In this document: one piece after another, positions 1 to 64,000 of the stretch
Layout: each line of letters begins with the position of its first letter
Numbering within the stretch: the stretch's first letter is position 1
Assembly: GCF_030540875.1 (NCBI RefSeq)
Contig: NZ_JAUOEM010000003.1
Coordinates: forward strand, 1-64,000
Length of the DNA stretch: 64,000 nt
Direction of reading: 5' to 3'
From: Flavivirga amylovorans
GTDB lineage: Bacteria > Bacteroidota > Bacteroidia > Flavobacteriales > Flavobacteriaceae
Made by a program: the position numbers and the translations under genes
The notes under the pieces: generated by a model
Databases searched by the model: none
What the model was told of the DNA's origin: nothing
Seen by the model: only the letters and a program-made list of their open reading frames with translations

Positions 1-1674
1 ACTATCACTTTTACGTCTGCAGTAACAGGAAGTGGAGTTGCACCATCATTAAATTGTACGACTACAGCGGGCATCAATTTTATAGATCCAGCGATAATAG
101 GGATAAGCTGTAACCCAACAGCAGATGATTACCAAGAAGCCTTAGCAAACGATGGAAGTATCGCAACCAATGCCAACCCGTTGGTATATAGCGTAACAGG
201 CGATACCTTTATAGATACAAACAATGATGATATCTTGGATGCAGGCTTTAGCATAAGCAATTTACCATCAGGACTCACAGCACGATTTATATTGAGTAAT
301 TCAGATACCACAGCCACATTAGAACTAATCGGAAATGCTATAAATAACAACATTGCTGATAATGTGGGGGCATTAACTATCACTTTTACAGCTGGGGTAA
401 CAGGAAGTGGAGTTGCACCAACAGTAAATTGTACGACCACAGCAGGCATCAATTTTATAGATCCAGTAATAGGAATAAGCTGTAACCCAACAGCAAATGA
501 TTACCAAGAAGCCGTAGCAAACGATGGAAGTATCGCAACCAATGCCAACCCGTTGGAATACAGTATAACAGGCGGTACCTTTATAGATACAAACAATGAT
601 GATATCTTGGATGCAGGCTTTAGCATAAGCAATTTACCATCAGGACTCACAGCACGATTTATATTGAGTAATTCAGATACCACAGCCACATTAGAACTAA
701 TCGGAAATGCTATAAATAACAACATTGCTGATAATGTGGGGGCATTAACTATCACTTTTACAGCTGGGGTAACAGGAAGTGGAGTTGTACCAACAGTAAA
801 TTGTACGACCACAGCAGGCATCAATTTTATAGGTCCAGTAATAGGAATAAGCTGTAACCCAACAGCAAATGATTACCAAGAAGCCTTAGCAAACGATGGA
901 AGTATCGCAACCAATGCCAACCCGTTGGAATACAGTATAACAGGCGGTACCTTTATAGATACAAACAATGATGATATCTTGGATGCAGGCTTTAGCATAA
1001 GCAATTTACCATCAGGACTCACAGCACGATTTATATTGAGTAATTCAGATACCACAGCCACATTAGAACTAATCGGAAATGCTATAAATAACAATAGTGC
1101 TGATAATGTGGGGGCATTAACTATCACTTTTACAGCTGGGGTAACAGGAAGTGGAGTTGTACCAACAGTAAATTGTACGACCACAGCAGGCATCAATTTT
1201 ATAGGTCCAGTAATAGGAATAAGCTGTAACCCAACAGCAAATGATTACCAAGAAGCCTTAGCAAACGATGGAAGTATCGCAACCAATGCCAACCCGTTGG
1301 AATACAGTATAACAGGCGGTACCTTTATAGATACAAACAATGATGATATCTTGGATGGAGGCTTTAGCATAAGCAATTTACCATCAGGACTCACAGCACG
1401 ATTTATATTGAGTAATTCAGATACCACAGCCACATTAGAACTAATCGGAAATGCTACAAATAACAATAGTGCAGATAATGTGGGGGCATTAACTATCACT
1501 TTTACAGCTGGGGTAACAGGAAGTGGAGTTGCACCAACAGTAAATTGTACGACCACAGCAGGCATCAATTTTCGAGATAATTTTAATATAGACGCACGGA
1601 TGCGCCATGGCAAGTTTTTCCTAAATGGTAGCGAACAACCCATGGTAACTGGTACTGGTAGAAATGCGAACTAA
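1..1674 (+). CDS. Repetitive secreted surface protein, 5' end outside window
   Basis: The reading frame is open from the first base, so the gene begins upstream and only its last 557 codons are visible. It is almost entirely copies of a 124-residue module, each with a Gly-Thr-Phe/Asn-Asn-Asp-Asp segment, an 'LPSGLTARF' segment and an 'ALTITFTAGVTGSG' strand. This resembles beta-rich repeats of large bacterial adhesin-like proteins. The last 30 residues break from the repeat and form a tail of the type DARxRHGKxFLNGxEQPM, also found at the end of the DUF285 protein at 8831-10789. No T9SS type A or B domain is visible. It lies about 220 bases upstream of a T9SS type-B cargo gene. An adhesive surface role is an inference. 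Confidence 0.75.
   Translation, partial: TITFTSAVTGSGVAPSLNCTTTAGINFIDPAIIGISCNPTADDYQEALANDGSIATNANPLVYSVTGDTFIDTNNDDILDAGFSISNLPSGLTARFILSNSDTTATLELIGNAINNNIADNVGALTITFTAGVTGSGVAPTVNCTTTAGINFIDPVIGISCNPTANDYQEAVANDGSIATNANPLEYSITGGTFIDTNNDDILDAGFSISNLPSGLTARFILSNSDTTATLELIGNAINNNIADNVGALTITFTAGVTGSGVVPTVNCTTTAGINFIGPVIGISCNPTANDYQEALANDGSIATNANPLEYSITGGTFIDTNNDDILDAGFSISNLPSGLTARFILSNSDTTATLELIGNAINNNSADNVGALTITFTAGVTGSGVVPTVNCTTTAGINFIGPVIGISCNPTANDYQEALANDGSIATNANPLEYSITGGTFIDTNNDDILDGGFSISNLPSGLTARFILSNSDTTATLELIGNATNNNSADNVGALTITFTAGVTGSGVAPTVNCTTTAGINFRDNFNIDARMRHGKFFLNGSEQPMVTGTGRNAN
121..1572 (+). repeat. Tandem 372-bp coding repeats, four near-identical copies
   Basis: Units run 121-492, 493-864, 865-1236 and 1237-about 1572; the end of an earlier copy fills 1-120. 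The period is exactly 372 bp (124 codons), so copy number can change without a frameshift. Copies differ by only a few substitutions, for example Ile/Ser in the 'NNN-I/S-ADN' segment, which points to recent amplification or homogenisation. Confidence 0.9.
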
Positions 1675-1702
1675 AAAACATGGTAAAAGGTTAACATATT
1701 AT

Positions 1703-1836
1703 AGGGTGGTATCATTGGTTAGTAGTCAGTAGGTTGCTCTGCTATCTTACTTGTAAAAAGGGAAAGTAGGTTTGTAAGTAAGACCATCCATGGTTAAGGT
1801 AGGGGCTCTTAATAGAGAGCAATCAAATACCACCCT
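1703..1836. repeat. Imperfect inverted-repeat hairpin element, copy 1
   Basis: Nested complementary blocks bracket this stretch: agggtggtat (1703-1712) with ataccaccct (1827-1836), ttgctct (1734-1740) with agagcaa (1816-1822), and cttactt (1746-1752) with aagtaag near 1776-1782. The same order of blocks recurs at 12948-13096. It sits between the repetitive gene and the type-B cargo gene. It could be a folded RNA, a regulatory element or a small MITE-like element; no target-site duplication was identified. Confidence 0.6.
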
Positions 1837-1890
1837 TATATTAAGAATAATGAATAATTAAGTAGTACAATATACTAATAAGTAAATATT

Positions 1891-3144
1891 ATGAATATAA
1901 AAGCGCAAATAAAGCGATTACCAATATTAGTAATGCTCTTACTAATATTGCAAACACAGGCACAGACGACCAATACTGGAGAGATGGTGATATTGCCAAA
2001 TACACAAGTGAGCCTTGTTAATAATTTTAATAATACCACAAGTGGAAATATGCTTAATGATGGAGAGCTATTTGTTTACGCGAATTTTAATAACGACGGC
2101 GCGGTAGATTTTATAAACGAAGGGCTTACAAGTTTTCAAGGCACCAGCACGCAGCAAATAACAGGCGCTAATGAAAGCTTTTTTTACAATGCCATATTCT
2201 CTAATACCAGTGCCATAGCACCGTTTCAATTATCTGGAAAAATAACTATAGATAATGAAAGTGAGTTTGATGAAGGCGTTATTGATAATGCTAATTTTGG
2301 AGGCAGCTTTACTTTTTTAAACGATGCAGACCATGTTAGTGCCAGTGATAATAGCCATGTAGATGGTGAAGTGGTAAAAGTAGGAGATACCAGTTTTGAA
2401 TTTCCTGTAGGCAATGGCGGGTTTTATAACCCGGTAAACATGAACGCGCCAGATTTAGCAACAGACACGTATACAGCACAATACTTTTTAGAAGATAGCA
2501 ATACCACGGCGACGCCTCATAATTTAGCAGCAGGCATTATAGAACAGATTGATAATACCGAACATTGGGTTGTAAATCGTACCAGTGGAAGTTCGGATGT
2601 CCTAATAACCTTAAGATGGGATGCCGATACATCGCCGGCATTTATTAACGATGCAGATCCAGAGGCCATACATATTGTACGTTGGGATGATGCCCAGGGT
2701 TTTTGGGTAAACGAAGGGGGCATTCCAGATGCCGCTAACCAAACCATTACAACCATAGCACCAGTAACGGGCTATGGCATATTTACTTTGGGAACAGTAA
2801 AAACAGATTTAGTATTACCAGACGATTTGGTTATTTATACAGCAGTATCTCCTAATAGTAATGATAAGAATGACTTTTTCTTTATAGATGGTATTGACCG
2901 ATACCCAAATAATACCGTTAAGATTTTTAATCGTTGGGGTGTCGAGGTTTTTAAAACAAGTGGTTATAACGAAACAGATAATGTGTTTAAAGGATTTTCA
3001 GACGGTCGTATAACGGTTAGTAATTCAAAATTACTACCAACAGGGACTTACTATTATATTTTAGAGTATGAATTTCCAGGTAATGCAACTGTAGCAGCAC
3101 AACGCGTAAAAAAAGCCGGGTTTCTTTATATAACAACAAATTAA
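1891..3144 (+). CDS. Secreted protein with T9SS type-B (gliding-motility C-terminal) sorting domain
   Basis: The 417-residue protein has an N-terminal signal peptide (hydrophobic stretch about 11-21, cleavage near the 'TQAQ' segment). A beta-rich middle region of unknown function follows. The C-terminal domain at about 318-417 has the CHU_C/type-B signature: 'SPNSNDKNDFF', then 'VKIFNRWGVEVF', then a 'PTGTYYYILEY' strand. Such domains direct export through T9SS. It is followed after 42 bases by a PorP/SprF-like gene and then an OmpA/PD40 gene, the typical arrangement in which a type-B cargo has a dedicated PorP-like partner. The cargo's own function is not evident. Confidence 0.85.
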   Translation: MNIKAQIKRLPILVMLLLILQTQAQTTNTGEMVILPNTQVSLVNNFNNTTSGNMLNDGELFVYANFNNDGAVDFINEGLTSFQGTSTQQITGANESFFYNAIFSNTSAIAPFQLSGKITIDNESEFDEGVIDNANFGGSFTFLNDADHVSASDNSHVDGEVVKVGDTSFEFPVGNGGFYNPVNMNAPDLATDTYTAQYFLEDSNTTATPHNLAAGIIEQIDNTEHWVVNRTSGSSDVLITLRWDADTSPAFINDADPEAIHIVRWDDAQGFWVNEGGIPDAANQTITTIAPVTGYGIFTLGTVKTDLVLPDDLVIYTAVSPNSNDKNDFFFIDGIDRYPNNTVKIFNRWGVEVFKTSGYNETDNVFKGFSDGRITVSNSKLLPTGTYYYILEYEFPGNATVAAQRVKKAGFLYITTN

Positions 3145-3186
3145 CAATTAGAACAATAAGCAAGACAATTTTTAAATAGATAATAT

Positions 3187-4116
3187 ATGATCTTTAAGAA
3201 TAAAAATATAAAATGGGTAGTATTTTTAATGCTACTCTCATTACCAGTGCTAGCGCAACAAGACCCCCAATACACGCAGTATATGTATAATACAGCTGCT
3301 ATTAACCCGGCGTATGCAGGTAGTAGAGGCATGCTTAGTATCAATGGCATTTACAGAAGTCAATGGGTAGGTTTGGAAGGGGCCCCAAAAACAGCTCAAT
3401 TTTCTTTAAATACACCAATAGGAGAAAGAGGTGTTGGTTTGGGGTTCTCATTTTATAATGAAGAAATTGGACCATCTATTCAAAACAATTTGGTTGTAGA
3501 TTATTCATACACCATCCCATTTGCTGGTGATGATACAAAATTTAGTTTTGGACTAAAAACAGGATTTCAATTATTAGATGTAGATTATACTAAATTGTTA
3601 ATTTATAATCCCACAGAGCCGGTTTTTCAAACCAATATAGACAATAGATTTCAACCTGTTATCGGACTAGGAGGGATGTTGCATACAGATAGGTGGTATG
3701 TCGGTGTATCGGTTCCAAATGTTTTATCTACCGAGCATTACAGTAATAATACCATTTCTACAGCATCAAGCCGTCCGCATATTTTTTTAACAGCAGGCTA
3801 TGTGTTTAATTTAAGTGATACCTGGCAATTTAAACCGGCTTTTTTATCAAGGTATGTATCCGGAGCGCCTTTAGGTATAGATATGTCGGCAAACTTTTGG
3901 TATAACCAAACACTTACTTTAGGAGCTGCCTACAGGTTAGATGCAGCAGTAAGTGCTTTAGCTGGGTTTCAGGTAACAGACCAGCTCATGGTTGGCTATG
4001 CTTACGATTGGGATACTACAGATTTGGGACGCTATAATGATGGGTCTCATGAAATATTTTTAAGATGGGAACTATTTACCAGAACCCGTAATAAAGTGTC
4101 ACCAAGGTTCTTTTAA
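3187..4116 (+). CDS. PorP/SprF family T9SS-associated outer membrane protein
   Basis: The 309-residue protein has a signal peptide (about 1-22, ending 'PVLAQQ') and the family's typical N-terminus: 'QDPQYTQYMYN', then 'INPAYAGS', then 'YRSQWVGLEGAP'. The rest is beta-barrel-like with alternating aromatic strands and ends in Phe. PorP/SprF proteins sit in the outer membrane and work with T9SS, often capturing the type-B cargo encoded beside them. The neighbour at 1891-3144 is such a cargo, and the OmpA/PD40 protein follows 42 bases downstream, so the three probably form one operon. The family call is firm; the pairing is inferred from position. Confidence 0.9.
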   Translation: MIFKNKNIKWVVFLMLLSLPVLAQQDPQYTQYMYNTAAINPAYAGSRGMLSINGIYRSQWVGLEGAPKTAQFSLNTPIGERGVGLGFSFYNEEIGPSIQNNLVVDYSYTIPFAGDDTKFSFGLKTGFQLLDVDYTKLLIYNPTEPVFQTNIDNRFQPVIGLGGMLHTDRWYVGVSVPNVLSTEHYSNNTISTASSRPHIFLTAGYVFNLSDTWQFKPAFLSRYVSGAPLGIDMSANFWYNQTLTLGAAYRLDAAVSALAGFQVTDQLMVGYAYDWDTTDLGRYNDGSHEIFLRWELFTRTRNKVSPRFF

Positions 4117-4158
4117 AAACCTGTCATAATAAATGAGTGAAAACAAAAAATATAATAT

Positions 4159-6108
4159 ATGAAAATCAAAATAGTTACACTTAAACTTTCTTTAGTACTA
4201 GTACTGTTTATGATATATCAGTACAGTCCAGCACAAACTGAGAATAGTAAGCTCATTCGTGCAAATAAAAAATATAATGAGTACGAATATGTTAACGCAA
4301 CCGATATCTATTTACGCGTTGTAAATTCAGGATACACATCCGAAGAAGTATTTCAAAAACTAGGGAACACCTATTATTTTAATTCAAAATACGAAGACGC
4401 ATTAAAATGGTATAAGGAATTGATGCAGTTAAATGCCAACCCCGAAGATCCCATTTATTTATTAAGATATTCGCAAACATTAAAAGCTTTAAGCAAACAT
4501 AAAGAATCTGAAGCCGTGTATAATAGCTTTTTAAAACGCATAGATAATAACGATTCAAAATTCTCTACAACAAAAAGTTATTTAGACATTATAGCAGAAA
4601 ACTCTAACCGGTATGCAGTAACTCCAGCCTCTATAAACACTTCAGAGAGTGAATATGGAAGCACCATTATGAATAATAAATATATATATGCCACTGCCCA
4701 AAGATCTGGTAGCCTTTCAAAGACTATAGATAATTGGACAGGAAAATATTTTTTAGATTTATGGGAAGCCAGCTATAACGAAGATGGTAGTTTAGGAAAA
4801 GGAAAGAAGATGAAAAATGGACTTAATTCTAAGTATCATGAGTCGTCTTTAACGTTTACTAAAGATCGTAAAACCGTATATTTTACACGAAGCAGTAACA
4901 CGTCTAAAACGAGTAAAAAAAAGAAGCAAAGTAGTAACTTAAAAATTTATCGCGCTACAAAACAAGCGAATGGTGACTGGGGAAATATTGAAGATTTATC
5001 CATAAATGGGGATAGCTACTCTACCGCACATCCATCATTAAGTCCCGATGAAAAAACATTGTATTATTCATCTAATCAACCAGGGGGCTTAGGAGAAACA
5101 GATATATATATGGTTACTATAAATAGTAATGGGTCGTTTAATGTGCCAAAAAATATGGGACCTAGTGTAAACACCAAAGGAAGAGAGGCTTTTCCGTTTA
5201 TAAGTAAAGATTATGAATTGTATTTTTCTTCAGACGGCCACTATGGTTTAGGAGGCTACGATGTTTTTTATTTAGATCTTAAACAAAAAGTACTACAAAT
5301 GATAAATGTTGGCGTGCCAATTAATAGCCCGGAAGATGATTTCGCATTCTTTATAAATAATACCACAAAAAAAGGCAGCTTTAGTTCTAATAGACCTGGA
5401 GGTCAGGGGGCAGATGATATTTATTTATTTGAAGAACTTAAAACGATTAAAGAAGCCACCAGAGCCATTTTAGTGGGAACTGTAGAAGATGAAGATACGC
5501 TAGAACCCTTAGCAAATGTTCTTGTACAGCTTAAAGATGAACAAAATAATATAATAGACGAAATGACGACCACTAGTGGTGGCGTTTATAATTTTGATTA
5601 TAACCGGTATTACAATCATATAGTAGAAGCTAATAAAACCGATTATGTAGGAACTAACGAATTTGTAAAAGCCAATATTACTGCTAAAAAAGTTGTTAGA
5701 GATTTAAAATTAAAACGAAACATTTCAGAAGTTAAAGACAATACAGAAATTACCGATGCGGTAGATTTACAACCTATATACTTTGACTTTAATAAAGCGA
5801 CCATACAGGAAGATTCAAAAATTGAATTAATGAAAGTGGTTGCCTTTATGAAGGAACAACCAACTGTTAAAATAAAAGTAGGAGCCCATACAGATAGTCG
5901 CGGAAATGATGCCTATAATTTAGCATTGTCTGAGCGTAGAGCTAAGTCAACAATAAATTTTATTATAAAACAAGGCATCTCAAAAAACCGTATTATGGGT
6001 GAAGGATATGGTGAAAGTCAATTAAAAAATAATTGTACAAATAATTCTAATTGTAGTGAAGAAAAACACCTTCTAAATAGAAGAAGTGAGTTCATTATTG
6101 TTAAATAA
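4159..6108 (+). CDS. OmpA-family protein with TPR, PD40 and carboxypeptidase-regulatory-like domains (PorE-like)
   Basis: The 649-residue protein starts with a signal peptide (about 1-25). TPR-like helices cover about 28-130, WD40-like PD40 repeats ('HPSLSPDEKTLYYSSNQPGG' and similar) about 220-430, a carboxypeptidase-regulatory-like beta domain about 445-515, and an OmpA peptidoglycan-binding domain about 538-649. The OmpA part keeps 'HTDSRGND' with Asp579 and 'LSERRA' with Arg594, the residues expected to hold diaminopimelate. This architecture matches PorE-type proteins that tie T9SS complexes to the cell wall. It is last in the apparent operon with the cargo and PorP/SprF genes and is followed by a strong terminator at 6256. 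Confidence 0.9.
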   Translation: MKIKIVTLKLSLVLVLFMIYQYSPAQTENSKLIRANKKYNEYEYVNATDIYLRVVNSGYTSEEVFQKLGNTYYFNSKYEDALKWYKELMQLNANPEDPIYLLRYSQTLKALSKHKESEAVYNSFLKRIDNNDSKFSTTKSYLDIIAENSNRYAVTPASINTSESEYGSTIMNNKYIYATAQRSGSLSKTIDNWTGKYFLDLWEASYNEDGSLGKGKKMKNGLNSKYHESSLTFTKDRKTVYFTRSSNTSKTSKKKKQSSNLKIYRATKQANGDWGNIEDLSINGDSYSTAHPSLSPDEKTLYYSSNQPGGLGETDIYMVTINSNGSFNVPKNMGPSVNTKGREAFPFISKDYELYFSSDGHYGLGGYDVFYLDLKQKVLQMINVGVPINSPEDDFAFFINNTTKKGSFSSNRPGGQGADDIYLFEELKTIKEATRAILVGTVEDEDTLEPLANVLVQLKDEQNNIIDEMTTTSGGVYNFDYNRYYNHIVEANKTDYVGTNEFVKANITAKKVVRDLKLKRNISEVKDNTEITDAVDLQPIYFDFNKATIQEDSKIELMKVVAFMKEQPTVKIKVGAHTDSRGNDAYNLALSERRAKSTINFIIKQGISKNRIMGEGYGESQLKNNCTNNSNCSEEKHLLNRRSEFIIVK

Positions 6109-6732
6109 AAACGAAGTAAACAAACAAAAGAAGAAAGAATTTTTAAAGCAATCATATTCTCTTAAACAATGCACTATATAATAAACTAATTTTTTTTAAG
6201 TAAGTAAGGTTAATTTAGTTTGGGTTAGTTTAATGCTAGTTTGTTTAGAGATAAGGCGCACAATTTTTTTGTGCGCTTTTTGTATGTTTTTTAAAAATGA
6301 TGAGTAAAACTAATTTTTTATTGAACCAACCCCTGTTGCAGAACAAGGATGCTTTTGTAGGAAATCATATAACCTCAAGATGACTTCATTAAAAGAATAG
6401 TTAAAAAGTAATGAAAATTATAGTTTTTCATACAGAAAAGTTAATTATTATATGTAGTTTTATACTTATAAATAAACTATTTAGTCTTCAAACAACAATA
6501 AATGCTTGTAAGGTCGAGCATTTGTATAAAAATCATGTAAGCCATGATATTTAGAATCAATTTTATTTAGTGTTCTGTTTTTGAGAGATACAGGTTCATC
6601 TTAAAAATACATAAAAAACTAAAAACACATTGAATTTATAAGGAATATCAAAAACCTCAATAACCTTTAATTTGAAGTATTTCTTAGTTTAAAAAACGAT
6701 TAGTTCAACGAAACAAACCGCAAATTTTACTT
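6109..6732. other. Intergenic region with terminator, otherwise unassigned
   Basis: This 624-base AT-rich gap holds the terminator at 6256-6281 and the upstream region of the LytTR regulator gene. No convincing gene, RNA or repeat was seen. Confidence 0.5.
6256..6281 (+). terminator. Rho-independent terminator after the T9SS cluster
   Basis: A perfect 8-bp stem, gcgcacaa (6256-6263) with ttgtgcgc (6269-6276), encloses a T-rich loop and is followed by a run of T. It lies 148 bases after the OmpA gene stop. Confidence 0.85.
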
Positions 6733-7488
6733 ATGGAAGAATATACCGCCATCGTTATTGACGACCACAATGATTCAATGGAGCTTTTAAGGCTCTGTTT
6801 GAAAAAATATTGCCATAATATTAAAGAAACTTATGGCGCTACAGATATACCAGACGCTTTGCTAAAAATACAAAAGTATGAACCAGATATTATTTTTTCA
6901 GATATTATGCTAGGTGAAGAGACCGCTTTTAACCTTTTGGATAGATTAGGAAAGGTTGATAGCGAAATTATTTTTACAAGCTCATTTAAAGAGTTTGCTT
7001 TAAAAGCTATAGATTATGACGCCTCTAATTATTTATTAAAACCTATAGATGTTAAAGAGTTGGTTGTAGCCGTTAGCAGGGTATCAGAAAAATTAAAGAC
7101 CAAAACGTACCTGAAGGAATTAGAGCAGAGCAACGGCAAATTAAAAAAATATAGTAACAAAGATATTATTGCTATTCCTTCTACTATGAAGGTAGAGATT
7201 ATAAAAGTTAATGATATTATTTTTTGTGAAGCCGAGCGTAGTTATACGATGATATACCTTATAGACGGCTCTACTAAAGTGTCCAGTAAAAACTTGTTAG
7301 AATACGAAAACTTGCTAGTATCAAGAGGTCCTTTTTTTAGAATCCATCATAAATATCTAGTTAACTTAAATATGGTGGAGAATATTAATAAGGCAGCAGG
7401 TAACTATTGTGAGATGATTAATAAAAAATCATTGCCCATTTCGAAACGTAAACGTGAAAAACTATTTAAGTTTTTAGGACTCTCATAA
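6733..7488 (+). CDS. LytTR-family response regulator
   Basis: The 251-residue protein has a receiver domain (about 4-120) and a LytTR DNA-binding domain (about 145-250). The receiver keeps the acidic pair Asp10/Asp11, the phospho-acceptor Asp57, Thr82 and Lys103. The LytTR part contains 'IIFCEAERSYTMIYL' and 'FFRIHHKYLVNL', hallmarks of the fold. It should bind DNA when phosphorylated by a histidine kinase, but no kinase gene is nearby, so it is an orphan here. It precedes the two small HTH-like genes and the DUF285 surface gene, so control of that cassette is possible but unproven. Confidence 0.9.
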   Translation: MEEYTAIVIDDHNDSMELLRLCLKKYCHNIKETYGATDIPDALLKIQKYEPDIIFSDIMLGEETAFNLLDRLGKVDSEIIFTSSFKEFALKAIDYDASNYLLKPIDVKELVVAVSRVSEKLKTKTYLKELEQSNGKLKKYSNKDIIAIPSTMKVEIIKVNDIIFCEAERSYTMIYLIDGSTKVSSKNLLEYENLLVSRGPFFRIHHKYLVNLNMVENINKAAGNYCEMINKKSLPISKRKREKLFKFLGLS

Positions 7489-7635
7489 AAGATAAGGTTG
7501 TACACATATTCTTCATAACGCCCACTTATCAATTTATATTATCGTTTGTAGGAAATGCTTGTTACTTTTATTTAAGCCAATTAACAAAAATGGTTTATTG
7601 GCTTAATTATTACTATACAAAATTTAAGTACAAAC

Positions 7636-8016
7636 ATGGAGAATAATATTAATTTAACAAATAATGAAAAGTATTTTTTGAGGTTATTGGTTCATAATTT
7701 CGATGATGACTATATTTCTGATTTTCTCAAAATACAAAAAAGCGATTTAGGATATATAAGAGGTAAATTAAAAATAAAATTTAAAACTAAAGATTGGGTT
7801 GTTTTAATTAAAAAAGCATTTGCGCTTGGAATTTTAAATAAACAAGATTATATAGATCCAACTATAAATAAAATAGCATTAGGCTATGCATCAAAAATCT
7901 TTGACGATTTTAAAAACAGACCCTATGGTTATAAACTGCCGCAAGAGGTTTTATCTGATTTTGATCACTCTTGTAACAACTTTTTGTCTAAAACGGTTAA
8001 AATTACTTTAAAATGA
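7636..8016 (+). CDS. Small protein with LuxR/GerE-like helix-turn-helix region
   Basis: Residues about 6-67 of 126 follow the spacing of a GerE/LuxR helix-turn-helix: 'LTNNEKYFLRLLVHNF', then 'YISDFLKIQ', then 'IRGKLKIKFKTKDWVVLIKKAF'. The match is weak and acidic or hydrophobic residues replace several usual ones, so DNA binding is uncertain. The rest is helical with no known domain. The next gene overlaps by four bases and shows the same pattern (both have a 'KAF...LLNRKDF/ILNKQDY' segment), so the two appear paralogous and translationally coupled. Likely a specialised regulator; low certainty on function. Confidence 0.65.
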   Translation: MENNINLTNNEKYFLRLLVHNFDDDYISDFLKIQKSDLGYIRGKLKIKFKTKDWVVLIKKAFALGILNKQDYIDPTINKIALGYASKIFDDFKNRPYGYKLPQEVLSDFDHSCNNFLSKTVKITLK

Positions 8017-8411
8017 TGGAACGTTATACAGTAAAACTATTTAATAATAAAGAGCTAGACTATTTACGTTTAACATATAAAGGTGTAGATAAGGAAGAAA
8101 TAGCTAAAGAATTAGAATTTAAGCACAAAAGAGAGCATAAAGATATGGAACAATTGATCTGGAACAAGCTCTCTGTTAATAATTGGTATAATGCTTATAG
8201 GAAAGCATTTCATTTACAGTTGCTAAACAGAAAAGACTTTCTTTTTCTAAATATTAGAGATGAGGCGTCAACATTTTCTACAAAAATTACGAATATTTTA
8301 TTTTCTGTAGGGCTTAGTGATAAAGAAAAAGAACTTAAAGTGTATTTGGCTTTATTATCCTTTTACATTAGGGTAGAATATAGTTATTTATTAAAAGGAG
8401 AAACGCATTGA
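8013..8411 (+). CDS. Second small LuxR/GerE-like HTH paralogue
   Basis: The 132-residue protein starts at an ATG overlapping the stop of the upstream gene (ATGA arrangement); a second in-frame ATG follows at once. Residues about 10-75 repeat the HTH-like layout of its neighbour: 'FNNKELDYLRLTYKGVDKEEI', then 'WNKLSVNNWYNAYRKAFHL'. The C-terminal half is helical and unrecognised. Its last 18 codons lie in a segment duplicated at 10809, so a remnant of its 3' end occurs again after the DUF285 gene. Function unknown; a heteromeric regulator with the upstream protein is plausible. Confidence 0.65.
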   Translation: MMERYTVKLFNNKELDYLRLTYKGVDKEEIAKELEFKHKREHKDMEQLIWNKLSVNNWYNAYRKAFHLQLLNRKDFLFLNIRDEASTFSTKITNILFSVGLSDKEKELKVYLALLSFYIRVEYSYLLKGETH

Positions 8412-8592
8412 CTTGGTAGGTTCGCTTTTACAAAGCTTATAGTTAGTCTATAACACCCTTAAGAATTACGAAAAATAAACATGACATGACAGTTATTCCT
8501 TAAATCGACTACGGTATTGTTTAGGGATCAATTGTCATGTCTTAACTTTTTTGATATTACTTTTAAGATTGTTATTGGCAACTAGCGATGTA
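8359..8592. repeat. 230-bp direct duplication, copy 1
   Basis: This stretch covers the 3' end of the second HTH-like gene and the following intergenic bases, and is imperfectly repeated at 10809-11033 in the same orientation. Shared landmarks are 'ccttttacatta', 'tagttatttattaaaagga', 'cattgacttggtag', 'cacccttaagaattacg' and 'ggcaactagc'. Copy 1 contains a 9-bp inverted repeat, gacatgaca (8483-8491) with tgtcatgtc (8533-8541). Confidence 0.85.
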
Positions 8593-8830
8593 ACATGCTA
8601 TGCCTTACCATATTTTCTTATATATAGATGGCATTGAACTATAATAGCCATGGGTTTAAGTTAACGTTGAGGCTAAAAAGGAAGCCTTGTATCTCTCTTT
8701 AGTTAGTTTGGGTTTACAGGGCTATCCGCCTCTTCTTTGAGAAATATATTAATATTATAAGCTTACCCATAAAAGAGTACTACGTTAAAGAACACAAACC
8801 TTTAACACAAAATATAAATGTATAAATTAA
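8412..8830. other. Intergenic region upstream of the DUF285 gene
   Basis: The first part is the duplicated segment ending near 8592, with its inverted repeat at 8483-8541. The rest, 8593-8830, should hold the promoter of the surface-protein gene, but no clear promoter motif or small ORF was recognised. Confidence 0.5.
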
Positions 8831-10789
8831 ATGAATAAAATGATCATGCACCAATTACAAAAAAAAATACAGGGACTCACCCTGTTGTTATTGTGCTCTA
8901 TGGGGGCTATGGCACAAGCAGAGTATATTACCACATGGAACACGGAAAACTCTGGAACATCTAATAATAACTCTATAATCATACCAGCTATTGGCCGCTA
9001 TGATGTGGATATTGGTAATGATGGAAGTTATGAGTTGCTTAATCAAACAGGTACAATTACTATTGATGTTACAACACATGGTTATCTTGGGGGAGAGATA
9101 CAAATAGCTATGCGTAATGCAATTTCTGGAGCAGGAAATTTAGAGCGCATTTTATTTGGTATTGGTAGTACTGATGCCGAAAAAATAATCTCTATAGATC
9201 AATGGGGGAGTAGCATTGCATGGACTAGCATGGAGTCTGCTTATGCAGGATGTATTAATTTGGATGTGCTAGCTAACGATACGCCAAATTTAAGTATAGC
9301 AACAGATTTGAATCGTATGTTTTTTGGTTGTAGCTCAATGGTGGGGTCTTCGGTATTTAATTCCTGGGATGTCTCTAATGTGACTATTATGGCTAACATG
9401 TTTAATACAACGCCCTTCAATCAGCCTCTAAACAATTGGGATGTCTCTAGTGTTACTACTATGTTAACTATGTTTGAAAGAACTCCTTTCAACCAGCCTC
9501 TAAATACTTGGGATGTCTCTAATGTGACAAATATGAGAGGCATGTTTTTTAAAAATACAGCATTTAATCAACCTATAGATACTTGGGATGTCTCTAGTGT
9601 TACTAATATGTTAGCTATGTTTCAAGGAACTCCTTTCAACCAGCCTCTAAATACTTGGGATGTCTCTAATGTAACTCTTATGCAAGGTATGTTTCAAGAA
9701 ACTCCTTTCAACCAGCCTCTAAATAATTGGGATGTCTCTAGTGTGACAAATATGGGAGTGATGTTTTTTAAAAATACTGTATTTAATCAACCTCTAAATA
9801 CTTGGGATGTCTCTAATGTGACAAATATGAGAGGCATGTTTTTTAAAAATACAGCATTTAATCAACCTATAGATACTTGGGATGTCTCTAGTGTTACCAA
9901 TATGCAAGTTATGTTTCTAGGAACTCCTTTCAACCAGCCTCTAAATAATTGGGATGTGTCTAGTGTTACCAATATGGAGAGTATGTTTGCTTTTTCTCCA
10001 TTTAATCAACCTATAGATACTTGGAATGTCTCTAGTGTTACTAATATGGAGAGGATGTTTTCTGGTAATCCATTTAATCAGCCTATCGATGTTTGGGATG
10101 TCTCTAATGTGACTAACATGAGAGGCATGTTTTTTACAAATCCAGGATTTAATCAACCTATAGGTACTTGGGATGTGTCTAGTGTTACCGATATGCGAGG
10201 TATGTTTAATACAACTTCTTTCAATCAGCCTATAGATGCTTGGGATGTCTCTAACGTGACTAACATGAGTGATATGTTTTTTCAAAATGCTATATTTAAT
10301 CAACCTCTAGATACTTGGGATGTCTCTAGTGTTACTACTATGGAATCCATGTTTACAGATGCTTCAGTATTTAATCAATCTCTAGATTCTTGGGATGTCT
10401 CTAATGTGACTAATATGAGAATCATGTTTCGTGGTGCTTCAGCATTTAACCAAAATCTTGGTAGCTGGGATATAGATAACGTAACTGATGCAAGGGGTTT
10501 TTTAAATAACAGTGGTCTTTCAATTGCCAATTGGGATGCCACGTTAACAGGCTGGCATGCACAAGGTTTTAACAATTCTAATGTTGAGGTAGGTGCCAGA
10601 AGACTGCAATTTTGTAATGCACAAGCACAGCGTGAAGCTATGGAAACAGTTGGTATATTTACGTTTGTAGACGATGTTTTAAACTGTAGTACACCAATTA
10701 ATTTGAATGTAGACGCAAGGTTGCGCCATGGGAAACTTTTCTTAAATGGCAAAGAACAACCTATGGTTACTGGTAGAAATACGAACTAA
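8831..10789 (+). CDS. BspA-like surface protein with 16 DUF285 repeats
   Basis: The 652-residue protein has a signal peptide (about 10-30, ending 'AMAQAE'), a unique N-terminal domain to about 165, then 16 consecutive DUF285 units of about 24 residues with consensus FNQPxxxWDVSxVTNMxxMF. Units tend to alternate between 'SNVT' and 'SSVT' forms, suggesting amplification of a two-unit block. The C-terminus is a tail of the form DARxRHGKxFLNGxEQPM, nearly the same as that of the gene at 1-1674; no standard T9SS domain is present. BspA-like proteins are typically surface adhesins. The gene lies between the two copies of a 230-bp duplication. Confidence 0.9.
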   Translation: MNKMIMHQLQKKIQGLTLLLLCSMGAMAQAEYITTWNTENSGTSNNNSIIIPAIGRYDVDIGNDGSYELLNQTGTITIDVTTHGYLGGEIQIAMRNAISGAGNLERILFGIGSTDAEKIISIDQWGSSIAWTSMESAYAGCINLDVLANDTPNLSIATDLNRMFFGCSSMVGSSVFNSWDVSNVTIMANMFNTTPFNQPLNNWDVSSVTTMLTMFERTPFNQPLNTWDVSNVTNMRGMFFKNTAFNQPIDTWDVSSVTNMLAMFQGTPFNQPLNTWDVSNVTLMQGMFQETPFNQPLNNWDVSSVTNMGVMFFKNTVFNQPLNTWDVSNVTNMRGMFFKNTAFNQPIDTWDVSSVTNMQVMFLGTPFNQPLNNWDVSSVTNMESMFAFSPFNQPIDTWNVSSVTNMERMFSGNPFNQPIDVWDVSNVTNMRGMFFTNPGFNQPIGTWDVSSVTDMRGMFNTTSFNQPIDAWDVSNVTNMSDMFFQNAIFNQPLDTWDVSSVTTMESMFTDASVFNQSLDSWDVSNVTNMRIMFRGASAFNQNLGSWDIDNVTDARGFLNNSGLSIANWDATLTGWHAQGFNNSNVEVGARRLQFCNAQAQREAMETVGIFTFVDDVLNCSTPINLNVDARLRHGKLFLNGKEQPMVTGRNTN

Positions 10790-10808
10790 AGGAGATGGTA
10801 AGTAGTCT

Positions 10809-11033
10809 CCTTTTACATTAAGGAGAACATAGTTATTTATTAAAAGGAAAGACTCATTGACTTGGTAGCTTCACTTTTACAAAGCAATATAGTCAGTCCA
10901 CAACACCCTTAAGAATTACGAAAAACAAACATAACACGACAGTTATTTCTTAAATCGACCACTTATCGTTTAGTATTGTCATGTCTCAACTTTTGATTTT
11001 ACATTTAGTATTGCTATAGGCAACTAGCTATGG
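10809..11033. repeat. 230-bp direct duplication, copy 2
   Basis: Imperfect copy of 8359-8592 placed directly after the DUF285 gene. It carries a non-coding remnant of the 3' end of the second HTH-like gene, which shows that copy 1 is the likely ancestral site and that the DUF285 gene entered by duplication or insertion. Confidence 0.8.
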
Positions 11034-11064
11034 AATATTAAATTATTTAAACCTCAAAACCATT

Positions 11065-11583
11065 ATGGAACGATCCAGAATTATAAAAATAAAAAGAAGT
11101 AGAATAGATAGTTTGTTAAACTATATGTTATCTAAAACAAATGACTTTATAAAGAGTTGGTCTATTCATAATGACTATAATGAAAACACCCGTGTTTCTA
11201 AGTTTTCAAATACACAAGATGATCTTATAGACACCTATAGTTCTCTACAGATTAAATACCATATTAATACGAGCTGTATTTTAAAGGTCATGGACTATAA
11301 ATTAATTGAAAATAGTTCATTTAAGTATGAGAAAAGAAATGGTTTTAACGCCATTCCATGTCGATTTTATTATACACTTACAGATCGTAAACAAAAAATT
11401 GTAGATAAAGGCGCTTTGTTAGAATTAAGGAATTTTCCTTCTTTAAAAACGACTCTTTTTAATATTGAGATTCCGCTTAGAAACCACGGAAAAAGAATAA
11501 ATATTTATAGAGATGATACGCTTTTAATATCTCATTTGGTACCAACATCTGAAATGAAAACGAAATTTCACTCATTTATATAA
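11065..11583 (+). CDS. Hypothetical protein, 172 residues
   Basis: I do not recognise a family. The protein is basic and lysine/arginine-rich at its start, with no signal peptide or membrane segment, so it is probably cytoplasmic. The N-terminal third looks helical and the rest alternates beta-like hydrophobic stretches ('IPCRFYYTLTD', 'TLFNIEIPLRN'). It follows copy 2 of the 230-bp duplication and is followed by a hairpin terminator at 11699. Codon use and AT-richness resemble its neighbours. Confidence 0.6.
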   Translation: MERSRIIKIKRSRIDSLLNYMLSKTNDFIKSWSIHNDYNENTRVSKFSNTQDDLIDTYSSLQIKYHINTSCILKVMDYKLIENSSFKYEKRNGFNAIPCRFYYTLTDRKQKIVDKGALLELRNFPSLKTTLFNIEIPLRNHGKRINIYRDDTLLISHLVPTSEMKTKFHSFI

Positions 11584-11698
11584 AAGTAGTATCATATTCT
11601 TATCATTCATGTTTACTTATACAGATGTGCCTGATCGTTTAAATTCCTCAAAAGGTCTAATATTAGGTTTGAAGTCAGGTCTATATGGTTCACATCGC

Positions 11699-11730
11699 AA
11701 CCCCACTAGTAATAGTGGGGTTTCTTTGTT
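11699..11730 (+). terminator. Rho-independent terminator
   Basis: A 9-bp stem, aaccccact (11699-11707) with agtggggtt (11714-11722), is followed by a T-rich run. It is 116 bases downstream of the hypothetical gene ending at 11583. Confidence 0.8.
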
Positions 11731-11759
11731 TTTGGCATTTCTTTATATTTTAAAAAAAA

Positions 11760-12164
11760 TTGCTTTTTAGGGTAAAAATGGGTGAAATTACAGTAAGAAA
11801 TGTACGTAATTTGAAAGCTTCTATTAAATTAATTACTACTGAAAAACCAACTGCAGATGGGTATCCTGTTTATGTAAGGTTAAACAATAAAAGAGTGTCC
11901 TTTAAGAGAATCGAAAAGCCTCGTTTAACAAATGAGGATTTTAAAAAGATAGCCACGTTTGATTTAAGAAATAATATTACTTTAGAAGTGTATAGAGATC
12001 TTTTTTTATTTCTCTGTTATACGGGGTTAAGTTTTTGTGATGCTATCGATATAAGTATTTACAGAGTAACGTACAGCGATGCAACAATCTCATTAAAGAA
12101 ATGGATACTAACAATTAACTACCTTAAAACATATAAAAAACTATTCAAAAAAACAGTTTTGTAA
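11760..12164 (+). pseudogene. Truncated tyrosine recombinase (integrase) remnant
   Basis: The first part resembles the arm-type DNA-binding domain of Bacteroidota integrases ('ITTEKPTADGYPVYVRLNNKR'-like). It jumps directly to the start of a catalytic domain: 'LTNEDFKKIATFDL', then 'LEVYRDLFLFLCYTGLSFCD', where the Arg normally following 'TGL' is Ser. The core-binding domain between them and everything after the first catalytic helices (the His-x-x-Arg and Tyr motifs) are missing. It is therefore inactive: an internal deletion plus 3' loss. It marks the region as a former mobile-element site next to pseudogenes and the IbrAB module. Confidence 0.75.
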
Positions 12165-12238
12165 AATCCCATAAAACTTCTTTTTAGTCCCTCTTTTAAT
12201 ATGATTCAGCACTTTTTTTATCAAAGTAATCAAATAGG

Positions 12239-12943
12239 ATGAATCTTCGCTTTAAAATTAAGATAAAGATAGAATTGATACGGTTACAAAACATACAAGC
12301 AATCCTCTTTTTAGTACTAAGTTTTACCTGTTATGCTCAGGCTCAAATAACTGTAAACACTAATAAAACTGTCGTTGTTATAGCATGAGTTTGTCAGGCA
12401 ATGAAAACATCATGGCTATAGGAACCCATGAAGCCAATAATAACAGTACAAAATCGTGGCGTATACGCATATATAAAATAATTCAGGAGTATGGGTAGGA
12501 GCACATCAAACAAGGAAATGTGTTAACAGGTTATGTAAGCGTGTATAAAAACATATCAGGAAACTGGGAGCAAATAGGAAACGATATTGCAGGAGAACCA
12601 AAAGGTAATTTTTTAGGATGGAATATCAGTTTGTCCAATAATGGTACTACTGTGGCTATAGCAGCATATAAGAATAATAAAAAAGGAAAAAGACATGCGT
12701 ACGTCCGTATGTATCAAACCAAAGGAGGGACTTGGGTTCAAAGAGGTACAGATATAGACGGTAAAACAACGGGCTATGACGTATCAGGCTTTAATAATAT
12801 AAACTTAGGTAGGGATACAATCACCCTCCTGGGAGCCTATGATAAAGATAGTAGCCTAACATACACCAATTATAAACTATGTACGTGTGTATAAATGTAA
12901 CAGTTCAGATATATGGAAGCAGATAAATACAAATATATAAACC
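12239..12943 (+). pseudogene. Decayed secreted beta-propeller (FG-GAP-like) protein gene
   Basis: An ATG at 12239 opens a signal-peptide-like leader that stops at 12386. The frame then shifts, and 'SMSLSGNENIMAIGTHE' begins at about 12382. An in-frame TAG at 12496 interrupts it, and the same frame continues to 12897 with 'VYKNISGNWEQIGNDIAG', 'ISLSNNGTTVAIAA' and 'WVQRGTDIDG'. A further shift near 12880 would add 'YVRVYKCNSSDIWKQI' up to about 12943. These motifs match the N-terminal propeller of the protein at 17656-20793. At least two frameshifts, one nonsense codon and loss of the C-terminus show it is dead. Confidence 0.75.
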
Positions 12944-12947
12944 CTTG

Positions 12948-13096
12948 GGTGGTATAATTGAGAGTATAGGTTGCTCCGATCTTACTAAATATTGGATTTA
13001 TTAATTAATTATAATAACTATTAATGGTAAGATAAGAAGATCAAGTTATTGGTTGATTAGCTTTCGAGTCTTTTAGTGAGCAACCTATGTACCACC
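12948..13096. repeat. Imperfect inverted-repeat hairpin element, copy 2
   Basis: Outer block ggtggta (12948-12954) pairs with taccacc (13090-13096). A perfect 11-bp block ataggttgctc (12966-12976) pairs with gagcaacctat (13078-13088), and atcttac (12979-12985) pairs with gtaagat (13027-13033). Order and sequence of the blocks match the element at 1703-1836. It lies between the decayed propeller gene and the stub at 13126. Confidence 0.65.
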
Positions 13097-13125
13097 TGAT
13101 ACATAACAACTGAAAATATAAAAAC

Positions 13126-13164
13126 ATGAAAAGACAATTACAATTATCTGAGATTCAGGAATGA
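13126..13164 (+). pseudogene. Start-of-gene stub of a BspA-type surface protein
   Basis: Twelve codons read MKRQLQLSEIQE and then stop. The first seven match the starts of the LRR proteins at 23728 (MKRQLKL) and 24643 (MKKQLQL). The likely explanation is a deletion that left only the leader start and fused it to unrelated sequence. Confidence 0.45.
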
Positions 13165-13256
13165 AGAGACGCAGAGTTGAGTTTGGCTTAATGCGCCGTA
13201 AAGAAGCATTAAAATTCCTATCGAAAAGTCGAAATGAGTTCGTAAACAACATGTAA
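13161..13256 (+). CDS. Possible 31-residue peptide upstream of ibrA
   Basis: An ATG overlapping the stop of the stub at 13126 opens a frame of 31 codons, rich in Arg and Lys, ending 15 bases before the ibrA start. The part 'RRKEALKFLSKSRNEF' resembles the helix-turn-helix of small excisionase-like proteins ('RKEAxxFLxVSRxT'). It may be a small DNA-binding peptide, a leader, or a degraded gene. The evidence is only position and this weak likeness. Confidence 0.3.
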   Translation: MKRRRVEFGLMRRKEALKFLSKSRNEFVNNM

Positions 13257-13271
13257 TAATATTATATAATA

Positions 13272-14450
13272 ATGCCCAAAAACTATCGAGACGAAAACGT
13301 CTATATCTCAGCTAAAAAGCGTATGCAAGATATATTTAACACCTTTCCAAAGGTATATGTAGCATTTAGTGGCGGTAAAGACAGTACCGTTATGCTACAT
13401 TTAGCCTTAGAAATAGCCAAATCCGAAAACCGCTTACCACTTGATGTCTTATTTGTTGATTTGGAAGGACAATATGATACCACCATTAAGCATATTGAAG
13501 AGGTGGCTGTAAAAAAATCAGAAGAAATTAACCTACATTGGGTTTGTTTACCTTTAAACCTTAGAAATTCGGTGAGTGTTTTTCAACCACATTGGCGCTG
13601 TTGGGATCCAGAACAATCTGAAGCATGGATTCGTCCCATGCCACAACATCCTCAGGTAATATCAAACCCAGAACAGTATCCATTTTTTAAATATGGAATG
13701 GAATTCGAAGATTTTGTATATCAATGGGGCAATTGGTTTTCAAACGGCGAATTATCCACATGCTTATTGGGAATTCGGTCAGACGAAAGTTTAAATAGAT
13801 TCTTTTCGGTAACCACCAACGGTTGGCGCAGAAGAAACTGGATGAGTAAAGCGTCAGAAAACCTCATATTTTCATATCCTATTTACGATTGGCGAACCGA
13901 GGATGTCTGGCGTTATGTAGGCAAGAAAAAAATAAAGTATAATAAACTCTATGACTATTTTTATTTATGCGGAATCTCCATTCATAAAATGCGTATTTGC
14001 CAACCTTATGGAGATGATCAGCGTCAAAGTTTAGTCTATTACCACCAAATTGAGCCAGAAACCTGGAATAAGGTGGTAAGACGTGTTCATGGCGTTAACT
14101 TTGGTGCGTATTACAGTAAAACAGCTGTTCTTGGAAGAGTTAAGGTAATACTTCCCGAAGGCCTAACATGGAAAAAGTACGCTTATATTTTACTAGAATC
14201 CATGCCGGAAATCACCAGAAAGCATTATACAGGCAAAATCAAAACCTTTCTCAGATGGTGGGAGAATAATGGATTTTCTTTAGAGCTTATCCCAGATCAG
14301 GGCAACTTAAAATTAGAAAACTCAGGAAAGTTACCGTCTTGGAGAAGAATATGTAAATGTATCATTAAAAACGATTGGTGGTGTAGAAGTTTAGGCTTTA
14401 CCCAAACCAAAAATACATATAAAACTCTGTATGCTAAAAAGATAGCCTAA
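13272..14450 (+). CDS. ibrA: IbrA-like PAPS-reductase-family protein (DUF3440)
   Basis: The 392-residue protein has an N-terminal PP-loop ATPase domain of the PAPS reductase superfamily with SGGKDST at 33-39, then a C-terminal DUF3440 region ending near 'SWRRICKCIIKNDWWCRSLGF'. This two-part layout is that of IbrA, known from E. coli as a co-activator, with IbrB, of prophage-borne immunoglobulin-binding (eib) surface-protein genes. Enzymatic activity of IbrA is not established; the PP-loop suggests ATP-dependent chemistry. The stop overlaps the start of the ibrB-like gene by one base, so the two are co-translated. The pair lies among pseudogenes and an integrase remnant, consistent with transfer. 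Confidence 0.85.
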   Translation: MPKNYRDENVYISAKKRMQDIFNTFPKVYVAFSGGKDSTVMLHLALEIAKSENRLPLDVLFVDLEGQYDTTIKHIEEVAVKKSEEINLHWVCLPLNLRNSVSVFQPHWRCWDPEQSEAWIRPMPQHPQVISNPEQYPFFKYGMEFEDFVYQWGNWFSNGELSTCLLGIRSDESLNRFFSVTTNGWRRRNWMSKASENLIFSYPIYDWRTEDVWRYVGKKKIKYNKLYDYFYLCGISIHKMRICQPYGDDQRQSLVYYHQIEPETWNKVVRRVHGVNFGAYYSKTAVLGRVKVILPEGLTWKKYAYILLESMPEITRKHYTGKIKTFLRWWENNGFSLELIPDQGNLKLENSGKLPSWRRICKCIIKNDWWCRSLGFTQTKNTYKTLYAKKIA

Positions 14451-15058
14451 TGATCAAGAATATCGAACAAGAGGTCCTCTCTATTCTAAAGGAAAGTCAA
14501 GATATCCCAGAAGAAAACAAAACGGAGTTAATAAAGAAGGTCTTAGACGTCTGTAATCAATTTGTAGAACCTGTTTCACAAGTGTTGTGGGTACCCATAA
14601 ATACCATTATGCCAAATGCTTACAATCCTAATAAAATAGCCATGCCAGAAAAGCGTTTGTTACTCCGTTCTATGCTAGATCATGGCATGACTTTACCCTT
14701 AATAGTATCAGTTAAACAACAACAGCACTATATGTTGATTGATGGCTACCACCGTTGGAATCTCATTAAAAAAAGTAAAGTATTGCAGCGTAGATTAAAC
14801 CATAAAGTACCAGTAGTAATATTAGATCTTCCCAAAACAGAACAAATAGTGGCTAGCATACGGCACAATAGGGCTAGGGGAAAGCATCAAATAGCAGAGA
14901 TAAGCGAGGTAGTAAAAACATTATCAGTCAATGGGTGGTCGTCAAAAAAAATTATGGAAGCATTAGGGATGGATGCAGATGAGGTACTAAGACTTAAGCA
15001 ATTCAAAGGTCTTGGAGAATTATTTAAAGACGAAGATTATTCTCAATCATGGTATTGA
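14450..15058 (+). CDS. ibrB: IbrB-like ParB-domain protein
   Basis: Residues about 44-130 of 202 form a ParB/Srx-like N-terminal domain: 'VPINTIMPNAYNPN', then 'LLRSMLDHGMTLPLIV', then 'YMLIDGYHRW' (GYHRW at 99-103). The last replaces the usual GxRR box and is typical of this branch. A helix-turn-helix-like segment follows (about 150-185, 'EVVKTLSVNGWSSKKIMEALG'). IbrB works with IbrA in gene activation in E. coli. The start codon overlaps the ibrA stop (TAATG). The protein could bind DNA or act as a nucleotide-dependent partner of the PP-loop protein; neither is shown by sequence alone. Confidence 0.85.
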   Translation: MIKNIEQEVLSILKESQDIPEENKTELIKKVLDVCNQFVEPVSQVLWVPINTIMPNAYNPNKIAMPEKRLLLRSMLDHGMTLPLIVSVKQQQHYMLIDGYHRWNLIKKSKVLQRRLNHKVPVVILDLPKTEQIVASIRHNRARGKHQIAEISEVVKTLSVNGWSSKKIMEALGMDADEVLRLKQFKGLGELFKDEDYSQSWY

Positions 15059-15088
15059 GTTGTCATCTTATTGACTTTACCAATAAGT

Positions 15089-16129
15089 ATGAATACAAAA
15101 GAAAACACATCAGAAGAAATAGATTTAGGACAGTTATTCAAACTTATTGGTAATGCGATAAATACTTTTTTTAATCGTATTGCTTTTATTTTAAAAACGA
15201 TATTTCATCTTTTCATAGTTACTTTGCTGTTCTTTAAAGGTCATTTTTTAAAGTTTAGTTTGGCGACTTTCTTGGGTGTTGGGGTCGGAGGGTATATAGA
15301 TTATACAGCATCACCGCTCTATAAATCCGTTATGATTATTCAGTCTAATTTTAATAGTACGAGACAACTTTATAGTAATATTGATTTTTATAATCAGTTA
15401 GTAAAAAATCAAGAAACCAAGGAGCTATCTGAAGTATTGCATATATCCCAGTCAATAGCAAAAAGTATAAAAAATATAGAAATAACAGGAGTTTCAGATG
15501 AAATACAAAAACTAAAACAATTTGGCGAGTTTATTAAAAACCTAGATTCTGTAACATTAAAGAATGTAGATTATCAAGACTACTTGCAGGAGTTTAATGA
15601 TATAAATGCAGAATTTCACCAAGAAGTCCAAATAGAAGCTACAGCACCCGAAACGGCTAAACAATGCCAAAAAGGAATCGTTACATCTATAGAGAACAAT
15701 GAATACTTCAAACTTCAGAAAAAAGTTAATGAAGATAATATCATGGTCATAGACTCCATGATAAAGAAGCAGCAAAGGGAAATCAATAAATTACAATCGT
15801 TTTATAAAGAGATAAGACTCTTAGAAGCGCAACAACCGGTAGGAGCAACTAATATTAATTTAACAGATAACAAAATTGAGCGAATATCAGAAATAGAACT
15901 ATTTAATCAGATAAAAAAATTAAAAGAAGAGGAAGTAAAACTAAACATAGAGAAAGCAAAAACAAAAAGTACTGTTAATATAATTTCAGAATTTCCTGAA
16001 AGAGGAATATTGAAAAATGATTTTTTTTCTAAAAAAATAATCCAGATGCCACTCTTTTTTATAAGTGGGTTATTTTTAATATTAATAATGTATGTTTTTA
16101 ATAAGTACTTGGCCAACTACACTAAATAA
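15089..16129 (+). CDS. Orphan Wzz-like (chain-length-determinant-type) membrane protein
   Basis: The ATG at 15089 is preferred over an in-frame TTG at 15071. The protein (346 residues) has a hydrophobic segment at about 40-70, a long helical, Lys/Glu-rich and probably coiled-coil region of about 230 residues, and a C-terminal membrane segment near 320-340. Two membrane helices around a large periplasmic helical domain is the layout of Wzz/polysaccharide co-polymerases, without a tyrosine-kinase domain. No glycosyltransferases, Wzx or Wzy are nearby, so it is isolated. It lies only 30 bases after the ibrB-like gene and could be in the same transcript. Family assignment is by architecture, not by strong motifs. 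Confidence 0.6.
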   Translation: MNTKENTSEEIDLGQLFKLIGNAINTFFNRIAFILKTIFHLFIVTLLFFKGHFLKFSLATFLGVGVGGYIDYTASPLYKSVMIIQSNFNSTRQLYSNIDFYNQLVKNQETKELSEVLHISQSIAKSIKNIEITGVSDEIQKLKQFGEFIKNLDSVTLKNVDYQDYLQEFNDINAEFHQEVQIEATAPETAKQCQKGIVTSIENNEYFKLQKKVNEDNIMVIDSMIKKQQREINKLQSFYKEIRLLEAQQPVGATNINLTDNKIERISEIELFNQIKKLKEEEVKLNIEKAKTKSTVNIISEFPERGILKNDFFSKKIIQMPLFFISGLFLILIMYVFNKYLANYTK

Positions 16130-16211
16130 TAAACCTATCTGTTCACACTCAGCATTATTGCTAAAAACAAAATAAAGTAGCTAGAAAAGCTAGTTGGGGT
16201 AGGTTTATTTT
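16128..16211 (+). terminator. Long stem-loop after the Wzz-like gene
   Basis: aataaacctatc (16128-16139) pairs with ggtaggtttatt (16198-16209) over 11 of 12 positions, with a smaller hairpin inside the loop, and is followed by tt. The loop is long for a classical terminator, so it may be a structured 3' end. Confidence 0.4.
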
Positions 16212-16382
16212 GCATCAAGGCTAATGTTTTAGCATTCATTAACTCATATCAATTTTGCTTAAAACACAAACATAAAACACTAATCCCTTAAAACTTATAG
16301 TTAATCCCTAGGTTTCCCACTGTCGTAACATTTTATTTTCTTTTTGGTTCAGTTAGGCTTGTTTTGAGATAAAACAAGATAA

Positions 16383-16883
16383 ATGAGAGCACCATGGAAA
16401 CTATTACTACCGCTATTACTTATAGATTTACTTTCCTGTTCAACAAATGAAATGGAACAAAACCCAACTCAGGAAAAGATTGATTTAGCATTGGTAAATG
16501 AGAATGAATGGGACATATCTAATGCCATTTTAGAGGCTATAAATAGGCATCGGGAAAACATGGGAATAAACATATTATTAAAGGATACATCCTATGCAAC
16601 AGCTTATGCTGTTCGCCATAGTAAGTATATGGAAGCCACCAAAAGTGTAAACCACAACAACTTTTTTATTAGAAGTGCAGCCTTAAAAGAGAAAGGAGCA
16701 AAAGAAGTGAGTGAAAATATAGCCTATGGGTATAGCACAGCAGCAACAGTAGTGAACGCTTGGTTAAAAAGTGATGCACACAGGAAAGTTCTAGAAGGTA
16801 ATTTTTCGCATATAGGATTTGGAGTTATAAAATCGTCAGATGGCAGGTACTATTATACAACCCTATACTATAGTTTTGGCTAG
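16383..16883 (+). CDS. CAP-domain (SCP/PR1-like) lipoprotein
   Basis: The 166-residue protein has a lipoprotein signal ending 'LLSC' with Cys19 as the lipid site. A CAP domain follows (about 45-166) with the family's blocks: 'INRHRENMG', 'AVRHSKYM' (His near 80), 'NHNNF', 'VSENIAYG' and 'AWLKSDAHRKVLEGNFSHIGFG'. Bacterial CAP proteins are secreted or surface-anchored; their function is largely unknown. This one is likely held at the outer membrane. It stands alone, with 250 bases upstream and a hairpin (16895-16925) downstream. Confidence 0.85.
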   Translation: MRAPWKLLLPLLLIDLLSCSTNEMEQNPTQEKIDLALVNENEWDISNAILEAINRHRENMGINILLKDTSYATAYAVRHSKYMEATKSVNHNNFFIRSAALKEKGAKEVSENIAYGYSTAATVVNAWLKSDAHRKVLEGNFSHIGFGVIKSSDGRYYYTTLYYSFG

Positions 16884-16979
16884 TAAAAAATAAAGGAACG
16901 GCAGACTTCCTGCCACCATGGTTCCCGAACAAAAGCAAAAGACCCTTTTTTAATAGAGGTGTTCTATTTACTGACATAC

Positions 16980-17141
16980 CTATTGCTTAATGCCTCTTTT
17001 TATCTTTTTTAGAACATTGATGGATTGTTCGATTACCCATTTGATATTCCAACTTATCAATGCCGACACAACTAAAATTATCAATATCATTAGAATCATA
17101 AGAATACTAGGGGCTAAAACATTTTGGCTCAAAGCTTCCAT
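16980..17141 (-). CDS. Possible 53-residue single-pass membrane protein
   Basis: The frame starts at ATG 17141 and stops at 16980. Residues about 10-32 form one hydrophobic helix ('LAPSILMILMILIILVVSAL') followed by a basic C-terminus, compatible with a small inner-membrane protein. Its start is 4 bases after the stop of another tiny ORF on the same strand. No family is recognised; the call rests on the membrane segment and the tight spacing. Confidence 0.35.
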   Translation of the reverse strand: MEALSQNVLAPSILMILMILIILVVSALISWNIKWVIEQSINVLKKIKRGIKQ

Positions 17142-17145
17142 GATG

Positions 17146-17316
17146 TCAGCGGTTATTTAGACATCTTGTAAATGTCAATGGCACATAGTCGGTAACCTCC
17201 ACGAGTACCGAGTTTCCATTTTCCAAACGTTCCATCATATGTTGTTTTCCCGTTCTTTTGGTTTTCAGGATACTTCTTTTATTCATGTAATATTTTGGTA
17301 ATATCTTTTTTTCCAT
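17146..17316 (-). CDS. Possible 56-residue basic protein
   Basis: ATG at 17316, stop at 17146. The peptide is rich in Lys and Arg in its first half ('MNKRSILKTKRTGKQH') and then reads 'LENGNSVLVEVTDYVPLTF'. It would be the first gene of a two-gene unit with the small membrane ORF at 17141. No homologue recognised; may be chance. Confidence 0.3.
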   Translation of the reverse strand: MEKKILPKYYMNKRSILKTKRTGKQHMMERLENGNSVLVEVTDYVPLTFTRCLNNR

Positions 17317-17655
17317 TGTTATTTTTTTTTCATAAACGGGTTTACATTGAATTACATTTTGACTTCCTTATATTATTGAATAAACTTCCCGAAGATCAGA
17401 CAGTACAAGAAGCTATTATTTGGGTCTAAGAGCTGAACTACCAAAAAGAAGCAAGTAGGAACCTAATCAATAGCTTCGTTTCAATGTTTATGGATTCATC
17501 TGTTAGCCTTTTTTATATTGATTTGAACCGATCCTCGGTCTTTGAACAATCGTTTGTGCTACCTATAAGGATCACCAAATCCCATCATCACGATTTTTGA
17601 AAAGAGCTCTTTACTTTTCTTGTTATTACTACCTATCATTAGGGAAGCGGGAAGA

Positions 17656-20600
17656 TTAATAATTGACATATATCATTTTTGTTTCGTGTCCCAGCTCTGG
17701 TTCGTTGTAGTCTATAACACATACATAGGAGCCAACGGGCACCCGTCCGCCTTTATGGGTGCCGTCCCAGGCATCGCCGGGGCCGCCATAATGGGCGCTA
17801 AACAGCAACCGCTGGCTTAGGTTATATATTTTCACCACATTGTTTCTATACTTTTCAAGGCCTTCGATCACCAGGGTATCGGCAATGCCATCGCCGTTGG
17901 GAGAAAACCCTCTATTGAAATCCGCAAGAGGTTGGTCCTCACAATTGTTGGTAGTTTCTACGGTAACCAGAGCCATCGCTGTGGCTGTATTGCTGCCTTG
18001 TTCAGCGGTAAGGGTCACCGTTACCGGGGTACCAACATCGTCACAGGTAAAAGTACTCTTGTCCAGGCTCAATTCCGGGATGTTGCCACAGCCATAATTG
18101 GAACCATCGTTCACATCTTCTGGTGAGATGGTCGCCTGCCCGCTGGCATCCAGCTGCACGGTAATATCTTTTGCAATGGCCACTAGATTGTCCAAAGGCA
18201 CTTCCACGGTCACCAAGGCCCTCGCTGTGGCTGTATTGCTGCCTTGTTCAGCGGTAAGGGTCACCGTTATCGGGGTGCCCACATCATCACAGTCAAAGGT
18301 ATCCCTGTCCAGGCTCAATTCCGGGATGTTGCCACAGCCATAATTGGAACCATCGTTCACATCTTCTGGTGAGATGGTCGCCAGTCTATCGGCATCCAGC
18401 CACACGGTGATATCTTTTGCAATGGCCACCAAGTTGTCCAAATGTTCTTCAATGGTTACCACAGCGGTCGCCGTATCTGAATTATTGCCCTGTGTAGCTG
18501 TAAGGGTCACCGTTATCGGGGTACCCACATCATCACAGTCAAAGGTATCCCTGTCAAGGCTCAATTCCGGGATGTTGCCACAGCCATAAGCGGAACCATT
18601 GTCCACATCTTCTGGTGAGATCGTGAACTGCCCATTGGGATCCAACTGTACGATTATATCTTTTGCAATGGCTACCAGGTTGTCCAAATGCGCTTCTACG
18701 GTTACTGTTGCTGTTGCCGTTGCCGTTTCACTACCCTGTTTGGCCGTAAGCACAACGGTCGCCATGCCCACGTCGTCACAGGTAAAAACGTTCCTGTCCA
18801 GACTTAATGAAATGGGGTTGGTGTTGTTACAACCACTCCCGGAACCATTGTCTATTTCCCCGGGGCTGATGGAGGCCTCTCCGTCGGCATTCAATTGAAC
18901 GGTCATATCTTTGGCCGCTGCCACAAGGTTATTGGTATTATTTTCCACGGTCACCACAGCGGTCGAGATATCCGTTTGATTACCAGAAGTAGCAGTAAGG
19001 GTTACGGTTACCGGAGTTCCTACATCGCTACAGGTAAAGGTATCCCTGTCCAGGCTTAGTGTGAGCGCAGCTCCATGGCCGCAGTTATGGCCGGAACCGT
19101 CGTTCAGATCCTCTGGTGAGATGGTCGCTAGACCATTGGGAGCCAACTGTACGGTAATGTCCTTGGCGGACGCTACAACCCCGGTGTTGACAACGACCTC
19201 CTGCGCTGCTAAATTGGGGATGTTGGAATTTATATCGAATGCCGAACTTGCAGGAATATTAATGGTAATATCGTCATCGTCGCCACATATGGATATAGGT
19301 GTAACGGCAACTGTATATGTGGATGCGTTGACGACCGTAAAATTACCAATTGTGGCATTGGTAACAGCAATATCTCCTTCGTTAAAATCGGTAACGCCTC
19401 TATCGAAGGTAAAGGTCACTTCAAAAGGATCTGTAGTATTTACTGCTGCCGGTGCGCCCTGTATGGAAACACCAATTTCGCCTATATAGTACATACGTGC
19501 CCGACCAATTAACAGATTGTACCCAGTAGTAGTATTAAAACCATGGTCAGAAGCTCCCATGGCTAACACAGCCCCATCTGAAGATAAACTAAGACTGTTA
19601 CTGCTGCCCAACAGATGCCCTCTATGTTCACCATCAAAATCAGTTACTAACTGCCAGGTATTATAGGAACTATATTTATAAATACTTACTCTGCCCACAC
19701 TTAATAGATTATTAAGACTGACATGGGGCGTCCCTACCACTAAAGTATTTGCATCATCAGATAATGCTATGCCATATCCAAAAGCCCCTTTTAGTTCATT
19801 GCCTTTCTGGGGCCATTTATCATTATTATTGGCACTTCTTTTATACACACGTACAGATCCATCTACAGCTGAAGTTATGGCCAGGGTATTCCCGTCTCTT
19901 GTTAGCCGTACATAGCCCCCTCTATCATCACGGGTAACCGTTCCTTGATTACCTGTAAAATCACCTGCCTGAACCCAAGTGCCGTTATCATTTTTATATA
20001 CTCTTGTTATTAACCCCTTAGAATCCCATCTTGTTCTATTCTCGACAGTATATGGTGATCCAAGATGAAGCGCTACCATGGCCAGGGTGTTACCGTCATT
20101 GGATATGCTCACACTTACCCCCAACCGTTCGCCCTCTGACCGCCCTTCAATATCGCTGCCTATTTGTACCCAATTATCATTGGTATCTCTTCTATATACC
20201 CGTACCTGGCCAGCATTAGAAAGGCCGTTAACGTCAAAAAACGGAGCTCCTATGGCCACGACATTACCATCTCCGGACAAACTCACATCAAATCCCGATA
20301 GGCTCCATGCTTGCGTACCATCAATATCATTGCCTATTTGTACCCAATTATCAAGGGCATCTCTTCTATACACACGTACATGGCCTGCATCTGTACCCGT
20401 TCCATCATTACCTCTGGCTCCTATAGCCAGAACAGTACCATTATGCGACAAGCTTATGGTTCTTCCGAATTCTTCTCCTTTACGGGTTCCTAAATTGGTT
20501 TCTGATGCTATTGTATCACCTATTTGTTCCCACTTAAAACCACCCGGAGATTGGGTATCTCTTATTTTTCCATAAACACGTACAGTTCCATTATTACTAA

Positions 20601-20793
20601 ATTGATTTACACTCCAGCATCCTATGGCTACGGTATTGCCATCTGCCGACAGACTTGTGGTTTCCCCCAGACCATGATGATCTTGATCCCCTATGATAGG
20701 GTGTCCTATTGGTTCCTGGCCATAACTACTTAAGCTTATGAAGCCCAAGAGGATGGCATATCGTTTTAATTGTAATAGTATTTGGGTTTTCAT
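17656..20793 (-). CDS. Large secreted protein: beta-propeller plus HYR-like repeats and T9SS type-B domain
   Basis: The 1045-residue protein has a signal peptide (about 8-26), then FG-GAP-like propeller repeats to about 450 ('LSxDGNTxAIG ... VRVYxR ... NWVQIG'). An Ig-like domain lies at about 455-545, followed by five HYR-like modules of about 82 residues ('AKDITVQLD ... ATISPEDV ... SLDRDTF ... VTVTLTA'). The last 85 residues (about 960-1045) are a CHU_C/type-B sorting domain with 'FSPNGDGIADT' and 'VKIYN'. It should be exported by T9SS. The propeller is the closest intact relative of the pseudogene at 12239. The repeat half is much richer in GC than neighbouring genes. Target or ligand unknown. 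Confidence 0.9.
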   Translation of the reverse strand: MKTQILLQLKRYAILLGFISLSSYGQEPIGHPIIGDQDHHGLGETTSLSADGNTVAIGCWSVNQFSNNGTVRVYGKIRDTQSPGGFKWEQIGDTIASETNLGTRKGEEFGRTISLSHNGTVLAIGARGNDGTGTDAGHVRVYRRDALDNWVQIGNDIDGTQAWSLSGFDVSLSGDGNVVAIGAPFFDVNGLSNAGQVRVYRRDTNDNWVQIGSDIEGRSEGERLGVSVSISNDGNTLAMVALHLGSPYTVENRTRWDSKGLITRVYKNDNGTWVQAGDFTGNQGTVTRDDRGGYVRLTRDGNTLAITSAVDGSVRVYKRSANNNDKWPQKGNELKGAFGYGIALSDDANTLVVGTPHVSLNNLLSVGRVSIYKYSSYNTWQLVTDFDGEHRGHLLGSSNSLSLSSDGAVLAMGASDHGFNTTTGYNLLIGRARMYYIGEIGVSIQGAPAAVNTTDPFEVTFTFDRGVTDFNEGDIAVTNATIGNFTVVNASTYTVAVTPISICGDDDDITINIPASSAFDINSNIPNLAAQEVVVNTGVVASAKDITVQLAPNGLATISPEDLNDGSGHNCGHGAALTLSLDRDTFTCSDVGTPVTVTLTATSGNQTDISTAVVTVENNTNNLVAAAKDMTVQLNADGEASISPGEIDNGSGSGCNNTNPISLSLDRNVFTCDDVGMATVVLTAKQGSETATATATVTVEAHLDNLVAIAKDIIVQLDPNGQFTISPEDVDNGSAYGCGNIPELSLDRDTFDCDDVGTPITVTLTATQGNNSDTATAVVTIEEHLDNLVAIAKDITVWLDADRLATISPEDVNDGSNYGCGNIPELSLDRDTFDCDDVGTPITVTLTAEQGSNTATARALVTVEVPLDNLVAIAKDITVQLDASGQATISPEDVNDGSNYGCGNIPELSLDKSTFTCDDVGTPVTVTLTAEQGSNTATAMALVTVETTNNCEDQPLADFNRGFSPNGDGIADTLVIEGLEKYRNNVVKIYNLSQRLLFSAHYGGPGDAWDGTHKGGRVPVGSYVCVIDYNEPELGHETKMIYVNY
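17935..19190 (-). repeat. Five HYR-like coding repeats, 246-bp period in the most similar copies
   Basis: The most similar copies are spaced exactly 246 bp (82 codons), for example at about 18098, 18344 and 18590. The earlier two (towards 19190) are more divergent. GC content is about 50-67 percent in lines I counted, against clearly lower values around it. Confidence 0.75.
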
Positions 20794-20859
20794 GTTAGTT
20801 ATTTGTTTTTTAGGTTTATAGTTTTATAATTATCGTCCTGTTTAAGTTTATTTTAACGT

Positions 20860-21130
20860 AAATTTTCGACTGATAAAGCTTCTCGATACACTACGCTTAT
20901 GACGTGGCACTACCATTGACGTCATTTACAAGTAGCTGTTTTTCATAGTATTGATAATGTCTCCTCGAGCATTTCGACTTTGCTCAATATAAACTCCGTC
21001 GAGAGGTTGTTAATAGTTCCTAATTTAGAAAGGTCTCGACTGCGCTCGACCAGACATACGTCACTATAACCGCTTGATAAAATTTTTGTCCACAAGCTCG
21101 AAGTGCATCTTGAACTTTTAAACAATATTC
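20860..21130. repeat. Intergenic patchwork of dispersed repeat sequence
   Basis: This gap between two surface-protein genes contains pieces such as 'cactaccattgacgtcattt', 'catttcgactttgctcaa', 'cgcttgataaaat' and 'ctcgaagtg', most recurring at 41340-41875. Such Flavobacteria-type intergenic repeats have no known product here. Confidence 0.65.
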
Positions 21131-21133
21131 ACG

Positions 21134-23728
21134 TTATTTTATGCTAATTTTTTTAACAGCTTTAGCGCCTGTTTTGGTTGTTACTTCCAGTATATACATC
21201 CCGCCGGATAAATGGCTTACATCTAATGGTGAGGTGTGTGTTGTATACAAATGGGCACCTAGCATGTTGTAGATGTTTACTTGCTCTAACGCTTGCCCAT
21301 CGCTTAATCGGATGTGGATCTTATCTTGTGCCGGATTGGGATAGACTGTAAAATCCCTGAGCTCATTTGTATTATTTAAAGACATTGTCACATCACCATT
21401 GATACTTTTAAACCCTCCCCAGAAATCATCATCTCTATAAGCTTGTTCGGCACTTTCAGGTACTATCAAATCTATTTCATGACGACGGTCTAGAAAATTA
21501 AGACTATTGTCTGTTAGTGATACTGATCCTGTCGTAAAGACTTGTTGGTTAATATGTCTACCAGGTATTAAACTACCAAGAGTTGTCAAATCTATAATAT
21601 GTGATGGGGGGGACTCTGCCTTTATCTCCACTTTCACAAGGGCTGGGGCAATCGAAAAAGCCCATGCCCCAATAGTATCTAGTTCTTTTGGTAAGATTAC
21701 TTCCTTCAATTTGGTCTCAGCAAAAGCTCTGTTTCCGATAACGGTCACATTATCTGGTATCACAACTTTGATAAATTTTGAGTTTGAGTTCTTACTAAAC
21801 GTACTATTTGGGATAAATTCCATTTTTTCTGGAATGGTAACTTGTTCAAAGTTGTTTTTGCTAAAAACATTTGTCCCCATATGTCCCTTTGTGATATTTT
21901 TTGATATGGTAACACTGGTCAATCCGTTTCCTTCAAAAGCAGCAGCTCCAATAGCTGTTACACTGTTGGGTATAACAACATTGGTCAATGCATTAAACTG
22001 AAAAGCAGCAGATCCAATACTTGTTACACTGTCTGGTATATCAACGCTCGTTAACCTGACGACAGGAGCGTTAGGATCCTCTGGTTTTTGGAATGCTGCA
22101 GGCCCTATAGCAGTTACCTTAAACTCAATTAGGTTGCCTACCGTTCTGTCTTCAGGAATCTCTATATCGGTATTGGTAGCTGAGTCGTCGTATCCAGATA
22201 CTCTAACCTCATAATAGGGGTTATTATTTAACGATGTGATTTCGTATTCGATGTTTTTATCATCGGTAAAGGTATCTATAACGTTGTTAAAGCCCGTCCA
22301 GCCATCTACAAATTTATCTCTATTATCTACACTTATTATTAAATCTATTTGGCTGCGGGCTGCTGCATCGCCAAAGGGGTTTTCTGAGTCATCCATAGAT
22401 ATAGATGGGGCTCTGGTACTTTTTATGTCACCTTCTACTACCACTATGTCAAGGGCGTTATCCTTAAAAGCATTATTACCAATACTGCTCACTCTGTTTG
22501 GTATGGTCACACTGGTCAATTGGTTATTAGAAAAGGCGCTTTCCCCAATACTTGTTACATTCTCGGGTATGTCAATACTAGATAATTGTTTACCACTAAA
22601 AGTCCCCGGACCGATGCTGGTGACCTTATATTCATATCCTGTTACCTTATATTCCGTAACATCATTAACATCATCATTATTAATATCAATATAATTATAT
22701 TCAAATACAATATTACTAACTGTTTCAGGGATATTTACATTAGTTAGTTGTCCCTGTCCCTGATACCCCATTACCATAACCTCGCCACCACCGGGAGTTA
22801 TTTTTGTTATTTTGTACGTGATATCATTAACGGTAAAGCTCTCTTCTCTAATGGTTTTAAAATAGTTTCCAACATACCAATTTCTATAAACAGACGCTTT
22901 CCCTTCGGGCACTATCAAATCTATTACACCATTGCGGGGCAGAGGGGGTAGGGGGTCATTTGTCCCTGCAACTACATATTGAGCACGTGTTGTTGTAAAT
23001 ATATCGCTTCCAACAGTATGAATCTCCGGTTTAGTAATCGGCGTACCCGGCGGTTCAATAGGTTTCATAAACACTGTGACAATCCCACGTTTTACTGGTA
23101 GTGGTACACCTTGTCCATGATGACTAGGACCTGAGGGGTTATTTGCAAAAGCCCATTCTTTAATAGTTTTTACATTTTCTGGGATGGTCACACTATTGAT
23201 TAATTCGTTGGTGCCAAAAGCACTATTTCCGATAGTTTCCACACTATTCGGTATCTCAATACTTCTCAATTTATTGTTCTTAAAAATAGAGTCTTCGATG
23301 GTTACCAAATCTTCGGACATAGTAACACTGATCAACAGATTATTTTCAAAAGCTTGTTTTCCAATGGTGGTCACGTTCGATAAATCAATACTAGTTAATT
23401 CGTTATTAGCAAAAGCCTCTCTTCCAATACTAGTTACAGTAGGTGGTATGGTTATTTCCTTAAGCCTTTCAGAGCTAGAGGCGGTGGTAGGGTTAAAAAA
23501 AGCCTTTGCCCCTATAGCGACTACCGTATAGTTATTAACAATTTCGGGGATATCGACTTCTCTTGCCGTACCATCATAGCCTATAACCTTTACCTCAGTA
23601 GTCCCAGAAACAACTTCATATTGAATGTTATTATGAGTAAAGTTTTGTTGTCCATAAGTAGCTATTGATAGTAACAACATACTAAAAAACGTAAAACTCC
23701 ACTTTTTTAATTTTAATTGTCTTTTCAT
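21134..23728 (-). CDS. BspA-type leucine-rich-repeat protein with T9SS type-A domain
   Basis: The 864-residue protein has a signal peptide (about 9-26) and many LRR_5 repeats of the form 'VTIPxxVxxIGxxAFxxNxLTSV', grouped in three blocks separated by 'ITKITPG/ITSLNN' spacer domains. The C-terminus (about 793-864) is a type-A sorting domain: 'FTVYPNPAQDKI', 'VNIYNMLG', 'LSGGMYILEV' and a final 'KKISIK'. T9SS should export and anchor it. It is 33 bases downstream of a shorter paralogue on the same strand, so they are likely co-transcribed. BspA proteins commonly mediate adhesion; the ligand is unknown. Confidence 0.9.
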   Translation of the reverse strand: MKRQLKLKKWSFTFFSMLLLSIATYGQQNFTHNNIQYEVVSGTTEVKVIGYDGTAREVDIPEIVNNYTVVAIGAKAFFNPTTASSSERLKEITIPPTVTSIGREAFANNELTSIDLSNVTTIGKQAFENNLLISVTMSEDLVTIEDSIFKNNKLRSIEIPNSVETIGNSAFGTNELINSVTIPENVKTIKEWAFANNPSGPSHHGQGVPLPVKRGIVTVFMKPIEPPGTPITKPEIHTVGSDIFTTTRAQYVVAGTNDPLPPLPRNGVIDLIVPEGKASVYRNWYVGNYFKTIREESFTVNDITYKITKITPGGGEVMVMGYQGQGQLTNVNIPETVSNIVFEYNYIDINNDDVNDVTEYKVTGYEYKVTSIGPGTFSGKQLSSIDIPENVTSIGESAFSNNQLTSVTIPNRVSSIGNNAFKDNALDIVVVEGDIKSTRAPSISMDDSENPFGDAAARSQIDLIISVDNRDKFVDGWTGFNNVIDTFTDDKNIEYEITSLNNNPYYEVRVSGYDDSATNTDIEIPEDRTVGNLIEFKVTAIGPAAFQKPEDPNAPVVRLTSVDIPDSVTSIGSAAFQFNALTNVVIPNSVTAIGAAAFEGNGLTSVTISKNITKGHMGTNVFSKNNFEQVTIPEKMEFIPNSTFSKNSNSKFIKVVIPDNVTVIGNRAFAETKLKEVILPKELDTIGAWAFSIAPALVKVEIKAESPPSHIIDLTTLGSLIPGRHINQQVFTTGSVSLTDNSLNFLDRRHEIDLIVPESAEQAYRDDDFWGGFKSINGDVTMSLNNTNELRDFTVYPNPAQDKIHIRLSDGQALEQVNIYNMLGAHLYTTHTSPLDVSHLSGGMYILEVTTKTGAKAVKKISIK

Positions 23729-23761
23729 AACTTTTATATTTATTAATTTATACTGCGTCGT

Positions 23762-24643
23762 TTATTTTATAATGACTCGCTTCACCACTTTCTCTCCTGC
23801 TTTGGTTTCTATTTCCAGCATATACATACCGCCAGGTAAATGGCTTATATCTATTTGCAGGGCGTTTGCCGAATACACATGTCTCCCCAGAGTATTGTAT
23901 AGGTTTACTTGCTGTAACGCTTCACCATCACTTAATGTAATGTGGATATTATCTTGTGCCGGGTTCGGGTAAACTGTAACAATGTTGCCCGCATTACCTT
24001 TATTATTATGGGCAGGTGCAAAGGCATCTTCGCGGAGCGATGGAGGAATGGTTCCCTCTGCTACCACTGTGGCAAGACCTGAGTTGTTCCAAAAAGCCCA
24101 ATCCCAAATATAGACTACACTGTTCGGTATGGTAACCTCGGTCAATTGATTGTCTAGGAAAGCATAACTCCCAATGCTGGTCACACTGGTCAATCGATTA
24201 TTGGAAAAAAAACACTCCCAAATATTGGTGACACTGTTGGGTATGACGATACTATCCAATTGGTTGACCACAAAAGCATAACTCCCAATATGTGTCACAC
24301 TGCCCGGTATGATAACCTCGGTTAAATTGTTAGTGGAAAAAGCCCAATCTCTAATATTAATTATACTGTTTGGTAGAGTCACACTGGTCAATCCTTTTTC
24401 TTTAAAAGCGTCGTTACCAATAACGGTCACCGTATAGTCCTGAACCGTTTCGGGGATAGTGACTTCTGTTGTTGTACCCATATAATCCGTAGTCTTTACG
24501 GTATTAGGGCTCAACGATGTAATTTTATATTCAAGGCCATCAACGGTAAAGGTGTTTCCTAAGTTGTTTTGACCGTAAGTGGTCACTGTTAACACTATAA
24601 AAAGAATGGCAAAGCTCCATTTTAATTGTAATTGTTTTTTCAT
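23762..24643 (-). CDS. Short BspA-type LRR protein with T9SS type-A domain
   Basis: The ATG at 24643 (MKKQLQL...) is chosen over one 54 bases upstream because it opens directly into a signal peptide and matches the start of the downstream paralogue. The mature protein (293 residues in all) has about six LRR_5 units ('IPNSVTxIxxxAFxxNxLT'). A type-A sorting domain follows ('VYPNPAQDNIHI ... VNLYNTLG ... LPGGMYMLEI ... KRVIIK'). It is a smaller relative of the 864-residue protein 33 bases downstream, and the first gene of the pair. Confidence 0.85.
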   Translation of the reverse strand: MKKQLQLKWSFAILFIVLTVTTYGQNNLGNTFTVDGLEYKITSLSPNTVKTTDYMGTTTEVTIPETVQDYTVTVIGNDAFKEKGLTSVTLPNSIINIRDWAFSTNNLTEVIIPGSVTHIGSYAFVVNQLDSIVIPNSVTNIWECFFSNNRLTSVTSIGSYAFLDNQLTEVTIPNSVVYIWDWAFWNNSGLATVVAEGTIPPSLREDAFAPAHNNKGNAGNIVTVYPNPAQDNIHITLSDGEALQQVNLYNTLGRHVYSANALQIDISHLPGGMYMLEIETKAGEKVVKRVIIK

Positions 24644-25246
24644 TTGGTTATTCTTTTTTGACTTCTTGAATATTAATTCAAGGCAAAGAATGACCAAACA
24701 GAGAAAATATTCAATAATTAGTGTTAAACTCCTTTAAAAATGGGATATTATACGGTATTTTTGGGATAATAGAAATCCAGATAATCCCCTTTGCTGGTTT
24801 GTTTGTCCTGGTTTTAATCGATATGGGCACTTTTTATCGTCCACTCCCGTACTAAAACCCCACCTTTGTTTCCAATAAAGGGCTATCCAACAAAATGTAT
24901 GCGCAGTGAAGTGATGGCATAGAACTAGATCAACCATTGGTTTATAAGAGTAAAGTGTTTATTGAGTTAGATCTTAGTTCAATTGGCAACGGCGGGGATT
25001 TGAAACAATAATTAAACCGTTGAAGCTAGCTTCAACGGTTTAATTTAATTTATTTAAAAACTGCCAACCTATTTTAGGACGGCTCACAGGGTTTACTTGC
25101 TTTTAAAAAATAATTGCTTTTGTTGGTGAAAAAGGATTGAATTCTTTCTACCTTTTTACTAATGGTATTTAAAATTATGGTTTATTTATAATAAGTAAGA
25201 ATAAACTTATTTTAATATAAGATCTCTTGTTTGTCTTAAATTTTGA
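24644..25246. other. Intergenic region with palindrome
   Basis: About 600 bases upstream of the LRR pair. It holds a perfect 36-bp palindrome (25010-25045). A 67-codon minus-strand frame at 24734-24937 has no recognisable content and was not called. Confidence 0.5.
25010..25045 (-). terminator. Perfect 36-bp palindrome, probable terminator
   Basis: The sequence is self-complementary about its centre between 25027 and 25028 (core gaagctagcttc). On the minus strand it lies about 200 bases after the SRPBCC gene stop and is followed by a T-rich stretch, so it probably ends that transcript. Confidence 0.65.
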
Positions 25247-26077
25247 TTATTCACTTTCAATCATTTTCTGCCAATTGTCTAATAGTTCTTTACATACTTT
25301 TGTGAATTTATACTTCATTAAAGGATGTACAAGAATGTTTTGTATTGCCTTTTTATATTCGAATTCAAAAATCATTGTGATTTCGTTCTCATTACTTGAA
25401 ATTGTGTCAACGATCCAAGTGCCTTTTAAAGATCTTAGCGGATAAGGGTAATCGGGTGCTTTTGTATTAACTATAAATGAATACTGTTTTTCATCTTCCC
25501 ATAACGTGCATGTTTCGGTCCAACTATCTTTACCGTGAGAGCAAGAACGTACCATACCTTTTTTCTCTCCTGAGATTACTTTAGAATCATCAATATTTGG
25601 AGCTACTTCATGATAGTTTGCTACATCAGAGATTACTTTCCAAACTTTTGATTTACTGCCATGTACCTTTCTTTTAAATTTAAACACTTTTAGACCTTTT
25701 TTACTGCCTTCATCCATTCTTGCTAAACCTTTTGCTTGTCCATAACCTAACACAAGTACTACTAATGCAATTAGGGCTATTATTATATTTCCTTCTGCCG
25801 ATATATAAAAAGGGTTAAACAGTAATAAAATACTACTTGCTATAACCCATAGTGCATCTTGAATGATAATCCATAAAACAGCTAATGCTCTCTGTTTTTT
25901 AACCTCAATAATTATCGTTAAAGCAAAGAAAATTAGTAATATGCCAAGTATAAAGAAAAAGTTGCTAGGTTCTATCTTAAATATTTGTTCTACTTTTTTT
26001 TGAAATGTTAATAATAGAGCGCCATTTAATATTGAAAATATGGCATTTGCTGTTAAGCTTTTTTGTAATGTATTCAT
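25247..26077 (-). CDS. Membrane protein with C-terminal SRPBCC domain
   Basis: The first 120 of 276 residues contain four hydrophobic helices (about 10-28, 38-58, 65-85, 96-115). Residues about 130-276 look like an SRPBCC/polyketide-cyclase domain: 'VHGSKSKVWKVISDVANYHEV', 'GMVRSC', 'FEFEYKKAIQNILVHPLMKYKF'. Such domains bind hydrophobic ligands; the membrane fusion suggests a lipid-related role, which is inference. It is divergent from the AraC-type regulator 89 bases away, which may control it. Confidence 0.75.
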   Translation of the reverse strand: MNTLQKSLTANAIFSILNGALLLTFQKKVEQIFKIEPSNFFFILGILLIFFALTIIIEVKKQRALAVLWIIIQDALWVIASSILLLFNPFYISAEGNIIIALIALVVLVLGYGQAKGLARMDEGSKKGLKVFKFKRKVHGSKSKVWKVISDVANYHEVAPNIDDSKVISGEKKGMVRSCSHGKDSWTETCTLWEDEKQYSFIVNTKAPDYPYPLRSLKGTWIVDTISSNENEITMIFEFEYKKAIQNILVHPLMKYKFTKVCKELLDNWQKMIESE

Positions 26078-26166
26078 GCGAGTATTCTTTGTTTTAAAGC
26101 TCTAAATTAGTATTATCATCATTTGTTTTGTTGATACTTTGCGCCAAACTTTAATATATTTACAAT

Positions 26167-27129
26167 ATGAAAATTTTTGCACCATATTTGCTTAGCTTAT
26201 TAGATTATGCATCGTATTATAATCTTGATGCTTCTATGTTGAAGCGCCTTTTGGCGAACCAAAATATTGATATCAATAATCATGAAGGAATGGTTGATGC
26301 TGAAGCGTACTTAGTGGTATTTGATCAAGTCATTCAATTGACTAAAAATGATTATAGTGGTCTGTATTTTGGGAGTTACCTTAATTTAGGAGCCTTAGGA
26401 TTAGTACTGAACATATCTTTGAATACCTCTAGTATAGAACAAGGCGTTTTAATTCTTCAAAATTTTCTAGATAATAAGTTTCCATTGGTTTCGGTTGAGG
26501 TGGTAGATGACTCACAAAATTATATGTTACAATTGGATAGTTCTGTTAAAGATTCAAAACTAAAGAGACATCTTTTAGATATGGTGTTAAGTATTATATA
26601 TAGAGAATTAAAACTAATGCTTCCTTATCCTTTTGCACCAAAAATCAGGTTACCATATATTGATGATAAGCCTTATAATGATTCACTAAAATTGGAAGTA
26701 ACTCATCATTCTAACTATCAGATTGTACTACCATTGGAGATTGTAAATACTGAGATTAATAAAAATAAGATTAAAGAGATTGAGCTTTTATTACCAAAGT
26801 TTATTGCTATGCTAAATGAAAATAAGGAAGATGATAAGGCTTTCTCGTATTTAATACGAAATATGACCTTGAATATGTGCTCGCCTGAGATTCCAAATTT
26901 CGAGCAGGTTCAAAAACAATTTCCTTATAGCAAACGTACAATGCAAAGAAAATTAACTAATGAAGGTATGTCTTTTAGAGGTATTGTTAATACGATTAAA
27001 GAGGAACTTTCTAATTATCTAACAAATGAAAAGCATTTAAAAATTAAGGATGTTGCACATATTTTGGGTTATTCGGAATCTAGTGCCTATTTACATGCGG
27101 TAAAATCTTGGAAGCATAAAAGAAATTAG
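26167..27129 (+). CDS. AraC-family transcriptional regulator
   Basis: The 320-residue protein has the N-terminal ligand-binding domain of the OruR/ArgR-like AraC subgroup (about 15-195, with 'YLVVFDQVIQLTKNDYSGLYFG') and a C-terminal AraC HTH (about 240-320): 'FPYSKRTMQRKLTNEGMSF', 'IKDVAHILGYSESSAY'. The second helix-turn-helix ends soon after 'AVKSWKHK', lacking the usual 'PxxYR' end, so the C-terminus may be slightly short. It is transcribed away from the SRPBCC gene and may respond to a hydrophobic or amino-acid ligand. Confidence 0.85.
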   Translation: MKIFAPYLLSLLDYASYYNLDASMLKRLLANQNIDINNHEGMVDAEAYLVVFDQVIQLTKNDYSGLYFGSYLNLGALGLVLNISLNTSSIEQGVLILQNFLDNKFPLVSVEVVDDSQNYMLQLDSSVKDSKLKRHLLDMVLSIIYRELKLMLPYPFAPKIRLPYIDDKPYNDSLKLEVTHHSNYQIVLPLEIVNTEINKNKIKEIELLLPKFIAMLNENKEDDKAFSYLIRNMTLNMCSPEIPNFEQVQKQFPYSKRTMQRKLTNEGMSFRGIVNTIKEELSNYLTNEKHLKIKDVAHILGYSESSAYLHAVKSWKHKRN

Positions 27130-27235
27130 TGTTGGAATTTATTCTTTAGTTTTTAGAGTTATAATGAGGTAGGTGAGTTAGGATTTCATGAATAGGCTTA
27201 CATATTTTAAGACATATAATTTTTATCTGTTAATA

Positions 27236-27268
27236 TTGTAAAAAACAAAATATCAAACCTTATTTTTG
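27236..27268 (+). promoter_or_regulatory. Bacteroidota-type promoter of the nitroreductase gene
   Basis: TTG at 27236-27238 and TATTTTTG at 27261-27268 fit the TTG / TAnnTTTG consensus with a normal spacer. The start codon follows 18 bases later. Confidence 0.55.
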
Positions 27269-27286
27269 CACACATATTAATAAGAA

Positions 27287-27916
27287 ATGGATACTATAAA
27301 GCAGTTACAATGGCGTTATGCTACTAAAAAATTTAATAAAAATAAGAAGCTTTCAGGCGAGAATCTTAATATTTTAAAAGAAGCTTTTAATCTAACGGCG
27401 ACTTCTTTTGGACTGCAAACTATAAAATTAGTAGTTGTTGAAGACGAAGCTAAACGAGTGCCATTGGTTAAACATTCATTTAATCAGAAACAAGTTATAG
27501 AAGCATCTCATTTACTTGTGATTTGTATTCAAAATGATATTACTGAAGAAGATATTAATATGTATTACGGTAATATTAAATCGATAAGAGATACATCAGA
27601 TGCTATTTTAGATCCTTATAGACTAGATCTTATTAATACCATGAAGAACATGTCTATTAAAGAACGTCAACAGTGGTCAAAAAATCAAGCCTATATTGCA
27701 TTGGGTAATTTAATGACTGTATGTGCTGTAGAAGGGATTGATTCATGTCCTATGGAAGGTTTTTTACCTAAGGAATTTGACGATGTGTTAGGATTAGATG
27801 AAATGAATTTAAAATCTGTTTTATTATTGCCTGTTGGTTATAGAGCAGATGATGATATGTTTTCTGAATTTGAAAAAGTTAGAAAGTCAATTGATGACGC
27901 AATTATTGAATTATAA
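27287..27916 (+). CDS. NAD(P)H-dependent nitroreductase-family oxidoreductase
   Basis: The 209-residue protein begins 'LQWRYATKKFNKNKKL', the FMN-binding start of nitroreductases, and continues with 'ATSFGLQTIKLVVVED' and 'ALGNLMTVCAVEGIDSCPMEGF' near 145-170, then 'LPVGYRADDD'. These features match the NfsB/NfnB-type flavin reductases that reduce nitro compounds or quinones with NAD(P)H. It is cytoplasmic. The aminotransferase gene starts 24 bases downstream, so they may be co-transcribed, although a functional link is not obvious. Confidence 0.85.
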   Translation: MDTIKQLQWRYATKKFNKNKKLSGENLNILKEAFNLTATSFGLQTIKLVVVEDEAKRVPLVKHSFNQKQVIEASHLLVICIQNDITEEDINMYYGNIKSIRDTSDAILDPYRLDLINTMKNMSIKERQQWSKNQAYIALGNLMTVCAVEGIDSCPMEGFLPKEFDDVLGLDEMNLKSVLLLPVGYRADDDMFSEFEKVRKSIDDAIIEL

Positions 27917-27939
27917 ATTAAAATACAACTATATTATTT

Positions 27940-29133
27940 ATGCCAGGATTTGAATTATTTGGAGAATTAGAACGTAACGAGGTTAATGACGTTTTAGACA
28001 GCGGTGTTTTAATGCGCTATGGATTCGATGGTATGCGGAACGGCCATTGGAAATCAAAAGAATTAGAAGCTGCATTACAAGAATCGTTTAAAACAAATCA
28101 TGTACAGCTTGTTTCGAGTGGTACCGCTGCCGTTTCTGTAGCGTTGGCGTCAGCTGGAGTAGGAGCAGGAGATGAGGTTATTATGCCTGTATTTACTTTT
28201 GTAGCAAGTTTTGAAGCTATAATGATGCTAGGAGCCGTTCCTGTTTTAGTAGATATTGATGAGACACTTGCTGTAGATCCTAAAGCCGTTGAAGCAGCTA
28301 TTACTCCAAAAACAAAAGCCGTAATGGTGGTGCAAATGTGTGGTAGTATGGGAAATATGAATGCCATACAAGCAGTTTGCGATAAACATAGTTTATTATT
28401 AGTTGAAGATGCCTGTCAAGCCATAGGAGGGAGCTATAATGGTAAACCATTAGGGAGTATAGGTGATCTTGGTTGCTTTTCTTTTGATTTTGTAAAAACA
28501 ATTACCTGTGGTGAAGGTGGAGCTGTTATTACAAATAATAAGGAATATTACATAAATGCAGATCATTACAGTGACCACGGACACGATCATATTGGGATTG
28601 ATAGAGGAGCTGAAACACATCCTTTTTTAGGATATAATTTTAGAATTTCAGAATTGCACGCTGCAGTTGGGTTAGCGCAAATAAAGCGATTACCTGAGTT
28701 CTTAGAGATTCAAAAGAAAAACTATACCATCATTCGAGATGCTCTATCTCAAATTCCAGAAGTTACCTTTAGAACTGTTCCGGAAGGAGGAGAAGAAAGT
28801 TATTCGTTTTTAAATTTCTTTTTGCCAGATTTCGAAACAGCAACAAAAGTGTCACAAAGTTTTAAAGAAAATGGTATTGATGCTTGTTGGAATTATTATA
28901 ACAACAATTGGCACTATATTAGAAAGTGGGATCACCTAAAAGATTTAAAATCATTGTATCCAATTTCAAATGAAGTTAAAGAAAGTATATCTAAGCTTAA
29001 AGATAAAGATTTTTCAAAATCAGATCATTATATAGGAAGAAACATATCTTGCTTAATAAAACTATCCTGGACAGAAGAAGAAATAAGAGATAGAGCCAAT
29101 AAAATGAAAGCATCAATACTTGAATCATTGTAA
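27940..29133 (+). CDS. DegT/DnrJ/EryC1/StrS-family PLP aminotransferase
   Basis: The 397-residue protein has the family's fold-type I pattern: 'VSSGTAAVSVALASAGVGAG' near 58-77, 'TFVASFEAIMMLGAVPVLVDID' near 86-107, 'VEDACQAIGGSYNGKPLG' with Asp157, and 'SFDFVKTITCGEGGAV' with Lys186 as the PLP-binding lysine. Such enzymes aminate keto-sugars in polysaccharide or secondary-metabolite pathways. No sugar-nucleotide genes are adjacent, so the substrate cannot be named. An insertion at about 290-340 ('CWNYYNNNWHYIRKWD') may shape substrate choice. Confidence 0.85.
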   Translation: MPGFELFGELERNEVNDVLDSGVLMRYGFDGMRNGHWKSKELEAALQESFKTNHVQLVSSGTAAVSVALASAGVGAGDEVIMPVFTFVASFEAIMMLGAVPVLVDIDETLAVDPKAVEAAITPKTKAVMVVQMCGSMGNMNAIQAVCDKHSLLLVEDACQAIGGSYNGKPLGSIGDLGCFSFDFVKTITCGEGGAVITNNKEYYINADHYSDHGHDHIGIDRGAETHPFLGYNFRISELHAAVGLAQIKRLPEFLEIQKKNYTIIRDALSQIPEVTFRTVPEGGEESYSFLNFFLPDFETATKVSQSFKENGIDACWNYYNNNWHYIRKWDHLKDLKSLYPISNEVKESISKLKDKDFSKSDHYIGRNISCLIKLSWTEEEIRDRANKMKASILESL

Positions 29134-29246
29134 AAAAATATAAGAGCTTTGGCTATCGTTTAAGGGACAAAACTTAAAAGCAACAATTTACAACCTTGTA
29201 TAGTTTTTGTTGTGGTTAATTATTTAAGTTTACATAAAGTAATTCA

Positions 29247-29254
29247 TAGTTTTG
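29247..29254 (+). promoter_or_regulatory. Possible -7 element (TAGTTTTG) of the GH16 gene
   Basis: The 8-base match to TAnnTTTG lies 20 bases before the start codon. No good -33 TTG was found at ideal spacing, so support is moderate. Confidence 0.35.
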
Positions 29255-29273
29255 AAACTAATAAGTTCAAACT

Positions 29274-30845
29274 ATGGATAAACGTCACTTAGAATTATTT
29301 TTAATACTATTTTTTATATCAGGCTTAACATTTGGACAACAAATGCCAATTGATTTTTCTGACGATCCTGCAGATAGTTTTATTGCTTTTGGTAATTCCG
29401 TTTTTTCAAAACGAAATAATCCGGAAGATTCAAATGATAGCGTCGGACAATTTTTTAATGATGGATCTGATTTTTGGCAAGGTTTTTTTATTGATTTGGC
29501 TTCACCTATTGATCTAGATTTACAAAAAACAATACAGCTAGACTTTTATCAGTTTGATCCAGATGCTCATACCATATTATTAAAACTTGAAAATGGAGGC
29601 GCTAACCCAGATGTTCAAGTTAATGTAAATACCAATGGTTTTGGTTGGAAAAATGATATTACTTTTGATTTTGCTAATGCGGTTTTAGGTTCAGACGGTA
29701 CAACAGCAATTAATGCTTCTGGAACATACAGTAGATTAGTAATTTTTATTGACGGAGGAACTAATAAGTCGGGTACTTACTTAATTGATGATATAGAAGA
29801 TGTTGCTGTGCCACAAAATCCTAATGCAATTGATGTAGAGTATACAGATCTGGTTTGGGCAGATGAATTTGATATAAATGGTGCTGTAAACTCAACTAAG
29901 TGGCATCACCAAACCGTTGGTCCAAATGGAGGGAGATGGTATAACAATGAAGAACAGCACTATACAAATAGCCTTACTAACTCTAAAGTTGAAGACGACT
30001 GTTTATACATTACTGCTAAAAGTGAGACCATTACTCAAAATGGCGTTGAATTAGATTATACATCTGCTAGGTTAAATTCTAAGTTTGCATTTACTTACGG
30101 TCGAATAGATGTTCGAGCAAAATTGCCAGAAGGAGATGGTACATGGCCAGCTATTTGGACTTTAGGTAAAAATATAAATGAACCTGGAGGTTTTTGGCAA
30201 CCAACTTACGGTACAGTAGGATGGCCTGCTTGTGGGGAGATTGATATTATGGAACATGGATTAGGTGCAATAAACCATGTATCTAGTGCATTACATACGC
30301 CTTGTACAGGTTGTAATGGCAATACAATGAACTACAAGTCGAAAGTACTTACAGATGTGGCAAATAATTTCCATGTGTATTCAGTTAACTGGTCACCAGA
30401 TCAAATCACATTTTTAATTGATAATGTCGGTTATTACACTTACAATCCATCTGTTAAAGATGCTTCAACATGGCCATTTACTCAAGATCAATATATTTTA
30501 CTTAATGTTGCTATGGGGGGAACTGCAGGAACTATAGATCCTAGTTTTAATCTGAGTAGTATGGTGATTGATTATGTTAGGGTATATCAAAATAATATAT
30601 TAAATATAGGGGAAAATTCTAAGCAAGAATTTAAAATATATCCAAATCCTATATCTGATATAATAAATATTAAGGAGATTAGAGATATAGATAAAATTGA
30701 AATTTATAATCTAATCGGAAATTTAGTGATTGGTAAAGAAAAGCCAAATCATACTATAAATATTTCTAATATAAATTCTGGAATTTATTTGCTGAAAATT
30801 TATTCGGATAACGATGTTACAATCAAGAAAATTATAAAACGTTAA
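29274..30845 (+). CDS. Secreted GH16 beta-glucanase (laminarinase-type) with T9SS type-A domain
   Basis: The 523-residue protein has a signal peptide (about 6-22), an N-terminal beta-sandwich-like domain (about 25-180, possible carbohydrate binding), a GH16 catalytic domain (about 190-440) and a type-A sorting domain (about 455-523, 'KIYPNPISDI ... EIYNLIG ... INSGIYLLKI ... KKIIKR'). The GH16 signature 'GEIDIMEHG' provides the nucleophile Glu322, Asp324 and acid/base Glu327; the 'WPAIWTLG' strand is also typical. It should cut beta-1,3/1,4-glucans such as laminarin outside the cell; exact specificity is not determined. Its stop overlaps the end of the convergent ribB gene by four bases. Confidence 0.9.
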   Translation: MDKRHLELFLILFFISGLTFGQQMPIDFSDDPADSFIAFGNSVFSKRNNPEDSNDSVGQFFNDGSDFWQGFFIDLASPIDLDLQKTIQLDFYQFDPDAHTILLKLENGGANPDVQVNVNTNGFGWKNDITFDFANAVLGSDGTTAINASGTYSRLVIFIDGGTNKSGTYLIDDIEDVAVPQNPNAIDVEYTDLVWADEFDINGAVNSTKWHHQTVGPNGGRWYNNEEQHYTNSLTNSKVEDDCLYITAKSETITQNGVELDYTSARLNSKFAFTYGRIDVRAKLPEGDGTWPAIWTLGKNINEPGGFWQPTYGTVGWPACGEIDIMEHGLGAINHVSSALHTPCTGCNGNTMNYKSKVLTDVANNFHVYSVNWSPDQITFLIDNVGYYTYNPSVKDASTWPFTQDQYILLNVAMGGTAGTIDPSFNLSSMVIDYVRVYQNNILNIGENSKQEFKIYPNPISDIINIKEIRDIDKIEIYNLIGNLVIGKEKPNHTINISNINSGIYLLKIYSDNDVTIKKIIKR

Positions 30846-32005
30846 TATTTAACATAATCTACGATCTCTAAGCCATAACCAATTAAGCCAACGCGCTTGG
30901 TTTGTGTTGAATTGGAAATGAGTCTTAGCTTATGGATATTCAAATCATGAAGAATTTGTGCACCAATACCAAAATCTCTCGAATCCATATTTATTCTAGG
31001 TGCTTTGTATATGTCACCAGATTTTTGATTTTCTTTTAAAACGGATAGGCGTTTTAAAATATTCATAGATTGAGACTCTTGGTTAATGAAAATAATAGCT
31101 CCTTTGCCTTCATCATTAATCACTTTAAACATGTCAACTAATTGTTTATCGACATTATTTGTTAGAGTACCTAAAATATCGTTATTAACTAAAGTTGAAT
31201 TTATTCTGGTAAGGACTTCTTCATTATCTTTCCATTGCCCTTTTGTTAATGCTATATGTACTTGATTATTAGTAGTTTGTTTGTAAGCTCTTAATCTAAA
31301 GCTTCCAAATCGAGTTTCGATTTGAAAATCTTCTTTTTTATCAATTAGAGAATCGTGCTGCATTCTATAAGCCACTAAATCTTCTATTGAAACAATTTTA
31401 AGATCTAGTTTTTTAGCAACTTCTATAAGTTCTGGTAACCGTGCCATGGTACCATCTTCATTCATGATCTCTACTATAACACCAGCAGGTTGTAAACCAG
31501 CTAATCTGGCAAAGTCAATGGCAGCTTCTGTATGTCCGGTTCTTCTTAGTACACCACCTTCTTTAGCTACTAAAGGAAAAATATGCCCAGGTCTAGCTAA
31601 TTCAAAGGGTTTAGTGCCTGAGTCTATTAATGCTTTCACGGTTTTTGATCTATCTCCAGCTGAAATACCCGTAGTAACACCGCCTCCTCTTAAATCTACA
31701 GAAACTGTAAAGGCTGTTTCCATAGGATCGGTATTGTTACGGACCATCATATTAAGCTCAAGTTCTTTACATCTGTTCTCTGTTAATGGTGTACAGATAA
31801 GACCTCTGCCATGAGTTGCCATAAAGTTTATCATTTGCGGTGTTACCTTATCGGCAGCGGCAACAAAATCACCTTCATTTTCACGGTTTTCATCATCAAC
31901 AACTATAATTACTTTTCCATTTCTAATATCATCAATGGCTTCGTGTATCGTATTTAATTTGAATTTAGAGGGGGTCGTTTTTTGTGTCATTGTATCTGCT
32001 ATCAT
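30842..32005 (-). CDS. ribB: 3,4-dihydroxy-2-butanone-4-phosphate synthase with degenerate GTP cyclohydrolase II domain
   Basis: The 387-residue protein makes 3,4-dihydroxy-2-butanone-4-phosphate from ribulose-5-phosphate for riboflavin synthesis. The N-terminal RibB domain (about 15-215) is complete: 'VDDENRENEGDFVAAAD', 'HGRGLICTPL', 'RRTGHTEAAIDFA'. The C-terminal region (about 220-387) has the GCHII fold, but the zinc-binding block normally 'HSECLTGD...RCDCG' is replaced by a cysteine-free 'INSTLVNNDILG...', and 'RQEGRNIG' by 'NQESQSMN'. GCHII activity is therefore unlikely and a separate RibA is expected elsewhere. A downstream in-frame ATG (31990) is an alternative start. Confidence 0.85.
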   Translation of the reverse strand: MIADTMTQKTTPSKFKLNTIHEAIDDIRNGKVIIVVDDENRENEGDFVAAADKVTPQMINFMATHGRGLICTPLTENRCKELELNMMVRNNTDPMETAFTVSVDLRGGGVTTGISAGDRSKTVKALIDSGTKPFELARPGHIFPLVAKEGGVLRRTGHTEAAIDFARLAGLQPAGVIVEIMNEDGTMARLPELIEVAKKLDLKIVSIEDLVAYRMQHDSLIDKKEDFQIETRFGSFRLRAYKQTTNNQVHIALTKGQWKDNEEVLTRINSTLVNNDILGTLTNNVDKQLVDMFKVINDEGKGAIIFINQESQSMNILKRLSVLKENQKSGDIYKAPRINMDSRDFGIGAQILHDLNIHKLRLISNSTQTKRVGLIGYGLEIVDYVKY

Positions 32006-32020
32006 AGTGCAAAGATATTG

Positions 32021-33997
32021 CTATTTTAAAGAATTTAAACAATTTAGCTTTAAGTCTTCCTTAATTTTTACATTTAAAAAAGCATATGAAATCATATATA
32101 AAGGAAGTCCTATTAATAAAAAGAAAAAGTTAGGTCTTTTATCTTTCTTTTTAATATGATTATAAAACTTGAAGGTTTTAATTAAAAGCCTTATATAAAA
32201 CAGCACAAATAAAACAAATGCACCAATACTGACTTTAATTAATACTGCGGCTAATGATGGTAATTTATTATTGTTACATACAAAAAATAAAATGAGTAAT
32301 ATCGCACCTATAGCATATGAAATAATAGCAAATTTAGCTTGACTCTTGTATTTTTTAACGATGTGTTCTGAGACATCATAATCACCATTGATGTTAACTC
32401 CTTTTTCTCTAATTTGTTTTATTGAAAGTCCTCTACCGGCTAACAGTTTTATGGCTTCGTAACGAATGTTTTCGTCATGTCCAAGCGACTCGTAGTTATT
32501 AATGACATTACAGAGTTCTTCATCTTTATAAGGAGAAAGAAACTTATAATCAATAGCATCTTTTTCTTTAATATTTAAGACCCTCTTTAATGGTTCAATA
32601 ATATTTCCTAACTCGAATATACCTCTATCTTCTGTGGCTCGTTTAGTTAAGAAAATACCTAGTGGAAGCATCATTAAAGTTGAAAACCAACTAGCTAAAA
32701 TAGGGTTAAGGTTTCCGCTTTTAGCACTATTAGTGGCAAAAATACCTATAAAATGGTACGTTAAAAATAACAGTATGGCGATAACCATAGGCAAACCAAT
32801 ACCTCCTTTGCGTATTAAAGCTCCTAAAGGTGCTCCAACAAAAAACAAAATGATACAAGCAAAACCTAAAGCAAATTTTTCGTGCAAAGAGATAAGATGT
32901 CTGTTAATTAAAATTTTAGAGTTTTTTCTGGTCTTTTCTTTGGAAATAGTGATTTGTTTTGCACTGGTTATTGATTTCTCGACTTTGTCGACTAACTCAG
33001 ACTTTTTTGCAGGGCTAAAAAGATCAAAAAGGTTTCCTGTATTAATAGAATCATTAATAGCTTTCTTTGTTTTTTTTGTCCTAATAGTTTTGGTTATACC
33101 AGATCGTTGAAATAAATTTTTTGAAAACGATTGATAATCAGTCTGTCTTTTTTCGGTAAGAGAATCAATAGTTTTATTTAAACTGCTAATATTTAGCATA
33201 CTATATTTATCTGTTTGTGATTTTTTGTCAAAATCTACTTTATTGAAATCTGATAAGTCAATATTAATAATATACTTTTCGAAAGTACTTTTAACAAATG
33301 GCTTTTTGTTCTTTGCTTTTGTGGTTCTTGGTAAAATATCCTCATAATAATTACCATCAAAGAGTATAAGCTTTAAAGTATTGGAGTTTTTTTCACTCAC
33401 TAATTCTCCAGTTTTTGACTTTATAGTTTTTAAGTTTAATCTATTACGATTGCCTCCTTTAATATGAATGGTTACATCGTTAAGTATGCGATCATTATCG
33501 CCACTTTTTTTTGCTACTTTAATATTAAAGTTTTCTCCAATGGGGTTAAACTGACCTTCGGCAATAGCCATTGCAGGCTTGGTGTTTTTAATGTTTATTC
33601 GTAGATTAAGTATATTATATTCGGCCCATGGAATGACATTATTAGAGAATAAAAAAGTAACAAACCCTAATATGACAATAAAGATGCTAAGTCCAGACAT
33701 GGCGCGTTGTAAAGATATTCCTGTCGATTTCATGGCAGCAAACTCATAGTTTTCTGCAAAAGACCCAAATACCATAATGGATGCAAGTAGTATAGTAAGT
33801 GGTAATACCAAAGGGATTAACTTAGGCATGAAGTAAATCAGGAATTTTGCTATAACTCCAATATCTAAATCTTTACCAGCAAGTTCCTTAATATATAACC
33901 AAATGGTCTGTAAAATAAATATCAGCATGAGTATAATAAACACACTGATAAAAGTTCTAAGATATGTTGTTAGTATGTATCGGTCTAATATTTTCAC
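32021..33997 (-). CDS. LptF/LptG-family permease
   Basis: The 658-residue protein begins with 'LDRYILTTYLRTFISVFIILMLIF', typical of YjgP/YjgQ permeases that move lipopolysaccharide from the inner membrane through the LptBFGC complex. Membrane helices lie near 12-32, 60-85 and 100-120, then a periplasmic beta-jellyroll with a Lys-rich insertion (about 180-350), then three more helices (about 370-450). It is much longer than E. coli LptF/G (about 360 residues); the extra C-terminal 190 residues include two further hydrophobic segments near 560-600. It precedes ribB by 15 bases on the same strand. Confidence 0.8.
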   Translation of the reverse strand: MKILDRYILTTYLRTFISVFIILMLIFILQTIWLYIKELAGKDLDIGVIAKFLIYFMPKLIPLVLPLTILLASIMVFGSFAENYEFAAMKSTGISLQRAMSGLSIFIVILGFVTFLFSNNVIPWAEYNILNLRINIKNTKPAMAIAEGQFNPIGENFNIKVAKKSGDNDRILNDVTIHIKGGNRNRLNLKTIKSKTGELVSEKNSNTLKLILFDGNYYEDILPRTTKAKNKKPFVKSTFEKYIINIDLSDFNKVDFDKKSQTDKYSMLNISSLNKTIDSLTEKRQTDYQSFSKNLFQRSGITKTIRTKKTKKAINDSINTGNLFDLFSPAKKSELVDKVEKSITSAKQITISKEKTRKNSKILINRHLISLHEKFALGFACIILFFVGAPLGALIRKGGIGLPMVIAILLFLTYHFIGIFATNSAKSGNLNPILASWFSTLMMLPLGIFLTKRATEDRGIFELGNIIEPLKRVLNIKEKDAIDYKFLSPYKDEELCNVINNYESLGHDENIRYEAIKLLAGRGLSIKQIREKGVNINGDYDVSEHIVKKYKSQAKFAIISYAIGAILLILFFVCNNNKLPSLAAVLIKVSIGAFVLFVLFYIRLLIKTFKFYNHIKKKDKRPNFFFLLIGLPLYMISYAFLNVKIKEDLKLNCLNSLK

Positions 33998-34100
33998 ATG
34001 TTCAAATTTTACTAATCATTTGTTTAACAAGCTAATTATAAAATTAAGAACGTATATAAGTACTTCGTTCTCATATTAAATCTTTAAAACAAGTCTTTAT

Positions 34101-34745
34101 CTAATCTAATTTATTAATGTAATAATCTTCATATTTACTAGCATCAAAGGTAAATAAGGTTTTTGATAAAGGCTCGTTTGTTTTAAAAGAATTAACAGTG
34201 AATGTTGTTTTTGTACTATTTTTTCCAAGTTGGATTAAGTTGTATATGTGCTTAGTTTGTGCATCAATTCCTAACAGAATGTATTTTATTTCAGATTTTG
34301 AATCTATTGGTATTAATTTGATATACTGTATTTTTCTACCTTTTATATTTTGCTCAATGTCGGTAGAGTAAATATAACCGTCTTCATAAAAAGATAACAT
34401 TTTACTAGGTGTGATAGCATCTTCTTCGTTATCATTTTCAGATGAAATGGTTACTTCCTCATCTTCAGGACTTATAGTGTAAAGTGTTTTTCCATCAAAA
34501 AGACGTACAATTCCAAGAATGTTCAATTTGTACTGATCTCCTTTCATGATAACATCTCCTCTCGTTTCTTGTTTTATATTTTCAGAAGTATTTTCAAGTG
34601 TATATTTAAAGTCTATAGCTATATTTTCATAGCTTTTTACTTTCTGGGACACCTCATTTAATAATGCTTTTGCCTTGTTTTGGGCTAAACTTGTGGTTAT
34701 TGTAAAAGCTATAAGTAAGTATGCAGTAATATGTTTCATTGTCAA
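34101..34745 (-). CDS. LolA-family periplasmic lipoprotein carrier-like protein
   Basis: The 214-residue protein has a signal peptide (about 5-21, 'TSLAQN') and a LolA-like beta-barrel: 'KVKSYENIAIDFKYTLENTSENIKQETRGDVIMKGDQ', 'LYTISPEDEEV', 'MLSFYEDGYIY', 'FTFDASKYEDYYINKLD'. LolA carries outer-membrane lipoproteins across the periplasm. It follows ftsK by 7 bases on the same strand, a common arrangement in this phylum, and lies upstream of lptF, so envelope-biogenesis genes cluster here. Family membership is by pattern. Confidence 0.8.
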   Translation of the reverse strand: MTMKHITAYLLIAFTITTSLAQNKAKALLNEVSQKVKSYENIAIDFKYTLENTSENIKQETRGDVIMKGDQYKLNILGIVRLFDGKTLYTISPEDEEVTISSENDNEEDAITPSKMLSFYEDGYIYSTDIEQNIKGRKIQYIKLIPIDSKSEIKYILLGIDAQTKHIYNLIQLGKNSTKTTFTVNSFKTNEPLSKTLFTFDASKYEDYYINKLD

Positions 34746-34752
34746 ATTTAAA

Positions 34753-37140
34753 TTAAATCTCGTTTTCTAAATGTTGATCTAAAGCTGTTAAGTCGGTAAT
34801 TAAAACTTGTCTAGCTTTACTACCTTCAAAAGGACCTACGATCCCAGCTGCTTCTAATTGATCTATTAATCTTCCAGCTCTATTGTAGCCTAGTTTTAGT
34901 TTTCGTTGTAATAAAGATGCTGAACCTTGTTGTGCTGTTACAATAACAACAGCAGCATCTTTAAATAGTTTATCTCTGTCTGATATGTCTATATCAAGAC
35001 CTGTGCCACTTTCTTCACCAACGTATTCAGGCAATAGGTAAGCGTCTGGATATGCTTTTTGTGAGCCTATGTAATCTGTTATTTTTTCAACTTCAGGCGT
35101 GTCTACAAAAGCACATTGTACACGAATTACATCGTTTCCTTGTGTAAATAACATATCACCACGACCAATTAATTGATCCGCTCCAGATCCATCTAAAATA
35201 GTTCTTGAGTCAATTTTAGAGGTTACTCTAAATGCGATACGAGCAGGGAAGTTTGCTTTAATGATACCTGTAATAACGTTAACGGAAGGGCGTTGTGTTG
35301 CAATAATTAAGTGTATGCCTATAGCTCTGGCTAATTGTGCTAAACGGGCTATAGGTGTTTCAACTTCTTTACCTGCAGTCATAATTAAATCTGCAAACTC
35401 ATCTACCACCAAGACAATGTATGGTAAAAATTGATGACCGTCATTCGGATTTAATTTACGGTTTTTAAACTTTACATTATATTCTGCAATGTTTCTACAC
35501 ATAGCATTTTTTAACAGTTCGTAACGATTGTCCATTTCAATACATAAAGAGTTTAATGTATTGATAACTTTGGTGTTGTCAGTTATAATGGCATCTTCAC
35601 TATCTGGTAATTTCGCTAAATAATGACGTTCAATTTTATTAAAAAGCGTTAATTCTACTTTTTTAGGATCGACTAAAATAAATTTAACTTCGGCTGGGTG
35701 TTTTTTGTATAACAACGATGTTAAAACGGCGTTCAAACCTACCGATTTACCTTGTCCAGTGGCACCCGCCATTAATAAGTGAGGCATCTTAGCAAGGTCG
35801 ACTACAAACGTTTCGTTACTAATAGTTTTTCCTAAAGCTATAGGTAGTTGCATGTCTGAAGTTTGAAACTTTTTAGATGCAATTACCGAACGCATGGATA
35901 CGATCGTAGAGTTTTTATTAGGAACTTCTATACCAATGGTGCCCTTACCAGGAATAGGAGCAATAATACGAATACCTAGTGCAGATAATGATAAGGCAAT
36001 ATCGTCCTCTAAATTTTTAATTTTTGAAATACGAATACCAGCTTCAGGAACTATTTCATATAACGTAACTGTTGGGCCAATAGTCGCTTTAATACTAGCA
36101 ATACCAATCTTATAGTTACTTAAGGTTTCAACAATTTTATTCTTGTTTTCTTCTAACTCTTCTTGGTTTATGGTAATGCCTTCGGAGTCATATTTTTTTA
36201 AAAGATCGAGAGGAGGAAATTGATATTTAGCGAGTTCTAATGTTGGGTCGAATTGCCCAAAATCTTCAACTAGTTTATTTGCTAAATTATTTGTTTCTGA
36301 AAGTTCTTCTGCTACTTTTTCAACTTTCATTTCAAGATCAATTTCTTCTTCCTCTTCTTTTGGAGCTACTTTAACTTCTAGAGGCGCTGTCTCTTTAACA
36401 GGGTTCGTTTCCTTTTTTAATGTAGATTCATCATTTTGTAAAGGAATTTCGTATGCAGATTTTATAGCTTCGGCTTCTTCAGATAAGTTATTATCTAAAG
36501 GAATAATTAAATCATCTTTTAAGTCAGAAATCTCATTTTTAATATCCTTTTTTGCTGACTTAAATATACTGGCTAAGCTTTCAAAAGTGACTCTAAACCG
36601 AATGGCTAAATATGTTATTAACCCAAGTAAAAGGAGTAGGGACGTGCCTATTTTTCCAATATAATCTTGCAGGAACGCGTTAACTTCAAAACCTATGGTA
36701 CCTCCAAGAATATCAGTCTTGTTTCCAAAGAACCCAAAGAGAACAGATAACCAAACAGATATTAAAATGCCCCAAAACCAATGTTTTCTTAATTTAGCTT
36801 TATTAAGGTTCATTAAAACATAAATGCCCGATAAAAAAATCAATCCAGAGTATATAAATGAAGCAACGCCAAAACCACGTTGAATAAAAAACTCACCTAC
36901 CCAGGCTCCAAATTGGCTTACCCAATTTTGAGTTTTAGAAGTTCTGGAAGGAAACGTATTGATGATACTTTGATCTGCTTCTCCTGTAAAAAAATAAGAC
37001 ACTAAGGCTATGCATAACCAAACACCACATATAACAAGTAGAGTACCAAATACCAACTTTTGTTGATTTGATAGTTTAAAACTTGGCTTTTTGATTTTTT
37101 GTTTTGGTGGTTTTTTAGTCTTAGTGCTTCTCTTCGCCAT
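34753..37140 (-). CDS. ftsK: FtsK/SpoIIIE-type DNA translocase
   Basis: The 795-residue protein has a basic N-terminus, four membrane helices in the first 185 residues, a Glu-rich linker (about 200-300), the alpha/beta motor and a C-terminal winged-helix gamma domain (about 725-790, 'QQGSASLLQRKLKLGYNRAGRLIDQLEAAGIVGP'). Walker A is GATGQGKS at 459-466 and Walker B lies in 'IVLVVDEFADLI'. FtsK pumps chromosome-dimer DNA at the septum and aids XerCD resolution. The linker is shorter than in E. coli, as is usual for this phylum. Confidence 0.95.
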   Translation of the reverse strand: MAKRSTKTKKPPKQKIKKPSFKLSNQQKLVFGTLLVICGVWLCIALVSYFFTGEADQSIINTFPSRTSKTQNWVSQFGAWVGEFFIQRGFGVASFIYSGLIFLSGIYVLMNLNKAKLRKHWFWGILISVWLSVLFGFFGNKTDILGGTIGFEVNAFLQDYIGKIGTSLLLLLGLITYLAIRFRVTFESLASIFKSAKKDIKNEISDLKDDLIIPLDNNLSEEAEAIKSAYEIPLQNDESTLKKETNPVKETAPLEVKVAPKEEEEEIDLEMKVEKVAEELSETNNLANKLVEDFGQFDPTLELAKYQFPPLDLLKKYDSEGITINQEELEENKNKIVETLSNYKIGIASIKATIGPTVTLYEIVPEAGIRISKIKNLEDDIALSLSALGIRIIAPIPGKGTIGIEVPNKNSTIVSMRSVIASKKFQTSDMQLPIALGKTISNETFVVDLAKMPHLLMAGATGQGKSVGLNAVLTSLLYKKHPAEVKFILVDPKKVELTLFNKIERHYLAKLPDSEDAIITDNTKVINTLNSLCIEMDNRYELLKNAMCRNIAEYNVKFKNRKLNPNDGHQFLPYIVLVVDEFADLIMTAGKEVETPIARLAQLARAIGIHLIIATQRPSVNVITGIIKANFPARIAFRVTSKIDSRTILDGSGADQLIGRGDMLFTQGNDVIRVQCAFVDTPEVEKITDYIGSQKAYPDAYLLPEYVGEESGTGLDIDISDRDKLFKDAAVVIVTAQQGSASLLQRKLKLGYNRAGRLIDQLEAAGIVGPFEGSKARQVLITDLTALDQHLENEI

Positions 37141-37203
37141 TAATGCGTTGTTAGTTTAAACAAAAATACAAATTACTAACGTTTATCCTAAAGTAATAGT
37201 ATT

Positions 37204-37572
37204 TTAAAAAATCTTTGGAAAATAAATAATAAAACCAATAATGATGGCAAAGGAGGAAGCAATGAATACGGCTCCAGCTGCTATATCCTTTATTAAACCT
37301 ATTTTGTTATGATGTTCGGGGTGAATAAAATCGGCTATAGCTTCTATAGCGGTATTCACACCTTCAATACTCATTACTATACCTATGCACAATAGTTGAA
37401 TAAGCCATTCTGTTGGTGAAATTTTATAATAAAATCCAGCTATTGTAAGTATGATTGCAATAGCAAATTGAATTTTAATACTGGCTTCTGTTTTTAAAAG
37501 TAATAAAGCCCCTTTATAGGCATAACCAATACTTTTTAATCGATTTACTATAAAGGAGTCTTTTTTTGTCAT
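37204..37572 (-). CDS. DgkA-type diacylglycerol/undecaprenol kinase
   Basis: The 122-residue integral membrane protein has three hydrophobic helices and the family signature 'EGVNTAIEAIADFI', then 'KIGLIKDIAAGAV', which form the active site. It phosphorylates a membrane lipid alcohol such as undecaprenol or diacylglycerol with ATP at the inner membrane. It lies 27 bases downstream of tpx and 63 bases upstream of ftsK on the same strand. Confidence 0.9.
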   Translation of the reverse strand: MTKKDSFIVNRLKSIGYAYKGALLLLKTEASIKIQFAIAIILTIAGFYYKISPTEWLIQLLCIGIVMSIEGVNTAIEAIADFIHPEHHNKIGLIKDIAAGAVFIASSFAIIIGFIIYFPKIF

Positions 37573-37599
37573 ACTTATAATGAAACGTATTAACGTTTT

Positions 37600-38097
37600 T
37601 TATAAAGCTTCAAGAGCTGCTTTGTAATTTGGTTCATCTACCGTTTCCGCAACTTGTTCGGTATATTTCACAGTGCCATTCTCATCTACTATGATTACAC
37701 TTCTAGAATGCAAAGCTTCTAGTGGCCCCGTAATGAAATTCAATCCATAAGCTTTTCCAAAGCTACCATCTTTATAATCAGATAAACTTATAACATTTTC
37801 TAAGCCTTCAGCCCCACAAAAACGAGCATGTGCAAATGGTAAATCGTGAGAAATACATAAAACTTTAGTATTTTCTAATTGACTAGCCTCTTTATTGAAT
37901 TGTCTCACCGATTGCGCACAAGTCCCTGTATCTATACTAGGAAAAATATTTAAAACTAATTTCTGACCTTTAAAATCGTTTAAAGTCTTAGTAGATAAAT
38001 CGGTTGCTGTTAATGTAAAATCTGGAGCTGAACTCCCAATTTCTGGTAAATTCCCAGATGTTTCTATTGAATTTCCTTTTAAAGTTACTGTTGCCAT
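37600..38097 (-). CDS. tpx: Thiol peroxidase Tpx
   Basis: The 165-residue 2-Cys atypical peroxiredoxin reduces peroxides with thioredoxin. Peroxidatic Cys60 lies in 'PSIDTGTCAQSVRQF', resolving Cys94 in 'ARFCGAEG', both at the family's usual places, and the length is standard. It is divergent from katG with 220 bases between, so the two peroxide-defence genes share a control region. Confidence 0.95.
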   Translation of the reverse strand: MATVTLKGNSIETSGNLPEIGSSAPDFTLTATDLSTKTLNDFKGQKLVLNIFPSIDTGTCAQSVRQFNKEASQLENTKVLCISHDLPFAHARFCGAEGLENVISLSDYKDGSFGKAYGLNFITGPLEALHSRSVIIVDENGTVKYTEQVAETVDEPNYKAALEAL

Positions 38098-38274
38098 TTT
38101 ATTTTTTTTTATTAAACTTTAAAAGTAAGCATATAAAATTGTTTTGAAATGCTAATTATAAAAATTATTAGCACCATTATTAAAAACTATAATTTTTATA
38201 TGTTAAATAAATTTTGATTATGATTTTATAATTCATAAGTATAAAAAATAGGTTTAACTTTATTATTTAAAAAG

Positions 38275-38282
38275 TAAATTTG
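38275..38282 (+). promoter_or_regulatory. Possible -7 element (TAAATTTG) of katG
   Basis: Exact TAnnTTTG match 35 bases before the start codon, in the shared katG/tpx intergenic region. A -33 element is not clear. Confidence 0.45.
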
Positions 38283-38317
38283 AGTAAATGAACCAAAGAA
38301 ACTTAAAATAAATATAA

Positions 38318-40510
<2,193 letters not shown>

Positions 40511-40530
40511 TTTTTAGTTTTTTTGATATT

Positions 40531-40575
40531 AAAATTGGGATATGTATTTTGTTATGCTTATCCTAATTTTGTTTT
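40531..40575 (+). terminator. Rho-independent terminator of katG
   Basis: aaaattgggata (40531-40542) pairs with tatcctaatttt (40559-40570) over 12 positions including one G-U pair, and is followed by gtttt. Confidence 0.75.
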
Positions 40576-40639
40576 AAAGTAACGTCAGTTTTGATGTTTT
40601 ATAAATTGATAATCAAATACTTAAAATATTTTAAAGAAG

Positions 40640-40780
40640 GAGGCATGTCATTCCTGACGCTATCGAAAACAAAATATATTTTGTTTGAAGATATCAAGCG
40701 GAGCTTTCGAGGAAGAGTCTTATCGTGATGAGATGTCTCGTCACTCATGCTTCGTTCCGTCGACATGACAAACAGTTGTA
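40640..40780. repeat. Dispersed intergenic repeat
   Basis: The gap between katG and the ankyrin gene (40511-40846) contains 'catgtcattcctgacgct', 'gcggagctttcgaggaagag' and 'cttcgttccgtcgacatga', the style of repeat also found at 41340-41875 and 63219-63280. No gene is present. Confidence 0.55.
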
Positions 40781-40846
40781 TTTCATTGGATTATATAAGA
40801 TGTTTTTAATAAAGTTTACGTCGAACTCAGGCTAAAGTAATACTAT

Positions 40847-41317
40847 ATGAATGATACAGATATTTTTTTCAGCATAATTCAATCTGGTAATAAGGACCAG
40901 GTTGTGGAGCAGCTTAAGTCTTGCCCAAGTTTAGTTGAAGCTAGGGATGCAAGAGGTTTTACACCATTAATTTTTACAGCATACTTTGACAATGCGTCTA
41001 TAGTTAAAATATTAGTGGAAAATAAAGCGGATATAGATGCTACAGATGCTTCTGGTAATACAGCCTTAATTGGTGTATGTTTTAAAGGAAATGAGGCTTT
41101 AGCTGAATATTTAATACAAAACGAAGCAGATATAAATGCTAAAAACTCAAATGGAATGACTCCTCTAATTTTTGCATCTACTTATAATAAACAACATATT
41201 GTCGAATTGTTGCTAAAACATGGAGCGGATAAAAGCATTAAAGATAATGACGGTAATACAGCCTTGAATTATGCTGAAGATAAAGGGTTTGAAATTATTG
41301 TTGGTCTTTTGAAATAG
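40847..41317 (+). CDS. Ankyrin-repeat protein
   Basis: The 156-residue protein consists of about four ankyrin repeats, with 'RDARGFTPLIFTAYFDNASIVKILVENKADID', 'GNTALIGVCFKGNEALAEYL' and 'GMTPLIFASTYNKQHIVELLLKHGAD' style units. It has no signal peptide. Ankyrin proteins encoded beside catalase genes are known in other bacteria (for example AnkB near katB in Pseudomonas) and aid the catalase; the position after katG suggests the same here. Partner not established. Confidence 0.85.
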   Translation: MNDTDIFFSIIQSGNKDQVVEQLKSCPSLVEARDARGFTPLIFTAYFDNASIVKILVENKADIDATDASGNTALIGVCFKGNEALAEYLIQNEADINAKNSNGMTPLIFASTYNKQHIVELLLKHGADKSIKDNDGNTALNYAEDKGFEIIVGLLK

Positions 41318-41339
41318 CGTCCTATTTTTTGATTCTAAA

Positions 41340-41875
41340 AGAGGGGAGACGACATTTTTAATAAATAACGTGAATCTTGGATAAGAAAATTTATGTCAGT
41401 TTGAGTGATTTTTGCAAAAAATCGTATCGAAAACAAGTAAATTTTTGCCCCAAAAAGTTTCTCGATACAAAATTCTTCCAGAATTTCACTACCATTGACG
41501 TTATTTTATAAGTGGTTAATTTAAAGCTATTTGTCAGAGCCTTTCGACTTCGCTCAAGACAGGCTAAAGCGAAGAATCTTTGGATAAATTTCTAGAGATT
41601 CTTCAGTCGTTCCTCCTTCTAAATGATATCCGATAACGTCATTTTATGCGCTTGATAAACTTTTTTTTTGTCTAATGTCTACCATTGACGTCATTCTGAG
41701 GAGCTCCTTAGAGCGACGTGAGAATCTCTTAAATTGAACTATAATTAGACAGATTGTTACGGTCGTTCCTCCCTCACAATGACACATAATAGCGTCATTT
41801 TGTACGCTTGATAAAATCTTTTGTCCCCAATCTCGAAGTGACATCTTGAACTCTTAGGCAAAATTCACCTTAAAT
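41340..41875. repeat. Large block of dispersed intergenic repeats
   Basis: The region contains several imperfect units, e.g. 'ctaccattgacgtcattctg' near 41680, 'cgcttgataaa' at about 41650 and 41808, 'catttcgacttcgctca'-like and 'ccccaatctcgaagtgacat' near 41823. It shares many pieces with 20860-21130. No open reading frame worth calling was found. Confidence 0.7.
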
Positions 41876-41895
41876 AATAATAACTTCAATGCAAA

Positions 41896-41930
41896 TAAAA
41901 AGCCGCTCTGCTTTCGCAAAGAGGCTTTTT
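41896..41930 (-). terminator. Terminator of the peroxiredoxin operon
   Basis: aaaaagcc and ctct pair with agag and ggcttttt around a short loop. Being flanked by A-run and T-run it can work in both directions; it lies 23 bases beyond the stop of the minus-strand DUF gene. Confidence 0.75.
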
Positions 41931-41952
41931 ATTGGTCATTTTTCTTTTTCAA

Positions 41953-42210
41953 TTATGTATCTATAGACCCTAAAACACGTTTCATAAAACTATTTAAGGC
42001 TTCTTTTTTTTCTGTACCATCTTGTATCATTTTATTGACTTCAACGGCACCATACATATTAGAAATAAGTTCCCCGATAACATCTAGTTCTTCGTCTTTT
42101 AAAGAAGGAACTTCTGTTAAAGCTTCAAGGGTTTCGATAGTTTCTATTACAAAATCTTCATCGTTGTCCTCAATAAATTGAGTAAGATGTTTAATTACTG
42201 GTAATTTCAT
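41953..42210 (-). CDS. Small acidic protein of the peroxiredoxin operon (DUF6952-like)
   Basis: The 85-residue acidic, helical protein resembles small Flavobacteria proteins annotated as DUF6952. It overlaps the upstream thioredoxin gene by 20 bases and is the last gene of the operon, so translation is coupled. It contains no Cys and has no signal peptide; a helper role for the peroxiredoxin pathway is an inference from position. Name recall is uncertain. Confidence 0.65.
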   Translation of the reverse strand: MKLPVIKHLTQFIEDNDEDFVIETIETLEALTEVPSLKDEELDVIGELISNMYGAVEVNKMIQDGTEKKEALNSFMKRVLGSIDT

Positions 42211-42505
42211 TTACTAATTCTTTTAAAGCTTCAAATTTGTTTGTTTGAACTTGTTTTACAAACTCACCACTTTTAAAAGTAGCGAAAGTTGGTAAATTAT
42301 CAACAGTTGCTAACTTTCTTGATTCTGGAAACTTTTCAGCATCAGCAATAATAAAAGAAACATCTTCGTTTTCTGAAGCTAGTTTCTTAAACTTAGGTTT
42401 CATAATACGACAGTTACCACACCATGTTGCAGAATATTGTACAACTACGGTCTTGTTACTAGCAATTAATTCACCTAAATTATCTTGATTTAATTCTTGT
42501 ACCAT
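42191..42505 (-). CDS. Thioredoxin-family protein
   Basis: The 104-residue protein has the redox site WCGNC (Cys29, Cys32), a cis-proline in 'VDNLPTF', and the usual thioredoxin fold length. It lies 4 bases after the peroxiredoxin gene and probably recycles it. It is cytoplasmic (no signal). It overlaps the next gene by 20 bases. Confidence 0.9.
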   Translation of the reverse strand: MVQELNQDNLGELIASNKTVVVQYSATWCGNCRIMKPKFKKLASENEDVSFIIADAEKFPESRKLATVDNLPTFATFKSGEFVKQVQTNKFEALKELVNEITSN

Positions 42506-42509
42506 TAAA

Positions 42510-43154
42510 TTAGTTTACATGAGCTGCTAAATACTCAGCAGTTCCTTTAGCATTAGGAGCCATAGCTTCTTTTCCTTCTTCCCAGTTAGCTGGACAAACT
42601 TCTCCTTTTTCTTGTACATGAGTTAAGGCATCAACAAGACGAATATATTCACCAACATTTCTACCTAAAGGCATGTTATTGATGCTTTCATGTTGTACGA
42701 TACCATCTTCATCAATAATATAAGTAGCTCTATAAGTTACATTGTCTCCTTCAACTTGAACTGTACCAGTTTCTTCATCGTAAGTTTCATTAGTAATATC
42801 TAGAATCCCTAAAATACTTGATAAATTTCTATTGCTATCAGCAAGAAGCGGGTAGGTAACGCCTTCAATTCCTCCATTATCTTTTGTTGCGCTTAACCAA
42901 GCAAAATGAACTTCTGGTGTATCACAAGAAGCTCCGATAACGATCGTGTTACGTTTTTCAAATTCTGGTAAAGCAGCTTGAAATGCATGTAATTCTGTTG
43001 GACATACAAAAGTGAAATCTTTTGGATACCAGAATAAAACCACTTTTTTCTTGTTATTAACAGCTTCTTCAAGAACGTTTACTTTAAAAGTATCGCCCAT
43101 ATCATTCATTGCGTCAACGTTTAAATCTGGAAATTTTTTTCCTACTAATGCCAT
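42510..43154 (-). CDS. AhpC/Prx1-type 2-Cys peroxiredoxin
   Basis: The 214-residue typical 2-Cys peroxiredoxin reduces hydroperoxides. Peroxidatic Cys51 lies in 'DFTFVCPTELHAF' and resolving Cys187 in 'EVCPANW' near the C-terminus. The regenerating thioredoxin is encoded immediately downstream, as expected. With tpx and katG nearby this makes a peroxide-defence cluster. A promoter motif lies upstream at 43193. Confidence 0.93.
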   Translation of the reverse strand: MALVGKKFPDLNVDAMNDMGDTFKVNVLEEAVNNKKKVVLFWYPKDFTFVCPTELHAFQAALPEFEKRNTIVIGASCDTPEVHFAWLSATKDNGGIEGVTYPLLADSNRNLSSILGILDITNETYDEETGTVQVEGDNVTYRATYIIDEDGIVQHESINNMPLGRNVGEYIRLVDALTHVQEKGEVCPANWEEGKEAMAPNAKGTAEYLAAHVN

Positions 43155-43192
43155 GTGTTTTTTATATTTATTATTAATTATTTTCGACGGTG

Positions 43193-43200
43193 CAAATATA
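43193..43200 (-). promoter_or_regulatory. Possible -7 element (TATATTTG) of the peroxiredoxin operon
   Basis: On the minus strand this is an exact TAnnTTTG, 38 bases upstream of the start at 43154. A -33 TTG was not clear. Confidence 0.45.
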
Positions 43201-43295
43201 AAATAGAATAGTGATTTTAATAAGAATAGAAATTTTTATTATTTATTTTATTATAGATTTTGTCTATTTTAAAAATAAGTAACAATAACTTAATC

Positions 43296-44786
43296 TTATT
43301 TTTCAGTGAGTTGCTTAATTTTGATTGAAAAGCCTGCGAATAATAATGTAACGAATGGACTAAGAATACTAAAAAAGACATACGGAATGTATGCAGTAGC
43401 TCCAGCATATCCAAATAAAACCTTTGAATGATAAGCGCCACAAGTATTCCAAGGAATTAGGACCGAGGTTACGGTACCAGAATCTTCCAACGTTCTACTT
43501 AAATTCTCGGGAGCTAACCCTTTATCTTTATAAGCTTGTTTGAACATTTTCCCAGGGACTACTATGGCTAAATATTGATCGGATGCTGTAAGGTTTAAAG
43601 CTAAGCAGCTAGCAACAGTACTTGCAAATAAGCCAAATGTAGTGGTCGCTAAGTTTAATAAAGATTTGGTAATTCTAGACAATGCGCCAATGGCATCCAT
43701 AACACCTCCAAAAACCATAGCACAAACAATTAACCAAATAGTTCCCAGCATGCCTTTCATGCCTCCAGATGTAAATAAGTCATTTAATTCTTTACTTGAA
43801 GTTTCAACAGATGTGTCTATTGTTAAAGCATTCATAACACCTTGATAAGCAGATTGAAAGGTTAATGATTCTGCTCCAGCTATCTTTATTATAATATCGG
43901 GCTGTGCTATAAGTGCAGTGATACCTCCAAGTAAAGAACCTGTTAACAATGCAATTAAAGGCGGTGTTTTCTTTACAATCATGATAATAACTAAAACAGG
44001 AACAACAAATAGCCAAGGACTTATATTAAAGGCACTTTTAATAGCAGATAGTTTATCATCTATTTGTGGTGTGCCGGTTACATCTATATTTAATCCTATT
44101 ATTATAAAAATGATAAGCGTTACTATTATAGTAGGTACTGTTGTTAATGCCATATACTTTATATGACTAAACAATTCCCCTCCAGCCATGGCTGGTGCAA
44201 GGTTTGTAGTGTCGCTAAGAGGCGACATTTTATCTCCAAAATAGGCCCCGGATAAAACAGCTCCAGCAGTCATGCCAACCGAAATACCTAATGTTTCTCC
44301 AATGCCCACAAGAGCGATACCTACAGTTGCAGAGGTTGTCCAAGAACTACCAGTGGCTATCGAAATAATAGAACAAATAATGACGCAGGCTGCTAAAAAT
44401 ATTGTTGGGTTTAGTATTTGTAGACCATAGTAAATCATAGTTGGTATAATACCACTAACTAACCAAGTTCCTGCTAATGATCCTACCATTAATAATATAA
44501 GCAAAGCTCCAGTGGTAGATTTTATGTTTTCTGCAACTTCCTCAAGCATTCTTTTATAAGAGACTTTGTTTCTAAAACCAACAATCGCAGCAACTGCAGC
44601 TCCTAATAATAAAACAAATTGATTGCTTCCGCTTAAAGCATCATCGCCATAAACATATATATTATATGCTAACATTCCAACTAGTGCAATAACAGGAATG
44701 AGTGCTTCCCAAATATTAAGCTCTTTATTATCTATTATTTTTTGATCTTCGATTTTTATTTCTGAAAGATTATTATCGTTTTGCAT
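43296..44786 (-). CDS. nhaC: NhaC-family Na+/H+ antiporter
   Basis: The 496-residue protein has about a dozen hydrophobic helices and conserved NhaC features such as 'GSLAGTWLVSGIIPTMIYYG', 'TGSSWTTSATVGIALVGIG', 'GAYFGDKMSPLSDTTNLAPA' and 'LTASDQYLAIVVPGKMF'. It exchanges Na+ for protons at the inner membrane and probably aids pH or salt homeostasis in a marine cell. The unit stands alone between the peroxiredoxin operon and an upstream 340-base gap. Confidence 0.9.
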   Translation of the reverse strand: MQNDNNLSEIKIEDQKIIDNKELNIWEALIPVIALVGMLAYNIYVYGDDALSGSNQFVLLLGAAVAAIVGFRNKVSYKRMLEEVAENIKSTTGALLILLMVGSLAGTWLVSGIIPTMIYYGLQILNPTIFLAACVIICSIISIATGSSWTTSATVGIALVGIGETLGISVGMTAGAVLSGAYFGDKMSPLSDTTNLAPAMAGGELFSHIKYMALTTVPTIIVTLIIFIIIGLNIDVTGTPQIDDKLSAIKSAFNISPWLFVVPVLVIIMIVKKTPPLIALLTGSLLGGITALIAQPDIIIKIAGAESLTFQSAYQGVMNALTIDTSVETSSKELNDLFTSGGMKGMLGTIWLIVCAMVFGGVMDAIGALSRITKSLLNLATTTFGLFASTVASCLALNLTASDQYLAIVVPGKMFKQAYKDKGLAPENLSRTLEDSGTVTSVLIPWNTCGAYHSKVLFGYAGATAYIPYVFFSILSPFVTLLFAGFSIKIKQLTEK

Positions 44787-45128
44787 ATTTGCAGTTATGT
44801 TTTAGTCACGTAATGTTACAATAATACTTGTCTTTTAGCAAATTGCTGAGCTTCGATTTTTAAATATTTATTAAAAATTATTTATAAATGAGTTAAAAGT
44901 CAAGTGACTTTTCTGTAGAATTTGTGTCATACAATTAGTACATAGTTAATCTTTGTATTTATAACAAAATCAAACAACTTATAATGTTGACTTTTTACAA
45001 GTGTACTACTGATTTTGATACAATTGATTTACAATTTAATTCTCTCCTCTTGAGTTGGTTTTGCCTTCTAACTTATTAGAAAACTCTCTCGCTTAGGCTT
45101 AAAATAAATAAACATATATTTAAAAGTA
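44787..45128. other. Divergent intergenic region, nothing recognised
   Basis: 342 AT-rich bases separate nhaC (minus) from a small plus-strand gene. No gene, RNA or repeat was seen. Confidence 0.5.
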
Positions 45129-45395
45129 ATGGAACATAATGTAGTATCAAGTAAAAAAATAAGACTTAACGTTAAAGATGTAAAGCTAAAACTTGAAAAG
45201 CATAATCGGCAATTATATAGAAGTTTAAAAACTCTAGAATATATTTACGTGATAGAAGTTAATTATGAGAAAACGCATAAAAAGAACCAATTTGAAGAGT
45301 TTTTAAAATTCAAAACTAATATTCAAAAGCATATTATAAAGACGACTCAGAAAATAAATTATTATAAGTCTTTGCAAAATAAATTAAAATATTAG
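45129..45395 (+). CDS. Hypothetical basic helical protein
   Basis: The 88-residue protein is very rich in Lys, Asn and Tyr and predicted helical ('KLEKHNRQLYRSLKTLEYIY', 'KTTQKINYYKSLQNKLK'). No membrane segment, Cys or known domain. It precedes a membrane hydrolase by 46 bases on the same strand. Its length and codon pattern support a real gene, but there is no functional clue. Confidence 0.5.
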   Translation: MEHNVVSSKKIRLNVKDVKLKLEKHNRQLYRSLKTLEYIYVIEVNYEKTHKKNQFEEFLKFKTNIQKHIIKTTQKINYYKSLQNKLKY

Positions 45396-45441
45396 AGTAT
45401 GTAATTACATCTTGGATTAAGTTGTATTTTTATTGCGTACT

Positions 45442-46464
45442 ATGGATTCATTAACTCAAATCGTTTTAGGAGCCGCTTGCGGTGAAGCCACTTTAGGAAA
45501 GAAAATAGGGAATAAAGCTTTATTATTTGGAGCTATTGGCGGAACGATTCCAGATTTAGATGTATACATTGGTAGTTTACTTTATAATAATGAAATAGAT
45601 GCTATGCTATTTCACAGAGGCTTTATGCATTCTATCTTTTTTTCGGTGATAGCTGCATTTCTTTTGGGGTGGGGCATTCATAAATTATATAATTCAGGAA
45701 GACGTATACATACAACGACTAAAAATGATTGGATTCGTTTGTTCTTTTGGTCTTTGTTCACACATCCTATTTTAGATTGTTTCACGCCTTATGGAACTCA
45801 ATTGTTTGCACCATTTAGTAATTACCGTGTGGCTTTTAATACTATTGCTGTGGTAGATCCCATTTATACATTACCGTTCCTTATCTGCATGATTGTTCTC
45901 ATGTTTTTTAATAGAAAGTCTAACAGAAGAAAACTTTGGTTAAAGTTTGGAGTAGGGATTAGTTCTGTATATATGTTGTTAACTATAGGTAATAAGTTTT
46001 ATATAGATTCAGTGTTTAGAAAATCTATGGAAGAAAACCATATTAAATTTAATCGTTACAGTACACAACCGGCCATATTTAATAATGTATTATGGTATGG
46101 AATCGTAGAAACGGATTCTTTATATTTTATTGCTAACTATTCTTTGTTAGATAGCGAGCATAAGTTTTTGAATTTTAAAGAATTACCAAAGCAGCGTGAT
46201 TTAAAACCTTCTGAATTTAATGATATTAAAGACTTAGCCTGGTTTAGTAATTATTATTATAGCGTTTATAAGATTTCAGACGATCACTATCAATACAACG
46301 ATTTAAGGTACCCCATTTTAGATGAAAACGATCCCAATTCTTCCGTTTTTAGTTTAACACTCTATAAAGATAATGATCGATTAAATATAAAACCCTTTGA
46401 ACCTAAATTTGATAATTTTGAATCTGTTATGTCAGATTTATGGGAACGTATTAAAGGGAATTAA
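45442..46464 (+). CDS. Membrane-bound metal-dependent hydrolase (YdjM/DUF457 type)
   Basis: ATG 45442 is chosen over an in-frame TTG at 45433. The 340-residue protein starts 'MDSLTQIVLGAACGEATLG', then 'GAIGGTIPDLDVYIG' and 'HRGFMHSIFFS', and 'TDPILDCFTPYG'-like 'THPILDCFTPYGTQ'; these His/Asp clusters form the family's metal site. Membrane helices are at about 70-90, 110-125, 145-165 and 180-200; the soluble C-terminal 130 residues are unrecognised. The substrate is unknown. Its 3' end overlaps the convergent lyase gene by 14 bases. Confidence 0.85.
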   Translation: MDSLTQIVLGAACGEATLGKKIGNKALLFGAIGGTIPDLDVYIGSLLYNNEIDAMLFHRGFMHSIFFSVIAAFLLGWGIHKLYNSGRRIHTTTKNDWIRLFFWSLFTHPILDCFTPYGTQLFAPFSNYRVAFNTIAVVDPIYTLPFLICMIVLMFFNRKSNRRKLWLKFGVGISSVYMLLTIGNKFYIDSVFRKSMEENHIKFNRYSTQPAIFNNVLWYGIVETDSLYFIANYSLLDSEHKFLNFKELPKQRDLKPSEFNDIKDLAWFSNYYYSVYKISDDHYQYNDLRYPILDENDPNSSVFSLTLYKDNDRLNIKPFEPKFDNFESVMSDLWERIKGN

Positions 46465-47680
46465 CAGTTTTTGTTTTAAAATCCAGAATATTAAGTGATT
46501 CCATACATGTTCGTATCGTTTTATAGGTGCGTTCAATGTCTGCGTCTAAACCTATAGAAAAACGAATCAATCCATCACTTAATCCCATTTCTTTTTGTTC
46601 TTCTTCAGGAATTTCAGATGATGTTGAACTTCCAGGAGCACTAAATAATGTCTTGTAAAAACCAAGGCTTACAGCTAAATACCCTAGGTTTTTATCTTGC
46701 ATCATTTCCATAAGTTCATTTGCCTTGTCTAAAGAACCTACATCAATAGTTAGCATGCCTCCAAAACCGTATTTTTCATTCATCATACTTTTGAATAATT
46801 CATGAGATGGGTGAGACTCTAATCCTGGGTAAACAGTTTTTAATCCGTCTGCTTCAAATTTATTAGCTAAATATGTAGCATTATGGCTATGTTGTTGCAT
46901 TCTAATGTGTAACGTTCTTAGGTTTTTCAATATAGACGACGCTCTTAAACTATCCATGGTAGAGCCTAATAGCATAGATGCGCCATCATTAACATTACGT
47001 AAATCGTTTATAAATTCTTGAGTCCCGCAAACTACACCACCCACTGTATCACTAGATCCATTAATAAATTTTGTTAAACTGTGTATCACTATATCTGCAC
47101 CTAACATAGCTGGCGATATTGATAATGGAGAAAAAGTATTATCTACTACTAATTTTAGATTATGCCTCTTGGCAATATCTGCTAATCCTTTAATATTGGC
47201 AACTTCTAAAAGGGGGTTGCTTACAGATTCGCAATACAACACTTTTGTGTTTTTTGTAATAGCATTTTCTACAATTTCTAAGTTCGTAATATCTACAAAA
47301 GAAGTATTTATATTAAATCGAGGCGTGAAATTTTTCAAAAATGCATAAGTACCTCCATAAATAGTTCTACTAGATATAATATGATCTCCCGCACCACATA
47401 ATTGAAGCAATACAGGTGTAATAGCTCCCATCCCAGATGCAGACACATTAGCGGTTTCTGTACCTTCCATAGCGGCTAATGCCTCTCCCAAATATAAATT
47501 TGAAGGTGAAGAATGGCGGGAGTATAAATAACACCCATCAGCATTACCTTCAAAGGTGTCAAACATGGTTTTTGCAGATAAGAATGTGTATGTTGAAGAG
47601 TCTGAAATGGAAGGATTTACACCTCCAAATTCACCAAAATATTGTAAGTCTTGTATATTATTTGCTGGTTTAAAGCCCAT
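46451..47680 (-). CDS. Cys/Met-metabolism PLP enzyme, methionine gamma-lyase-like
   Basis: The 409-residue protein belongs to the trans-sulfuration family: 'YLYSRHSSPSNLYLGEALAAMEGTE', 'SGMGAITPVLLQL', 'VDNTFSPLSISPAMLGADIVIHSLTK' with PLP-binding Lys204, then 'SDTVGGVVCGT'. This branch includes methionine gamma-lyase, cystathionine gamma-synthase and homocysteine desulfhydrase; the exact one cannot be told. It is divergent from an Lrp/AsnC regulator 165 bases away, the usual arrangement for an amino-acid-responsive catabolic gene. Confidence 0.8.
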   Translation of the reverse strand: MGFKPANNIQDLQYFGEFGGVNPSISDSSTYTFLSAKTMFDTFEGNADGCYLYSRHSSPSNLYLGEALAAMEGTETANVSASGMGAITPVLLQLCGAGDHIISSRTIYGGTYAFLKNFTPRFNINTSFVDITNLEIVENAITKNTKVLYCESVSNPLLEVANIKGLADIAKRHNLKLVVDNTFSPLSISPAMLGADIVIHSLTKFINGSSDTVGGVVCGTQEFINDLRNVNDGASMLLGSTMDSLRASSILKNLRTLHIRMQQHSHNATYLANKFEADGLKTVYPGLESHPSHELFKSMMNEKYGFGGMLTIDVGSLDKANELMEMMQDKNLGYLAVSLGFYKTLFSAPGSSTSSEIPEEEQKEMGLSDGLIRFSIGLDADIERTYKTIRTCMESLNILDFKTKTVNSL

Positions 47681-47845
47681 GGTGTTTTTAGATTTGATTA
47701 ATTATATAACAAAACTCAATATTATATGACTATAAAACAATGAATATGTATATATTTAGAAAATAAAACTAAATTATGTTTAAAATTTAGATTATTATGT
47801 GGCTGATTCATTGTTTTTATATATTTTAATGAAAAATTTTCAATT

Positions 47846-48304
47846 ATGGTTTTTGATGATATTGATAGAAGATTATTGGATTATTTACAAGTAGATAGTA
47901 AACAAACCAATAAAGAGCTTTCTAATAAATTAAACCTTTCAGTAACTGCGGTTTATGAGCGTATAAAAAAGCTTGAAAGAGATGGGTATATTAATAGTTA
48001 TGTGGCGTTAGTAAATAAGGAGCTTGTGGATAAAGCATTTGTAGCATTTTGTCATATTAAGCTCGTAAAGCATAGTCAGGACTATGTTGTGAAATTTGAA
48101 AAAGAGGTTACTAATATCAATGAGGTGTTAGAATGTTATCATGTTAGTGGTGATTACGATTATTTATTGAAAGTTTTAGTAAAAGACATGCAAGCTTTTC
48201 GTGAGTTTATGGTAGAAAAGTTAACCACGATTAATCATATTGGAAGTACACATAGTATGTTTGTAATAAATGAAGTAAAGCATACAACAGCAATAAATAT
48301 GTAA
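47846..48304 (+). CDS. Lrp/AsnC-family transcriptional regulator
   Basis: The 152-residue protein has an N-terminal HTH ('DIDRRLLDYLQVDSKQTNKELSNKLNLSVTAVYERIKKLERDGYI') and a C-terminal RAM domain ('GDYDYLLKVLVKDMQAFREFM'). Lrp proteins sense amino acids and bind as multimers. Divergent to the PLP lyase at 46451, which it probably controls in response to methionine or a related amino acid. Confidence 0.92.
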   Translation: MVFDDIDRRLLDYLQVDSKQTNKELSNKLNLSVTAVYERIKKLERDGYINSYVALVNKELVDKAFVAFCHIKLVKHSQDYVVKFEKEVTNINEVLECYHVSGDYDYLLKVLVKDMQAFREFMVEKLTTINHIGSTHSMFVINEVKHTTAINM

Positions 48305-48306
48305 TT

Positions 48307-48422
48307 AGGAGTACCACAACCTATAAAGGCATTGAGTTTTTAATTATTTTTATTCTACTGCCAGTTAGTCTTGCTATTAATTTAGGAAATGAAAACCCAT
48401 TAAGTGCCGCAAGTGTGTTTTA
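48307..48422 (+). pseudogene. Possible N-terminal fragment of a CPBP-type membrane protease
   Basis: A frame just after the Lrp gene reads 'TYKGIEFLIIFILLPVSLAIN' followed by 16 more residues and a stop, resembling the first helix of CPBP-family membrane proteases. It has no start codon and the rest is missing. It ends where the convergent MBL gene ends, so it may be a gene cut off when that gene arrived. Confidence 0.3.
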
Positions 48423-50297
48423 AAATCTTGCTGAAAAATGATGTATAATCCATTTTTTTTCAGTTTCATTTAAAGTCGCACACATTATTGTTTCTCCATC
48501 AGTTCTAACATTGACAAGGCCATAATGGTTTTTTTCCATTATTCTAGAACGCCATGCTCTTTTGTCTGTGGTTCTCGTACCAAATGGAACAATAGGCATA
48601 GATAAATGGAAATCAACTCTAATATCATTAGAAGCCATTTTTTCTTCAGTATCCCTAACATGATCTTCAATAGAGTCTCTTAATTCTTTGCTCATTTCAT
48701 CCAAATTTCGACCAAGTACTGAACCATTTGCTAATGAACCGTCTCCATTAGATGGAAATTTTTTGATTTCTATTGTGTTAAGAGCTCCAAGAGAGACACT
48801 TCTTTCAATTTCAGTCATGTATACTAGCGGAGTCAATAGTTTGTCGTTATTTCTGTCTATGGAGACAAAACCAGTTAAAGCACTAGCGCTTACTATTTCT
48901 GGTTTCGGGTGAGCGTGTCCTTCAGCATCACCAGATGAAATAATGGTTGCCGCTGGTTTTAGTTCTTCTAAGAATCGATAGGAGATATCATCACTACCAT
49001 GATGACATGCTTTAGCAACATCACACGCCCATTGCCCCATACGATCTCCGTATGATTTCATAAGCCAATCCATACTTGCTTTATTCAGGTCACCAGTTAA
49101 TAGAATACGTGCATTTTTGTAATCAACCCTTAAGCAAATACTATGGCCATTACTATTTTTGCCTTTATCACCAATGTCCTTTAAGCCTATCTTTTGGTTA
49201 ACAATTTTAGTTACTGGGCCTAAAACTTTAACAGAATAATCATGTTTAGAAGATTTCCATAGTTCCGGTAAATTTTTACCTGATTTTAAATCTTCTAATT
49301 GCACTCCAACCCGTTCAAAATTTGTTCTTTTGCTATTCTTTAAAACATCTTTAATAAAAGACCTCCAAGGGCCAGAAAGTTTTTCTTCAGAATTCCAATT
49401 TACTGCCGCCTCTGCATCATCTCTATTACCTAATAATTGAACAAAATAGTTCTCGTCTACCATGCCTAATCCGTCTCTATGGGGGAGTGGTGCATTAGCG
49501 TTTTTAGTCCATCTCGAAAGTCCGGGATGATGCAGTGTTTTCACGTCTACACTATCAGAATCTAATTCCCGATCAGCGAGTTCAGATTCTTTTACCAGGT
49601 CATGTAAACCACCAAAATGATCTGTATCAGAGTGAGAGGCCATCATACTATCAAGTCGAACTTTAAAATCGCCGTAATCAGAAAAGAATTTCCAATCAAC
49701 AAAATCGGCGGCATTTTTTCCTGTTTGTTGACTTTTTCTTTGTAGTCCACCATCTATGAGCATATGCTTTTTGTCGGGGGTTATCATTAAAACACCATCA
49801 CCTTGAGCAACATCAATAAAATAAAATTCCAGAAGGGCGTCTATTGTTAAATCAGATTTTTTAATCTTACCAAAATGCCCTCGTGCCCGAATATCATAGG
49901 TAGTGGAGTTTTTCGCAATTATTTGTACTGTATCCCCCCAAAGTAAAGTCTTTTTTCTATTTCTACTAGTGGTAAAAGTGGTGCTAAAAGGATATTTAGC
50001 ATTTGAGCGTTTTCTGTCTACATAGGCAATTTCTACAACATGATCACTTTTTAGATATCCAATTTTACCATTATATTTAATTCTAGTCCAAGTGGTTTTA
50101 GATAACCCATTAGGTAAGTCAACCGTCCTGCCCCAGCCAATTTCTTGTATGGTAGTAGAACTAGTCTTTGCTTCTTCTTTGAATTCGGTTTTAAACTTTT
50201 TTCGAAATTCTGCTTGTTGCTGCTTTCTTTTGTAATAATTAGTAGTGTTAATTGCTGCTTTTTCTTCTGAATACGCACGAATCCATCCTGTAGCCAT
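48420..50297 (-). CDS. ComEC-type metallo-beta-lactamase protein with SH3-like N-terminus
   Basis: The 625-residue protein has SH3-like beta segments (about 45-150), then a metallo-beta-lactamase domain (about 155-480) with 'FYFIDVAQGDGVLMI', 'HMLIDGG', the ComEC-type metal motif HSDTDHFGG (His222, Asp224, Asp226, His227), 'LLTGDLN' and 'ACHHGSDD'. No signal peptide or membrane helix, so it is a soluble, stand-alone version of the ComEC nuclease domain. The C-terminal 130 residues are unrecognised. Such soluble proteins occur in accessory loci, and a DNA/nucleotide hydrolase or defence role is possible but unproven. It sits alone with no obvious partner. Confidence 0.8.
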   Translation of the reverse strand: MATGWIRAYSEEKAAINTTNYYKRKQQQAEFRKKFKTEFKEEAKTSSTTIQEIGWGRTVDLPNGLSKTTWTRIKYNGKIGYLKSDHVVEIAYVDRKRSNAKYPFSTTFTTSRNRKKTLLWGDTVQIIAKNSTTYDIRARGHFGKIKKSDLTIDALLEFYFIDVAQGDGVLMITPDKKHMLIDGGLQRKSQQTGKNAADFVDWKFFSDYGDFKVRLDSMMASHSDTDHFGGLHDLVKESELADRELDSDSVDVKTLHHPGLSRWTKNANAPLPHRDGLGMVDENYFVQLLGNRDDAEAAVNWNSEEKLSGPWRSFIKDVLKNSKRTNFERVGVQLEDLKSGKNLPELWKSSKHDYSVKVLGPVTKIVNQKIGLKDIGDKGKNSNGHSICLRVDYKNARILLTGDLNKASMDWLMKSYGDRMGQWACDVAKACHHGSDDISYRFLEELKPAATIISSGDAEGHAHPKPEIVSASALTGFVSIDRNNDKLLTPLVYMTEIERSVSLGALNTIEIKKFPSNGDGSLANGSVLGRNLDEMSKELRDSIEDHVRDTEEKMASNDIRVDFHLSMPIVPFGTRTTDKRAWRSRIMEKNHYGLVNVRTDGETIMCATLNETEKKWIIHHFSARF

Positions 50298-50565
50298 AAT
50301 TATGAGTTTTATAGTTTAATACTCGTTTAATAAGAATAAAAGAAAGTCCATTGTACACAAAATTATTGGGAGATAAAAATTTATGTACTTACTAACAAAA
50401 TACACTATCATTAGTTCCACAAATTAAAAAAGGTAGAAAAATGCCTTTTACTTTTAATTTGTAGTGCTTATAAAGATAGTAATCTTTTTAACACAAAGTA
50501 AACGTTGAATATAAATTTTAAAGTATGCAGATAAACGTTGTTTTAAAAAGTCTAATGGTAAGACC

Positions 50566-51171
50566 TCAATATCCCTTTTTTAAAACTCGCCGTCTTAACC
50601 CAAAAACCATAAATAAAAAATGCTGCACCTTATCCTTTAATTTACTTCGCAAAATAGAAAAAGCTCTGGCCATATGGCTCTCAACAGTACTTACGGAGAT
50701 GTTTTGGTATTCAGCGATTTCGGTATAGGTTAAACCTTCTTTTTTGCTTAGTAGAAAAGTTTGTTTACATTTTTTAGGCAGCTTTTCAATTTCCTGCTCT
50801 ATAATAGTTTTAAGACCTTTGGTATCACGTTTCTCTTGGTTAACATAAACAGTATCTAGACCCTCAATATATTTTTTTTCTAAAGCGGTAACGGCACTAT
50901 GCTTTCTATAATAAGTTACAAATTCATTATATACCGATTTATAAAGATAATTCTTAATAGAAATTTGAGCATCCAATTTATGTCTACGTTGCCATAATCG
51001 TACAATAACATTTTGCACAAAATCCTCACTTTCAACGCTATCTCTCGCTAGGCTACTCGCATAATTACAAAGTTTGTCATAATAAAGGTCAACCAAGAGG
51101 GTATAGGCGGCCTCATCACCTTTTATAAGGTATTCCACTAAATTATCCTCATGTAATGTTGTGTTTTTCAA
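50566..51171 (-). CDS. ECF sigma factor (FecI-type) of SusCD locus 1
   Basis: The 201-residue sigma-70-like protein has region 2 (about 20-90, 'FVQNVIVRLWQRRHKL') and region 4 (about 130-180, 'LPKKCKQTFLLSKKEGLTYTEIAEYQNISVSTVESHMARAF'). It should direct transcription of the adjacent SusC/SusD genes when released by FecR. It is divergent from the FecR gene with 106 bases between. Confidence 0.92.
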   Translation of the reverse strand: MKNTTLHEDNLVEYLIKGDEAAYTLLVDLYYDKLCNYASSLARDSVESEDFVQNVIVRLWQRRHKLDAQISIKNYLYKSVYNEFVTYYRKHSAVTALEKKYIEGLDTVYVNQEKRDTKGLKTIIEQEIEKLPKKCKQTFLLSKKEGLTYTEIAEYQNISVSTVESHMARAFSILRSKLKDKVQHFLFMVFGLRRRVLKKGY

Positions 51172-51277
51172 GATATCAATTTGTAATAAATTAATGTAAA
51201 GTTAATTTTTTTTTAATGAAAACTAGTGGTATGGAATTTCAGCCTCGTTATAAAAGTATAAAAGTTACCAAAAAATA

Positions 51278-52459
51278 ATGAGTAAAGATATTGAAAAACT
51301 TATTGTAAAGTTCTTGCTGAAAGAAGCCAATTTTGATGAACTACGACAATTGGAGCTATGGGTATCAAACACTAAAAATGAAACCTTGTTTTTAGAATAT
51401 ATAAAAACCAACACTTTTATAAATAATGTGATGAATAAGTACGATAGGGATAAGGCCAAAGAAAAGATTTTATACCGAATAGGAATACTTAGAAAATCTG
51501 CACCAATATATAAAAAATCATGGTTTAGGTTTACAGCTGCTGCATCCATACTAATTTTAATTGCAGCTGGACTATGGTTCACAAAGTTGGGTAATACTAC
51601 GGAACCACAATTTATAGAACCAATCATAGTAAACAACCAAATCCAAACAGGTACCGATAAAGCAACCCTAACATTGGAGAGTGGGGAACATATAGCATTA
51701 GCCAAGGGTGCTTTGTTCCAAACACAAAATGCCACCAGTAATGGCGAAGAAATCATTTACAACGATGCTTCTAAAAGCCAACAGCCAACAGCCAGTAGCA
51801 ATATTACCTACAACTACCTAACAATCCCTAGAGGGGGGCAATTCCAACTAACCCTTTCAGATGGGACACAAGTGTGGTTAAATTCAGAAAGTCGATTAAA
51901 ATATCCAGTAGCATTTAATAAGGGAGAAACAAGGCAAGTAGAACTGGTATACGGCGAAGCCTATTTCGATATATCACCAAGTACAAATCACCATGGTGCA
52001 GATTTCAAAGTATACCATAAAGAACAAGAAGTACAAGTATTAGGTACCGAGTTCAACATCAAAGCCTATAAAGATGAGGCTAATATTTACACAACATTAG
52101 TAGAAGGTAAAGTGGCCATTAGTGCAGCGAATCAACATAAAACACTAGCACCAACAGAACGAGCAAATTTAGATATCTCTTCCAATATTATTTCTATTAG
52201 TAAGGTCGATGTCTATAACGAGGTGTCTTGGAAAGAAGGTGTTTTTAGTTTCGAAGGTAAAACGCTTAAAGACCTTATGCAAGTATTATCTCGCTGGTAC
52301 GATATGGAAGTACAGTTTGAAAACAAAGACCTCGAAGATCTTCAGTTTTTAGGAAAATTAAAAAAGAGTCAAAGTATCGAAGAAATACTATCAGCAATCA
52401 AAAACTCGAGTATAATCAACAATTTCGAAATAAATAGTAGAACAATAATATTAAAGTAA
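51278..52459 (+). CDS. FecR-family anti-sigma factor of SusCD locus 1
   Basis: The 393-residue protein has a short N-terminal cytoplasmic part that should bind the sigma factor, one membrane helix (about 85-105, 'FTAAASILILIAAGLWF'), a periplasmic FecR domain ('TIPRGGQFQLTLSDGTQVWLNSESRLKYPV', 'VELVYGEAYFDI', 'VLGTEFNIKAY') and a C-terminal DUF4974-like part ('LKDLMQVLSRWYDMEVQF'). Its middle is almost identical to the second FecR gene at 62010, but the ends differ. It relays a signal from the SusC receptor to the sigma factor. Confidence 0.92.
   Translation: MSKDIEKLIVKFLLKEANFDELRQLELWVSNTKNETLFLEYIKTNTFINNVMNKYDRDKAKEKILYRIGILRKSAPIYKKSWFRFTAAASILILIAAGLWFTKLGNTTEPQFIEPIIVNNQIQTGTDKATLTLESGEHIALAKGALFQTQNATSNGEEIIYNDASKSQQPTASSNITYNYLTIPRGGQFQLTLSDGTQVWLNSESRLKYPVAFNKGETRQVELVYGEAYFDISPSTNHHGADFKVYHKEQEVQVLGTEFNIKAYKDEANIYTTLVEGKVAISAANQHKTLAPTERANLDISSNIISISKVDVYNEVSWKEGVFSFEGKTLKDLMQVLSRWYDMEVQFENKDLEDLQFLGKLKKSQSIEEILSAIKNSSIINNFEINSRTIILK
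51547..51985 (+). repeat. Near-identical block shared with second FecR gene
   Basis: This segment matches 62285-62715 with only scattered differences, while sequences on both sides are much less similar. It covers the transmembrane and first FecR parts of both genes. Confidence 0.8.
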
Positions 52460-53111
52460 TGTGAATTAAAATAATGAAAACGAAACCACGATTTGAAAAC
52501 TTGGCCTAATAAAATTTTACGTAAAAAATGAATTGAAGTGAAGGGTCAAGTAAAAATAGTGTGACAATTAAATAATCAATTAGTACAAAAGTTTCTAAGC
52601 AAAAACATTAATAGCATATGAAGACAACAGACCATTTTACGCCGAAACGAAAGAAATTTTTAGGAAAATATTATTAAGCCTTGATTTTTTTGGTTCGTTT
52701 TTTCATCAAGGAAAAAATGAATAATAAGAATTCTGGTTCGTTTTTTTGGAAAGACAAATGCGAAGCATCCATGAATACAGCTTTAAAACAGTATGAATCC
52801 ATGAATAAAAAGATAGGAAAGAAAAAAAAACATTAATAGCTAAATAACTCAATTATAAACAACAAAAATATATGGAAAAATAAATACTAAAAAAAAAGGG
52901 GAATAAAGTTTAGATCTCGCTAAAAATTTAAGACTTCATCCCGGATCAAACGTAAAGAAAATGTCTAGTAGACATTTTTAGTGTAGGTGCCAGAATGCGC
53001 ACAGGCACTAAAAAAGGAGGAAACAGTTCATACCTGGAAAGTTCAAACTGTAAATCCCCCTAAAGCGTATCAATTAATTAAATGTTTAACTAACTAATAA
53101 CAAGCAAATTT
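52460..53111. other. Structured leader region of SusC 1
   Basis: The 652-base gap contains a terminator-like hairpin, aaaatgtct (52958-52966) with agacatttt (52970-52978) followed by T, a further pairing of gtgcc with ggcac just downstream, and the sequence 'taactaactaataacaagca' shortly before the SusC start that recurs before SusC 2. A small possible ORF lies at 52717. The region may be a folded 5' leader controlling SusC. Confidence 0.55.
52717..52836 (+). CDS. Possible 39-residue lysine-rich peptide in the SusC leader
   Basis: ATG at 52717, preceded by 'caaggaaaaa', opens 39 codons ('SGSFFWKDKCEASMNTALKQ' in the middle, ending in Lys-rich 'GKKKKH'). No family; may be chance or a leader peptide. 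Confidence 0.25.
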   Translation: MNNKNSGSFFWKDKCEASMNTALKQYESMNKKIGKKKKH

Positions 53112-56100
53112 ATGGAAATTAAATTAACTAATGTCGGTTTCTTCTCGATACTAATCGGGATAAGAAAAGGGCTAATAATGATTCTTATGAGAACATTTAT
53201 CTTCTTATTGTGCACAACACTGTTCAGTATGACGCCCGAGAATACATTCTCACAGTCAAAAGTTGTGATTGATACAGATAAAGAAGTATCAATAGACGAG
53301 GTCTTTAAGATTATAAAAGCACAAACCGATTATACCTTCGTATACCAAATGGACATTTTCAAAAATGTTCCAAAAGTACAGCTAAAAAAAGGTTCGATTA
53401 GGGTCGATAAACTATTAAACCAAAGTATAATATCAAAAGGGTTTAATGTAATCCTCTCTAATGACAATACAATTATCATCAAGAAAAAATCCAAAAGCCA
53501 ACAACGCCAAGTTACTGGTAAAGTAATTGGAGAAGATGGCATGTCACTAGCAGGAGTAACGGTCTTGGTAAAGGGAACAACAAGAGGAGTCTCTACAGAT
53601 TTTGATGGTAAATACACCATTTCGGTTATCGATAACTCCAATGTCTTAATGTTTTCATCTATTGGTTATGCTACTCAAGAGATTGCAGTAGGGAATCAAA
53701 GTATCATAGATGTTACTCTTAAAGAGGAAATAAGTGAATTAGACCAGATCACTATAAATGCTGGTTACTACAAGACTTCAAAACGTCAGGCTACAGGCAA
53801 TATTTCTCGAATTACATCAAAAGAAATTGAACAACAACCTGTTAATAACCCTCTACAAACGCTACAAGGTAGAATGCCAGGGGTATATATTCAACAGAAT
53901 ACTGGAGTGCCAGGTGGGTCATTTGAGATAAGTATTAGAGGACAAAATACATTACGTCAAGATGGTAATGAACCACTTTTTCTTATAGATGGTGTGCCAT
54001 ATCCTACAGAATCTTTAGAAGATGTTTTTACAAGTTTTGCGAATAATGGAGGAAGTCCATTAAGTGCTATAAATCCAAATGATATTGAAAGCATTGAAAT
54101 TTTAAAGGATGCTGATGCTACGGCCATTTATGGATCTCGAGGTGCTAATGGTGTAGTTGTAATTACAACAAAAAAGGGAAATGTTGGTGAGTCAAAACTA
54201 AACATTAGACTCTCTCAAGGTATAGGAAAGGTTAGTCATAAAGTCGATCTTTTAAATTCTGAACAATATTTGTTAATGAGAAATGAGGGGTTTCGTAATG
54301 ACGGCGTAATATTGCCTCAATTTATTTTGGATTTAGTTGCTCCAGATTTATTCGTATGGGATTCTACCAGAGAAACAGATTGGCAGGAAGAACTTATAGG
54401 TGGGACGGCTGAATATACTAATGCTAATATTTCACTTTCTGGAGGGACTAGTCAAACAAATTATTTGATAAGTGGTACTTATTTTAAAGAAACAACAGTT
54501 TTTCCAGGCGATGATAGTTTTAAAAGAGTTTCTGGACGTTTCAATTTAAATCATACATCAAAAGATAACAAATTTTCATTTAATCTTTCAACTTTATATA
54601 CAAATAGCAATAGTGATTTACCGCGTAATGATTTATTTAACCAAGCAATAACTTTGGCGCCTGTAGCTCCAGCATTATATGATGAATTTGGAGAATTAAA
54701 CTGGGAAAATGGTACCTGGACTAATCCTTTAGCACCAACGAAACAGCGTTCAGAAGATATAACAGATAACTTTATTAGTAATTTAAAAATTAGCTATAAA
54801 ATAACACCAAAGTTAAAAATAAATACAAGTCTTGGTTATAATAATTTTAGAAATGATGAGATTCTAATAGATCCTCTAGCGGCTATTAATCCTGCTCTAT
54901 TAACGAGTACAAGTACAGGTTCCTCTAGATTTGCAAATGGAAATGTAAAAACATGGATAATTGAGCCTCAATTCGAGTTTAAAACAAATGTTTCAAAAGG
55001 TAGTTTAAATCTTCTTTTGGGAACAACAATACAAGGTACTGTGAGTGAAAGAGAAGCTTTACTTGCAACAGGTTTTTCTAGTGATGTCTTTTTATACAAT
55101 GTTGAAGCAGCAACAGAAGTTGATGTTACTAATTATGACTTTACAGAGTATAAATACAGTGCTATTTATGGGCGATTAAATTATACTTGGGAAAATAAAT
55201 ATTTATTAAATTTAACAGGGCGGCGAGATGGGTCTTCAAGGTTTGGTCCAAATAAAAGGTTCGGTAATTTTGGTGCAATTGGTGCTGGCTGGGTATTTTC
55301 AGAAGAAGACTTCATAAAAAATAAATCGTCTTTTTTTAGTTATGGAAAGTTAAGAGGGAGTTATGGTTCAACTGGTAATGATCAAATACCAGATTATGGA
55401 TATTTAGATACATTTTCATTTATTGAATCTTACAACGAAATTAGTAGTTTAGAGGTAACAAGATTGAGTAACCCAGATTATTCATGGGAAACAGTTAAAA
55501 AGCTAGAGTTTGGATTAGAACTTGGTTTTTGGGAGGATAAATTTATACCTACTATAAGTTGGTATAGGAATAGAACAGAAGATCAGTTAGTGGGGTTGCC
55601 TTTGTCTGAAGTGACAGGAGATAGTCAAGTACAATTCAATCGACCTGCTGTCGTTGAAAATCGAGGTTGGGAAATTGAACTTAATGCAACTCCTATTAAC
55701 ACTTCCGATTTCACGTGGTCAACAAATATTAATTTAACAATTCCAAAAAACGAATTGGTTGAGTTTAATAACATTGAGGAGTTTCCTGTATTTGATAATT
55801 TATATGAAATTGGTAGACCTATTAATGGCGGGAGTAGAAAGTATTATAAATTTACTGGTATCAACCCAGAAACTGGTAGGTATAGCGTGGTAGATTTTAA
55901 TGGTGATGGAATTATAAATATCCAAGATAGTCAAAATTTTGTCGAACTCGGTCAAGAATATTTTGGTGGCTTCCAAAATTCTTTTTCGTACAAATCTTTC
56001 CAATTAGATTTCACATTTCAATTTGTGAAGCAAAAAGGTGCTTCGATAGCTAGATCCTTTGATATGCCTGGTAAGATGAGTAATCAACCCGCAAGTGTTC

Positions 56101-56426
56101 TAAGAGATAGGTGGTCTAATCCAGGTGATATAAGTAGTCATGGAGCGCTATCTGCATTTGGTATAGGCGGTACTGAGTATTCTAATTTTATTGATAGTAA
56201 CAGTAATTTTATAGATACGTCATTTATACGTTTAAATAATATTTCCTTTTCTTTTAGTCTCCCAGAAAAATTCTTAAAACAAGTGAAGCTTAATCAATTT
56301 AGACTTTTTATAGAAGGGCAAAATATATTCACTTTAAAAAAATCAGAAGGTAATCCAGAGATAGGATCTTCTTTTTCCATCCCATCATTAAGAAGGTTAA
56401 CTGCTGGTGTCAATATTGGACTTTAA
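53112..56426 (+). CDS. SusC/RagA-family TonB-dependent receptor with STN signalling domain
   Basis: The 1104-residue outer-membrane transporter has a signal segment (about 20-48), an STN domain (about 50-128) that contacts FecR, a carboxypeptidase-regulatory domain (about 133-210), a plug ('GNISRITSKEIEQQPVNNP', 'SIRGQN', 'PLFLIDGVPY', 'EILKDADATAIYGSRGANGV') and a 22-strand type barrel ending '...VNIGL'. The start is supported because SusC 2 shows the same leader and start. It pairs with the SusD 10 bases downstream. The substrate cannot be named; no glycoside hydrolase is adjacent. Confidence 0.93.
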   Translation: MEIKLTNVGFFSILIGIRKGLIMILMRTFIFLLCTTLFSMTPENTFSQSKVVIDTDKEVSIDEVFKIIKAQTDYTFVYQMDIFKNVPKVQLKKGSIRVDKLLNQSIISKGFNVILSNDNTIIIKKKSKSQQRQVTGKVIGEDGMSLAGVTVLVKGTTRGVSTDFDGKYTISVIDNSNVLMFSSIGYATQEIAVGNQSIIDVTLKEEISELDQITINAGYYKTSKRQATGNISRITSKEIEQQPVNNPLQTLQGRMPGVYIQQNTGVPGGSFEISIRGQNTLRQDGNEPLFLIDGVPYPTESLEDVFTSFANNGGSPLSAINPNDIESIEILKDADATAIYGSRGANGVVVITTKKGNVGESKLNIRLSQGIGKVSHKVDLLNSEQYLLMRNEGFRNDGVILPQFILDLVAPDLFVWDSTRETDWQEELIGGTAEYTNANISLSGGTSQTNYLISGTYFKETTVFPGDDSFKRVSGRFNLNHTSKDNKFSFNLSTLYTNSNSDLPRNDLFNQAITLAPVAPALYDEFGELNWENGTWTNPLAPTKQRSEDITDNFISNLKISYKITPKLKINTSLGYNNFRNDEILIDPLAAINPALLTSTSTGSSRFANGNVKTWIIEPQFEFKTNVSKGSLNLLLGTTIQGTVSEREALLATGFSSDVFLYNVEAATEVDVTNYDFTEYKYSAIYGRLNYTWENKYLLNLTGRRDGSSRFGPNKRFGNFGAIGAGWVFSEEDFIKNKSSFFSYGKLRGSYGSTGNDQIPDYGYLDTFSFIESYNEISSLEVTRLSNPDYSWETVKKLEFGLELGFWEDKFIPTISWYRNRTEDQLVGLPLSEVTGDSQVQFNRPAVVENRGWEIELNATPINTSDFTWSTNINLTIPKNELVEFNNIEEFPVFDNLYEIGRPINGGSRKYYKFTGINPETGRYSVVDFNGDGIINIQDSQNFVELGQEYFGGFQNSFSYKSFQLDFTFQFVKQKGASIARSFDMPGKMSNQPASVLRDRWSNPGDISSHGALSAFGIGGTEYSNFIDSNSNFIDTSFIRLNNISFSFSLPEKFLKQVKLNQFRLFIEGQNIFTLKKSEGNPEIGSSFSIPSLRRLTAGVNIGL

Positions 56427-56436
56427 AAACAAAATC

Positions 56437-57861
56437 ATGAAAAACATAAATATAAAATTAGAATTACGTAGGGTTAAATGTCTAATAATACTCATAATCT
56501 TTATTAGCTTTATTTCCTGTGAAAATATTGTGGAAATAGATGCTCCAAGAAATGAAATTGTTAGCGAATTAGTTTTTAGTGAAGACGCTACCGCTGTTGC
56601 TGCCATCAGTGGTGTTTATAGTAATATGATTAACGATGTTGGTAGTATGACAAGTGGAGGTATTGAAAAGTATTCTGGTCTATGCAGTGATGAATTCAAT
56701 TCTGTAGCCTCGTCATTATTTACAGAATTTCAATTTGCTAATAATAGTTTAGAACCTGAGAATAATAGTGTTTTACTTTCATCATTTTGGGCAGATGCTT
56801 ACAATTTAATTTTAAACGCCAATACAATCCTTGAAGGCTTAGGGTCTTCAAGTAATATTACCGAAAATGTTAAAAATCAAGTAGCAGGAGAAGCAAAACT
56901 AGTGAGAGCTTTTTGTCATTTTAATTTGGTTAACTTTTTTGGTGATATACCACTTATAACTACTACTAATGTCGAAAACAATAATACAGCCTCTCGTACA
57001 TCTGTAGAACAGGTTTATCAGCAAATCATTATGGATTTAAAAGATGCAAGCGATTTAATGACTTCAGATTATTCTTTTGCTTCAGGTGAGCGTGTTAGAC
57101 CGAACAAGGCTGTTGCTAATGCTTTACTCGCTAGAGTATATTTATACATTGAGGACTGGATCAATGCAGAACAAATGGCGTCCAATGTAATTAATAATTC
57201 TGGACTTTATAGTTTAGAATCAAATTTAGATGCTGTTTTTTTAGCTAATAGTACTGAATCCATTTGGCAATTAAAGTTGGTAACTCCTCCTAAGGTTGAG
57301 ACACCACAACTCCAGTTATTTTTCTTAACATCTGGACCTGGAGGCATAAAAACAACTTTTTTAAATGATAATTTACTTAATGCATTTGAAGCTAATGACA
57401 ACAGATTTAATACTTGGGTAAGTAATATTGTATTTAATGGTAGTACTTTTTATTTTCCTATTAAATATAATAATATTGCAAATACTCAAGAGGAATATTC
57501 TACAATATTACGTTTAGCTGAGCAGTATTTAATTCGTGCAGAGGCAAGAGCCCATCAAGGAGTCTTAAATGATGCAATCCAGGACGTAGATATCATACGT
57601 AATCGTGCAGGTCTTCCATTAATTCAGGATACAAATCCAACGATTTCACAGGCAGATTTACTTGATGTTATAGCTAAAGAAAGGCAGATTGAATTGTTTT
57701 CAGAGGGGCACCGTTGGTTTGATTTAATACGAACTGATCAAGCAACGAATGTTCTATCATCAATAAAATTCGATTGGCAACCTACAGATGTATTATGGCC
57801 TATTCCTGAAATTGAAATTGAAAAGAACCCTAATCTTTTACCTCAAAATCAAGGGTATTAA
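56437..57861 (+). CDS. SusD/RagB-family surface lipoprotein
   Basis: ATG 56437 is preferred because it leads into a lipoprotein signal with Cys28 ('FISFISC'). The 474-residue protein has the SusD helical fold: 'FSEDATAVAAISGVYSNM', 'VRAFCHFNLVNFFGDIPLI', 'RPNKAVANALLARVYLY' and the C-terminal 'ERQIELFSEGHRWFDLIRTDQ'. SusD acts as the lid of the SusC transporter. It is immediately downstream of SusC 1 and upstream of the thioredoxin fusion. Confidence 0.93.
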   Translation: MKNINIKLELRRVKCLIILIIFISFISCENIVEIDAPRNEIVSELVFSEDATAVAAISGVYSNMINDVGSMTSGGIEKYSGLCSDEFNSVASSLFTEFQFANNSLEPENNSVLLSSFWADAYNLILNANTILEGLGSSSNITENVKNQVAGEAKLVRAFCHFNLVNFFGDIPLITTTNVENNNTASRTSVEQVYQQIIMDLKDASDLMTSDYSFASGERVRPNKAVANALLARVYLYIEDWINAEQMASNVINNSGLYSLESNLDAVFLANSTESIWQLKLVTPPKVETPQLQLFFLTSGPGGIKTTFLNDNLLNAFEANDNRFNTWVSNIVFNGSTFYFPIKYNNIANTQEEYSTILRLAEQYLIRAEARAHQGVLNDAIQDVDIIRNRAGLPLIQDTNPTISQADLLDVIAKERQIELFSEGHRWFDLIRTDQATNVLSSIKFDWQPTDVLWPIPEIEIEKNPNLLPQNQGY

Positions 57862-57873
57862 AATATAATAAAA

Positions 57874-59487
57874 ATGAAAAAGCAAACTATAATAAAAGTA
57901 TTTGCACTATTGTTATTTGGGATGTCAATATTAGCTTATGCGAGTAGCAATAATAATGGAAAGATAGCTTTTAATGATAATTATTTAAGTGATAGTTTTA
58001 GTAAGGAAAAAATTGAAAAATTAAAAGTTGGAGATCCTGCACCTCCAATATCTGCTTTTAAATGGATTAAAGGACAGCCTTATAAAAATGGTAAGTTACC
58101 CAAAGGAAAAGTATATATCATTGAGTTTACAGCAACTTGGTGTGCTCCTTGTTTAGCAGCGGTACCGCATGTAACAAATTTGACCAATAAGTATAAAAAT
58201 AATGATGTTGAGGTTTTGAGTTTTTTTATACTAGAGCAAAACGTTGATAAGGAAGCAAAAGAAAACTCTCCTCATATCAGAACTATAGAAACATTTATTC
58301 AGAAGCATGGAGCTAAAATGGATTATAATGTTGCTATCGATGCATTGGATAAAACCATGGAGAAAAATTGGTTTAGAGCATCTGGACGACCTGGGATCCC
58401 TACTACTATCATTATAGACAAAGAAGGTCTTGTTTCTTGGGTGGGATCTACTTCTCACCATGAAGAAATAGACCAGTTTATAAGTTATATAATATCAGAT
58501 AATTATTCTATAGAGGGAGCTATGGGGTATGATCAAAAAGCCAATCCTTCATCTACTTATGATTCATCAAAATTGCTATTATTAAATGGTAATGGGGGTG
58601 GTAAGGAAGATGATTTCATGTATAGATCTTTAATTAGAAAATCTATAAGAGATATAGAAGATGGTAGAATGAGAGATTTTGTGTCGAGTAGACATTGGTT
58701 TGGGAACTTAACTTCAGAAATAAAAAGTAGGTATAGAAAAGGCAGAATGCAATTTGAAAACATGGGTTTATTTGATTTATACCATTTGGCTTTTGGAGAT
58801 ACACTGGCAAACGCGCCTTTAATTAAATTACCTAACGGACAGTTTGTAGATACAATTACTTACCCATACCTAAAAACATCCTATGCAAAGTTTTGGTATG
58901 AGCCAATTTTGGAGGTCGGTGATCCTTCAAAGTTCGAACCAACCAAATGGTCAGATAGAAGGGGTGAAAGTGGTCGTTTAAAGTTTATTAAATTAGGTAA
59001 GTTGTATGATTATAGCGTTCAGGTACCAAAAGAAAAAGCTTCAGCAAAATTTATTCAGGAAGTAATGCAAAGAGATTTAAAAAACTATTTTGGATATGAT
59101 GTTAGTATTGAAATTAGACAAATGCCAGTTTGGAAATTTACTGCAGATGATAGAGTTAGGGTAAAAACACCTGGAGAACAACCCAAGAGTAATTGGAAAG
59201 AGAAGAAACCAACAATTACAATAAGCAACTTTTCTCTATTTGATTTTATCCAGCAATTAGCACTTATATATGGCTACCAGTATTATGATTCAGGGCTTCT
59301 ATCTATTGATGAACAATTTCCTTTTGTCAATGCTACGGGATTAAAAGAGGTGGATATTTCAATACCAAGTAATTGGCAGAAAGATTTTCATGGCTTACGA
59401 AAGCATTTGAGAGAAGAAGGCTTGTATTTGGAGAAATCTACTCACCCTATGAAAGTTATAGTAATTAGAGACCCTAAAGTAGAATAA
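57874..59487 (+). CDS. TlpA-type thioredoxin fused to a DUF3738-like region
   Basis: The 537-residue protein has a signal segment (about 6-24), a TlpA/AhpC-like thioredoxin domain (about 48-210, active site WCAPC with Cys90 and Cys93, and 'GRPGIPTTIIID' with the cis-Pro) and a C-terminal half (about 240-537) ending in 'FIQQLALIYGYQYYDSGLLS...HPMKVIVIRD', resembling DUF3738/TIGR03435 proteins. It is exported, probably to the periplasm or outer membrane, and co-transcribed with SusC/SusD. A role in redox or processing of the SusC cargo is inference. Confidence 0.75.
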   Translation: MKKQTIIKVFALLLFGMSILAYASSNNNGKIAFNDNYLSDSFSKEKIEKLKVGDPAPPISAFKWIKGQPYKNGKLPKGKVYIIEFTATWCAPCLAAVPHVTNLTNKYKNNDVEVLSFFILEQNVDKEAKENSPHIRTIETFIQKHGAKMDYNVAIDALDKTMEKNWFRASGRPGIPTTIIIDKEGLVSWVGSTSHHEEIDQFISYIISDNYSIEGAMGYDQKANPSSTYDSSKLLLLNGNGGGKEDDFMYRSLIRKSIRDIEDGRMRDFVSSRHWFGNLTSEIKSRYRKGRMQFENMGLFDLYHLAFGDTLANAPLIKLPNGQFVDTITYPYLKTSYAKFWYEPILEVGDPSKFEPTKWSDRRGESGRLKFIKLGKLYDYSVQVPKEKASAKFIQEVMQRDLKNYFGYDVSIEIRQMPVWKFTADDRVRVKTPGEQPKSNWKEKKPTITISNFSLFDFIQQLALIYGYQYYDSGLLSIDEQFPFVNATGLKEVDISIPSNWQKDFHGLRKHLREEGLYLEKSTHPMKVIVIRDPKVE

Positions 59488-59501
59488 TTAAAAATAAAAA
59501 A

Positions 59502-60200
59502 ATGAAATTAAATAATATTAAATGTATAATTATACTAGCAGTTTTTATAGTATCCTGCCAAGTAGAAGACCAACCGATAAGTACTGAATCCTCTTTAAGA
59601 GTATTACATGCCTCACCGAATGTATCAGGCATACACGTTGACTATTTTCAGCAAGAAATAAACTTGGCTACTAATCCAGCTTTGTTTTATCAAGAAAATA
59701 TTCGTTTTACTCTTCCAGCCAATGAAGATAGAAATGTTCTGGTTATTCCATCAAATGATACTTTATCAATTGCTTATCAAAAATCAGTAAATTTCAGGAG
59801 AGGCGAATCGCATACATTGGCTTTAACTGGTAATGTAGATTCAATAGAGGGTATTTTATTTAAAGACGAATTATTAAAAATAACCGATAGTATTGTAGGA
59901 GTTCGTTTTATTAACTTGGCTAGTAATATTGGTAGTATATCTGTTGGAACAAGTGGAGGCTCCAGTAACATCGTAGAATCTATCAATTTTGGAGAGGCTT
60001 CAGTATTTAATGAAGTCACAGCAACACAAGCATCTGGCTCTTACTTATTTCAGTTTAAGGATACTAATAATAATGTGCTGGCAAGTACATTTTTAAATCC
60101 TTTACCTCCTTTTGGCATAAAACCAATTTTTAAAAATTTCACTTATGCTTTAGTTGGTAATTCAGGTAACTTATCAGTAGTTAAAATTGATCATTTCTAA
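59502..60200 (+). CDS. DUF4397-like lipoprotein
   Basis: The 232-residue protein has a lipoprotein signal ending 'FIVSC' (Cys20) and a mature part with 'SLRVLHASPNVSGIHVDYF' and 'VGVRFINLASNIGSISVGTSG', repeat-like units typical of DUF4397 domains. It is 14 bases after the thioredoxin fusion and appears to be the last gene of the SusCD locus 1 operon. It may be a surface glycan- or peptide-binding accessory lipoprotein; unproven. Confidence 0.75.
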   Translation: MKLNNIKCIIILAVFIVSCQVEDQPISTESSLRVLHASPNVSGIHVDYFQQEINLATNPALFYQENIRFTLPANEDRNVLVIPSNDTLSIAYQKSVNFRRGESHTLALTGNVDSIEGILFKDELLKITDSIVGVRFINLASNIGSISVGTSGGSSNIVESINFGEASVFNEVTATQASGSYLFQFKDTNNNVLASTFLNPLPPFGIKPIFKNFTYALVGNSGNLSVVKIDHF

Positions 60201-61272
60201 TAAGTTAACTTTTATGTTTAAGAAAGTTACTCAACTATAAGTCAAGATAGGTTTTTAAGTAACAAGCTTATAAAATGGAGTCAGTGGTAATGTCTAAAAA
60301 TGAGTGTTAATATTACAATTCACTTTTTTGTAAGATATTTAAGATAGCTAATCAAAATAATCTTGCATCAATCAATTATGTAAAATTTGTTTCATAGTAT
60401 TTTTTGAATTAGTCATTCAAGTTTATGAAATAATTATTTTGAGATTGTTTGCTCGGTATAATGGCATAGTGAAGCCTTATTGGTAGAAGGTAATGCTTTT
60501 TATAAAGTAAACAAAGAAGGTTACTATTTAAATCAGAAAAAGAATAATTATGCGAATAAAATTAAGAACCTTTATTTTGGGGATAATACTACTGGGTGTT
60601 TTCTCATTGCATGCCCAAATCCTAGAACCAGCCAAATGGTCTTATACAATTCAGGAAAACTCAAGCCAAGAGATAGAATTAACGTTTAAGGTCAAATTGG
60701 ATGATACTTGGTATGTGTATGCTACAGACCAAAACCCAGATTTAGGTCCCATATGTTCCATGGAAACTGTACAATGTGTATTCGGTGAGCAAGAATTTGA
60801 TATTAATCTTAATCAGAGCAAATAAAAAATGTCTACTCGGAAACGGTTATTGTTCATGAACTGTTTATAGCTTATTTTTTTAGTTGAAGCTCCCGTTCCC
60901 TTTTAGGCCAAAAGTAGTAATACCAAAATAATACGCCCTATAACTTAAGTTTTTTTCATTGTAATAGTTGTTTTTTGAATTAGTCACTCATAGCAGATTA
61001 TTTTGAGTTAGTTGCGCACGACATCTCGTTTGACTACTTGGTGTTGTGCTTTTTTGTTGTCCGCCAGACCCAATAGAATAACGCTTCAAATCCAAAATAT
61101 TATATTTACAATGCATCAGATAATTAAAGGACAAATTTACTACACCCCATATAGAGACAAAACAGTGCGGCCAACGAGAGTCAAAAAAATTTAAAACAGA
61201 ACGATAGCAAAACACAATAGTATAAATAATTAAAGCTTATGTAAGTTAGCTTTTAATGAGCTAAAAGAAATG
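60201..61272. other. Intergenic region between the two SusC loci
   Basis: Holds the truncated DsbD gene at 60550, and two roughly 60-base stretches, about 60382-60450 and 60955-61015, that share 'ttttttgaattagtca' and 'ttattttgag'. Apart from these, no gene or RNA was recognised. Confidence 0.5.
60550..60825 (+). pseudogene. N-terminal stub of a DsbD-like thiol:disulfide interchange protein
   Basis: The 91-residue frame has a signal peptide and then 'LEPAKWSYTIQENSSQEIEL' and 'KLDDTWYVYATDQNPDLGP', typical of the first part of the DsbD N-terminal domain. The cysteine pair, the transmembrane domain and the thioredoxin domain (normally several hundred residues) are absent, so it is a truncated gene. 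Confidence 0.65.
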
Positions 61273-61872
61273 TCAAACAGATTTAGACAATTTTCGGTCT
61301 CCAAACAATAAAAACAATAAAAGCTTTATTTTTTTGCCAACACCTTCACGAAGCAAATAATATGCTTTGCTAATATGTCCTTCTACTGTTTTGGTCGAGA
61401 TATTCAAATACTCGGCAATTTCAATATTGGTAAGCCCTTCTTTCTTGCTCAATAAGAAGGCTTCTTTACATTTTTTTGGTAAATCGTTAATCCCTTCTAC
61501 AATTAAAGCAATTTTTCGTTCGAGTAATTCGGTATTGCTATCATCAAAAGTTTCATCCAGAGCGTCCATGTAAGCACGTTCAAGAATAGAGATAGCACGA
61601 TGTTTATGATATTGATTAATAAACTTATGGTAAGCTATTTTATACATGTAATTTTTTAAAGAACGTTTTACGTTTAACTTCTTTCGGTCTTTCCAAATAT
61701 CCAGAAAAACGTCCTGTATAATGTCTTGAGCCTGATCTCTATCATTGGTCAAACTCATGGTATAAGTAAATAATAATTTATGGTGTGCATTGATAAGATA
61801 TACATAGGCTTTTTCGTCACCATTTCTAAGGTGAGTAATCAAATCTTCAAGATGTTCAAATTTCGAGGACAT
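61273..61872 (-). CDS. ECF sigma factor (FecI-type) of SusCD locus 2
   Basis: ATG 61872 (MSSKFEHLE...) is chosen over an upstream ATG at 62004, because the extra 44 residues would be a hydrophobic stretch unlike sigma factors. The 199-residue protein has region 2 ('AQDIIQDVFLDIWKDRKKL') and region 4 ('LPKKCKEAFLLSKKEGLTNIEIAEYLNISTKTVEGHISKAY'). It is divergent from FecR 2 with 137 bases between and parallels the first locus. Confidence 0.92.
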   Translation of the reverse strand: MSSKFEHLEDLITHLRNGDEKAYVYLINAHHKLLFTYTMSLTNDRDQAQDIIQDVFLDIWKDRKKLNVKRSLKNYMYKIAYHKFINQYHKHRAISILERAYMDALDETFDDSNTELLERKIALIVEGINDLPKKCKEAFLLSKKEGLTNIEIAEYLNISTKTVEGHISKAYYLLREGVGKKIKLLLFLLFGDRKLSKSV

Positions 61873-62009
61873 ATATCTTAAGATAATTAAATCGAACCAA
61901 ATATTATGTAAATGTGATAATAAATTTAATAAAAAGTAAAAAAACTTATTAAAAAAAGCAAGGGTATTTAATTTTTGCTTTGCTATTAATAAAACGAACA
62001 TCAAGAAAT

Positions 62010-63218
62010 ATGGCTCAAAACATTGAGAAATTAATAGTAAAGTATCTAACTAATTCAGCAACTTCAACGGATTTAGATACGCTTTCTGAATGGGTTGAAA
62101 AGCGAACAAACAGACCTCTATTTAAAGAGTACATACAAACACATGTAGCGATTAACCATAACATGAATGAACCAGAAACCAAAAAAGTTATTGATCAATT
62201 CTTAAGTAGAATAAGGAAAGAAAGATCTTTGGGGTATAAAATTAGAAAACAACCTATTTATAGATATATGGCAGCAGCATCTATAGCAATTTTAATTGCA
62301 GCTGGACTATGGTTCACAAAGTTGGGTAATACTACAGAACCACAATTTATAGAACCAATTATAGTAAATAACCAAATCCAAACAGGTACCGATAAAGCAA
62401 CCCTAACATTGGAGGGTGGGGAACAAATAGCATTAGCCAAGGGTGCTTTGTTCCAAACACAAAATGCCACCAGTAACGGCGAAGAAATCATTTACAACGA
62501 TGCTTCTAAAAGCCAGCAGCCAGCAGCCAATAGCAATATTGCCTACAACTACCTAACAATCCCTAGAGGTGGTCAATTCCAACTAACCCTTTCAGATGGG
62601 ACACAAGTGTGGTTAAATTCAGAAAGTCGATTAAAATATCCAGTAGCATTTAATAAGGGAGAAACAAGGCAAGTAGAACTGGTATACGGCGAAGCCTATT
62701 TCGATGTATCACCAAGTACAGAACATGGAGGAGCATCTTTTAAAGTGATTTCTCCCAACAACCAACAACCAACAACTAGCAACCAAATAATAGAAGTACT
62801 AGGTACCGAGTTCAATATCAAAGGATATAAAGATGAGACTAATGTGTACACTACGTTAGTAGAAGGAAAAGTGACTATTTATGCCGAGAACCAAAACAAA
62901 ATATTAGCACCTAATCAGCAATCAAATTTAGATACTACAACTAATGATCTATCAATTAGTAACGTCAATGTAAAAGGAGAGATTGCTTGGGTAAATGGTG
63001 AATTCATAATACAAGGTAAAACCCTAAAAGAGATCATAAAAGTATTGTCACGTTGGTACGATATGGATGTAACCTTTGCTAATAGAGATTTAGAAGAAGC
63101 AAGGTTTGTTGGGATATTACGTAAAGATCAAAATATCGTAGACATACTAAACATGATCAAAAATTTCGGAGTCATAAACACTTACGAAATCAATAATAAA
63201 ACGATAACACTCAAATAA
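62010..63218 (+). CDS. FecR-family anti-sigma factor of SusCD locus 2
   Basis: ATG 62010 is chosen because it matches the start of the first FecR ('MxxxIEKLIVKxL'). The protein has one membrane helix ('RYMAAASIAILIAAGLWF'), the FecR domain ('TIPRGGQFQLTLSDGTQVWL', 'VYGEAYFDVS', 'VLGTEFNIKGY') and a C-terminal DUF4974-like part ('LKEIIKVLSRWYDMDVTF'). Compared with FecR 1, it has a short inserted Gln/Thr/Asn stretch near 250 and divergent ends. Confidence 0.92.
   Translation: MAQNIEKLIVKYLTNSATSTDLDTLSEWVEKRTNRPLFKEYIQTHVAINHNMNEPETKKVIDQFLSRIRKERSLGYKIRKQPIYRYMAAASIAILIAAGLWFTKLGNTTEPQFIEPIIVNNQIQTGTDKATLTLEGGEQIALAKGALFQTQNATSNGEEIIYNDASKSQQPAANSNIAYNYLTIPRGGQFQLTLSDGTQVWLNSESRLKYPVAFNKGETRQVELVYGEAYFDVSPSTEHGGASFKVISPNNQQPTTSNQIIEVLGTEFNIKGYKDETNVYTTLVEGKVTIYAENQNKILAPNQQSNLDTTTNDLSISNVNVKGEIAWVNGEFIIQGKTLKEIIKVLSRWYDMDVTFANRDLEEARFVGILRKDQNIVDILNMIKNFGVINTYEINNKTITLK
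62285..62715 (+). repeat. Near-identical block shared with first FecR gene
   Basis: Matches 51547-51985 almost base for base, with abrupt divergence on both sides. See the FecR gene-conversion finding. Confidence 0.8.
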
Positions 63219-63669
63219 ATTGTCATTGCGAGAAGCGCAGCAAGCTTGTATTGAGCATAGCCGAAATATGGCAATCTTATGAATATAAACTAGAAACAAA
63301 AAAAGAGAGCGAAGTTCAAACATTTCGACGTGAATAAACTTAACTCCCTAAAACATGAAAATTAAACGAATGTTTAATCTAATTACATGCCCGAACGTAA
63401 AAATAGTCCACTGGATCGATACAGGTGACTTACAGATGTGCTATTTAGTTTAAAGCAAGATGAAAGCGAAAACCAAATATGTTAATATATTAAATATTAG
63501 AAATAACAATTAATCTAAAGTTTAACAAACACTAAAACAGTATGAACAAATAAATACATTTTAAAAAAGAAGGGGAACAAGGTTTAAACCCGCAAAAGTT
63601 CAAAAACCACGTCCCCTCGATAACATTATTAATTAATTAAAAATTAACTAACTAATAACACGCAAATTT
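63219..63669. other. Leader region of SusC 2 with a dispersed repeat
   Basis: Begins with 'attgtcattgcgagaagcgc' (63220), an intergenic repeat type also seen elsewhere in the window. The last 140 bases resemble the SusC 1 leader, including 'aaggggaa', 'gtttaaacccgcaaa'-like and 'taactaactaataacacgca'. No gene is present. Confidence 0.5.
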
Positions 63670-64000
63670 ATGGAAATTAAATCAATTAAAATCCATGCAG
63701 TCCCTATGAAAATAGAGATCGGCAAAAGGATATTATTAATGATTATGAGAACATTCATTTTCTTACTTTGTACAACAGTTTTCAGTTTAAATACCGAAAT
63801 AGGATTGGCACAAGAAAAAGTCACAATCGATATTGATAAAGAAGTTACAATCGATGAGGTGTTCCAAATTATTATGGACCAAACTAAATTCAACTTTTTA
63901 TATCCCGAAAACTTGTTTAAGGATATGCCCAAAGTACAACTAAAAAAAGGAGTAATAAGGGCAGATAGACTCATTAGTAAAAGCATAGCATCAGGAAAGT
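63670..64000 (+). CDS. SusC/RagA TonB-dependent receptor of locus 2, truncated by window end
   Basis: The first 110 residues are visible. They include the conserved start 'MEIK', the signal segment 'MRTFIFLLCTTVFS' and an STN domain ('VTIDIDKEVTIDEVFQIIM', 'PKVQLKKG'), each closely matching SusC 1. The downstream SusD is expected outside the window. STN plus FecI/FecR means it should take part in cell-surface signalling. Confidence 0.85.
   Translation, partial: MEIKSIKIHAVPMKIEIGKRILLMIMRTFIFLLCTTVFSLNTEIGLAQEKVTIDIDKEVTIDEVFQIIMDQTKFNFLYPENLFKDMPKVQLKKGVIRADRLISKSIASGK

Follow-up and report, generated by a model that had tools for sequence, protein, structure and literature searches.

The locus and its genes

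The window, i.e., the whole stretch of 64,000 nucleotides of Flavivirga amylovorans DNA that was analyzed, contains two forward-strand genes that encode an IbrA-like protein of 392 amino acids (13272..14450) and an IbrB-like protein of 202 amino acids (14450..15058). The two reading frames share one base (TAATG), and the Pfam and PHROG matches described below bear out the original prediction that this is an overlapping IbrA/IbrB pair. The pair was also predicted to lie inside a region of surface-protein cassettes, and the domains encoded on both sides of it (PorP/SprF, DUF285, FG-GAP/CHU_C and LRR_5/Por_Secre_tail) agree with this. Upstream, all on the forward strand, are genes for a CHU_C surface protein (1891..3144), a PorP/SprF type IX secretion membrane protein (3187..4116; 5.2e-89), an OmpA/PD40 protein (4159..6108), a response regulator with a LytTR DNA-binding domain (6733..7488) and a BspA-like DUF285 surface protein (8831..10789), the last with direct repeats on both sides. 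They are followed by an integrase-like fragment with a weak match (11760-12164; phrog_1, E 0.12) and an FG-GAP-like fragment (12520-12894; E 0.069). A different LytTR-type gene cluster is located 5' of the pair in six of 18 marine loci, LytTR having been checked with Pfam in one locus alone (L011).

The immediate downstream neighbor (15071..16129, forward strand, 352 amino acids, with a probable start at the in-frame ATG at 15089) has hydrophobic segments near both ends and by eye resembles a chain-length determinant; nothing in it scores above a Pfam cut-off. Its homologue adjoins the pair in L011 and L031, and so the arrangement is found in three of the 18 loci. Next is a lipoprotein-like protein with a CAP domain (PF00188; 16383..16883, forward strand), which has a homologue near the pair in L031. 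Three surface cassettes lie beyond it on the reverse strand: a protein with an FG-GAP_2 repeat, an Ig-like domain and a CHU_C type IX secretion signal (17656..20793; homologue in L011 at 12171-15302), a BspA-type LRR_5 protein with a Por_Secre_tail (21134..23728) and a second protein with LRR_5 and Por_Secre_tail domains (23762..24643), whose ORF was called to 24697 and whose leader, MKKQLQL, begins at 24643.

Directly 5' of ibrA is a broken surface-cassette leader (13126..13164, forward strand; MKRQLQLSEIQE-stop) that resembles the sequences with which the LRR genes begin at 23728 and 24643; a single search expression found it in the window only among the 18 marine loci. An HTH-like peptide of 31 residues (13161..13256, also given as 13161-13255, forward strand) had been proposed to precede the pair, and we find no support for it as a gene. 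It has no Pfam HTH match (the best is DUF7890, E 0.044), and the nearest relative, whose IbrA is 96% identical, has no start codon there and stops in all three forward frames. The marine lineage shows no conservation of the DNA preceding ibrA, and therefore no shared operator was found in these loci. No Rfam family matches the window at gathering scores.

The two proteins

IbrA is predicted to be an N-type ATP pyrophosphatase of the PAPS-reductase fold (PAPS_reduct, PF01507, 9.9e-19, 68.5 bits versus a gathering score of 22.5) with a DUF3440 domain (PF11922, 2.7e-42, 145 bits versus a gathering score of 25), and its residues 3-384 match the phage family phrog_2302 (8.2e-91). The PP-loop SGGKDS and the GxRxxES motif are both intact in the window sequence and in the alignment, and S33, G35-S38 of the SGGKDS loop, D63, E65, E172 and S173 are invariant in all 86 aligned relatives. 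The AlphaFold model (pLDDT 88) has as its top structural match the PAPS domain of FAD synthase (Z 15.7, rmsd 2.5, 165 residues), followed by CysD (Z 14.9) and APS/PAPS reductases (Z about 14-15). FAD synthase, CysD and TilS share the PP-loop fold with IbrA and are adenylating enzymes; the DUF3440 extension falls outside structural matches of this type. No cysteine is invariant in a 19-row alignment of the IbrA family. Within the main clade, C243 is present in 86/86 proteins, a count to which the search pattern itself contributed, C110 in 78, C361 in 62 and C371 in 66, and 53 have all four.

IbrB matches ParB_N (PF02195, 1.4e-8) and, over residues 25-202, the phage family phrog_2159 (1.8e-62). 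A ParB/Srx nucleotide-binding fold is followed by a helical region that looks by eye like an HTH, and the model stops after these helices; ParB_N is the sole domain above the Pfam cut-off in the 202 residues, and a C-terminal dimerization domain is absent. The best Foldseek matches are Noc, ParB and KorB, with SbnI and sulfiredoxin found as well. D98, G99, H101, R102, R138, H139, N140, R143, G144 and H146 are invariant in 78 of 78 relatives, and R102 is, by our own reading of the alignment, the candidate Box II arginine of the nucleotide pocket.

The two genes rarely occur apart. IbrB was located in 174 of 179 IbrA loci (a set that includes two genomes twice, L012/L040 and L013/L041), in one case on the opposite strand and in two cases at a distance of over 1.5 kb. 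Three of the five loci that have no IbrB end at or near a contig end (L027, L074 and L085), one starts near such an end (L168) and one is an orphan marine copy (L043). One enterobacterial ibrB has a frameshift (L198). Judged by dN/dS, which is 0.10 for ibrA and 0.18 for ibrB, compared with 0.34 for the FG-GAP surface gene, both genes are shown to be under strong purifying selection.

Linkage to surface genes

The position of the pair relative to surface genes is shown to be non-random in the marine Bacteroidota lineage. For example, six of the 12 pair-bearing genomes with LRR_5 (15 were searched, leaving out marine genomes L029 and L030) have BspA-type LRR_5 genes no more than 10 kb from the pair, where 0.13 would be expected (P about 1e-9 if the genomes are independent). 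This test assumes uniform position; the merging of some matches into spans increases the expected value, and some pair ends are approximate. Related genomes were counted as independent, and with the uniform-position null, shared accessory hotspots could account for part of the linkage. In the genome that contains the window, the LRR_5 matches (five at E up to 1e-6) all fall at 21.6-24.4 kb of contig C7, within 10 kb of the pair. LRR_5 is present in 12 of 15 pair genomes versus 20 of the 147 remaining family members (Fisher 1.5e-7), and in nine of 12 pair genomes when Flavobacteriaceae are taken alone (1e-5); an unbiased draw from the family gave four genomes with the pair, only two of which had LRR_5. 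Pair-bearing genomes also tend to be large.

Of the marine loci (18 in 17 genomes), 13 have a member of the type IX-type surface cluster or PorP/SprF within five called genes on either side, the cluster being a single-linkage group at E 1e-5 whose members need not resemble each other throughout; the other five loci have no such neighbor. In one genome (G303), a degenerate second IbrA is located in that genome's second LRR_5 cluster.

Proximity to adhesins is likewise shown to be frequent in a small enterobacterial sample. Fimbrial, autotransporter, inverse-autotransporter (invasin) or AfaD genes are in the 6-9 kb flanks of eight of 13 loci outside ybdNM (L188, L190-L193, L199-L201), and five have no adhesin-type neighbor. 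The 13 loci were chosen by eye, without sight of their neighbors, so that different identity classes and hosts would be represented; the gene tables of plasmids have gaps, and two of the stretches (L189 and L201) are cut by the start of the record. Binomial probabilities for 8/13 are 8e-6, 0.0012 and 0.018 at assumed adhesin backgrounds of 10-30%. A gene for a PerC-family regulator is directly 3' of ibrB in five of the 13 (L192, L196-L199). A genome survey for a link with surface genes, which the original prediction had proposed, finds one in the marine lineage of the pair and in this smaller, hand-picked sample; the link is a genetic one.

Elsewhere, a Shewanella locus (L077) has a protein with a Fimbrial domain beside the pair, and porins are found beside it in Vibrio (OprB in L099; also on the plasmid L028). 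Outside the marine and enterobacterial lineages, surface neighbors are rare, with a Fimbrial match in two of 87 immediate neighbors. Surface families were absent from the 25 families listed, out of 36, for 93 neighbors of viral copies. One long neighbor in phage PhiR5_2 was considered as an adhesin and was ruled out, as it has MuF_C and large-polyvalent-protein domains.

Distribution and ancestry

Relatives of IbrAB are present in 216-218 phage records, in hundreds of enterobacterial plasmids and in 2,132 of 5,426 E. coli genomes. Many of the phage IbrA copies are annotated merely as 'PAPS reductase'. In an IbrA tree of 94 rows, a selection of roughly one genome locus in two and one viral locus in three, the marine proteins form a clade (97/100) that has none of the 33 phage or viral rows and is separate from the enterobacterial rows. 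Three Cytophagales rows are nested within the Flavobacteriaceae, which implies that the cassette moves between families. Two phage branches (L019 and L020) are very long. An AU test against a single marine plus enterobacterial clade was borderline (p 0.049, with L016 grouped with the enterobacterial rows), and therefore a common origin of the link to surface genes keeps some probability. The cassette probably has a phage ancestry, and the direction of transfer was presumably from phage to host, a route that the link to surface genes also suggests.

What the pair might do

IbrA and IbrB of E. coli ECOR-9 reportedly activate prophage eib surface genes, and we know of no chemistry established for them since they were named. 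The two families, the gene order and the overlap are the same here, and surface genes are the targets in ECOR-9 and the neighbors in the window. The eib targets are said to be on prophages, whereas the type IX-secreted LRR/FG-GAP cassettes are in the same island as the pair. The window proteins are 41% and 47% identical to the PhiR5_2 proteins annotated as IbrA and IbrB, the ECOR-9 proteins themselves being outside this comparison. The YbdN/YbdM pair of E. coli K-12 is also homologous (38% and 45% identity); however, its locus has citR, dsbG and ahpCF, and the 12 kb that were read include no surface cassette.

The same partnership between the pair and surface genes in distant bacteria points to a role of the pair in controlling surface display. 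The explanation we favor, to which we give about an even chance, is that IbrAB is a phage-derived, enzymatic control cassette that became attached to surface-protein loci and that switches on or tunes the neighboring surface genes. IbrB, which is short and joins a ParB fold to an HTH-like tail, would bind a nucleoside triphosphate and island DNA. IbrA, as an adenylating PP-loop enzyme, would be recruited either to the same DNA or to some small ligand, where it would use ATP to activate its target, and the resulting modification or ligand might lift the silencing of the surface genes. We infer the nucleotide and DNA binding by IbrB, the adenylation by IbrA and the transcriptional effect in this bacterium alike. 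The de-silencing step is modeled on VirB of Shigella, which is a ParB-fold protein that acts outside partition, opposes H-NS silencing and uses CTP. IbrB probably also uses the fold outside partition; it differs from VirB and other regulators with the ParB-CTPase fold in being shorter, in its Box III-like motif, which is RxNRAxG, and in its almost constant association with a PP-loop enzyme. The main text of a ParB-fold survey (PMC12704722) has no mention of PAPS, phosphoadenosine or IbrB. With the pair tied to marine type IX-secreted LRR/FG-GAP proteins and often located beside enterobacterial fimbriae and autotransporters, an E. coli oddity would become a testable general rule; should the effect depend on catalysis, surface variation would be controlled in a new way.

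A less likely alternative is that the pair is a phage-type enzyme that modifies nucleic acids or nucleotides, with the chromosomal copy modifying DNA generally and having no special link to surface genes. IbrB would hold the NTP and DNA, IbrA would adenylate a base or phosphate, and a methyltransferase, GNAT or cupin would finish the reaction. The phage contexts support this part of the original prediction, which had offered modification or defense as the alternative to regulation. In phages, the pair frequently has genes for DNA metabolism around it, and these sometimes include one for a methyltransferase, acetyltransferase or cupin; a methyltransferase is in the operon in four of 13 phage neighborhoods read. 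The gene order is ParB-PAPS-ParB-methyltransferase-HTH-terminase in Shrooms, ParB-PAPS-methyltransferase, two small ORFs and then ParB in a Bacillus phage, and ParB-DNA methyltransferase-IbrA-IbrB in a Rhizobium phage; Rasputia has three glycosyltransferases, an acetyltransferase, a methyltransferase and PAPS, with no IbrB before the record ends. Gadjet has the order PAPS-ParB-terminase. A GNAT is between the two genes in 15 of 179 loci by eye, in agreement with Pfam in both that were tested, XCL1123 has an ectoine-synthase cupin (1.7e-35), and SNF2-type helicase domains are in eight of the 93 neighbors of viral copies and in 10 of the 87 in genomes. We know of no modified base for IbrAB. The neighborhoods in PhiR5_2, CHPC1230, FPSV-F7 and FCL-2 have no annotated modification gene, and general modification leaves the surface linkage unexplained. 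According to PMC9068703, deletion of citR in E. coli K-12 raised ybdN (log2 5.5), ybdM (2.5) and cysteine-regulon genes, a rise that looks like a drained sulfur pool; however, the cys response may be secondary, as flagellar genes and lrhA shift too.

IbrA shares a PAPS-reductase-like fold, and remote similarity, with DndC, SspD and BrxP. However, cysteines are not conserved across the IbrA family, and DndC requires C280 for its Fe-S cluster, according to PMC11662687. The Dnd route to phosphorothioation thus has no support from the cysteines, as the family does not share a set of the DndC type. The structural matches listed for the IbrA model include no Dnd or Ssp structure, which carries no weight in either direction. 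None of the window ORFs from 181 to 24697 matches the partners DndD/DndE or SspB/SspC in Pfam, some of these ORFs having no match at all.

A bolder idea, and in our opinion an unlikely one, is that IbrAB is an enzymatic epigenetic switch that was captured more than once from phage DNA-modification modules and marks or de-silences foreign adhesin genes across phyla. IbrB would act as the guide, adenylation of a base, a phosphate or a ligand by IbrA would set the mark, and the output of adhesins would depend on it.

It is also rather improbable that the pair is a passenger that rides, with no functional link, in a recombination-prone island that gathers surface genes as well. The surroundings do look rearranged, with the broken leader at 13126, the FG-GAP-like and integrase-like fragments and the direct repeats around the DUF285 gene, and most of the enterobacterial loci read have IS elements or transposase remnants. 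However, the strong purifying selection on both genes, their presence together in 174 of 179 loci, the linkage in separate lineages and the PerC-family genes after ibrB are not what a passenger would lead one to expect.

An anti-phage defense or anti-restriction device has very little probability. The mobile distribution and the remote similarity of IbrA to DndC and BrxP in PADLOC would fit, as would a few isolated neighbors (a Panacea-domain gene in PhiR5_2, ccdAB in L188, an 'anti-phage transmembrane ATPase' in L193 and a 'type I restriction' annotation in L015), but none of these, and no restriction partner, recurs in the neighborhoods read, IbrB matches no PADLOC model, and the pair is abundant in phages themselves. 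The defense half of the original alternative gains little support.

The least credible reading, a true PAPS reductase of sulfur assimilation or a plasmid-partition pair, as annotated, follows from the fold alone and can practically be dismissed: the partner of IbrA has a ParB fold, no ParA was found with Pfam among window ORFs 181 to 24697, the ECGLH motif of PAPS reductases is missing from the window IbrA, and a metabolic PAPS reductase is ruled out by CysH and CysD model scores far below the cut-offs (for CysH, TIGR00434 at 34.3 bits versus 165.1 and TIGR02057 at 33.4 versus 254.2 in NCBIfam).

The ibrA/ibrB pair and its upstream DNA

The two genes of the original prediction are present as claimed. 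The ibrA gene (13272-14450, 392 aa) encodes PAPS_reduct and DUF3440 domains and ibrB (14450-15058, 202 aa) a ParB_N domain, and their overlapping frames have one base in common. A single IbrA of this type occurs in the home genome, which has 13 contigs and totals 4.86 Mb. The 31-residue HTH-like peptide that had been predicted upstream of the pair did not hold up; it lacks an HTH match, and stops interrupt the equivalent stretch in G248, the nearest relative, which is from the same genus and has an IbrA 96% identical to that of the window. The first part of a surface-cassette leader, truncated (MKRQLQLSEIQE-stop), lies at 13126 directly before the 31-residue stretch and matches the beginnings of the LRR genes at 23728 and 24643. 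We read the DNA upstream of the pair as a recombination scar and not as a regulatory gene. By eye, a fragment at 11760-12164 resembles a Bacteroidota tyrosine recombinase, with weak support only (phrog_1, E 0.12) and no match in a Pfam search.

Surface genes in the marine lineage

A genome survey for a link between the pair and surface genes, which could have refuted the regulatory idea of the original prediction, left that idea standing. The IbrA of the window falls in a clade of 18 Bacteroidota rows, the marine lineage (support 97/100), that contains none of the 33 phage or viral rows of the tree. The Fulvivirga, Agaribacillus and Flammeovirgaceae rows are nested among Flavobacteriaceae rows, and therefore the cassette has moved across families. 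A member of a type IX secretion (T9SS)-type surface cluster or PorP/SprF occurs in the five called genes either side of the pair in 13 of the 18 marine loci (17 genomes) and is absent there in L039, L040, L041, L042 and L044. Six of the 18 have a LytTR regulator cluster upstream of the pair.

Genes of the LRR_5 type (BspA-type leucine-rich repeat surface genes) are present in 12 of the 15 searchable marine pair genomes (absent from G018, G211 and G310), versus 20 of 147 drawn family genomes when the home genome and G018 are taken out (21 of 149 with the home genome included). Six of these 12 (the home genome, G248, G299, G301, G302 and G303) have an LRR_5 gene no more than 10 kb from the pair, where 0.13 would be expected, and seven have one no more than 20 kb away, versus 0.23 expected; the G299 match, 9.4 kb from the pair, is weak (3.3e-10). 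No LRR_5 gene was found near the pair in G300, G304, G305, G307 or G311; the distance test is limited by short pair contigs in G305 and G307 (about 8-13 kb) and by a contig end 5.7 kb from the pair in G304, but G300 and G311 are true misses. In the home genome, all five LRR_5 matches are located only beside the pair, and G019, a genome of the same genus that lacks the pair, has no LRR_5. Agaribacillus G303 has a degenerate second IbrA (C32:636994-637209; residues 319-390, one TGA) within the second LRR_5 cluster of that genome. G307 carries a partial second IbrA copy, and G305 has two complete copies. Contrary to the link, LRR_5 is present in only two of the four pair genomes of the 299-genome family draw, and FG-GAP_2 occurs at three places in the home genome, only one of them close to the pair. 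A link between the pair and surface genes in Bacteroidota was not found in the accessible portions of the literature on DUF3440, PAPS reductase with ParB, phosphorothioation, and fimbria/plasmid.

Surface genes in enterobacteria and elsewhere

Fifteen enterobacterial non-phage loci were examined, two of which are the locus of ybdNM, the homologous pair of E. coli K-12. Adhesin genes are located within the 6-9 kb flanks of eight of the other 13, namely autotransporters (L188, L191), a fimbrial protein (L190), Pef/F18-type (L192), F4 (L193) and F17 (L199) fimbriae, an inverse autotransporter (L200) and AfaD (L201). These flanks contain no adhesin gene in L189, L195, L196, L197 and L198; genes for outer-membrane receptors or barrels are present in three of these five (L189, L195, L198). 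A PerC-family regulator gene lies directly 3' of ibrB in five of the 13 loci (L192, L196-L199), and in E. coli and E. albertii ibrA, ibrB and the PerC-family gene may form a regulatory operon of three genes. A Fimbrial-domain protein is beside the pair in a Shewanella locus and a porin in Vibrio loci; the Fimbrial domain occurs in only two of 87 pair neighbours from the remaining genomes, and so the surface link is rare beyond the marine and enterobacterial lineages. Enterobacterial and marine IbrA rows are separate in the tree, and forcing them together is 51 log units worse (AU p 0.049), so that two origins of the surface link are likely, not certain.

Distribution and phage context

Both genes are present in 174 of the 179 loci examined. 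Phage families match IbrA and IbrB across most of each protein's length. Among phage records, 216 have a match to IbrA and 218 to IbrB, and the host tallies are nearly identical. Plasmid records with a match number 619 by protein search and 585 by DNA search with an E. coli query; 2,132 of 5,426 E. coli genomes have a match, which covers at least 80% of the query in 2,017. DUF3440 is present in four of 299 genomes of the family, including the home genome. Relatives number 576 on genome contigs and at least 369 on viral contigs, and the best 80 of each set were used.

Four of the 13 phage neighbourhoods examined have a methyltransferase within the operon (Rhizobium, Shrooms, Bacillus and Rasputia), and two have a terminase no more than three genes after the pair (Gadjet and Shrooms). 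The Microcystis and Nebkiss phage pairs are set among recombination, primase or helicase genes, and no informative neighbour surrounds the pair in PhiR5_2, CHPC1230, FPSV-F7 or FCL-2. Among 93 selected nearest genes on viral contigs, eight encode SNF2 helicase domains, and recombination proteins, DNA methylases or nucleases are encoded by others; the 25 families listed of 36 include no surface family.

A GNAT acetyltransferase lies between the two genes in 15 of the 179 loci (by eye; Pfam confirmed both of two tested). A protein of about 130 aa, with no Pfam match for the two tested, is present in 17 of the 179 (by eye) and is a candidate third partner of the pair. It lies between ibrB and ibrA in viral contigs L120, L128, L131, L134, L140, L141, L155, L177 and others, has by eye an NRxAWxGQAxC-type motif, and may be fused to IbrB in some 370-500 aa IbrB proteins. 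An ectoine-synthase cupin adjoins IbrB in Pseudoalteromonas phage XCL1123 (L018 9332-9724; Pfam), and in Mycobacterium phage Nebkiss IbrB carries a similar cupin as a fusion (L023 7308-8207; by eye, alignment). The C-terminal region of IbrA (about 320-377) is found again as a standalone small phage ORF (L023 8856-9146, L018 10547-10855).

Protein features and possible roles

The AlphaFold model of IbrA (pLDDT 88) matches, over about residues 5-261, the PAPS domain of FAD synthase (Z 15.7, rmsd 2.5, 165 residues), CysD (Z 14.9), APS/PAPS reductases (Z about 14-15) and TilS (about 11-12). In the model, the fold is that of ATP-using, substrate-activating enzymes. Invariant residues in 86 aligned relatives include S33, G35-S38, D63, E65, E172, S173 and R241. 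A 19-row alignment of the wide family has no invariant cysteine; C110, C243, C361 and C371 are all kept in 53 of 86 main-clade rows, the C243 count being inflated because the search patterns included it. The IbrB model (pLDDT 83) resembles Noc, ParB and KorB and, farther off, SbnI and sulfiredoxin, and the nucleotide-pocket residues D98, G99, H101, R102, R138, H139, N140, R143, G144 and H146 are kept in 78 of 78.

We give about even chances to the pair being a cassette that controls the surface genes beside it. That it is a general nucleic-acid modification enzyme, as the phage neighbourhoods might suggest, is less likely; the two readings are compatible with each other. The surface-linked lineage keeps the catalytic residues, and so control of surface genes, if real, would probably be enzymatic. 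A passenger pair is less likely still; in the comparison with G248, dN/dS is 0.10 for ibrA and 0.18 for ibrB (0.34 for the FG-GAP surface gene), and the pair is therefore maintained in a working state.

In the original ECOR-9 study, IbrAB reportedly activates eib. Some papers naming both IbrA and IbrB describe them, in their accessible portions, as prophage co-activators or regulators, with no mechanism offered there. As far as the available text of PMC9068703 goes, loss of CitR strongly raises ybdNM, and cysteine-regulon, flagellar and citrate-lyase genes are also up; in its Table 1, cysteine-regulon genes rise jointly with ybdNM in the citR deletion. This hints at a sulfur compound that is consumed or sensed by YbdNM. 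The likeness of phage PAPS-reductase-like proteins to DndC was already noted in the accessible part of PMC8092301, on an M. abscessus prophage.

Repeats in the window

The DUF285 surface gene at 8831-10789 is flanked by direct repeats of about 170 nt (8375-8550 and 10824-10994; pieces of 62, 75 and 20 nt at 90, 89 and 95% identity), and the cassette looks as if it were duplicated or able to loop out. At 95-1510, inside a gene that runs past the left end of the window, a 372-nt unit is present four times (96-97% identity to the first copy over 300 nt), and the gene encodes a recently expanded repeat protein.
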